A stretch of 32,122 bases of DNA from Ruminococcus sp. (GTDB lineage: Bacteria > Bacillota > Clostridia > Oscillospirales > Acutalibacteraceae), in contig JAFTYK010000034.1 of assembly GCA_017464765.1 (NCBI GenBank), positions 1-32,122 of the forward strand. The letters run 5' to 3'. The notes beneath the pieces are model-generated. The model did not search any database and was not told the origin of the DNA. It saw nothing but the letters and a program-made list of their open reading frames with translations. Of this stretch, positions 1-32,122 are shown in pieces. The number at the start of each line of letters is the position of its first letter. Positions within the stretch are counted from its first letter, which is position 1. The translations under genes and the position numbers were made by a program.

Positions 1-10
1 AAAAATACAG

Positions 11-139
11 CTTATCAAGAGTGACTGAGGGACAGGCCCTGTGACGTCCGGCAACCTGCTTTGTTGTAAGGTGCTAAATCCTGCGGTATCACCGAGAGAT
101 GAGATCTTCTAACCGCCGGATTGCCGAGCGGTTTTTTTA
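11..139 (+). promoter_or_regulatory. SAM-I (S-box) riboswitch with terminator, upstream of metK
   Basis: The aptamer runs from about 11 to 103. P1 is closed by CTTATC (11-16) and GATGAG (98-103). The core S-box strings CTTATCAAGAG, GAGGGAC, GGCCC, CCGGCAACC and GGTGCTAAATCCTGC are all present in order. It is followed by an intrinsic terminator, AACCGC (111-116) pairing with GCGGTT (128-133), reinforced by an inner CGG/CCG pair and a run of T from 132. S-box elements switch transcription off when S-adenosylmethionine is high, which fits product feedback on metK. The promoter must lie just before base 1, outside the window. Confidence 0.95.
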
Positions 140-194
140 TTGTTGATAATTTATAATTCTATATCCGAAATATAAAATGAAAGGAAATGGTAAT

Positions 195-1376
195 ATGTCA
201 AAGCGTTTATTTACATCAGAATCAGTAACACACGGACATCCGGACAAACTTTGCGACAGAGTTTCTGACGCAATCTTGGACGCTATTTTAGAGCAGGATA
301 AGAATTCTCACGTAGCTTGTGAAACAACAGCTACTACAGGTATCGTTCACGTAATGGGCGAGATTACTACAAATGCCGACGTTGATTTTGAAGCTATCAT
401 CAGAAAGGTTGTTTGTGACACAGGTTACGACAACGACGAGTGCGGTTTCAACGGCAATACCTGTGTAGTTGACATCGCTCTTGATAAACAGTCACCTGAC
501 ATCGCAATGGGTGTCAATAATTCTTTAGAACTTAAAGATGGCGAAGAGCATGAGAATAACCAGATTGGCGCAGGCGATCAGGGAATGATGTTTGGCTATG
601 CTTGTGACGAAACAAAGGAGCTTATGCCACTTCCTGTATCTTTAGCACACAAGCTTTCATATAAATTAAAGCAGGTAAGAGAAGACGGCACGCTTTCGTA
701 TCTTCGTCCTGACGGTAAATCTCAGGTTACAGTTGAGTATGATAACGACAAGGTAGTAAGAGTTGACACAGTTGTTGTATCCACTCAGCACGATGATGAT
801 GTAACCCTCGAGCAGATTAGAGCTGACATTTTAGAATATGTAGTAAAGCCAATCGTACCGGCTGATTTACTCGACGAGAATACTAAGTACTACATCAACC
901 CAACAGGCAGATTTGTTATCGGCGGTCCTGTTGGTGACTCAGGCCTTACAGGCAGAAAGATTATCGTTGATACCTACGGCGGATATTCACGTCACGGTGG
1001 CGGTGCATTCTCAGGAAAAGACCCTACAAAGGTTGACCGCAGTGCGGCTTACTTTGCTCGCTACATCGCTAAGAACATCGTAGCAGCCAAGCTTGCTAGA
1101 AAGTGCGAGGTACAGCTTGCTTACGCTATCGGCGTAGCCGCTCCTGTATCAATAATGGTTGAAACTTTCGGTACTTCAAGCTACACAGACGAAGAATTAG
1201 CAAACGCTGTAAAGAAAGTTTTCGATTGCCGTCCATCAGCTATTATCCGTGAGCTTAAACTCACAGAAACAAAGTATTACGATTTAGCCGCTTACGGCCA
1301 TATGGGTCGAGAAGAGTTAGGCGTAAGATGGGAAGACACAGACAAGGTCGACGCTCTTTTAGAAGCAGTGAAATAA
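195..1376 (+). CDS. metK: S-adenosylmethionine synthase
   Basis: MetK makes S-adenosylmethionine from methionine and ATP in the cytoplasm. The protein is 393 aa, normal for the family, and starts [20 protein letters not shown] with the family ATP/Mg motif GHPDKLCD. It also has [12 protein letters not shown] and [19 protein letters not shown], the two classical signatures. An upstream in-frame ATG at 177 was not chosen: AAGGA at 181-185 is well placed for the ATG at 195. It stands alone, with an S-box riboswitch before it and a strong terminator after it, so SAM level is the likely control. No odd features; identity is very secure. Confidence 0.98.
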
Positions 1377-1405
1377 TTCATTTTAACAGAATGTATTTAG
1401 CTAAT

Positions 1406-1438
1406 AAAGGCACCAAGTGTAAAAACTTGGTGCCTTTT
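1406..1438 (+). terminator. Intrinsic terminator of metK
   Basis: A 12-bp hairpin is formed by AAAGGCACCAAG (1406-1417) and CTTGGTGCCTTT (1426-1437), with an 8-nt loop and a short T run in the right arm. It lies 29 nt after the metK stop. Confidence 0.9.
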
Positions 1439-1590
1439 ATACTGCAAAAGTTTTCGCTCAGCATTTTATACAATCTCAGGTGGAAAATAATAGTAATTTT
1501 ATCAATTGAATTTGCCCCTGTTTCTTTGTAGTATAATAGTATAAGGGTGTATCTTAACATTTACATAAATAACTTAACGGAGGAATAACT

Positions 1591-2217
1591 ATGAAAAGAA
1601 TAATTAGTATCATACTCATAGCAGTAATGCTTTTAGTGCTATCTGCTACTACAGTTTTTTCTGCTAATGTATATCAGGGAGATTACATTTACGAAGAACG
1701 TTTTCTGGATGAATATCCTCCTGATTATGGAACCTACGAGTATCAGGAATTCTATTATCATCATGTAGACGAAAATGACCCGAATAGCGAAGTTGACTGG
1801 ATACTAGTAGAGGCTATGGTGGGTATGGAGGATAGGTTATACTGCACGAAGATAGGTAATAGGATACTGTTCTTGTATTCTGAAGAATATCCGTTTTCGT
1901 GTGGATATGGAGTGTATGATGTGAAGCAGGATTGCTTTATTAGCCTGGCTAGCAGAGATATTTTTGAAAAATACGAGGATTTAGAAGATGTGGTTAATAA
2001 CAAAGTGCGCATTGGAAGACTTCTCGGTGATACTGACTTAGACAATAGCCTTAGTATACTGGATGCTACTACACTCCAGAGAGGCTTAGTGAATGGTAAA
2101 TATAGTGAAAAATATAGCATGGCATATGAAGTAGCTGATTTTGACCTTGACTATAATGTGACAGTAATGGACGCTACTGCTATCCAGATGCATTTAGCAG
2201 GTATCAAAAGCGAGTAA
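1591..2217 (+). CDS. Secreted protein with C-terminal dockerin type I domain
   Basis: A 208-aa exported protein. Residues 1-24 form a signal peptide (KR start, hydrophobic core, likely cut after VFSA). The middle, about 25-140, is acidic and rich in Tyr, Asp and Glu, and I do not recognise it. The C-terminus carries two dockerin calcium loops, GDTDLDNSLSILDATTLQ and ADFDLDYNVTVMDATAIQ, each with Asp at loop positions 1, 3, 5 and 12 followed by a helix. Dockerins plug into cohesins of scaffoldins, so this is probably a non-catalytic cellulosome or surface component. The ribosome site GGAGG precedes the ATG. It is a neighbour of a second dockerin gene but is separated from it by a hairpin, so they are probably separate units. 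Confidence 0.85.
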   Translation: MKRIISIILIAVMLLVLSATTVFSANVYQGDYIYEERFLDEYPPDYGTYEYQEFYYHHVDENDPNSEVDWILVEAMVGMEDRLYCTKIGNRILFLYSEEYPFSCGYGVYDVKQDCFISLASRDIFEKYEDLEDVVNNKVRIGRLLGDTDLDNSLSILDATTLQRGLVNGKYSEKYSMAYEVADFDLDYNVTVMDATAIQMHLAGIKSE

Positions 2218-2236
2218 AAGTAAAATAGCAATAATT

Positions 2237-2275
2237 TATCCCCACCTGGATTTTGCACAGGTGGGGATACTTATT
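2237..2275 (+). terminator. Hairpin terminator after first dockerin gene
   Basis: TATCCCCACCTG (2237-2248) pairs with CAGGTGGGGATA (2258-2269), a 12-bp perfect stem. The T tract after it is weak (CTTATTGTT), so termination may be partial. Confidence 0.75.
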
Positions 2276-2475
2276 GTTAGTTCAATTTTTTAGAAATGAA
2301 ACACTTGGATGGACTAAAGTGTTTTGTATATGGAAGAAGTTTTGGGTTAGGATATGTCAATATATACAACCTGTTTATGTGTGTTTTGTGTATTTTGATA
2401 CTGTTCTATTTGTTATATATGTGTTAGAATAAAAATGTAAGAAACTTTGTCTAAATAACTAAAGGAGGAGATTTT

Positions 2476-3390
2476 ATGAAGGGATTAAATAAACTATTTT
2501 CTTTTATCTTAGCCTTTGTTATGATTAGCTGTTGTACGCTTTCTGCAAATGCATATATTATATACGGAGAGTATGGGGACGTTGACCGTGACTTAGATGT
2601 AGATATATTTGATGCAACTTATCTTCAAAGGTATTTAGCAGGCTTGGAAAGTGTAGTTGATGATGCTTACGAAGCATGTGATGTTGATGCAGATGGTAAT
2701 ATAAGTGTTATAGATGCCACGTTCATTCAAAGATATTTAGCACGAATGATTTCTGGTTTTCCTGCAGGTGGTGGGTATGAAGTTTATGATATTATTTATG
2801 ATATAATGGTTGATTGTGATTCAGGAAAAGCTATGGTTGGTATTCCTGTTGATTTTATTGTTTATGGTTTAGTTCAACCGGGTCCCGCAACGATTAAGTT
2901 GCTTGTTGATGATGTATGTGTTGCAGAGGATGTGCAGACAGGTAGTGATATTTTTGACCATCGTATCAGCTATACGTTTGAACAAGCCGGTACATACGAT
3001 GTTAAAGTGTGCCTTTATGATAAGATCGGAAAGAGTGAACAGATTTTACCGATAAAAGACTATGTAGTAGTTGAACAGCCTTTGGATAAAACAAAACCAA
3101 TTGTAACATCTGTTATAGCTAATACTTCGATAACATGGACACCGGAGTTTACAGCCAGGGCTGTGTTTGGAACAGCACCCTATGAGTATAAATTCGTATT
3201 AATAAATAATGGTGAAATTGTCCAAACTCAGGAGTTCTCCGAAGATAATACTTTCTTAGTAGAGGAATTACCTGAATACGCCAAAGCTATTATTCAGGTG
3301 ACAGTAAGAGATGCCAACGGCTACGAAGCAACTGATGATACAGTTTATATGATGTGGATTCCTCTTCCGGGATGTGCAAAACCTGAATAA
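2476..3390 (+). CDS. Secreted protein, N-terminal dockerin plus Ig-like domains
   Basis: A 304-aa exported protein with a signal peptide of about 26 aa ending SANA. Directly after it comes a dockerin type I module at about 33-93, with loops GDVDRDLDVDIFDATYLQ and CDVDADGNISVIDATFIQ, both with intact Asp ligands and each followed by QRYLA. Residues of about 100-200 and 205-300 look like two beta-sandwich (Ig or PKD-like) repeats: each contains a strand-rich pattern and phrases such as TFEQAGTYDVKVCLYD and AIIQVTVRDANGYEATDD. No catalytic domain is visible. An N-terminal dockerin is the reverse of the usual layout. The likely role is a binding or spacer subunit docked on a cohesin. The ribosome site AAAGGAGGAG is strong. 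Confidence 0.82.
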   Translation: MKGLNKLFSFILAFVMISCCTLSANAYIIYGEYGDVDRDLDVDIFDATYLQRYLAGLESVVDDAYEACDVDADGNISVIDATFIQRYLARMISGFPAGGGYEVYDIIYDIMVDCDSGKAMVGIPVDFIVYGLVQPGPATIKLLVDDVCVAEDVQTGSDIFDHRISYTFEQAGTYDVKVCLYDKIGKSEQILPIKDYVVVEQPLDKTKPIVTSVIANTSITWTPEFTARAVFGTAPYEYKFVLINNGEIVQTQEFSEDNTFLVEELPEYAKAIIQVTVRDANGYEATDDTVYMMWIPLPGCAKPE

Positions 3391-3410
3391 TTTAAAAATA
3401 ATTCTTTAAA

Positions 3411-3450
3411 CAAGTATCCCCCTGTTTTACAGGGGGATACTTGTTTAGTT
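3411..3450. terminator. Bidirectional terminator between dockerin gene and mazF
   Basis: CAAGTATCCCCCTG (3411-3424) pairs with CAGGGGGATACTTG (3430-3443), a perfect 14-bp stem with a 5-nt loop. It has T-rich flanks on both strands and sits between two convergent genes. Confidence 0.88.
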
Positions 3451-3452
3451 AC

Positions 3453-3800
3453 TTATGTAACTAGTCCGAATGATACTGAAATCGCGTTGTTTATTTCTTT
3501 CATAGAATTTTCAGATACCGTACCCATTTTCTCCTTGAGTCGCTTTTTGTCGATTGTGCGAACTTGTTCTAGTAGAACAACGCTGTCTTTACTTAGTCCG
3601 CTTGTCTGTGCGCCTATTGCGATGTGGGTTGGTAGCTTTGCTTTTGTTTGTTGGCTTGTGATAGCGGCTGCGATGACGGTAGGGGAAAAGCGGTTGCCAA
3701 CGTCGTTCTGCACAATGAGTACAGGTCTTATTCCGCCTTGTTCCGAACCAATCACAGGGCTTAAGTCCGCGTAGTAAATATCTCCTCGCTTAATGTTCAA
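3453..3800 (-). CDS. mazF: MazF/PemK-type endoribonuclease toxin (NdoA-like)
   Basis: A 115-aa protein matching the length and layout of the Bacillus NdoA/MazF toxin, a sequence-specific mRNA interferase. It starts [20 protein letters not shown], then [12 protein letters not shown] and AAAITSQ. Arg25 and Thr48, the residues known to be needed for catalysis in B. subtilis MazF, are both present at the same positions. The start is TTG at 3800, with GGAGTG about 10 nt ahead. In most Firmicutes a small MazE antitoxin gene lies directly upstream; here only about 100 nt separate it from the neighbouring transporter and no antitoxin reading frame fits. Either the antitoxin is elsewhere or the gene is solitary. 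Confidence 0.93.
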
Positions 3801-3903
3801 GCTGTTTTCACTCCGAATAGTTTATTGTACTAATAGTTTTGTCAGGTTTAACTTTTTTATTCCATAGTACATAATATTTTGGAGCGATTAATTTGTGATA
3901 TTT

Positions 3904-5064
3904 TTAAACGTAGCTTCTGTCAATAGTGAGAACAACAAAGTAGTTTTCCCATCTTTCTTTAACAATGCTCTGAACCTTTTCCATGATTTCATCGTCGTTC
4001 ATTTTCAGTTCAAAAGGAACAACAACGTCGAAAATGAGGTTTGTGTGAGTTGTGCCGGGTACCATTCGAAAATCGTGGATAGTCGCTTCTTTATGTAGCT
4101 TTGTGATAAGGAGAGCAACCTCGTCTCTTGTTTTTCTTGTGCTTTCGTTATGAATGTCGATAGGGTCCATGTGGATAGTTGTTTCGACAGAAAGCTTTTC
4201 GTAAAGGTCTTTTTCGATTGTGTCAATAACATCGTGGATTTCATATATATCTTCAGTTCCGTCAACCTCTGCGTGAAGAGAGATAAGCTGTCTTCCAGGA
4301 CCGTAGTCGTGAACTACCATATCGTGAATACCGTGAACTTTATCGTAGCTCATAACAAGTGAGTAAACTTTCTCGACCAGCTCTTCGTCAGGTTTTGTGC
4401 CAAGCAGAGGAGCAATAGTTTCTTTCGCTGAATTGATTCCTGCGTAAAAAATGAAAAGTGAAACGAGAATACCGCAGTATCCGTCGATGTTGATACCCGT
4501 GAATCGGGTGAATACCATCGAAAGTAAAACTACTAGGGTAGCCACAGAGTCAGTTACACAGTCCATAGCTGTGGCCTTCATACCCGCTGAGTTGATTTTC
4601 TTGCCGATAGAACGGTTATAGAAGAACATATACATCTTGATACAGATTGAAATAACGAGAATTCCCATCGCAAGCAAACTGCTATCCATTTCCTGTGGAT
4701 TAAAAATCTTATCAAGTGATGTTGTGAAAAGCTCAAAAGCTACTACAATAATAGCGATTGAAATGCCAAGTCCCGAAAGGTATTCGATTCTGCCGTGACC
4801 GAACGGATGCTTTGTGTCAGGCTTCATACCAGCAAATTTAAAGCCGATGAGCGAAATGAACGATGAGCCTGCGTCACTTAAGTTGTTGAAAGCGTCGGCT
4901 GTGATAGCGATAGATGAGCTGATAATACCCGCAAAATACTTGATGCCGAACAGTACAATATTAAGGAAAATTCCGACACTGCTGCAAAGTACACCTAAAG
5001 CGCGTCTGCTTTTAGCTTCGTCGCTTGTATCTTTAACGAAAAGCTTTTTTAGTAGTGAAATCAT
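3904..5064 (-). CDS. Cation diffusion facilitator (CDF) family metal efflux transporter
   Basis: A 386-aa inner-membrane protein of the CDF family, which exports divalent metals (Zn, Mn, Fe, Co or Cd) by proton antiport. The N-terminal half has about six membrane segments. TM2 carries the metal-site motif DAFNNLSD (Asp57 and Asp64), followed by HPFGHGRIEY (86-95), the family signature. A matching metal pair is suggested by MDCVTDS in TM5. The cytosolic C-terminal domain (from about 290) includes HDMVVHDYGPG and LHAEVDG, typical of the CDF zinc-transporter dimerisation domain. The metal cannot be read from sequence. The start ATG has GGAGGG ahead of it. It is divergent from a DMT permease, with overlapping promoters. 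Confidence 0.93.
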   Translation of the reverse strand: MISLLKKLFVKDTSDEAKSRRALGVLCSSVGIFLNIVLFGIKYFAGIISSSIAITADAFNNLSDAGSSFISLIGFKFAGMKPDTKHPFGHGRIEYLSGLGISIAIIVVAFELFTTSLDKIFNPQEMDSSLLAMGILVISICIKMYMFFYNRSIGKKINSAGMKATAMDCVTDSVATLVVLLSMVFTRFTGINIDGYCGILVSLFIFYAGINSAKETIAPLLGTKPDEELVEKVYSLVMSYDKVHGIHDMVVHDYGPGRQLISLHAEVDGTEDIYEIHDVIDTIEKDLYEKLSVETTIHMDPIDIHNESTRKTRDEVALLITKLHKEATIHDFRMVPGTTHTNLIFDVVVPFELKMNDDEIMEKVQSIVKERWENYFVVLTIDRSYV

Positions 5065-5091
5065 ATTTACCCTCCAATGTGAACTTGCTAA

Positions 5092-5119
5092 ATTATACCA
5101 TATATTTTGAAATTTTCAA
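5092..5119 (-). promoter_or_regulatory. Sigma-A promoter for the CDF transporter
   Basis: On the minus strand, -35 TTGAAA (5114-5119), a 16-bp spacer and -10 TATAAT (5092-5097), with TGG just before the -10 (extended -10). It overlaps the divergent promoter of the DMT permease gene. Confidence 0.65.
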
Positions 5120-5135
5120 TCACAGGGTGTATAAT
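5107..5135 (+). promoter_or_regulatory. Sigma-A promoter for the DMT permease
   Basis: -35 TTGAAA (5107-5112), a 17-bp spacer and -10 TATAAT (5130-5135), 20 nt before the chosen ATG. Both -35 boxes here are halves of one palindrome, TTGAAATTTTCAA (5107-5119). Confidence 0.7.
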
Positions 5136-5154
5136 AAATATCGGAAGTGATTTT

Positions 5155-6036
5155 ATGAAATTAAAAAGTAAGAACAGAGCGATAATTTTTCTGATAACTT
5201 CAGCATTTTTCTTTGCGTTGATGAATGCTTTTGTGAGGCTTTCGGGCGATTTGCCGACCTTTCAGAAAATGTTTTTCAGAAATCTTATTGCCGCAGGAAT
5301 AGCTTTGATAATTCTACTGAAGAATAAAACTTCGTTTAAACCTTACAACGTCAAGAACCTGCCGTTTCTCTTGCTTCGAACACTATTCGGACTGCTCGGC
5401 GTGTTCTGTAATTTTTACGCTGTTGACCATTTGCTTTTAAGCGATGCGTCAATACTGAATAAGATGTCACCGTTTTTCGTTGTTATTTTTTCTTTTCTGA
5501 TACTAAAAGAGAAGCCGAGCTTTATTCAGATTTTAGCGGTTGCGGGAGCTTTTTTTGGTGCGTTATTTGTGATTAAGCCGAGCTTTCAGAATACAGATTT
5601 ACTGCCTGCTCTTATCGGATTTTTCGGCGGTGCTTGCGCAGGTGTTGCCTATACATTTGTGAGAAAGTGTACTCTTTGTGGTGAACACAGTGCCTACGTT
5701 GTGTTTTTCTTTTCGTCAGCAAGTACGCTTATAACGTTGCCACTATTTATCGTTAACTACGAGCCGATGAGTTTGTATCAGCTTGTGATGTTACTTTTAG
5801 CGGGGGTTTCTGCCGCTGGTGGTCAGTTTATGATTACACTTGCGTACAAAAACGCTCCGTCAAAAGAAATATCTGTCTACGATTTTTCTCAGCTTATTTT
5901 CTCAGCAGGGCTTGGATTTGTACTTTTCTCTCAGGTGCCTGATTTGTATTCAGTCATAGGTTATGTAATTATCATACTGATGGCGGTGTTAAGCTTTCTT
6001 TATAACAATAAACTTTTGTGGTTTAAAAATAAGTAA
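5155..6036 (+). CDS. EamA-family (DMT superfamily) permease
   Basis: A 293-aa membrane protein with about ten hydrophobic segments arranged as two EamA repeats, as in drug/metabolite transporters. The first repeat (about 10-140) contains FFALMNAFVRLSG and FFVVIFSFLILKEKPS, the latter the common end-of-repeat ILKE motif. The second (about 150-285) contains GGACAGVAYTFVRKC and ends in a lysine-rich tail. Substrate is unknown: amino acids, nucleosides or metabolites are all possible. The ATG at 5155 is preferred over an in-frame TTG at 5107, because the latter lies in the -35 box and GGAAGTGA precedes the ATG. It is monocistronic, ended by a hairpin. Confidence 0.9.
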   Translation: MKLKSKNRAIIFLITSAFFFALMNAFVRLSGDLPTFQKMFFRNLIAAGIALIILLKNKTSFKPYNVKNLPFLLLRTLFGLLGVFCNFYAVDHLLLSDASILNKMSPFFVVIFSFLILKEKPSFIQILAVAGAFFGALFVIKPSFQNTDLLPALIGFFGGACAGVAYTFVRKCTLCGEHSAYVVFFFSSASTLITLPLFIVNYEPMSLYQLVMLLLAGVSAAGGQFMITLAYKNAPSKEISVYDFSQLIFSAGLGFVLFSQVPDLYSVIGYVIIILMAVLSFLYNNKLLWFKNK

Positions 6037-6040
6037 ACTA

Positions 6041-6066
6041 AAAGGCGGGTCAGATGACTCGCCTTT
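6041..6066. terminator. Bidirectional terminator between DMT permease and xdhD
   Basis: AAAGGCGGGTC (6041-6051) pairs with GACTCGCCTTT (6056-6066) with one G-T pair and a 4-nt loop. It sits between convergent genes; the T tract is better on the minus strand (TTTTAGTTT). Confidence 0.7.
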
Positions 6067-6073
6067 AGTGTTG

Positions 6074-8632
6074 TTATTTCTTCTTTTGATATGGAGTGTC
6101 GCCAAGCGGAAGCTTAGTTCGTAGCTTTTTGTCGCGGTTATAGTATGCTAAAGCTACCGCAGGTGGGGTAGGAATGGAGCATATTTCTCCAATACCTTTA
6201 GCTCCGAACGCGAGTGTTGTGTCAGGCTTTGAGATAATAAGCGGAGTGACGTTTGGTGTCATATCAGCTCTGAAAAGACCGAGTGTGCCTAGTTTCTTCT
6301 TCGGCTTTCCGTTTTCTAGCGGAAAATCTTCGGTGAGTGAATAGCCTAAACTCATCACAACACCGCCCTCAATCTGACCTTCAATAGCTTTCGGGTTGAC
6401 CGCAGTTCCTACGTCGTGAGCGGCGACTACTTCTTTGATTTTGTTTTCATCGTCGAGTATTACAAGATGCGTCGCGTAGCTGTAAGCAATATGACTTATC
6501 GGATTTTCTTTTTCACTTCCGATTTTATCCGTTACACCAGTGTATTCTCCTAAATACTCTTTTCCGTCTAAATTTTCAAGTGAGCCAAACTTTTCTAAAT
6601 CAGTTTTCAAAAGCTTTGCAGCTCGTACTGCCGCTTCACCCGTAAATAAAGTCTGTCTAGAAGCTGTAGTATTTCCTGCGTTTGGAGCAACCGTAGTATC
6701 AGGAGTGCAGTACTTGATTTTGTTTAGTGGTAGTGAACTTGCTTGAGCGATCATCTGCACCTGAACGGTACCCATGCCCTGACCGATACACGCCGCACTT
6801 GAGTGAATATAAGCGATGCCGTTCTTTACTTTGATTTTACATCTTCCCGTATCAGGAACGCCCACCCCCAGACCGCTGTTTTTAATAGCACACGCTATAC
6901 CGCAGTCAGGATTTTTTTCGTAAATTTCACGAACAGCATCTAGGGTTTCGATAAGTGCAGTTGATTTGTCCGCAATCTGTCCGTTTGGGAGAACATCGCC
7001 TGGTTTTAGAGCGTTTATGTAACGAATCTCAAAAGGTGAGATGCCAACCATCTCAGCTAGCTGATTGAGGTTCTGCTCGGTAGCAAAACAGCTTTGTGTA
7101 ACGCCAAAGCCTCTGAAAGCTCCTGCAGGTGGGTTGTTTGTGTAAACCGCCTGCCCAAAAATATCTATAACCTGATAGTTGTACGGACCCGCCGCGTGAG
7201 TGCATGCTCTTTGAAGAACAGGACCACCTAAAGATGCGTATGCTCCTGTGTCAGAGATGATTTTTGCTTTCATAGCGGTGAGTTTTCCGAATTCATCGCA
7301 AGCTGTTGTGAATTCCATCTCCATAGCGTGACGTTTCGGATGAACGAGCAGGCTTTCATCACGGCTTAGCTTTACTTTTACAGGCAAGCCTGTTTTTAAT
7401 GCTAAAATAGCCGCGTGGTGCTGAACGCTCATATCTTCCTTGCCGCCGAAACCACCGCCAACCATAGCCGCAGTAACTCTGACTTTTTCAAGCGGTAACC
7501 CTGTAGCTTCTGCACATTCTTTTTGTGTCTGATAAATTCCCTGATCACCGCTGATTATATGTACTCCGCCGTCTTCAGGAAAAGCAACAGCGCATTCAAC
7601 TTCCATGAATGCGTGGTCTGTGAAAGGCAGGCTGTAGTGCGTGGTTACTTTGTACTTGCTGTTTTTTATAACCTCGTCGGCGTTTCCTCTTACCAAATGT
7701 TCAGTTGATAGAATATTTCCGTTTTCGTGAACGAGGGGAGCGTTTTCTTTCAGCGCTTCTTGTGGGGAAAATACAGCAGGAAGTTCAACGTATTTGACCT
7801 TTATAGCTTTCTTTGCTTTTTCAACACATTCACGTGTTTTGCCTGCGACTAGTGCAATAGCGTCGCCTAAATAATGGGTGATACCTCCAACAGGAATCAG
7901 CACGTCCCAGTCTTTTTTTAGGTGACCAATTTTTTGATTACCGTCTAAATCGTCAGCGGTCACTATCGCTACGACGCCTTCAATTTTCAAAGCCTCAGTT
8001 GTATCTATAGACAGAATCCTCGCTCTTGGATATTCACTTCTAAGAGCCGAGCCGTGTATCATATTATCAAAGTAAACATCATCAGCAAAAATCGCTGTGC
8101 CGAGAGTTTTGTCTTTAGCGTCAACTCTGTGCATGCTCTCGCCTAAAAGTCCCGTGAAGTCAGTTTCAGGGACATCGCTATTTTCTCTTATGATTTTAGC
8201 GGATAGCATAATCGCGTCAATGATTTTCTTGTATCCTGTACAGCGACATATATTGTTTTTGATAGCTTTTTTAACATCATCGCGAGTAGGGGCAGAATTT
8301 TTGTCAATCAGCGCTTTTGCACATAGCACCATACCCGGGATACAGTAACCGCACTGAACCGCACCTGCGCTTGAAAAAGCGTAGCTGTACACTCTTTTTT
8401 CGTAGTCACTTAAGCCTTCGGTAGTGAGAATAGTTTTTCCGTCGAATTTACTGACAGAAAAAATACACGCTCTCTCTACTTTTCCGTCAACAAGCACGCT
8501 ACAGGTACCACACGCTCCCTGAGAACATCCGTCTTTAACAGATGTAAGACGCAATTCGTCGCGTAAAAATCTCATCAAAGTTACGTTTTCTGTTACGGTA
8601 TATATTTCTCCGTTGACTTTGAAAGTTGCCAT
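6074..8632 (-). CDS. xdhD: Selenium-dependent xanthine dehydrogenase-like molybdenum hydroxylase (fused 2Fe-2S and Moco domains)
   Basis: An 852-aa xanthine oxidase-family enzyme. Residues 1-80 are a plant-ferredoxin-type 2Fe-2S domain (Cys36, 41, 44, 56), and 81-150 the second 2Fe-2S domain (Cys94, 97, 129, 131). From about 165 come the molybdopterin domains, with VGGGFGGKED (391-400), GAFRGFG (504-510) and GAKGIGE (810-816). Glu399, Arg475 and Glu816 line up with bovine XDH Glu802, Arg880 and Glu1261, which fits a purine substrate. There is no FAD domain. Length and fusion match the family called selenium-dependent xanthine dehydrogenase (E. coli XdhD-like), known next to ygfJ, yqeB, yqeC and selD. 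It starts 1 nt after ygfJ, with AGAGG ahead. Purine hydroxylation (xanthine/urate chemistry) is an inference; the active-site match supports it. Confidence 0.9.
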   Translation of the reverse strand: MATFKVNGEIYTVTENVTLMRFLRDELRLTSVKDGCSQGACGTCSVLVDGKVERACIFSVSKFDGKTILTTEGLSDYEKRVYSYAFSSAGAVQCGYCIPGMVLCAKALIDKNSAPTRDDVKKAIKNNICRCTGYKKIIDAIMLSAKIIRENSDVPETDFTGLLGESMHRVDAKDKTLGTAIFADDVYFDNMIHGSALRSEYPRARILSIDTTEALKIEGVVAIVTADDLDGNQKIGHLKKDWDVLIPVGGITHYLGDAIALVAGKTRECVEKAKKAIKVKYVELPAVFSPQEALKENAPLVHENGNILSTEHLVRGNADEVIKNSKYKVTTHYSLPFTDHAFMEVECAVAFPEDGGVHIISGDQGIYQTQKECAEATGLPLEKVRVTAAMVGGGFGGKEDMSVQHHAAILALKTGLPVKVKLSRDESLLVHPKRHAMEMEFTTACDEFGKLTAMKAKIISDTGAYASLGGPVLQRACTHAAGPYNYQVIDIFGQAVYTNNPPAGAFRGFGVTQSCFATEQNLNQLAEMVGISPFEIRYINALKPGDVLPNGQIADKSTALIETLDAVREIYEKNPDCGIACAIKNSGLGVGVPDTGRCKIKVKNGIAYIHSSAACIGQGMGTVQVQMIAQASSLPLNKIKYCTPDTTVAPNAGNTTASRQTLFTGEAAVRAAKLLKTDLEKFGSLENLDGKEYLGEYTGVTDKIGSEKENPISHIAYSYATHLVILDDENKIKEVVAAHDVGTAVNPKAIEGQIEGGVVMSLGYSLTEDFPLENGKPKKKLGTLGLFRADMTPNVTPLIISKPDTTLAFGAKGIGEICSIPTPPAVALAYYNRDKKLRTKLPLGDTPYQKKK

Positions 8633-8633
8633 T

Positions 8634-9221
8634 TTATACCTCTGTTTCAGATAAAAACTCTAAATCTTCTTTAGTGTCGATATCTTTAAGTTCTTTTTTA
8701 CATTCTATGTTGAAAATCTTAAGTTTATCTTCGTGATATTTTATAACAGCACTTCCGCCGTTATCGTTTTCTAAAGCGAAAAGCTCATCGTAAAAAGCTT
8801 TCGGAAAAATGCACGGATTTCCTTTCTTCCCGTTATATCCCATACTTACTATGAAGTCGCTGTTCTTACTGAAAAATTCGAGCATTTTCACAACGCTTTC
8901 TTGTTTTAGAAGTGGTTGGTCGCTGACCATAAACAAAGTAGCGTCACAGTCGCTTGTATAGTTTAAACCAAGCTTTATTGTATGGCTGATGCCGTATTCG
9001 GGATGATTGTTTTCAATGTAATGAAAACCGCGGTTTTCGGTTTTTTCTTTTACGTTTTCAAATCTCGAAACTACAGCAACTTTTGAGAAACTGTTTTTAG
9101 GGATACAGGAAATCGCCCTGTCAATAAGGCTTACACCATCTATTTTTATATCAAGTTTGTTGTTTCCGTAGCGCTCGCTTTTACCCGATGCTAAAATTAC
9201 ACAACCTATTTTGTGTTTCAT
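8634..9221 (-). CDS. ygfJ: Molybdenum cofactor nucleotidyltransferase, MocA/YgfJ family
   Basis: A 195-aa cytosolic protein of the MobA-like NTP transferase fold. The N-terminus GCVILASGKSERYGNNKL is the nucleotide-binding loop, followed by MVSDQPLL (98-105, Asp101 a likely metal ligand) and KKGNPCIFP. The MocA/YgfJ family attaches CMP to molybdopterin, forming the dinucleotide cofactor of xanthine dehydrogenase-type enzymes. It is first in an operon with xdhD, 1 nt apart, which points to XdhD as client. The ATG at 9221 was chosen over GTG at 9230 because AGGAA lies 9 nt before the ATG and would overlap the GTG too closely. The assignment is by family plus context. Confidence 0.88.
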   Translation of the reverse strand: MKHKIGCVILASGKSERYGNNKLDIKIDGVSLIDRAISCIPKNSFSKVAVVSRFENVKEKTENRGFHYIENNHPEYGISHTIKLGLNYTSDCDATLFMVSDQPLLKQESVVKMLEFFSKNSDFIVSMGYNGKKGNPCIFPKAFYDELFALENDNGGSAVIKYHEDKLKIFNIECKKELKDIDTKEDLEFLSETEV

Positions 9222-9337
9222 AATACACACTTCCTATGAAAATATTTTATCAAAAGCCACAATGCGTTGTCAATAAAACGAGTAGCCTAAACGAGTAAAA
9301 TATACGGAATTTTTTAAGAAATTATATAAAAAACCTC

Positions 9338-9366
9338 TTTAAAACAGCTTTGATATATGTTATAAT
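9338..9366 (+). promoter_or_regulatory. Probable sigma-A promoter of the xdhABC-yqeCB-selD operon
   Basis: -35-like TTTAAA (9338-9343), a 17-bp spacer and a perfect -10 TATAAT (9361-9366), about 50 nt before xdhA. The 187-nt divergent gap to ygfJ should hold regulation of both arms. I saw no clear operator or riboswitch in it. Confidence 0.55.
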
Positions 9367-9417
9367 GACTAAAGTATAAGGAGAATTATACACTTTTACA
9401 TATAGGAGGCGAGATTT

Positions 9418-11700
9418 ATGGTAGTTGGTAAGAGCGTGAAAAGACTCGACGCTTTTGATAAAGTCACAGGCAGAACTAAATACACCGATGATTTATGTGA
9501 CAAAAGCGCGTATGTTGCTAAAATACTTCACTCTACTATTGCTCACGGTAAGGTGATTTCAATAGACATATCAGAAGCTTTGAAAGTTGACGGTGTAGTT
9601 AAAATCGTTACTTGTTTTGATGTGCCGAAAAATTACTTCCCGACAGCAGGTCACCCGTGGTCTACCGATGAATCTCATCAAGACGTAGCTGACAGACTTC
9701 TGCTTACTGATACAGTCCGTTTCTACGGCGATGATGTGGCGGCTGTTGTAGCTGAAGATGAAGTTTCAGCCTCTAAAGCTTTAAAAGCTATTAGAGTAGA
9801 GTACGAGGAATATCCTTTCGTTTTAGATGTGCAAGAGGCGATGAAAGACGACGCGCCTCAGATTCATATGGCTTTCAAAAATAATATTTTAAATCACTCA
9901 AGCCAGAGCGTCGGAAATTACGAAGAAGCCATAAAAGAAGAAGGCCTCATTAAGTTTGATAACTGGTACGATACTCCAACTGTTCAGCACTGTCATATTG
10001 AAAATCATATTTGTTACGCAAGTGAAGAAAACGGGAGGATCACCGTTGTAACCTCAACCCAGATTCCTCATATAGTCAGAAGAGTTGTCGGTCAGGCGCT
10101 CGGTGTTGACTGGGGTAAAATCAGGGTTATCAAGCCTTATATCGGCGGTGGTTTTGGTAATAAGCAAGACGTACTATATGAACCGCTTTGTGCTTATCTT
10201 TCAACCGTTGTTGGTGGCAGACTTGTAAAGCTTGACAGTAGTCGCGAAGAAACCTTTGTTTCACAGCGAGTGCGCCACGCTATCCGTTCTCATATTATCA
10301 CGTATACAAGACCCGATGGCACGTTTGTTGCCCGAAAGCTCGAAATGTTTTCGAACCAGGGAGCCTATGCATCTCATGGTCACTCAATAGCCGCTAAAGG
10401 TATGGGGTGTTTCAAACAGCTTTATCCATGTCCTAACGTTGAAGCAGAATGCTATACTGTTTTCACTAACCGCCCTGTAGCTGGAGCTATGCGTGGCTAC
10501 GGTATTCCTCAGGCTATGTTTGCCGTTGAAAGTCAGATTGACGATATTGCCAATGGTTTAGGTATGACTCCTCTTGAGATAAGAAAAAAGAATCTTATGC
10601 CAGTTGGATATAAGGATGATTTTTCAAAGAATGTCAATTATTTTGACAGCTTTAACCAGTGTATCGAAAAAGGAAAGAAATACATTGACTACGAAAGAAA
10701 ACTGAAAGATTATAAAAACCAGAACGGAGATATAAGAAAAGGCATCGGTATGGCTGTATTCTGGTATAACACAGCCGTGTGGCCGATAAGTCTTGAATCT
10801 TCATCGAGCCGTATGGTGCTGAATCAGGACGGCTCAATAAGTTTACAGCTCGGTGAAACCGAAATCGGTCAGGGAGCTGATACAGCCTTTGCTCAGATGG
10901 CAGCAGATGCAGTAGGTATAACGCTCGATAAGGTCAACGTTATTTCCTGTCAGGATACTGACATCACGCCTTTTGGCACAGGAGCTTACGCTTCACGTCA
11001 GACCTATGTTGGTGGCTTAACTATTAAGCAGACAGGCGAACTTCTCAAATCCCGTATTCTTGACTACGCTCAAAAGTTGAGCGGTATACATTCTGGTGAA
11101 CTCGATATCGTTGATAATAACATCATCGCAAAAGCTGATGGAAAATTTGTTATGACGGTTGGGGACCTTGCTACAACTGCTTTGTACAGTATGGAAGACA
11201 GCAGGCATATTACAGCCGAAACCACATTCCAGATTAAATCCAACGCTTATTCATTCGGTTGTTGTTTTGCTGATGTCGAAGTTGATATCCGTGCGTGCAA
11301 GGTTAAGATTTTAGATATAATCAACGTTCACGATTGCGGAAAGCTCATTAACCCTGCTTTAGCTGAAGCTCAGGTTCACGGTGGAATGTCGATGGGTATC
11401 GGCTACGCTCTTTCTGAGCAGGAACTTTTCGACAGCGCAACAGGCAGAACACTTAATAACAACCTGCTTGATTATAAGCTTTCAACCTTTATGGACCACC
11501 CTCATCTTGAGGCGCAGTTTGTTGAGAATGCTGAGCCTACTTCTGCTTACGGAACAAAGGCTTTGGGAGAACCGCCTGCTTGTCCGGTCGCTCCAGCTAT
11601 ACGAAACGCTGTGCTTAATGCTACAGGAGTAGCTATTAATAGAATCCCAATGACACCGCACGTTCTTTTCGAAGAATTCACTAAAAACGGACTAATCTAA
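9418..11700 (+). CDS. xdhA: Xanthine dehydrogenase-type hydroxylase, molybdopterin-binding subunit
   Basis: A 760-aa large subunit of a three-subunit molybdenum hydroxylase, with sizes (760, 293, 163 aa) close to E. coli XdhA, XdhB and XdhC. The N-terminal alpha/beta hammerhead (RLDAFDKVTGRTKYTDDL) is followed by IGGGFGNKQDV (242-252), GAMRGYG (356-362), TEIGQGADTAFAQMAAD and GTKALGEPP (712-720). Glu718 matches bovine Glu1261. Where XdhD and bovine XDH have Glu802, this protein has Gln250, and a Lys or similar residue replaces Arg880. So xanthine is less certain as substrate; another purine, nicotinate or an aldehyde-like heterocycle could fit. AGGAGG precedes the ATG; xdhB follows 12 nt on. 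Substrate is not readable from sequence. Confidence 0.88.
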   Translation: MVVGKSVKRLDAFDKVTGRTKYTDDLCDKSAYVAKILHSTIAHGKVISIDISEALKVDGVVKIVTCFDVPKNYFPTAGHPWSTDESHQDVADRLLLTDTVRFYGDDVAAVVAEDEVSASKALKAIRVEYEEYPFVLDVQEAMKDDAPQIHMAFKNNILNHSSQSVGNYEEAIKEEGLIKFDNWYDTPTVQHCHIENHICYASEENGRITVVTSTQIPHIVRRVVGQALGVDWGKIRVIKPYIGGGFGNKQDVLYEPLCAYLSTVVGGRLVKLDSSREETFVSQRVRHAIRSHIITYTRPDGTFVARKLEMFSNQGAYASHGHSIAAKGMGCFKQLYPCPNVEAECYTVFTNRPVAGAMRGYGIPQAMFAVESQIDDIANGLGMTPLEIRKKNLMPVGYKDDFSKNVNYFDSFNQCIEKGKKYIDYERKLKDYKNQNGDIRKGIGMAVFWYNTAVWPISLESSSSRMVLNQDGSISLQLGETEIGQGADTAFAQMAADAVGITLDKVNVISCQDTDITPFGTGAYASRQTYVGGLTIKQTGELLKSRILDYAQKLSGIHSGELDIVDNNIIAKADGKFVMTVGDLATTALYSMEDSRHITAETTFQIKSNAYSFGCCFADVEVDIRACKVKILDIINVHDCGKLINPALAEAQVHGGMSMGIGYALSEQELFDSATGRTLNNNLLDYKLSTFMDHPHLEAQFVENAEPTSAYGTKALGEPPACPVAPAIRNAVLNATGVAINRIPMTPHVLFEEFTKNGLI

Positions 11701-11712
11701 GGAGGCGAGACT

Positions 11713-12594
11713 ATGTATGACATCAAAGCTTTATACGAAGCTTATAGCGTAGAAGAAGCTATAAATCTGCGTCTTTTACATCCTGATGCACAGATTCTCG
11801 CAGGTGGTAGTGACGTTTTAGTTCAAATTCGCGAGGGTAAACGCGCAGGAAAAGAACTCATCAGTATTTATACGATTGATGAAATAAGAGGGATTTCTCT
11901 CGATGAGACTGAGAGTATCCGCATTGGTTCTCTGACTAGCTTTTCTCATATCACTAAAAACGAGATTGTGCAGAAATACATCAACGTGCTTGGTGAAGCT
12001 GTCGATATGGTCGGCTCACCACAGATTCGTAATATTGGAACTATCGGCGGCAACACCTGCAACGGTGTAACGTCTGCTGATTCAGCGTCAACACTTTTTT
12101 CACTCGATGCTTTAGTAGAGCTTACCGGAAAAAGTGGCAAGCGTGTTATCCCGATTTCTGATTTCTATATCAAAGCAGGTACTGTAGATATTAAGCCTGA
12201 CGAAATCCAGACGGCTATTATTATTCCTAAAGAGAAATATTCAGGATATCAGGGCCACTATATAAAATACGCTATGCGTAACGCTCTTGATATTACCACC
12301 ACAGGTTGCTCTGTGAATGTTAAACTTAGCGAAGACAAGAAAACTTTTCTTGATGTTCGAATTGCTTACGGCGTAGCGGGACCTATCCCAATGAGAGCGA
12401 AGAATGCCGAAAGTTTTATAGTAGGCAAAGCTGTTAATGACGAAAACTGTAAGGAATTTTCTAAAGAGGTGTTAAACGATATCAACCCTCGAGATAGCTG
12501 GCGAGCTTCAAAAGCTCTTCGTCAGCATATAGCAGTTGAGCTTGCTTACAGAGCGATTAAAGAGTGTGTAAAGCTTTCTGGAGGTGAGATGTAA
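11713..12594 (+). CDS. xdhB: Molybdenum hydroxylase FAD-binding subunit
   Basis: A 293-aa flavoprotein that carries electrons between the 2Fe-2S clusters and the final acceptor. The FAD pyrophosphate motif AGGSDVLV is at 30-37 and the second motif IRNIGTIGGNTCNG at 105-118, followed by DSASTLFSLDA. The C-terminal CO dehydrogenase flavoprotein domain ends the protein. The length equals the family norm. AAGGAGG lies before the ATG and the stop overlaps the xdhC start by 1 nt (TAATG), so the two are translationally coupled. As XdhD lacks its own FAD domain, this subunit might also serve it; that is only an idea. Confidence 0.92.
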   Translation: MYDIKALYEAYSVEEAINLRLLHPDAQILAGGSDVLVQIREGKRAGKELISIYTIDEIRGISLDETESIRIGSLTSFSHITKNEIVQKYINVLGEAVDMVGSPQIRNIGTIGGNTCNGVTSADSASTLFSLDALVELTGKSGKRVIPISDFYIKAGTVDIKPDEIQTAIIIPKEKYSGYQGHYIKYAMRNALDITTTGCSVNVKLSEDKKTFLDVRIAYGVAGPIPMRAKNAESFIVGKAVNDENCKEFSKEVLNDINPRDSWRASKALRQHIAVELAYRAIKECVKLSGGEM

Positions 12595-13085
12595 TGGCAC
12601 AGTACAAGTTAGTGAAATTCACCTTGAATGGTAAAGAGGTTGAGAAAATGGTCGATGTTCGTGCATCTCTGACCGATATGCTACGTAACGATTACCGAAT
12701 GACTTCTGTGAAAAAAGGCTGTGAGGTGGGTGAGTGCGGTGCTTGTAACGTACTGATTGACGGCGAGTGCTTCAACTCTTGCATTTACCTCGCTGTTTGG
12801 GCAGAAGGTAAGAATATCCGTACACTCGAAGGACTTATGAGCGAAGATGGCGAGCTTTCAGATATTCAGCAGGCGTTCATCGATGAAGCCGCTGTTCAGT
12901 GCGGATTCTGTACGCCGGGTGTTATTATGTCTGCTGTTGAGATATTGGAAAGTGGACGCGACTATACCGACGATGAGCTAAGAAAACTTCTCTCGGGTCA
13001 TCTGTGCCGTTGTACAGGTTACGAGAATATCCTAAGAGCTGTTCGAAAAACTCTTGATAGAAGATTAGGTAAAGTAAATGTCTAA
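12594..13085 (+). CDS. xdhC: Molybdenum hydroxylase 2Fe-2S subunit
   Basis: A 163-aa iron-sulfur subunit that relays electrons from the molybdenum site to FAD. The first cluster ligands are Cys43, 48, 51 and 63 (GCEVGECGACNVLIDGEC and following), and the second Cys103, 106, 138 and 140 (CGFCTPG and CRCTGYE). It is normal in size for the small subunit (about 155-165 aa). It overlaps xdhB by 1 nt and the ModE-like gene by 8 nt, so it lies mid-operon. All eight cluster cysteines are present. Confidence 0.95.
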   Translation: MAQYKLVKFTLNGKEVEKMVDVRASLTDMLRNDYRMTSVKKGCEVGECGACNVLIDGECFNSCIYLAVWAEGKNIRTLEGLMSEDGELSDIQQAFIDEAAVQCGFCTPGVIMSAVEILESGRDYTDDELRKLLSGHLCRCTGYENILRAVRKTLDRRLGKVNV

Positions 13086-13458
13086 GAAAAATGATAAAGT
13101 TGCACTGCACCCGAAAGTGACTTTACAGCTTTTTACTGATGAGAAAAGCTTTGGTCCGGGGGTAGCATTGTTACTTGAAAAAATAAAAGAAAAGGATTCA
13201 ATCCGCAAGGCTGCTTTTGAAATCGGAATGTCGTACTCGAAAGCGTGGACGATTATAAAACGCGCCGAAAAAAACCTCGGTTTTGAACTGCTTCTTTCAA
13301 AAACAGGAGGAGCTGACGGAGGAGGAGCAACGCTCACAAGCAACGGTGAACGAGTTTTAAAAGCTTTTCGTGATTGCGAGAAAGAGCTTTTTGAGTTTAC
13401 TGACAGTAAATTTTCGGAGTATTTCTCTTGGATTAAAAATTCTGAATTAGAAAAATAA
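13078..13458 (+). CDS. ModE N-terminal-type winged-helix regulator (no TOBE domain)
   Basis: A 126-aa protein matching the DNA-binding half of ModE, the molybdate-responsive regulator. The winged helix spans about 25-105, with helix-turn-helix DSIRKAAFEIGMSYSKAW and the ModE-type wing GGADGGGATLTSNGERVL. The molybdate-binding TOBE domains of full ModE (about 260 aa) are absent, so it cannot sense molybdate in the known way. Such short ModE-like proteins are common beside molybdenum hydroxylase genes. It overlaps xdhC by 8 nt. A palindrome and promoter start 8 nt after its stop, so it may control yqeC-yqeB-selD or the divergent operons. The target is inferred. Confidence 0.85.
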   Translation: MSKKNDKVALHPKVTLQLFTDEKSFGPGVALLLEKIKEKDSIRKAAFEIGMSYSKAWTIIKRAEKNLGFELLLSKTGGADGGGATLTSNGERVLKAFRDCEKELFEFTDSKFSEYFSWIKNSELEK

Positions 13459-13465
13459 CTTATAG

Positions 13466-13517
13466 TATGTCAGTGTGCCTTGGTACATTGACATATTCTT
13501 TGAAACCGTTATATAAA
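13466..13517 (+). promoter_or_regulatory. Palindrome overlapping an internal promoter before yqeC
   Basis: TATGTCAGTGT (13466-13476) and ACATTGACATA (13485-13495) form an 11-bp inverted repeat with one G-T pair and an 8-nt centre. Its right arm contains a perfect -35 TTGACA (13488-13493). A TATAAA or TATATA -10 lies at 13510-13517 (spacer 16-18). Initiation would fall about 13523-13525, only a few bases before the yqeC ATG at 13530. The repeat could be an operator or a weak hairpin; it has no good T tract. Confidence 0.5.
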
Positions 13518-13529
13518 ATACTCAACCAT

Positions 13530-14213
13530 ATGAAATTATCTGAAATTCTGAAAATCAAAAAAGGAATAACCTGCGTTATCGGGGGAGGTGGAAAGACAAC
13601 CCTTATCCACACTTTAGCCGATGAGCTTAAAGAAAAAGGAAAAGTTGTTATTACTACCACTACACACATTTTGAAAAGCGAAAGGTTTCATAATGTCATA
13701 ACAGATGGAAAATGCGACTTGTCATATCTTGGAGAGATAATAAGTCAGCACAACTGTATATGCCTTGGTTCTCGATTTGAAGGGGATAAACTTTCAGCTC
13801 CTTTGATTGAACTTTATGATTTGTGCAGTATATGTGACTATGTATTAGTCGAAGCTGACGGCAGTAAACATCTTCCGTTGAAATCTCATCTTGCTTATGA
13901 ACCTATAATTCCTGATAAGAATAATAAAACTATTCTCGTTCTTGGAATAGACGCTCTGGATTGTAGGGTGAAAGACGTAGTCCACAGGTACGAAAAGTTT
14001 TGTGAGCTTGTAGGCTGCGATGAAAATGATACCTTAATTTCAGATATGATATCTGCTCTCTTAAGAGCCGAGAATTTACACGATACGGTTGTTATCAACA
14101 AATGCGATACTGATGAGCTTAAAAAATCAGCTCAGTTTATAAGCTCTAAGATCGATGAAGAATGTATAATTTCATCATTACTCAAAGGAGAATGGTATGT
14201 TAGCAGTAATTAA
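13530..14213 (+). CDS. yqeC: Selenium cofactor biosynthesis protein YqeC
   Basis: A 227-aa cytosolic protein of the YqeC family, which co-occurs with selenium-dependent molybdenum hydroxylases. It begins MKLSEILKIKKGITCVIGGG with the P-loop-like GGGGKTTLIHTLAD at 18-31, then VVITTTTHI, YVLVEADGSKHLPLK and DTVVINKCDTDELKK, resembling a small GTPase or ATPase. Its biochemical step is not established, but it is thought to help form or insert the labile selenium cofactor. The reading frame is open back to ATG 13467. The ATG at 13530 fits family N-termini, but neither start has a ribosome site, and a promoter just ahead suggests a leaderless mRNA. It overlaps yqeB by 17 nt. Confidence 0.88.
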   Translation: MKLSEILKIKKGITCVIGGGGKTTLIHTLADELKEKGKVVITTTTHILKSERFHNVITDGKCDLSYLGEIISQHNCICLGSRFEGDKLSAPLIELYDLCSICDYVLVEADGSKHLPLKSHLAYEPIIPDKNNKTILVLGIDALDCRVKDVVHRYEKFCELVGCDENDTLISDMISALLRAENLHDTVVINKCDTDELKKSAQFISSKIDEECIISSLLKGEWYVSSN

Positions 14214-14985
14214 AGGTGCAGGCGACATCGCTTCAGGTATAGCACTTCGTTTGCATAGAGCAAAATTTGATATTATAATGACGGAAATCAGTTCTCCGAC
14301 AGCTATAAGGCGAACCGTTAGTTTTAGTGAAGCTGTGTACAAAAATGAAGCGGTAGTAGAAGACGTTAAAGCGGTTTTAGCCCAAGATGTAGATAAAATA
14401 CCTGAAATTCTGAGTAGCGGTAATATCGCTGTCATCGTTGACGAAAAAGCATCTTGTGTAAAGGAGCTTAAGCCCGATTTCGTAATCGACGCTATTTTAG
14501 CTAAGAAAAATATTGGTACTTCTATCGATGACGCTAAAGTTGTTATCGGTGTCGGTCCTGGATTTACAGCTAAGGTGGACTGCCACGCCGTAGTTGAGAC
14601 TAAACGCGGACACTATTTAGGCAGGGTTTACTACGAGGGTAGCGCAAGCGAGAACACAGGAGTGCCCGGCGATATTGCTGGCTATACTACTGAGCGTATT
14701 ATCCGTTCACCCGAGTATGGTGTGTTCAATCCTATTTTCGAGATAGGGGACAAGGTCGAGAAAGGCGAGGTTGTCGCCTGCGTTGACAGTACTCCGATTG
14801 TTGCTGAAATTTCAGGAATTTTGCGCGGTATTCTGCCGAAAGGTACTATGGTCTGCACTCAGATGAAGTCGGGCGATATCGACCCGAGATGTGAAAAAGA
14901 GCATTGTTACACTGTTTCTGATAAGGCGCTTTCTGTTGGCGGTGGAGTGCTTGAAGCGTGTCTTAGTTTGTATTCGGAGAAATGA
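14197..14985 (+). CDS. yqeB: Selenium-dependent molybdenum cofactor maturation protein YqeB
   Basis: A 262-aa member of the YqeB family, a marker of selenium-dependent molybdenum hydroxylase loci. The N-terminal half is Rossmann-like, with IKGAGDIASGIALRLH (5-20), followed by VIVDEKA and a region containing VIGVGPGFTAKVDCHAVVET. The C-terminus (about 188-211, EKGEVVACVDSTPIVAEIS) looks like a biotinyl/lipoyl-type barrel. Two cysteine-containing stretches (VDCHAVVE and DPRCEKEHC) might handle selenium, but this is a guess. AAGGAG lies 6 nt before the ATG. It overlaps yqeC and ends 1 nt before the selD start codon, so the three are coupled. Confidence 0.9.
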   Translation: MLAVIKGAGDIASGIALRLHRAKFDIIMTEISSPTAIRRTVSFSEAVYKNEAVVEDVKAVLAQDVDKIPEILSSGNIAVIVDEKASCVKELKPDFVIDAILAKKNIGTSIDDAKVVIGVGPGFTAKVDCHAVVETKRGHYLGRVYYEGSASENTGVPGDIAGYTTERIIRSPEYGVFNPIFEIGDKVEKGEVVACVDSTPIVAEISGILRGILPKGTMVCTQMKSGDIDPRCEKEHCYTVSDKALSVGGGVLEACLSLYSEK

Positions 14986-14986
14986 T

Positions 14987-16024
14987 ATGGCTGATAATAT
15001 TAAACTTACGAAGCTTTCTAAATGTTCAGGCTGCGGAGCTAAAGTGGGAGCAGGAGTTCTGTCCCAGCTTTTGTCTGACTTGAAAGTCAACCATGATGAA
15101 AATCTGCTCGTCGGTTTTGATAAAAGCGACGACGCGAGTGTATATAAAATAACTGATGATTTGTGCATCGTCCAGACGGTGGATTTCTTTCCGCCTATTG
15201 CTGATGACCCGTATATTTTCGGTCAGATTGCGGCAGCAAATTCACTTTCGGATATCTACGCTATGGGTGCTGTGCCTAAAACAGCGCTAAACGTTATGTG
15301 CGTTCCTAAGTCAATGAGCGACGCTGATGTCCACGCTATACTGAAAGGCGGATACGATAAAGTTTTTGAAGCGGGAGCTGTAATCTCAGGCGGTCACAGT
15401 ATTTACGATGATGAGCCGAAATACGGAATGTGTGTCACAGGATTTGCTCACCCTGACAAAATTCTCACCAATAGCGGTGCAAAAGCAGGGGACAAGCTAA
15501 TCTACACAAAACCACTCGGCATCGGCATCATAACAACTGCCCAAAAAGCTGAAATTGCATCACAAGAGAGCGTCGAAAAAGCTATAGAAGCTATGACTTT
15601 TCTGAATAAATCCGCTCGCGACTGTATGGTGAAATACGACACCCACGCGTGTACTGATGTAACTGGTTTTTCGCTTCTTGGCCATAGCCTTGAAATGGCT
15701 CAGGGTTCTGACACACAGATTAAGTTTTTCACAGATAATATAGACGTAATAGACGGCACTTACGAATTTGCGAAAATGGGAATTCTTCCCGAGGGAATGT
15801 ATCGTAACCGAAAGTTTGCAGAAGAGTTTGTAAATGTTGGTGACGTCGAGCTTTTTGTTCAGGACGTGCTGTTTGACCCGCAGACATCGGGCGGGCTTTT
15901 AATCAGCGTAAGTTCCTGCGATGCCGAAAAATTACTCGAAGAACTGAAAACTTGCACAATCTCGTCTAATATAATCGGCGAGGTTGAAGAATATGAAGGT
16001 AAAGAAAGAATATTTCTAATTTAG
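14987..16024 (+). CDS. selD: Selenide, water dikinase (selenophosphate synthetase)
   Basis: SelD makes selenophosphate from selenide and ATP, the general selenium donor. The 345-aa protein has the N-terminal active loop KCSGCGAKVGAG, where Cys16 and Lys19 align with the essential Cys17 and Lys20 of E. coli SelD. The residue is ordinary Cys (no in-frame TGA, so not selenocysteine). Then come DDASVY, TVDFFPPIADDPY (about 64-76), SGGHSIYD and DPQTSGGLL, the ATP/Mg motifs of the PurM-like fold. The ATG has GGAG 7 nt ahead; an in-frame start far upstream lies inside yqeB and was rejected. With no selA, selB or tRNA-Sec in view, it is an orphan SelD serving the hydroxylases. Confidence 0.96.
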   Translation: MADNIKLTKLSKCSGCGAKVGAGVLSQLLSDLKVNHDENLLVGFDKSDDASVYKITDDLCIVQTVDFFPPIADDPYIFGQIAAANSLSDIYAMGAVPKTALNVMCVPKSMSDADVHAILKGGYDKVFEAGAVISGGHSIYDDEPKYGMCVTGFAHPDKILTNSGAKAGDKLIYTKPLGIGIITTAQKAEIASQESVEKAIEAMTFLNKSARDCMVKYDTHACTDVTGFSLLGHSLEMAQGSDTQIKFFTDNIDVIDGTYEFAKMGILPEGMYRNRKFAEEFVNVGDVELFVQDVLFDPQTSGGLLISVSSCDAEKLLEELKTCTISSNIIGEVEEYEGKERIFLI

Positions 16025-16073
16025 AAATAAACCTCTTCAGGTTTTTGATAAAATAATTCTATAAGAGAACTAT

Positions 16074-17255
16074 ATGAAGAAAATATACTTTGATAACGCG
16101 GCGACTTCTTTTCCGAAAGCACCCGCGCTATCTGAAACTGTTTCAAATTTCATAGATAACACTTGTGTCAATATCAATCGTGGTGTATACTCTCTCTCAA
16201 GTGAGCTTAGTGATGTGGTTGTTGATACACGAATGAGGCTAGCTCAACTTTTTGACTGTGATGAGAATCCGCTTAAATTCTGCAAAAGAATTATATTCAC
16301 CTCAGGAGTAACTGCATCTCTCAATATGTTTTTGCGTGGACTGCTTTCTGAGAACGATCACGTTGTAGTGGGTGCTTTGGAGCATCACGCGGTTATGAGA
16401 ACTCTCTACGCTTTGCAAAAAGAAAAAGGCATCACTTTCGATATTGCAAAGTGTGATGAAAACGGTGTTGTTAGTTCTGATAGCGTGATTGCGTGTTTAA
16501 AATCAAACACCAAAGCGGTTGTGATTAACCACGCGTCCAACGTTTTCGGTGCAGTTAGTGACATCACTTCAATTGGTGAGTTGTGCAGAGAAAAGGGGAT
16601 ATACTTTGCTGTCGATACTGCCCAGACTGCAGGAGTTATCGATATATCAATGAGGAAATCTAACATCGACTTTCTTGCTTTTTCGGGACACAAGGGACTT
16701 CTCTCTTTACAGGGAATTGGCGGTTTTGCTATTTCTAAGAAGCTGTCGCATGAACTCAAACCTACCATTACAGGTGGCACGGGAAGTGCGTCGCATTTTT
16801 ATACCCAACCAGACACTCTTCCTGATAAATTTGAGAGCGGAACGCTGAATTTGTGCGGAATTATTGCCCTTAATCATTCACTTAGGTACATAAGTGAAAT
16901 CGGTATTGAGAATATTAGAATTAGAGAGCTTGCACTTCGAAAGTATTTCGTTGACTCTTTGAAAGACGAAAAAGATATAAAGATTTACTGTGCCGATGAA
17001 AGTGTTGATACAACCGCGGTTGTGTCTTTAACATTCAAAACGTGTGATAACGCTTATGTTGCGTCAACACTTGAGCGTGACTTTGATGTGATGACTCGCT
17101 GTGGGCTTCATTGTTCGCCACTTGCTCATTCTTCAATGGGTACGTATCCTAGTGGTACAGTGCGTTTTTCTTTCTCATATTTCAATACCGAAAGTGAAAT
17201 AGATTTTTGCGTAAACGCAATAAAGAAAATTCTAAAGGAGAATTATAATGCCTAA
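16074..17255 (+). CDS. Class V aminotransferase, cysteine desulfurase/selenocysteine lyase-like
   Basis: A 393-aa PLP enzyme of the cysteine desulfurase family (EF2568-like clade found beside orphan SelD). The PLP lysine is Lys207 in AFSGHKGL; the active-site Cys347 lies in RCGLHCSPLAHSSMGT, the SufS/CsdB-type short loop. His104/105 (EHHAVM) and Asp181 (AVDTAQT) are also in place. It could release selenium from selenocysteine or sulfur from cysteine and feed SelD. It is 49 nt after selD, with a small weak hairpin (16029-16044) between. It overlaps mnmA by 8 nt, which would suit a dedicated sulfur donor for tRNA thiolation as well. Substrate is not decided by sequence. Confidence 0.9.
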   Translation: MKKIYFDNAATSFPKAPALSETVSNFIDNTCVNINRGVYSLSSELSDVVVDTRMRLAQLFDCDENPLKFCKRIIFTSGVTASLNMFLRGLLSENDHVVVGALEHHAVMRTLYALQKEKGITFDIAKCDENGVVSSDSVIACLKSNTKAVVINHASNVFGAVSDITSIGELCREKGIYFAVDTAQTAGVIDISMRKSNIDFLAFSGHKGLLSLQGIGGFAISKKLSHELKPTITGGTGSASHFYTQPDTLPDKFESGTLNLCGIIALNHSLRYISEIGIENIRIRELALRKYFVDSLKDEKDIKIYCADESVDTTAVVSLTFKTCDNAYVASTLERDFDVMTRCGLHCSPLAHSSMGTYPSGTVRFSFSYFNTESEIDFCVNAIKKILKENYNA

Positions 17256-18312
17256 AGCTATTATAGCGATGAGCGGTGGTGTTGATAGTTCAGTTGCAGC
17301 TTTTTTAATGAAAGAGCAGGGCTATGACATCATCGGTATCACGCTTAAACTTCACGGCGAAAAGAATATAATTGAAGAACAGTCCTGCTGTACAACACAG
17401 GATATATTAGACGCTAAAGCTGTGTGTGACAGGCTTTCTATAGAACATAGAGTGGTTGATTTGGAAAGCAACTTCAAAGAGAATGTCATCGACCGTTTTA
17501 TCGACTCCTATGTCTGTGGCGGTACACCTAACCCTTGTGTCGATTGTAATCGCTATATCAAGTTTTCGAAACTTCTCGATATAGCTAAGGAAGAGGGCTA
17601 TGACTACGTTGTAACAGGTCACTACGCAAGAGTTGGGTATGACGAAAACAGCGGACGATATTTACTTAAGAAAGGACTCGACGAGAGTAAAGACCAGAGC
17701 TACGTGCTGTATTCTTTGTCACAGGACGCTTTAGCTCACCTGAAGCTTCCTTTGGGCGAGCTTACTAAAGACAGAGTGCGTGAAATCGCTGAAGAAAACT
17801 GCTTTATTAATGCTAACAAAAAGGACAGTCAGGATATCTGCTTTGTGCCTGACGGCAAGTACGCTGATTTCATAACACAATACACAGGAAAGAGTTTTCC
17901 AGATGATGATTTTGTTGATTTAAAAGGTCAGGTGCTAGGCACTCATAAAGGCATTATCCGTTACACTATCGGTCAGCGAAAGGGACTAAATCTCTCGCTA
18001 CCTCAGTCGATGTATGTCTGCAAAAAAGATATTGATACAAATACCGTGACTTTGTGTTTAGATCACGAGCTGTTTTCTGATACACTTATAGCTGAAGATG
18101 TTAATTTTATTTCTATAAAAGAACTAACAGAACCAATCAGGGTTAAAGCAAAAATACGCTACAAACATAATGAATCAAGTGCTACGCTCTATCCTTGTGA
18201 AAGCGGGAGAATCAAGCTTGTTTTCGATTCTCCTCAGCGAGCCATAACAAAAGGCCAGGCAGTTGTAATGTATGATGGCAACAGCGTGGTAGGTGGCGCA
18301 ACAATAGTATAA
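17248..18312 (+). CDS. mnmA: tRNA-specific 2-thiouridylase MnmA
   Basis: MnmA puts the sulfur on U34 of tRNA-Lys, -Glu and -Gln, using ATP and a persulfide from a cysteine desulfurase. The 354-aa protein begins with the ATP pyrophosphatase P-loop AMSGGVDSSVAAF (7-19). The two catalytic cysteines are Cys97 (GGTPNPCVDCNRYIKF) and Cys198 (KKDSQDICFVPDG). YTIGQRKGL marks the central domain, and a C-terminal beta-barrel follows. AAAGGAG precedes an ATG that overlaps the desulfurase stop by 8 nt, so the two are translationally coupled. It is last in the long operon, closed by a strong terminator. Confidence 0.97.
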   Translation: MPKAIIAMSGGVDSSVAAFLMKEQGYDIIGITLKLHGEKNIIEEQSCCTTQDILDAKAVCDRLSIEHRVVDLESNFKENVIDRFIDSYVCGGTPNPCVDCNRYIKFSKLLDIAKEEGYDYVVTGHYARVGYDENSGRYLLKKGLDESKDQSYVLYSLSQDALAHLKLPLGELTKDRVREIAEENCFINANKKDSQDICFVPDGKYADFITQYTGKSFPDDDFVDLKGQVLGTHKGIIRYTIGQRKGLNLSLPQSMYVCKKDIDTNTVTLCLDHELFSDTLIAEDVNFISIKELTEPIRVKAKIRYKHNESSATLYPCESGRIKLVFDSPQRAITKGQAVVMYDGNSVVGGATIV

Positions 18313-18322
18313 AAAGTATAAA

Positions 18323-18354
18323 AAAAGCAGAAGCGTTTCGCTTCTGCTTTTAAA
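18323..18354. terminator. Bidirectional terminator between mnmA and the P60 gene
   Basis: AAAAGCAGAAGCG (18323-18335) and CGCTTCTGCTTTT (18339-18351) make a perfect 13-bp stem with a 3-nt loop, with A and T runs on both sides. It lies between convergent genes. Confidence 0.92.
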
Positions 18355-18367
18355 ATTTTGTATTAAA

Positions 18368-19843
18368 TTAGAAATATTTGCTTGTAGCTTTCTTACCCTG
18401 CTTTTTCTTTTCTTTAGTATTGATAACAACGAATGTGATACCCATTACGACAATCATAACTAAAAGCCAGAAGATAAACTGGAAGTTGTTGCCGTTAACA
18501 TCAGCTTCAAAGCTCATTGTGTCAGCAACACCTGCAAGGGCTTTTTCTGAAAGCTTGTTTGTTTCGAGAGCTACTTCAGTAGCTGGAGTGCCTTCTGTAG
18601 GATTGATAGCAGCATTGTTTGCATCGATAGCTGACTGTGGAAGTTCTGAATCCACAACTTCTAATGTTGATTCCTGAGTTTCAGCATTTGCAACAGCTGA
18701 GTCGGAATAGAGAAGATTTAATGTGTATTCATCAGCTTCACCAGTCTGAGTGATGCCGTTGGCTGTTTGAAAAGCTAAGATAGCTTCTTCAGTCATATCG
18801 CCAAAAGAACCGTCAGCCATACCGCTGTAGTAGTTAAGCTCTGCTAATCGCATCTGTATTTTAACGATTTCTTCGTGGTAATCACCATTTGAGAATGAGG
18901 TAGGAGTTGATTCTTCCTCGTTTGTATCATCAGCGTCTGTACCAGTTGAAGCGATTTCTTCATCATCTTTATTGTTTTCAACAACAAGTGCTTCATATTT
19001 AGGAGCGTCTTCAGCGTAAAGATAGTCAACATCGCTACCGGCTAAACCGTCAACGTAAAGACCTGCAGTTTGCTGGAAAAGTTTGAAAGCTTCTTCTGTA
19101 CCATCGCCGAAGTTACCATCAACAATACCTGTGTAGTAACCTAATTCCTGAAGTCTTGTCTGAAGCTTGATAACAGCATCACCGGAAGAACCATTTTTGA
19201 GAGTTGAGCTGTTTGTTGTAGTTGTGCTTGATGAAGATGAACTTGAATTTGAAGAAGACGAAGGACCATTTGATGTACATTTACCGCTTGAAGCGAATGT
19301 GTATGAAACGCCATCGATAGTTCTTGTAGTGTCAGCAAGATACTGACCGTTTTCATAGTAGAAGTCAGAACCGTTTACAGTAACCCAACCTGTAGTAGGG
19401 TAGGAAACACCCGGTACTTTGAAGTACTTTGTCCAACCGTGAGAGTAAACTGATTCGTAACAAACACCCCACTGTGAACCTCTGGCGTCAACTGCCATTC
19501 CTGAACCTACGTAAACACCAACGTGACCAGGTTGCCAAAGGCCTAAGCCGTGGATTCTTGGTACACCGTTAGAAACATATCCGATGTAATCGGAGTTGTA
19601 CATCTGTGCGTCGCCAGTTCTGATACCACCTGCATAAGAGTAGATAAGACCCGAACAGTCAACAGTACCAGGTGTGCAACCACCGTAAACATAGCTCCAA
19701 CCTGAGTTGTATGCGTTTAAGCACCACTCGGAAAGTCCTGCGCCTGTACCACTAGCTGAAGAAGATACAGTACTCATTACACAAATTGTAGCAAGAATCG
19801 CTATTATAATTGTAATAGATAAAATTCTTTTTAAAATCTTCAT
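18368..19843 (-). CDS. Surface NlpC/P60 peptidoglycan hydrolase with two PG-binding domains
   Basis: A 491-aa exported protein. A signal peptide or anchor spans about 1-30. The NlpC/P60 domain (35-150) has the catalytic Cys63 in VDCSGLIYS and His107 in QPGHVGVYVG. A short cell-wall-binding-like repeat follows (152-192, GWVTVNGSDFYYENGQYLAD), then a Ser/Thr linker (193-213). Two peptidoglycan-binding type 1 domains have LQTRLQELGYYTGIVDGNFG and IQMRLAELNYYSGMADGSFG. The end has a membrane helix with a Lys-rich tail (INTKEKKKQGKK). It should cleave peptide stems of the cell wall while held in the membrane. The ATG at 19843 has GGAGG at 9 nt; the upstream GTG overlaps that ribosome site. Confidence 0.92.
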   Translation of the reverse strand: MKILKRILSITIIIAILATICVMSTVSSSASGTGAGLSEWCLNAYNSGWSYVYGGCTPGTVDCSGLIYSYAGGIRTGDAQMYNSDYIGYVSNGVPRIHGLGLWQPGHVGVYVGSGMAVDARGSQWGVCYESVYSHGWTKYFKVPGVSYPTTGWVTVNGSDFYYENGQYLADTTRTIDGVSYTFASSGKCTSNGPSSSSNSSSSSSSTTTTNSSTLKNGSSGDAVIKLQTRLQELGYYTGIVDGNFGDGTEEAFKLFQQTAGLYVDGLAGSDVDYLYAEDAPKYEALVVENNKDDEEIASTGTDADDTNEEESTPTSFSNGDYHEEIVKIQMRLAELNYYSGMADGSFGDMTEEAILAFQTANGITQTGEADEYTLNLLYSDSAVANAETQESTLEVVDSELPQSAIDANNAAINPTEGTPATEVALETNKLSEKALAGVADTMSFEADVNGNNFQFIFWLLVMIVVMGITFVVINTKEKKKQGKKATSKYF

Positions 19844-19934
19844 TGGATTTAACCTCCGTTGTTGCACTCGAATTAGTGTGTAAAAGTTGTTTTTTGGTTT
19901 CTGTTTTTAATAACTTGGTAACAAATTTGTCATT

Positions 19935-19963
19935 ATTATACCAAAGAATTATTCTTACTTCAA
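19935..19963 (-). promoter_or_regulatory. Sigma-A promoter of the P60 hydrolase gene
   Basis: On the minus strand, -35 TTGAAG (19958-19963), a 17-bp spacer and -10 TATAAT (19935-19940). A perfect 10-bp palindrome, ACAAATTTGT (19921-19930), covers the expected start site and could be an operator. The 5' leader of about 85 nt has no riboswitch I recognise. Confidence 0.65.
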
Positions 19964-20192
19964 CCTTTCGGAGGAAAAACTTGTGAAAATGCTATAAAAA
20001 TTTAACGTTTATTCATAATTATGTACAAAAAGTACAAAAACTGTTCATATTTTAACGGTTACAACTTGTAACTAATTGTTTTCAAAAAAGAAAAATACGC
20101 CAATCAAGATAATAAATAACCATCTCTTTAATGTTATATAAGAAAAATATGTCGAAAAAAAGTTACAAAATTTAACTTCGATATAAGAAAAT
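19964..20192. other. Gene-free AT-rich stretch with two small inverted repeats
   Basis: No open frame of note lies here. Two inverted repeats with 5-nt centres are seen: GTAC-AAAAA-GTAC (20023-20035) and GTTAC-AACTT-GTAAC (20058-20072), with centres about 36 bp apart. TTTAAC recurs three times (about 20001, 20051 and 20171). They lie upstream of the P60 promoter and could be regulator boxes, or chance in AT-rich DNA. Confidence 0.3.
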
Positions 20193-20216
20193 AAGCTCCT
20201 GCCTTTGCAGAAGCTT
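20193..20216 (-). terminator. Possible terminator of the frameshifted YczE-like gene
   Basis: AAGCTCCTGC (20193-20202) and GCAGAAGCTT (20207-20216) pair with one mismatch. On the minus strand this is followed by TATTTTCTTAT. Only a moderate hairpin. Confidence 0.45.
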
Positions 20217-20237
20217 GCTTTTTGTTTATTATAAAGT

Positions 20238-20920
20238 TTATTCAAAGAACTTTCTAAGCTTTAGTCTGTCTTTGAATTCGAAGTGTTTTTCAAATATCTT
20301 TGAAAAAGCGCCGATTGTGAATCCGTTTAGTAGCGCACAGACAATGGTGCCTATCTTTACCCCCTCAAAATTGAACCATCCAAAGAATGCAAAGCTCATA
20401 ATTACAGCGATAACGCAGCTTGTACAATCGTAAATAGTTTTGACTTTGTTTATATTGGCATTAAGCAGTGCAGAAATCTCTTTCACGAAAAGCTCGTATA
20501 CCTCGGGGGAAATATAAGTATGAAACAGAAGAGATACTCCTACTGCACAACCGATAAGACCACAAATATATAATAATATTCGGCATATAAGCAAATCGCT
20601 TGGGATATATGATACCCACATTATCATAAAGTCTAAGATGAATCCGTAGAGTACTGCAGTAACGAATGGAATAAATAATGTAGCTTAAATCTTCTTAGCA
20701 CTAGTATCATCACAACCAACAGTATGGCTTGCAAAGTGTATTCTGCCATACCGAACGAAAAGAAAGGAAGATATTGTGATACTTTTAAATGTAATATGTA
20801 TGCAGGTGCTACAATCATCGATACTCCAAAATCTGCTTTTTCCATAAGTGCTGCACTCAGTGCAAGAAAAATCAGACCTATTATGTACGCAAGTTCTGAG
20901 TAAAAAACTCTTTTTTTCAT
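20238..20920 (-). pseudogene. YczE/YitT-like membrane protein broken by a frameshift
   Basis: Two adjacent minus-strand frames (20633-20920, 95 aa, and 20238-20627, 129 aa) join into one protein of about 227 aa when the frame is shifted once near 20668-20671. The first reads RRFKLHYLF and then leaves frame. In the second frame the sequence before its first ATG goes on as PFVTAVLYGFILDFMIMW, which is the conserved loop and helix of YczE/DUF6198-type integral membrane proteins (about 215 aa, 5-6 helices). A single lost base explains it. The start ATG at 20920 has AAGGGG ahead. It is either a recent pseudogene or a sequencing error. The function of intact homologues is poorly known (possibly transport or membrane assembly). 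Confidence 0.78.
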
Positions 20921-20941
20921 ATTCTACCCCTTATAAATATA

Positions 20942-20984
20942 TAACAGCCCCTGACGTTTGATATAGAAACGTCAAAAGCTGTTA
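20942..20984 (-). terminator. Terminator-like hairpin after the PHP phosphatase gene
   Basis: TAACAGC (20942-20948) pairs with GCTGTTA (20978-20984) and TGACGTTT (20952-20959) with AAACGTCA (20967-20974), giving a two-part stem with a 3-nt internal loop. The right arm includes the stop codon. The U tract is weak (ATATATTTAT). Confidence 0.6.
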
Positions 20985-21683
20985 GAATTCTAAATAATCT
21001 TTCTGTTTTTTTAGGAAATCGTCAATACTTTCCTGACCAAATTTATCTTTGATTATATTAGTTGCCTCGCCGATTCTAGGAGGTCTGTGTTTAGTGCTGT
21101 GACAGTCGGAACCGATAAAAGTCAGATAATCTTCCTTGAACATTCTTAACGCCTTGCGTTTTGTGGAACGTGTCAGAAAGAAACTTGCGTTTACTTGTAG
21201 CAAAGCACCCATATCGAGAAGTCTTTCGATATCACCCTTTTTGAGGTATTTGAAGTATCTTTCGATATGCGCTAAAACAACATTTAGGCTCGATGTGTTT
21301 ATAAGCTCATCGATTTCGCGAAAAGCGTATTCACCCCAAGGTGCCATCGGCATTTCAAGTAGTAAGAGATTAGTGCCTTCTAAAGCAAGTGTTGGAAGTT
21401 CTTCCATTTTAGAAATTCCGTGATAGTAGTAGACCTCAGCGCCTAAGAGGAGTTTAGGAAGAGATAAATCTCGTTCTTTTATTTCATTGTTTAAAAGCTC
21501 AAAGGCTTTCTTTCGGTTTTCTAAAAAATCTTTTGGAGATTCGTCCATAGCTATGTAATGCGATGTGAGAGCTACAGCATTTACACCCTGCTCCTTCAGC
21601 ATTGAAAGCATAGCGATGCTTTCTTCAACATCTTTGGCACCGTCGTCAATTTCAGGCAAGATGTGCGAATGAAAATCAAGCAT
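20982..21683 (-). CDS. CpsB/CapC-type PHP tyrosine-protein phosphatase
   Basis: A 233-aa metal-dependent phosphatase of the PHP fold. It starts MLDFHSHILPEIDDGAKDVE, the CpsB/YwqE signature with metal ligands His5 and His7. Later ligands are in ALTSHY, LGAEVYYY, VLAHIERY and FIGSDCHS. These enzymes remove phosphate from bacterial tyrosine kinases that control capsule and exopolysaccharide synthesis. No kinase or polysaccharide gene is next to it here, so its partner must be elsewhere. AAGGAG lies before the ATG. Length is close to the family norm (about 240-255 aa). Confidence 0.92.
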   Translation of the reverse strand: MLDFHSHILPEIDDGAKDVEESIAMLSMLKEQGVNAVALTSHYIAMDESPKDFLENRKKAFELLNNEIKERDLSLPKLLLGAEVYYYHGISKMEELPTLALEGTNLLLLEMPMAPWGEYAFREIDELINTSSLNVVLAHIERYFKYLKKGDIERLLDMGALLQVNASFFLTRSTKRKALRMFKEDYLTFIGSDCHSTKHRPPRIGEATNIIKDKFGQESIDDFLKKQKDYLEF

Positions 21684-21741
21684 AAGAATCTCCTTTCTTT
21701 AAGTGTTAAGTATCATATAAATATACAAATTCATTATATGT

Positions 21742-21769
21742 ATAATAACATAATTTTTGATTATTTCAA
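21742..21769 (-). promoter_or_regulatory. Probable promoter of the PHP phosphatase gene
   Basis: Minus strand -35 TTGAAA (21764-21769), a 16-bp spacer and -10 TATTAT (21742-21747). A second TATAAT lies a few bases downstream, so the exact -10 is uncertain. Confidence 0.45.
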
Positions 21770-21775
21770 GTATTG

Positions 21776-22618
21776 TTATGATGATTTCAGCTCTACAAGA
21801 ATGATTTCAGGACGATTATTAATACGGAAAGGGAAGAGGCTGTTGCCTATACCTCTGCTTAAAATCATATTTGTATCATTCTTAGTATATAGTCCTGAAT
21901 CAAATTGAGGGAAAGCTCCCTGATGCGGTGCGTAAAGTCCTCCGATAAACGGTAATCTGAATTGACCTCCGTGAGCGTGGCCACTAAAAACAAGGTCGAA
22001 ATCGTATTCTGCGTATAAATCGAACATCTCAGGTCTGTGCGATAACAAAATAGTGAAGTTTTCGTTGTTACCCTTAACATGTTCTATCGAAGCTTCTGTT
22101 AGTTGAGGTCGAACAATGTCAGCATAGAATACAGGATCATTGATTCCTGCTATATTAATTGTCTCTGAGCCTTTTTCTATTTCCATTTTTTTATTCTCAA
22201 GGATATAAACACCTAGTTCGCTAAGCTTAGTTTTTAAATCTTCATACTCAGTCATCACCCGTGCTTCATGGTTGCCGTTTACGTAGTAACAAGGAGCGAT
22301 TTTTACAGCTTCTTCAACAAAACCTATGGCAGTATCAACGTCAGGGGTTCTTGAGTCTATAAGGTCACCAGTGATAACGATGATGTCAGGATTTGTTGAT
22401 TTAAGTTTAGAAACAAGCTTTTTATTATCTTCGCCAATTTCGGCATTATGTAAGTCTGAAATCTGGGCGATTCTGAATGAATCAAAGTTATCGCTTATTT
22501 TTTTACTCGAAATTTGATAAGTATTAATTTCAATAGCTTTATTACCCCAAGCTATAATAATTATTAATAGTATTAGGAGTACACAAGTGCTTATAAGTGA
22601 TTTCTTTCTTTTGGACAC
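21776..22618 (-). CDS. Membrane-anchored metallophosphoesterase (YkuE/YaeI-like)
   Basis: A 280-aa calcineurin-like phosphoesterase with one N-terminal membrane helix (about 8-24) and the catalytic domain outside. All five metal motifs are in order: DLH (Asp55, His57), GD (Asp85), GNHE (Asn116, His117), SH (His194) and GHAHGGQ (His214, His216). Relatives include B. subtilis YkuE and E. coli YaeI/LpxH-like enzymes, some of which act on lipid or cell-envelope phosphodiesters; the substrate here is unknown. The start is GTG at 22618 with AAGGTGG ahead. It has its own promoter at 22642-22670. Confidence 0.92.
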   Translation of the reverse strand: MSKRKKSLISTCVLLILLIIIIAWGNKAIEINTYQISSKKISDNFDSFRIAQISDLHNAEIGEDNKKLVSKLKSTNPDIIVITGDLIDSRTPDVDTAIGFVEEAVKIAPCYYVNGNHEARVMTEYEDLKTKLSELGVYILENKKMEIEKGSETINIAGINDPVFYADIVRPQLTEASIEHVKGNNENFTILLSHRPEMFDLYAEYDFDLVFSGHAHGGQFRLPFIGGLYAPHQGAFPQFDSGLYTKNDTNMILSRGIGNSLFPFRINNRPEIILVELKSS

Positions 22619-22641
22619 AGTCTCACCACCTTGATTAGTAA

Positions 22642-22670
22642 ATTATACTATTAACATAAAAAAATCTCAA
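22642..22670 (-). promoter_or_regulatory. Sigma-A promoter of the metallophosphoesterase gene
   Basis: Minus strand -35 TTGAGA (22665-22670), a 17-bp spacer and -10 TATAAT (22642-22647). Confidence 0.68.
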
Positions 22671-22689
22671 GTATTACAGTTGCTCACAG

Positions 22690-22722
22690 CACAAAAAAGC
22701 CCTGCCGAAAACTGGCAGGGCT
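22690..22722 (-). terminator. Terminator of the OPT transporter-PqqD operon
   Basis: AGCCCTGCC (22698-22706) and GGCAGGGCT (22714-22722) make a 9-bp GC-rich stem. On the minus strand it is followed by TTTTTT, a classic intrinsic terminator. Confidence 0.93.
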
Positions 22723-22727
22723 AATTG

Positions 22728-23075
22728 CTATTTTAAATTCACAAATCCATACGATTCAAGAGTCTTAAAATATGTTGCGAGTCGCTCATAAAGCGGATGA
22801 GCTTTTTCACCGAAATGTTTCTCAACATCTTCACCTATTTCGAGTATGCTTTTCTTGCCGTCAATAAGAGGCCAGATAAAGCTTCCGAATTCCTCGAGAT
22901 GAATGTAGCTGATTTTAGGCTTTCTCAAAATCTTCTGAGCGATTTTGTTAACGATGCCGGTATTTTCCATTTCTAAAGTAACATTACCTTCATCATCAGT
23001 TGAAAACCCTAAACCCTCTTTATGAGAAGGGATTTTTTCGAGAAAATTCTCCTCAATTACATTTTTCTTTCTCAT
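22728..23075 (-). CDS. PqqD-like (RiPP recognition element) domain protein
   Basis: A 115-aa small cytosolic protein. The C-terminal part (about 30-115) has the PqqD fold pattern: VTLEMENTGIVNKIAQKI, then EEFGSFIWPLIDGKKSI, then LYERLATYFKTLESYGFVNL. PqqD-type domains bind leader peptides of ribosomal peptide products or act as small chaperones; no radical SAM enzyme, peptidase or precursor peptide gene is nearby. Its start overlaps the end of the OPT transporter gene by 4 nt, so it is made together with it. The link suggests a role in peptide handling or assembly of the transporter; this is inference. Confidence 0.75.
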   Translation of the reverse strand: MRKKNVIEENFLEKIPSHKEGLGFSTDDEGNVTLEMENTGIVNKIAQKILRKPKISYIHLEEFGSFIWPLIDGKKSILEIGEDVEKHFGEKAHPLYERLATYFKTLESYGFVNLK

Positions 23076-24982
23076 GATTTCTTATTCTTCTTCCATACTG
23101 TGAAACCACAGAATGTGAGAATAATGATAGCGAAGAGAATTACGGCACCGATGTTCATAACAACATCTGAAAGACCTAACATAGCGCTTAAGTTGATAGC
23201 TTCTGCGATAGTCTTACCGTTAGCAAGAGGTAAGATAGCAAACAGAGCGAGTAAGATGCCTACTAAGCCTTCGCCTGCAATCATACCTGAACAGAAGAGA
23301 ACACCGTCGTTAACGATTCTTTCTTTTTCTTCCTTAGCTTTCTTGAGCTTGTCGAAGATAAGACGAATGATACCGCCAACCATAATACAAGCGTTGAGTT
23401 CGAATGGGAGATATACACCGATAGCGAATGGAAGAACAGGGATACCGATAAGCTCGATAACCACAGCGATGAATGCACCTGCGATAACAAGACCCCAAGG
23501 CATATCGCCGCCCATAATACCCTCAACAATAGTCTTCATAAGGTTAGCCTGTGGAGCGTTAAGACCTTCAGGACCGAAGCCGTAAGCTGCGTTTAAGAGG
23601 TAGAGTGTACCGCCAATAGCGAGTGCTGCTGCGCAAACACCGATTACTTCACCAATCTGCTGTTTCTTAGGTGTAGCACCTAAAATATAACCTGTTTTTA
23701 AGTCCTGTGAAGTGTCGCCTGCGATAGCACAAATAATACAGATGATAGCACCAATTGAAATAGCGCTTACCATACCTGTTGCATCGTTCTGACCTGTAAC
23801 AACTAAAACGAGTGTTGTGATAAGGAGTGTAGCAATAGCCATACCTGAAACAGGGTTGTTTGAACTACCTACTAAACCTACCATACGTGAAGAAACGGTT
23901 GCAAAGAAGAAACCGAATACTACGATGATTAAAGCACCAATGAGGTTAACTTTGATTGTAGGGATAAGCCAGATTGCAAGGGTTAATACAATGATAGCTG
24001 CGATAACAACAACGATGTTGATTTCTTTAGAAGTACGATCATTGCCACCCTTACCTGTACTCTTTAAACCCTTCATTGAGCCTACAAAAGCACTTCCGAT
24101 AGTAGGTAAAGACTTGATAAGTGAGATGATACCTGCAGCAGCAAGAGCGCCTGCACCGATGTACTTGATAAAGCTACCATGTACTGCACCTGCACCGCCC
24201 TCAGCGTAAGCTACAGCAGCATCGCCACCGCAAGTTACTAAAAGCGGAATGATAACGAGCCATGAAAGTACAGAGCCTGCGAACATATAAGATGAGATTC
24301 TAGGACCGCAGATGTAACCAACGCTCAAAAGTGCAGGATAAATCTGTGTGCTGACCTCAGTTTTAAAGCTGTCTAACTTTAATGTGAGAGTACCCTTAAC
24401 GGCAACAAGACCGTCGATGATGAACTTGAAAAGTGCGGCAAAGCCCATACCTGCGAATACAACGCCAGCGCCTGCACCGTTTTTCTCACCAGCTAAAAGA
24501 ACTTCTGCACAAGCTGTGCCTTCTGGATAAGGGAGAGTGCCGTGTTCTTTAACGATGAGAGCGTTTCTCAGCGGAATCATGAAGAATACACCAAGTAAAC
24601 CACCGATTAAAGCAATGAGTGTGATTTCTAAGATACTTGGGTTTTCAATGCCGTGCTTGCCTTCTTCTGCCCAGATGAAAAGAGCAGGAAGAGTGAAGAT
24701 AGCACCTGCTGCTAGTGACTCACCGGCAGAGCCGATAGTCTGAACGATGTTGCTCTCAAGTATAGAGTTTCTGCGCATAATAACGCGTATAACACCCATC
24801 GAAATAACAGCCGCAGGAATAGAAGCGGATACTGTAAGACCTACCTTAAGACCAAGGTAAGCGTTAGCTGCGCCGAATACAACTGAAAGAATGACGCCTA
24901 AGATTACAGAAACAACTGTAATTTCAGGAGTAATCTTGTCAGCCGGAACATACGGCTTAAAAGGTTTGTTTTTGTTGTCCAT
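23072..24982 (-). CDS. OPT-family oligopeptide transporter
   Basis: A 636-aa polytopic membrane protein of the oligopeptide transporter (OPT) family, with about 14-16 hydrophobic segments. Family stretches include AANAYLGLKVGLTVSASIPA near the N-terminus, NIVQTIGSAGESLAAGAIFT, and LPYPEGTACAEVL, the most recognisable OPT signature. It also has DTSQDLKTGYILGATPKKQQ. OPT proteins import peptides or metal-chelate complexes by proton coupling; the substrate is not readable. AAGGAG lies 6 nt before the ATG. It is cotranscribed with a PqqD-like gene and has its own extended -10 promoter. Confidence 0.94.
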   Translation of the reverse strand: MDNKNKPFKPYVPADKITPEITVVSVILGVILSVVFGAANAYLGLKVGLTVSASIPAAVISMGVIRVIMRRNSILESNIVQTIGSAGESLAAGAIFTLPALFIWAEEGKHGIENPSILEITLIALIGGLLGVFFMIPLRNALIVKEHGTLPYPEGTACAEVLLAGEKNGAGAGVVFAGMGFAALFKFIIDGLVAVKGTLTLKLDSFKTEVSTQIYPALLSVGYICGPRISSYMFAGSVLSWLVIIPLLVTCGGDAAVAYAEGGAGAVHGSFIKYIGAGALAAAGIISLIKSLPTIGSAFVGSMKGLKSTGKGGNDRTSKEINIVVVIAAIIVLTLAIWLIPTIKVNLIGALIIVVFGFFFATVSSRMVGLVGSSNNPVSGMAIATLLITTLVLVVTGQNDATGMVSAISIGAIICIICAIAGDTSQDLKTGYILGATPKKQQIGEVIGVCAAALAIGGTLYLLNAAYGFGPEGLNAPQANLMKTIVEGIMGGDMPWGLVIAGAFIAVVIELIGIPVLPFAIGVYLPFELNACIMVGGIIRLIFDKLKKAKEEKERIVNDGVLFCSGMIAGEGLVGILLALFAILPLANGKTIAEAINLSAMLGLSDVVMNIGAVILFAIIILTFCGFTVWKKNKKS

Positions 24983-25043
24983 AATTTCTCCTTACTGACA
25001 CTCAGACCCCTCAAAAAGTCTTCGTGACAAATTTATTCGACTA

Positions 25044-25072
25044 ATTATACCATATTTATATACAAAAAACAA
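25044..25072 (-). promoter_or_regulatory. Promoter of the OPT-PqqD operon
   Basis: Minus strand -35 TTGTTT (25067-25072), a 17-bp spacer and -10 TATAAT (25044-25049), preceded by TGG (extended -10). It leaves a leader of about 55 nt. Confidence 0.6.
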
Positions 25073-25079
25073 TAGACAA

Positions 25080-26516
25080 TTACTGCATTTTTGCTAAAAG
25101 TTTCACAATAGTGTCAAATACTGCCTGAGTAGATTTAATGCTCAAACGCTCGTTAACGGTATGAGCATCGAATATGTTAGGGCCGATAGCAATACAGTCG
25201 AAGTCTTCAATCTGTGACGCAAATACACCACACTCAAGACCTGCATGAATTGCTTCAACTCTAGGTTTTTTACCGAAATCTTCACAATATAATTCTTTAT
25301 ACATATCACGCATTGCTGAATCTTCTCTATATTCCCACGGCGGATAGTGACCGAAAGTTTTAATCTCAAAATTGTACTTCTTGAAAAATTCTACCATCTC
25401 GTCTTCAAGTTTCAAAAGTCCAGCTTTTTTATTGCTTCTCAAAGCATAATGTAGAACTAGTTCGTCATCGTCTGTGTAAAGCACGCCGAGATTGAGCGAA
25501 GTTTCAACGAGGTTTTCGATGTTTTCGCTCATTTTGATTACTCCGTTTGGAGTAGTTGCTAAGATTTCCGTGATGCAGGTTGTAAGCTCTTCGCCAAAAG
25601 TTTCGCATTCGCAGTTTTTCTCGATTTTTACTTCGAATACCAAACCTTTTTCTGCATCGGTAAATTCAGCCTTAATATCATTTAATACTGAAGTGATAAC
25701 TTCTTCGTATTCACCGCTTACACATAATTCAACTTCACAGCGGTTGGTGATAGCGTTTGGCTTATCGCCACCGTTTATGCTTATTATTTCAAAGTCGAGT
25801 TCGTGTGCGAGGACAGAGAGAGCTTTTCCAATAATCTTGTTAGCATTCAACTTGCCAGAGTTTATCTCGATACCCGAGTGACCACCACGCAGACCTTTTA
25901 GTGTGAGGTTGACTTTATCGCCCGTTTTAGAAATTCGTTCGTGCTTTTTAGTAGCCTTGAAATCTGAACCACCTGCACACGAGACGGTGATACAGTCCTC
26001 TTCTTCGGAGTCGATGTTAACCATACGCTTGCCTTTAAGGATACTCATATCGAGAGCTTTTGCTCCGTACATTCCTGTTTCTTCATCTGTAGTGAATATC
26101 GCTTCAATCGGTGGGTGAGCGATAGTGTCACTTTCCAGTATTGCAAGCACCATTGAAACAGCGATGCCGTTGTCAGCACCGAGGGTGGTGTTTTTCGCTT
26201 TAACAAAATCACCATCGACATAAATATCGAGTCCTTCTTTTAAGAAGTCGATAGTGCTTTCTTCAGTCTTTTGACACACCATATCAAGATGTCCCTGCAA
26301 AATAACAGGTTGAGCATCTTCGTAACCTTTACTGCCGTCTTTGAAAATAACTACGTTTCTGAGTTCATCTGTGTAATATCTGAGATTATGCTTTTTTGCA
26401 AAATCAATGCAGTACTGTGAGATAGCCTCCATGTCGCCCGAGCCTCGGTGAATAGCGCTTATTTCTTCAAAAAAATGGAAAACTCTCTCAGGAGTTAAGT
26501 TTTCAAGCTTTGACAT
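25080..26516 (-). CDS. pepD: Aminoacyl-histidine dipeptidase (beta-alanyl-histidine dipeptidase)
   Basis: A 478-aa cytosolic M20-family metallopeptidase that cuts dipeptides such as Xaa-His (carnosine-like). Metal and catalytic residues are visible: His76 and Asp78 in LQGHLDMV, Asp115 in TLGADNGIA, Glu145 and Glu146 in TTDEETGMYG. The C-terminal ligand region includes EAIHAGLECGVF and FDAHTVNERLSI. GGAGG before the ATG at 26516 decides the start; the frame is open further upstream but covers the promoter and leader. The neighbouring OPT transporter is a natural partner (peptide uptake then cleavage), although it has a separate promoter. Confidence 0.95.
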   Translation of the reverse strand: MSKLENLTPERVFHFFEEISAIHRGSGDMEAISQYCIDFAKKHNLRYYTDELRNVVIFKDGSKGYEDAQPVILQGHLDMVCQKTEESTIDFLKEGLDIYVDGDFVKAKNTTLGADNGIAVSMVLAILESDTIAHPPIEAIFTTDEETGMYGAKALDMSILKGKRMVNIDSEEEDCITVSCAGGSDFKATKKHERISKTGDKVNLTLKGLRGGHSGIEINSGKLNANKIIGKALSVLAHELDFEIISINGGDKPNAITNRCEVELCVSGEYEEVITSVLNDIKAEFTDAEKGLVFEVKIEKNCECETFGEELTTCITEILATTPNGVIKMSENIENLVETSLNLGVLYTDDDELVLHYALRSNKKAGLLKLEDEMVEFFKKYNFEIKTFGHYPPWEYREDSAMRDMYKELYCEDFGKKPRVEAIHAGLECGVFASQIEDFDCIAIGPNIFDAHTVNERLSIKSTQAVFDTIVKLLAKMQ

Positions 26517-26537
26517 AATTGTCCTCCAAATAAAATA

Positions 26538-26563
26538 GGGAACAAGCCCCAAGGCTTGCTCCC
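26538..26563 (-). other. Hairpin in the pepD 5' leader
   Basis: GGGAACAAGCC (26538-26548) and GGCTTGCTCCC (26553-26563) form an 11-bp stem with one G-T pair and a 4-nt loop. On the minus strand it starts a few bases after the predicted pepD start site and is followed by TATTTTATTT and then the ribosome site. It may stabilise the 5' end, stop read-through from the upstream gene, or act as an attenuator. Confidence 0.6.
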
Positions 26564-26577
26564 CAGAATCTATAAAA

Positions 26578-26606
26578 ATTATATCAATTACTAAGTACTG
26601 TGTCAA
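26578..26606 (-). promoter_or_regulatory. Consensus sigma-A promoter of pepD
   Basis: Minus strand -35 TTGACA (26601-26606), a 17-bp spacer and -10 TATAAT (26578-26583): a perfect consensus with ideal spacing, expected to be strong. Confidence 0.88.
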
Positions 26607-26641
26607 ATGGAAAATGGTTTAATAAGTAGAGTTTGCGTCGA

Positions 26642-27181
26642 CTATTTAGAACAGTAGTTTTTATATTGCTTCTTAAGAAAAATTAATCCGTAAAGATTAT
26701 AAATTGTAAAAATAGCACTGACAGTCGTTATCAATATTGAGATAATATCGATGATTGGATTGAGTCCGTGTAAATACATTTGCAAGAATGTACATGTAAG
26801 CGAGAAAATACAAAAGCATAAAGGTATTAAGAATTTTTGATAAACAACGTGTTGAAGATATATATTTCTCCATTCAAGCTTTTCTTTTAGATTTATTGAG
26901 TTAGTTATTCTGAAAATATTAGCTAACCCCCAACCGTCAAGGCTTGCGGATATTCTATTTGCACCTTTTTCTTTTAACGATTGCTCAGTAGTAGCCATTC
27001 CGCGTTCTCGAACAAATGTGTATGTAGTGAAATACTGAACATCTCTCGGTTTGGATTTTACAAAATGAAAGGTGCGAAAATGAGAAACTTTATCCAGCCT
27101 AAATCCATTTTGTTCCATTTTAGATAATTCGTTGTCTAATTCATCTAATTTCCAGATAGGATAGAAATATCGCTTTTTCAT
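26642..27181 (-). CDS. DUF2812-like membrane protein
   Basis: A 179-aa protein. The N-terminal part (1-90) resembles DUF2812: WKLDELDNELSKMEQNGFRL, then a run of aromatic residues (HFRTFHFVKSKPRDVQYFTT). Two membrane segments follow at about 112-135 and 142-168, and a basic tail ends it. In Firmicutes such proteins are often next to a PadR-type regulator, but none is here. Function unknown. It is last of three genes read the same way; the gap from the previous gene is 63 nt, with GGTGGTGAG ahead of the ATG. Confidence 0.6.
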   Translation of the reverse strand: MKKRYFYPIWKLDELDNELSKMEQNGFRLDKVSHFRTFHFVKSKPRDVQYFTTYTFVRERGMATTEQSLKEKGANRISASLDGWGLANIFRITNSINLKEKLEWRNIYLQHVVYQKFLIPLCFCIFSLTCTFLQMYLHGLNPIIDIISILITTVSAIFTIYNLYGLIFLKKQYKNYCSK

Positions 27182-27244
27182 TATCTCACCACCAATTTTA
27201 TTATAGTATCTCTCAGTTTTATTTGAAGAAAATTCCTGAGTTGC

Positions 27245-27775
27245 TCAAGGTTTTCTGGTCGGTAAGTTGTTACCGTCGTTTAATCGTTTGTATTCATCGT
27301 TTACCTTCTTGAAGAAATCAGCATAGTTTACATTTGTTGTTTCAACCGAAAACTTCTTTTTGTCGGTATAAAAATACACAACGCGATAAATATTGTACTT
27401 AGTACTACGCTTTTTGATTATAAAGCTTTGAATTTCAGAGTAGCTGAATGTTCTTTTGAATCCCAAAAAATTACGTACAATAATCTTGTCGTCAGAAAAC
27501 TTTATAGTTTGATTTAAGAAGTATATGTTGTAGACCGTTCCTACGATTGCCATAATTGAAAATACACACAACGTATTGAGTGATTCTTTTTTTATCGTTG
27601 AAATAAGTAAAAGAGTTGAACTCAAAATCGTGAATATTTCAATCATAATAAAGTTTTTTGTTCGATAAACAAGAGACTTGTTTCCTTTTCTTGTAGCAAA
27701 GAGTATCAAATTTATAATAACAAAAATAAACGCTAAAGCAGTAATAATATAAAAGAGAAAGTGAAATTTAGACAT
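27245..27775 (-). CDS. Membrane protein with PH-like C-terminal domain, function unknown
   Basis: A 176-aa protein from the ATG at 27775; an in-frame GTG 9 nt upstream would overlap the ribosome site. It has three or four hydrophobic segments (about 5-27, 42-60, 67-88). The C-terminal half (about 90-160) has a strand pattern like a bacterial PH domain (KFSDDKIIVRNFLGFKRTFS, then YFYTDKKKFSVETT). I cannot assign a function. The start overlaps the end of the upstream SF0329-like gene by 8 nt, so the two are translated together. Confidence 0.6.
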   Translation of the reverse strand: MSKFHFLFYIITALAFIFVIINLILFATRKGNKSLVYRTKNFIMIEIFTILSSTLLLISTIKKESLNTLCVFSIMAIVGTVYNIYFLNQTIKFSDDKIIVRNFLGFKRTFSYSEIQSFIIKKRSTKYNIYRVVYFYTDKKKFSVETTNVNYADFFKKVNDEYKRLNDGNNLPTRKP

Positions 27776-28277
27776 ATTCAGCACCTAATCTTAATTTAAA
27801 TAAATCTTGAAGCCATTTTGGTTGGAGTTCAAGTTGTTCTTTTAGATTCGATAAAGTTCTTTTACCTACTCTTCTGTCCAAGATAGCAAACATTTTTACT
27901 ATCGGATTTTCAGAGTATACACTTTTTCGAATATCCTGATTGCGATATTCAGCGAGAGCATCGCAAAATTCATTATCAGTATATTCTCTTCTTTCTGATA
28001 TCGGTGTTTTTTCTAGAATCTCCCAGAAATCCGTCCAGTATTCTGTTTTTCCAAATGGTTCGTTGTTTTCTTTGTAACCACTTTCGATAAAGTATGTATT
28101 TACTGTTTCTAAAGAAAATCGTTTGAAAAGTCTTTTGTCAATGTATATTTCAAAAACTTTCCAACCGTCCATTCCTTTGTAAGTTGTGCAGTCGTAACGA
28201 ATTCGATTTTTAAGTGAATCAGCAATCATTTCTTGTTCAAGGTATTTACGCATACCGCTCCAAGAGCCTAAAATCAT
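27768..28277 (-). CDS. SF0329-like protein, function unknown
   Basis: A 169-aa soluble protein. The N-terminus MILGSWSGMRKYLEQEMIAD, then IRYDCTTYKGMDGWKVFEIY, looks like the SF0329 family (W-x-x-xRKxLE then a domain with RYxxTxY). The rest is charged, with GKTEYWTDFWEILEK and a Lys/Leu-rich end. No catalytic motif is visible. The ATG at 28277 has AAGGTGG at 8 nt and is preferred over the GTG 12 nt upstream. It is first of a three-gene unit ahead of the tRNA-Ser pair. Family identity is from memory and should be treated as tentative. Confidence 0.5.
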   Translation of the reverse strand: MILGSWSGMRKYLEQEMIADSLKNRIRYDCTTYKGMDGWKVFEIYIDKRLFKRFSLETVNTYFIESGYKENNEPFGKTEYWTDFWEILEKTPISERREYTDNEFCDALAEYRNQDIRKSVYSENPIVKMFAILDRRVGKRTLSNLKEQLELQPKWLQDLFKLRLGAEYV

Positions 28278-28297
28278 AGTAGTCACCACCTTAATTA

Positions 28298-28326
28298 ATT
28301 ATATAAGAAGTTATACTAAAAGTAAA
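28298..28326 (-). promoter_or_regulatory. Promoter of the three-gene unknown unit
   Basis: Minus strand -35 TTTACT (28321-28326), a 17-bp spacer and -10 TATAAT (28298-28303), about 20 nt before the first ATG. Confidence 0.55.
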
Positions 28327-28356
28327 GGTTGCGGTCGCGCTCAATGCCCGCACCTT

Positions 28357-28373
28357 CGGTGCGAGAGTTCGAA
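28357..28373 (+). repeat. Fragment identical to part of the adjacent tRNA-Ser, in inverted orientation
   Basis: The 17 bases CGGTGCGAGAGTTCGAA match exactly the variable-arm and T-arm part of the tRNA-Ser(GCT) gene, whose copy is at 28446-28462 on the other strand. It is flanked by CGCACC-TTC-GGTGCG (28349-28363), a small hairpin like a tRNA-Ser variable arm, but the T stem is not completed. It looks like a decayed tRNA-Ser end. Confidence 0.6.
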
Positions 28374-28391
28374 AGCGCAAACCCAGATAAT

Positions 28392-28427
28392 GAAAAGAAG
28401 CACACCGTAAATGGTGTGCTTCTTTTC
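28392..28427 (-). terminator. Terminator of the tRNA-Ser operon
   Basis: GAAAAGAAGCACACC (28392-28406) and GGTGTGCTTCTTTTC (28413-28427) form a perfect 15-bp stem with a 6-nt loop, directly after tRNA-Ser(GCT) on the minus strand. U-rich bases are in the stem end. Confidence 0.85.
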
Positions 28428-28428
28428 A

Positions 28429-28519
28429 TGGCGGAGGACAAGAGATTCGAACTCTCGCACCGGTTTCCCGGCCTACTCCCTTAGCAGGGGAGCCTCTTTG
28501 GCCACTTGAGTAATCCTCC
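28429..28519 (-). tRNA. tRNA-Ser(GCT)
   Basis: Class II tRNA with a long variable arm. Acceptor stem GGAGGAT/GTCCTCC, discriminator G and encoded CCA. Anticodon stem CTCCC/GGGAG with loop CTGCTAA, so anticodon GCT reads AGC/AGU serine codons. T-loop TTCGAAT. Confidence 0.95.
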
Positions 28520-28558
28520 GTATGCCAAAGTACCTATAATTATAAAATTATAAAAAAA

Positions 28559-28647
28559 TGGCGGAGAGGAAGGGATTCGAACCCTTGGTCCCTCGCGGGA
28601 TCACTAGTTTTCAAGACTAGCTCCTTAAACCACTCGGACACCTCTCC
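28559..28647 (-). tRNA. tRNA-Ser(TGA)
   Basis: Class II tRNA with a long variable arm (GATCCCGCGAGGGACC). Acceptor GGAGAGG/CCTCTCC, encoded CCA. Anticodon stem CTAGT/ACTAG with loop CTTGAAA, anticodon TGA, reading UCA and related serine codons. Transcribed before tRNA-Ser(GCT). Confidence 0.95.
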
Positions 28648-28663
28648 GTAACTTGCAAAGCAA

Positions 28664-28692
28664 ATTTTAGCACAACAAGTTTTGCTTGTCAA
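28664..28692 (-). promoter_or_regulatory. Promoter of the tRNA-Ser operon
   Basis: Minus strand -35 TTGACA (28687-28692), a 17-bp spacer and -10 TAAAAT (28664-28669), just ahead of tRNA-Ser(TGA). Confidence 0.78.
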
Positions 28693-28713
28693 GTGCTTTT
28701 TTATTTAAATTTT

Positions 28714-28761
28714 GGAAATATTATTTCCATCGTTGACGATGCTTTTATAATTTGTTATCAT
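28714..28761 (+). promoter_or_regulatory. Promoter with upstream palindrome for the metal permease-like gene
   Basis: -35 TTGACG (28733-28738), a 17-bp spacer and -10 TATCAT (28756-28761). Directly upstream, GGAAAT-ATT-ATTTCC (28714-28728) is a perfect 6-3-6 inverted repeat that could be a regulator site, for instance of a metal-sensing repressor. Confidence 0.5.
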
Positions 28762-28797
28762 ATCAAGCATAAAATGTGATTTTTTCTGAGGTAAAAT

Positions 28798-29655
28798 ATG
28801 ATTGATATAATTTTGGAGACCCTAATCGATGCGCTAAAAATGACACCTATACTTTTTCTTGCGTATCTTTTGATGGAGTTTTTGGAACTCAAAGCAGGGG
28901 AGAAGCTCAACAAAACTGTAGCTAAAGTTGGCTATGCCGGACCGCTCATCGGTTCGCTTATTGGTGCGATTCCTCAATGTGGATTTTCGGGTGCCGTCGC
29001 AGGATTTTTCACTGCAAGAATCGTTACGCTCGGCACGATGATAGCGGTTTTTCTTTCGACATCAGACGAAATGCTTCCTATTTTGCTCTCGAGTGACGTT
29101 GAGGGGAGAGTGATTTTAAAAATTTTGCTTTTTAAAATCGTCGGAGCTGCATTTTTTGGATTTATTATTGATATAGCTTTAAGACTTCTAAAAAAGAATC
29201 GAGCAGCATCAAGTGAACATATCCACGATTTCTGTGAGCAGGAACATTGTGATTGTCACGAGAATATTTTCCTTTCCGCGCTAAAACATACGCTGAAAGT
29301 TTTAGCTCTTATCATAATCGTTTCGTTCTTACTTAACTGTATTTTCGAATATTTCGGAAATGATTTTCTAAGTAATATTTTCGGTTCAACACCTGTTGTT
29401 TCTGAAATTATCGCTGGTATTGTTGGTCTTATCCCTAACTGCTCGGTTTCTGTTCTTATCACTAACCTCTTTGTCGAAGGGGTTATTACAGAAGGTGCGA
29501 TGCTTTCGGGCTTGATGACTAATGCTGGTGTTGGCTTGCTTGTTTTATTCAGACTAAACAAAAATGTGAAAGAGAATGTTTTTATCACGGGATTACTTTT
29601 TGTTTGCGGTGTTGTGCTTGGTGTTCTCGGTTCTATGCTTTGGAATGTTTTCTGA
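28798..29655 (+). CDS. Permease of the putative manganese/arsenic-efflux-like family
   Basis: A 285-aa membrane protein with about eight to ten segments in two halves. Each half has the motif G-x-I-P-x-C-x-x-S: GAIPQCGFS (56-64) and GLIPNCSVS (210-218). Each is followed by a similar helix, evidence of an internal duplication. The central loop (139-156) is rich in His and Cys (HIHDFCEQEHCDCHE), a probable metal-binding site. From memory this matches proteins annotated as putative manganese transporter or arsenic efflux protein; no experimental basis is known to me. It is monocistronic, GAGG before the ATG, with a strong terminator after it. Confidence 0.72.
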   Translation: MIDIILETLIDALKMTPILFLAYLLMEFLELKAGEKLNKTVAKVGYAGPLIGSLIGAIPQCGFSGAVAGFFTARIVTLGTMIAVFLSTSDEMLPILLSSDVEGRVILKILLFKIVGAAFFGFIIDIALRLLKKNRAASSEHIHDFCEQEHCDCHENIFLSALKHTLKVLALIIIVSFLLNCIFEYFGNDFLSNIFGSTPVVSEIIAGIVGLIPNCSVSVLITNLFVEGVITEGAMLSGLMTNAGVGLLVLFRLNKNVKENVFITGLLFVCGVVLGVLGSMLWNVF

Positions 29656-29660
29656 TTACA

Positions 29661-29688
29661 AGTCCCTCTTTTTTGAGGGACTTTTTTT
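29661..29688 (+). terminator. Terminator of the permease gene
   Basis: AGTCCCTC (29661-29668) pairs with GAGGGACT (29675-29682) around a 6-nt loop and is followed by a run of T: a classic intrinsic terminator. Confidence 0.95.
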
Positions 29689-29691
29689 CTC

Positions 29692-29720
29692 TTTACTTTT
29701 ACGGTTTTATGTGTTAAAAT
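29692..29720 (+). promoter_or_regulatory. Promoter of the yerC-methyltransferase-hslO unit
   Basis: -35-like TTTACT (29692-29697), a 17-bp spacer and -10 TAAAAT (29715-29720) with TGT directly before it (extended -10). Confidence 0.5.
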
Positions 29721-29755
29721 TTTAGTGCATTAAATTATGAAACAGGAGAGTTAAA

Positions 29756-30052
29756 ATGCCTAAAAAACTCAACGATGAATTCACAGATCTTCTTTTTGAC
29801 GCTATTGCTACTCTGAAAACAAGGGAAGAGTGTGCTATGTTCTTCAAAGACCTTTGTACTATCCCTGAGGTTAAGTCAATGTCGCAGCGTTTTGTTGTCG
29901 CAAAGATGCTAAAAGATAATATGGTTTATAGCGAAATTGTTGCCAAAACAGGCGCTTCGACCGCTACCATCAGCCGTGTTAACCGTTCATTGAATTATGA
30001 GAACAGTGGTGGCTATGATTTAGTTTTTGAAAGACTGGAAGATAACGACTGA
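29756..30052 (+). CDS. yerC: YerC/YecD family TrpR-like DNA-binding protein
   Basis: A 98-aa cytosolic protein of the TrpR-like YerC family. It is all-helical, with a helix-turn-helix near residues 58-83 (YSEIVAKTGASTATISRVNR) and the family N-terminal pattern LLFDAIATLKTREECAMFFKDLCT, then EVKSMSQRFVVAKML. It lacks a recognised effector-binding signature, so the effector is unknown. CAGGAGAG precedes the ATG. Its stop overlaps the methyltransferase start by 1 nt (TGATG), so they form one unit. Confidence 0.92.
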   Translation: MPKKLNDEFTDLLFDAIATLKTREECAMFFKDLCTIPEVKSMSQRFVVAKMLKDNMVYSEIVAKTGASTATISRVNRSLNYENSGGYDLVFERLEDND

Positions 30053-30807
30053 TGAGCTATTCTGCACCTGCAGGGTATAATTCTTTTTCGGAATATTATG
30101 ATACCCTTATGCAAAATGTAGGCTATAAAGCCAGATGCGAGTATATAATGAAAGCTTTCGAAAGGCTTAACCACGATATGGGGTTGAGCCTTGATTTAGC
30201 ATGTGGCACAGGATCGCTCACTGTTGAACTAAAGAAAAACGGTGTCGATGTATATGGTATTGATGCATCGTATGATATGCTTTCTCACGCTAGAGAAAAG
30301 GCTGAAGAAAACGGTCTTGATATTTTATTTTTATGTCAGAAAATGCAGTCTATAGACCTTTACGGTACGATAGATACCTGCGTGTGTACACTGGATAGTA
30401 TCAATCATCTGGTGAAGACAAGCGATGTTCAAAAGACATTCGATAGAGTTTCGCTCTTTATGAATAAGGGTGGTTATTTTCTTTTTGATGCTAACACTAT
30501 ATATAAGCACAGAGAAGTGTTAGCTGATAACACTTTTGTTTACGATACGGACGATGTTTTCTGTGTATGGCAAAATTCCTTGAAAGAAAATAACGTTGTA
30601 GAAATTGAACTCGACTTTTTTGAGCGCGAGGGTAATGTTTACTACAGAACTGATGAAAAGTTCTCTGAGCGTGCGTATAGCGATGAAGAGCTTACTTCTA
30701 TGCTCGAAAAAGCAGGCTTTGAGGTTGTAGAGCGATTTTCTGATATGACCTTTGAAACTCCAAAGGTCGATGATCAACGTGTGGTATATATTGCGCGCAA
30801 AAAGTAA
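30052..30807 (+). CDS. Class I SAM-dependent methyltransferase
   Basis: A 251-aa cytosolic enzyme. Motif I DLACGTGSL (48-56) and the acidic residue Asp71 after VYGID mark the SAM site; the post-motif DTCVCTLDSINHL is the usual motif II position. The C-terminal part (about 170-245) is a beta-rich domain with DFFEREGNVYYRTDE. The substrate is unknown; small molecules or sugars are likely by fold. It is coupled to yerC by a 1-nt overlap and followed after 36 nt by hslO. Confidence 0.9.
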   Translation: MSYSAPAGYNSFSEYYDTLMQNVGYKARCEYIMKAFERLNHDMGLSLDLACGTGSLTVELKKNGVDVYGIDASYDMLSHAREKAEENGLDILFLCQKMQSIDLYGTIDTCVCTLDSINHLVKTSDVQKTFDRVSLFMNKGGYFLFDANTIYKHREVLADNTFVYDTDDVFCVWQNSLKENNVVEIELDFFEREGNVYYRTDEKFSERAYSDEELTSMLEKAGFEVVERFSDMTFETPKVDDQRVVYIARKK

Positions 30808-30843
30808 ATGAAAAAACAGTAATAATTTTACGGAGATTTTAAT

Positions 30844-31722
30844 ATGGATAAAATAATCAGATGTATCACATCAGATGGTGCTGTTATGGCATCGGCGATT
30901 GATTCAACAGATATAGTTTACAAAGCTTCTAAAATTCACGGCACATCACCCGTAGCGTCTGCTGCTCTTGGCAGACTGCTTTCTGCTACTTCTATGATGG
31001 GTGCGATGCTTAAGAGTAAGGACGCGTCGATTAATTTAAGAGTAGCTGGTGACGGACCATTAGGTCCAGTGATTGCTGTAGCTGACTCTTTTGGTAATGT
31101 TAAGGGTTATGTTTCTAATGCAACTTGTCCAAGTACACATTACGAGAACGGTAAGCTTAATGTTTCAGAAGCTGTGGGCAAAAACGGTGTGCTTAATGTA
31201 ATGCGAGATTTAGGTACTGGTGAGCCTTATATCGGACAGATTGAACTTGCATCAGGTGAGATTGCTGAGGATATTGCAGCGTATTACGCTCAAAGTGAGC
31301 AGATTCCAACAGTTTGTGCTTTAGGAGTACTTATTGATAAGGAAACAGGTGAGGTGTTGCTGTCAGGTGGTTTGCTTATTCAGTTGCTCCCGGGTGCATT
31401 TGAGGATACAATTGAAAAGCTAGAGAAAAATATCGCTGAACTTGATTCTGTTACTACAATGCTCGCTAAAGGATATTCCACACTTGATATGTGTAAAGAA
31501 GCCTTGAAAGGTTTTGAGGTAGAAGTGCTTGATGAATTTGAGGTTAAATACGTCTGTGGTTGCTCTAGAGAGAAAATCGCGTCGTTAATCGAATCAATGC
31601 CTAAAGAAGAAATTGAAGAAATGATAGAAAAAGACCATGGTGCAAAAGCGGGTTGTCATTTCTGTAACAAGACGTTTGAGTTCACAGAAGCTGATTTACA
31701 AGCCATTCTTCAAAAAAAATAA
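30844..31722 (+). CDS. hslO: Redox-regulated chaperone Hsp33
   Basis: A 292-aa cytosolic holdase chaperone activated by oxidation. The N-terminal domain begins MDKIIRCITSDGAVMASAID, with GDGPLGPV and GLLIQLLPG, typical of Hsp33. The redox switch has its four zinc cysteines at Cys238 and Cys240 (VCGCSREK) and Cys271 and Cys274 (GCHFCNKTF), CXC then CXXC, so it should be active. ACGGAG precedes the ATG. It probably shares the yerC transcript; no terminator hairpin is seen after it. Confidence 0.97.
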   Translation: MDKIIRCITSDGAVMASAIDSTDIVYKASKIHGTSPVASAALGRLLSATSMMGAMLKSKDASINLRVAGDGPLGPVIAVADSFGNVKGYVSNATCPSTHYENGKLNVSEAVGKNGVLNVMRDLGTGEPYIGQIELASGEIAEDIAAYYAQSEQIPTVCALGVLIDKETGEVLLSGGLLIQLLPGAFEDTIEKLEKNIAELDSVTTMLAKGYSTLDMCKEALKGFEVEVLDEFEVKYVCGCSREKIASLIESMPKEEIEEMIEKDHGAKAGCHFCNKTFEFTEADLQAILQKK

Positions 31723-31741
31723 AAAAATTTCAAAAAAAGGC

Positions 31742-31770
31742 TTGACATTTTAGGGTGGGTGTTGTATTAT
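31742..31770 (+). promoter_or_regulatory. Promoter of the four-tRNA operon
   Basis: -35 TTGACA (31742-31747), a 17-bp spacer and -10 TATTAT (31765-31770); a perfect TATAAT lies 3 nt later (spacer 20). GTATTATAATAC (31764-31775) is a 12-bp palindrome. A GC-rich CCCGTCG follows, as in stringently controlled stable-RNA promoters. Confidence 0.75.
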
Positions 31771-31801
31771 AATACCCGTCGCAAATAAGAGGCGAACGCG
31801 T

Positions 31802-31877
31802 GGGAGCATAGCTCAGCTGGGAGAGCATCTGCCTTACAAGCAGAGGGTCACAGGTTCGAGCCCTGTTGTTCCCACCA
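31802..31877 (+). tRNA. tRNA-Val(TAC)
   Basis: Acceptor GGGAGCA/TGTTCCC, anticodon stem CTGCC? with loop CTTACAA flanked by CTG/CAG, anticodon TAC; T-loop TTCGAGC; encoded CCA. First of four tRNAs. Confidence 0.95.
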
Positions 31878-31882
31878 CATAT

Positions 31883-31959
31883 GGCCCGGTAGTTCAGTTG
31901 GTTAGAACGCTAGCCTGTCACGCTAGAGGTCGACGGTTCGAGCCCGTTCCGGGTCGCCA
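31883..31959 (+). tRNA. tRNA-Asp(GTC)
   Basis: Acceptor GGCCCGG/CCGGGTC with one G-T pair, discriminator G, encoded CCA. Anticodon stem CTAGC/GCTAG with loop CTGTCAC, anticodon GTC. Five nt after tRNA-Val. Confidence 0.96.
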
Positions 31960-31964
31960 TATTT

Positions 31965-32040
31965 GCCTCTGTAGCTCAGTCGGTAGAGCAGGGGACTGAA
32001 AATCCCCGTGTCGATGGTTCGATTCCGTCCGGAGGCACCA
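31965..32040 (+). tRNA. tRNA-Phe(GAA)
   Basis: Acceptor GCCTCTG/CCGGAGGC end pairing with a T-G pair, encoded CCA. Anticodon stem GGGGA/TCCCC with loop CTGAAAA, anticodon GAA. Confidence 0.96.
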
Positions 32041-32046
32041 ATATTT

Positions 32047-32122
32047 GCGGATGTAGCTCATCTGGTAGAGCGCCACCTTGCCAAGGTGGAGGTAGCGGGT
32101 TCGAGCCCCGTCATCCGCTCCA
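32047..32122 (+). tRNA. tRNA-Gly(GCC)
   Basis: Acceptor GCGGATG/CATCCGC, encoded CCA ending exactly at the window edge. Anticodon stem CCACC/GGTGG with loop TTGCCAA, anticodon GCC. The operon may continue beyond the window. Confidence 0.95.

What the first reader, a model, noticed from the sequence alone, without database searches (positions are those of the whole stretch)
6074..18312. Complete selenium-dependent molybdenum hydroxylase locus with an orphan SelD
ygfJ, xdhD, xdhABC, yqeC, yqeB, selD and a desulfurase-like gene sit together, with no selA, selB, tRNA-Sec or mnmH in view. This is the known but poorly understood third use of selenium, a labile Se ligand on a molybdenum enzyme. The chemistry of YqeB and YqeC is unresolved, and here all suspected parts lie within 12 kb, which makes a compact model. 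The family link is established knowledge; the pathway order is inference.
Basis: partly seen in the sequence, partly recalled or inferred. Interest (0 to 1): 0.78.

Follow-up and report, generated by a model that had tools for sequence, protein, structure and literature searches.

The report
Selenium cofactor locus for molybdenum hydroxylases
This is a compact gene cluster of a known but poorly understood kind that most likely puts a selenium atom on the molybdenum of purine-type enzymes, and close relatives that carry a similar enzyme without the selenium genes make it a useful comparison for finding out which genes do the selenium step.

Summary
The locus is real and is the known 'Se-cofactor' (SDMH) trait: xdhD, a mocA/ygfJ-like gene, xdhABC, a ModE-like regulator, yqeC, yqeB, selD, a TIGR01977 desulfurase/lyase and mnmA. 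SelD looks orphan: the own assembly is only 66.85% complete, but among 148 genomes (own, 89 same genus, 58 same order) selD, yqeB and yqeC pass their cut-offs in exactly the same 14; selA is in 1 (another family) and mnmH in 0. selB was not searched. Added here: (1) XdhD is no safe Se marker: 11 same-genus genomes carry a TIGR03311 'selenium-dependent' XdhD with no selD, yqeB or yqeC hit; they form one clade with the same active-site residues. (2) The Moco chaperone domain XdhC_C is in 9 of 9 Se-type and 10 of 11 Se-free XdhD genomes of the genus, so SelD/YqeB/YqeC look like an addition to XdhC, not a replacement. (3) YqeB is fused to a MocA-like domain in two MAGs and has no invariant cysteine in 23 sequences. 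Novelty: new member of a known kind. No selenium was measured.

The parts
6074..8632 (-). XdhD: fused [2Fe-2S] + Mo subunit, TIGR03311 'selenium-dependent xanthine dehydrogenase', outside clade b; E399/R475/F509 match bovine XO purine-site residues
   Evidence: 1328 bits; tree; active-site columns
8634..9221 (-). MocA/YgfJ-like NTP transferase, probable molybdopterin cytidylyltransferase
   Evidence: TIGR03310 155.5 bits, below cut-off 186.45; Pfam NTP_transf_3
9222..9417 (.). divergent intergenic region; promoter-like sites 9273-9244 (-) and 9338-9366 (+)
   Evidence: consensus matches only
9418..11700 (+). XdhA, Mo-binding subunit of a second hydroxylase
   Evidence: NF043082 1239.6 bits
11713..12594 (+). 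XdhB, FAD subunit
   Evidence: NF043083 419.8 bits
12594..13085 (+). XdhC, [2Fe-2S] subunit (not the XdhC Moco chaperone)
   Evidence: NF043084 258 bits
13078..13458 (+). ModE-type winged-helix regulator
   Evidence: TIGR00637, 60.2 bits, cut-off 98.5; HTH_1
13467..14213 (+). YqeC, P-loop NTPase; relatives suggest the true start at 13530
   Evidence: TIGR03172 154.9 bits; weak CobW/HypB/UreG match
14197..14985 (+). YqeB, possibly Rossmann-like + barrel-sandwich, inferred to act on the molybdenum cofactor
   Evidence: TIGR03309 370.6 bits
14987..16024 (+). SelD selenophosphate synthetase, Cys at the catalytic position (SGCGAK)
   Evidence: TIGR00476 392.6 bits; G142 has TGA at the matching codon
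16074..17255 (+). TIGR01977 desulfurase / selenocysteine lyase-like protein
   Evidence: TIGR01977 443.4 bits; SclA model 377, cut-off 525
17248..18312 (+). MnmA tRNA 2-thiouridine synthase; in the cluster only in the window's own (type 1) lineage among the loci read
   Evidence: NF001138 427.1 bits
18323..18351 (.). terminator-like hairpin, 13 pairs

Best explanation
The locus is a Se-cofactor cassette. Steps, with status. (1) The TIGR01977 PLP enzyme frees selenium from selenocysteine (family-level inference; the E. faecalis candidate SclA prefers Sec). (2) SelD makes selenophosphate (family function). (3) The MocA-like protein makes the cytosine dinucleotide form of Moco, the form identified in an SDMH of E. 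barkeri (literature). (4) XdhC, encoded elsewhere in the genome, holds the maturing Moco (shown for R. capsulatus XdhC; only presence shown here). (5) YqeB works on that Moco pool beside MocA and XdhC and swaps the equatorial oxo or sulfido ligand for selenium from selenophosphate. It probably binds substrates rather than carrying a per-selenide, because no cysteine is invariant among 23 YqeBs. (6) YqeC is a P-loop NTPase with an auxiliary or proofreading role. (7) The Mo=Se cofactor goes into XdhD and perhaps XdhABC. Steps 4 to 7 are inference. Subtraction inside one genus supports SelD+YqeB+YqeC as the selenium-specific set: hydroxylase genomes with and without them share XdhD, a MocA-like protein, XdhC (one miss) and mostly moaA.
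For: selD, yqeB and yqeC over cut-off in the same 14 of 148 genomes; selA 1 of 148, mnmH 0 of 148. Genus contrast: 9 genomes with Se genes + XdhD + XdhABC against 11 with XdhD but none of the three Se genes; 5 of the 11 are listed at 97% completeness or more. XdhC_C: 9 of 9, 10 of 11, and 0 of 9 chosen genus genomes without XdhD or moaA hits. YqeB-MocA fusions L170 and L173. Best Cys column of YqeB 19 of 23. A desulfurase homologue (37-71% identical) lies in the cluster in 12 of 14 SelD genomes, the window included (G039's contig stops at selD; none in the stretches read of G142). XdhD is over cut-off in 12 of 14 SelD genomes, and all 20 other class-wide XdhD genomes have SelD. Literature: yqeB and selD needed for xanthine and urate growth in C. 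difficile (PMC11448449).
Against: No Se measurement exists for these proteins. Two SelD/YqeB/YqeC genomes (G101, G102) lack an XdhD over cut-off. XdhABC need not take Se; XdhA differs from XdhD at three substrate-site columns (Q/K/Y). C. difficile yqeC deletion had no obvious phenotype, which fits poorly with its perfect co-occurrence. The two fused YqeBs fall in one YqeB clade, so may be one event, and their MocA parts score below the TIGR03310 cut-off. XdhC could act only on sulfurated enzymes and YqeB on a separate pool. The 148 genomes are related, so 14 of 14 is not 14 independent events.
Confidence: 0.75

Rival explanations
1. SelD, the lyase and MnmA serve a tRNA selenium route (2-selenouridine) in which MnmA or another enzyme replaces MnmH; the hydroxylase genes are neighbours only.
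For: mnmA is co-oriented and overlaps the desulfurase gene by 8 bases; the pair recurs in 5 of 5 type-1 loci whose contig continues that far.
Against: mnmH 0 of 148. No MnmA hit in the type-2 or order-level SelD stretches read, while YqeB stays close to SelD there except in G142. selD tracks yqeB and yqeC in 14 of 14 genomes.
Confidence: 0.06
2. The enzymes are ordinary sulfido molybdenum hydroxylases; YqeB and YqeC detoxify or store selenium, with SelD as a sink for selenide.
For: A TIGR03311 enzyme exists in genomes without selD, yqeB or yqeC hits, with the same active-site residues. Haft & Self (parts 1-2 of 4 read) discuss a detoxification alternative.
Against: In the genus YqeB does not occur without a molybdenum hydroxylase (9 of 9). 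YqeB is fused to a MocA-like domain and, per Haft & Self, to XdhC-like domains. Se is known in purified SDMHs of two species (cited there), and selD and yqeB mutants grow poorly on xanthine and urate in C. difficile.
Confidence: 0.12
3. Only XdhD is selenium-dependent; XdhABC uses sulfur and is linked through shared Moco and ModE-type regulation.
For: XdhD has the purine-site residues and the TIGR03311 assignment; XdhA has Q, K and Y at the matching columns.
Against: XdhABC accompanies the Se genes in 9 of 9 genus members (split over contigs in G014), and no XdhA-type subunit is in the 11 loci without Se genes.
Confidence: 0.3
4. YqeB replaces XdhC as the Moco chaperone in Se organisms.
For: Haft & Self report YqeB fused to XdhC-like domains; both sit in hydroxylase loci.
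Against: XdhC_C is present in all 14 SelD genomes of the 148 (9 genus, 5 order-level); the own copy is 328 aa and matches XdhC models, below their cut-offs.
Confidence: 0.07

Closest known systems
Enterococcus faecalis EF2563-EF2570 orphan-SelD / SDMH locus (Haft & Self 2008)
   Same: orphan selD with yqeB, yqeC, a ygfJ relative, a TIGR01977 lyase and an EF2570-type hydroxylase (their Table 1)
   Different: EF has a TIGR03527 (YedF) gene beside selD and purine-type genes nearby; the window has xdhABC and a ModE-like gene in the cluster and mnmA at its end, and no YedF was seen in it
Clostridioides difficile SDMH genes (PMC11448449)
   Same: selD, yqeB, yqeC and several molybdenum hydroxylases
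   Different: [quoted passage not shown] Sec proteins are also made (recalled). Here they are adjacent and selA was not found
XdhC-NifS4 Moco sulfuration (Rhodobacter capsulatus)
   Same: desulfurase + Moco-binding chaperone + Mo hydroxylase logic; an XdhC is also encoded in the window's genome
   Different: the selenium route adds SelD, YqeB and YqeC; YqeB lacks an invariant Cys, while almost all XdhC-like proteins keep one (PMC2997495, passages)

Membership tests
Se-cofactor (SDMH) utilisation trait | SelD + YqeB + YqeC together | tested here: met
   all three over curated cut-offs
Se-cofactor (SDMH) utilisation trait | molybdenum hydroxylase in the same locus | tested here: met
   XdhD and XdhABC
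Se-cofactor (SDMH) utilisation trait | labile non-Sec selenium in the purified enzyme | not testable with these tools
   needs protein and Se assay
Orphan SelD | no SelA and no MnmH in the genome | tested here: inconclusive
   none found in the own genome (66.85% complete); 0 of 90 genus genomes (own included) for both: supported by relatives, not proved for this genome
Orphan SelD | no SelB, no SenB-type selenosugar synthase | not tested
   no search was run for either
Orphan SelD | no tRNA-Sec | tested here: inconclusive
   own best 44.5 bits, below the gathering score 47 (run with stricter filters); the hit in the window is tRNA-Ser(TGA) by ARAGORN
TIGR03311 Se-dependent XDH | score over curated cut-off | tested here: met
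   1328 vs 830 bits
TIGR03311 Se-dependent XDH | outside clade b, which holds the 11 XdhDs of genomes without SelD | tested here: met
   trees
SclA selenocysteine lyase (NF040779) | score over curated cut-off | tested here: not met
   377 vs 525 bits; called TIGR01977 only
MocA/YgfJ (TIGR03310) | score over curated cut-off | tested here: not met
   155.5 vs 186.45 bits; best family match, so called MocA-like

The most novel reading that the evidence does not exclude
Selenium or sulfur in the XdhD family is set by the maturation genes and not by the enzyme's active-site residues: clade b is a set of XdhDs that arose among enzymes of selenium users and now carries sulfur, and YqeB is a cysteine-independent converter that acts on XdhC/MocA-held Moco using selenophosphate. 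If so, adding or removing SelD-YqeB-YqeC should switch the ligand in an otherwise identical enzyme.
Probability: 0.4. Interest if true: 0.75.

Novelty: new member of a known kind. Interest (0 to 1): 0.5.

Why it matters
How labile selenium gets into molybdenum hydroxylases is the least understood use of selenium. This genus offers genomes with and without the selenium genes that share the same enzyme family, so selenium-specific genes can be separated from general molybdenum-cofactor genes. It also shows that the database label 'selenium-dependent xanthine dehydrogenase' is given to enzymes of organisms in which no selenophosphate synthetase was found.

Tried and rejected
XdhC-replacement idea: rejected, XdhC_C is present in all 14 SelD genomes. 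Reading Se dependence from active-site residues: failed. Of eleven columns looked at, eight are identical in all 48 other and 16 clade-b XdhDs, two (Q753, E816) differ only by a gap in one row, and one (Q660) has H in 2 of 48. Seven signature positions elsewhere were found (A341G, A503S, A582G, Q626T, A716S, A720G, P747I); none is known to matter. Using local linkage as the mark of a Se enzyme: failed. Lack of YqeB/YqeC/SelD near XdhD is not special to clade b: of the 17 non-b stretches only 5 show one, and of the 16 non-b named loci only 9. The clade-b argument rests on whole-genome absence in the 11. A claim of two whole-cassette acquisitions in the genus was dropped: XdhD of types 1 and 2 is not one clade (AU p 1.5e-50, quick tree of 51 of the 69 rows gathered), yet YqeB keeps them weakly together (73/81). 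PDB profile searches with YqeB and YqeC gave only generic weak matches; both outgroup rows were misread and that tree is not used; it was rebuilt. One search left out three outgroup rows. Of the 80 loci (L165-L182) were used and 62 were not: lower-identity relatives, and one partial match above 50% (L192).
Full report
OBSERVATION. The window is contig 15 (all 32,122 bases) of an assembly of 1,517,172 bases in 48 contigs, 66.85% complete. The MocA-like and ModE-like proteins score below their curated cut-offs; the names are by best similarity.

ORPHAN STATUS. In 148 genomes (own, 89 others of the genus, 58 of the same order) SelD passes its cut-off in 14: nine in the genus (G000, G014, G016, G025, G035, G039, G055, G057, G082) and five elsewhere (G101, G102, G123, G141, G142). 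The 126 of 148 genomes reported at E 1e-3 include 112 with matches below the cut-off only, which look like other AIRS-family proteins. In G057 SelD lies in two pieces on two contigs. YqeB and YqeC pass in the same 14 and in no other. SelA is found in G142 only and MnmH in none; each model passed its cut-off in one control genome, and E. coli is among the controls that rang. tRNA-Sec: 146 of 148 match at E 1e-3, mostly below the gathering score; 7 of 148 pass it, G142 with 67.8 bits and six with 47-53 bits but no selA; own best 44.5. G142's SelD has TGA where the window has the catalytic Cys. SelB and SenB were not searched.

NOT EVERY XdhD GENOME HAS THE SELENIUM GENES. TIGR03311 passes its cut-off in 23 of 148 genomes: 12 SelD genomes and 11 genus members with no SelD, YqeB or YqeC over cut-off (G004, G012, G017, G037, G041, G043, G049, G054, G062, G078, G083). 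Five of the 11 are listed at 97-100% completeness, the others at 73-87%. G101 and G102 are SelD genomes without XdhD over cut-off. In a class-wide draw of 391 genomes, 21 have XdhD (own included), and all 20 others have SelD. Three locus types occur in the genus. Type 1 (G000, G014, G016, G025, G039, G055) is the window's. Type 2 (G035, G057, G082) has a lyase-like gene, a ModE-like gene, yqeC, yqeB, selD, yedE (TIGR04112, 484 bits for G035), xdhD, a mocA-like gene and xdhABC. Type 3 (the 11) has a MocA-like NTP transferase, a second Mo subunit of about 714 aa, an Fe-S subunit, a FAD subunit and XdhD; no other convincing gene was shared by all 11 stretches, one of which is only 7.6 kb.

TREE. 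With 51 rows, the 11 form one clade (100/100), joined (100/100) by G236 and the second XdhD copies of G530 and G214, nested among XdhDs from SelD genomes. With 66 rows (quick method) Clostridium chromiireducens L169 and a Lachnoclostridium MAG L171 join them, giving clade b of 16, and Vagococcus L168, whose XdhD lies by yqeB and yqeC, is its sister (long branch). In the stretches read, none of the 16 clade-b loci has a YqeB, YqeC or SelD hit, and all 16 have a MocA-like hit. But such local absence is common outside clade b too (5 of 17 non-b stretches and 9 of 16 non-b named loci show one of the three), and L178, outside clade b, has a type-3-like neighbourhood. G236, G530 and G214 have SelD, so their clade-b enzymes could still receive Se. 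G530 and G214 each carry another XdhD copy on the selD-bearing contig, about 18 and 14 kb from selD. That clade b lost selenium is the simplest reading for the 11; the tree shows nesting, not chemistry. Of the 48 rows outside clade b, 32 come from genomes shown to have SelD; the genomes of the other 16 were not searched.

ACTIVE SITE. By alignment to solved structures, window XdhD has Q364, E399, R475, R507 and F509 where bovine xanthine oxidase has Q767, E802, R880, R912 and F914 (bovine numbers recalled). E816 matches a Glu of D. gigas aldehyde oxidoreductase there; its match to bovine E1261 is recalled, since the bovine alignment stops before it. These, and F395, G396, Q618 and Q753, are the same in 48 other and 16 clade-b XdhDs apart from gaps in one row. 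XdhA has Q, K and Y at the E399, R475 and F509 columns. So purine-type chemistry is expected for XdhD, less surely for XdhA, and the Se/S choice cannot be read from these residues.

MATURATION GENES. XdhC_C (PF13478), the Moco chaperone domain, was searched in 38 chosen genomes: 9 of 9 SelD genus genomes, 10 of 11 type-3 genomes (missing in G062, 85% complete), 5 of 5 SelD genomes of the order, 3 of 3 class genomes with a clade-b XdhD, 0 of 9 genus genomes without XdhD or moaA hits, and 1 of 1 for G081 (moaA, no XdhD). The last ten were picked by me from the 70 genus genomes without XdhD. The own copy is a 328-aa protein (L285; best model 282 bits, below its cut-off of 350). moaA: 21 of 148, in 10 of 11 type-3 and 9 of 14 SelD genomes, plus G081 and G097; not found in G000, G014, G025, G039, G057, four of which are 67-84% complete, while G039 is listed at 100%: unexplained. 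XdhC is thus common to both kinds of genome, and SelD+YqeB+YqeC is what the Se-type adds. The desulfurase was not searched outside the loci, so whether type-3 genomes have it is unknown.

YqeB AND YqeC. In 23 YqeBs, 47 columns are invariant, none a Cys; the best Cys column is 19 of 23. Single-sequence Pfam matches are weak and hint at an N-terminal Rossmann and a C-terminal barrel-sandwich domain, in line with the BCCP similarity noted in PMC11448449. L170 (Lachnospiraceae RUG532) and L173 (Mediterraneibacter) encode YqeB with a MocA-like domain in one reading frame (TIGR03309 342 and 329 bits; TIGR03310 120 and 112 bits, below its cut-off); both lie in one YqeB clade, together with an unfused one. 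Haft & Self report YqeB-XdhC fusions; I did not meet the MocA fusion in the parts seen of PMC11448449, PMC2276186 or PMC5029168 (literature searches), which is no proof that it is unreported. YqeC has invariant P-loop residues (G39, G42, K43) and E129, D131, G132, K139 and E145 among 12 invariant columns in 18 sequences, with a weak CobW/HypB/UreG match in 5 of 18.

PRIOR KNOWLEDGE. Haft & Self 2008 (PMC2276186, parts 1-2 of 4 read) proposed the trait from orphan SelD loci. PMC5029168 and PMC5322559 (passages) use SelD/YqeB/YqeC as its signature. PMC11448449 (abstract, Results part 1 of 2, Discussion, passages) reports selD and yqeB needed for xanthine/urate growth and yqeC without obvious phenotype. 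PMC2997495 (passages) gives the XdhC-NifS4-MobA model. PMC13188914 (passages) reports SclA as a candidate Sec-preferring lyase. The window adds a member, not a new kind.

VERDICT. Observation confirmed; interpretation partly supported; novelty: new member of a known kind. The main added value is the comparison inside one genus and the correction that TIGR03311 does not by itself mark selenium use.

Noticed in passing
window 20238-20627 and 20633-20920 (-): Two adjacent ORFs match the two halves of one family, DUF6198 (the second below its cut-off): a gene split by a frame change or an assembly error.
   Followed up: no
window 3453-3800 (-): MazF/PemK-type protein (PF02452, 128.5 bits); no partner was seen among ORFs of 90 aa or more, shorter ones were not looked for.
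   Followed up: no
window 1591-2217 and 2476-3390 (+): Small secreted-looking proteins with dockerin-like repeats; Pfam confirms Dockerin_1 in the second only. This hints at a cellulosome-type organism; the organism was not identified.
   Followed up: no
window 22728-24982 (-): A PqqD-like protein beside an OPT-family transporter.
   Followed up: no
L168, about 13893 and 14297: YqeB of Vagococcus acidifermentans lies in two reading frames.
   Followed up: no
G039 (loci L092, L093): A genome listed at 100% completeness with SelD, YqeB, YqeC, XdhD and XdhABC but no moaA over threshold.
   Followed up: no
L169, L253, L254, L255 against L171 and L178: Four clade-b XdhD loci carry MocA-like genes without the 714-aa-type Mo subunit; L171 (clade b) and L178 (outside clade b) have it.
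   Followed up: partly
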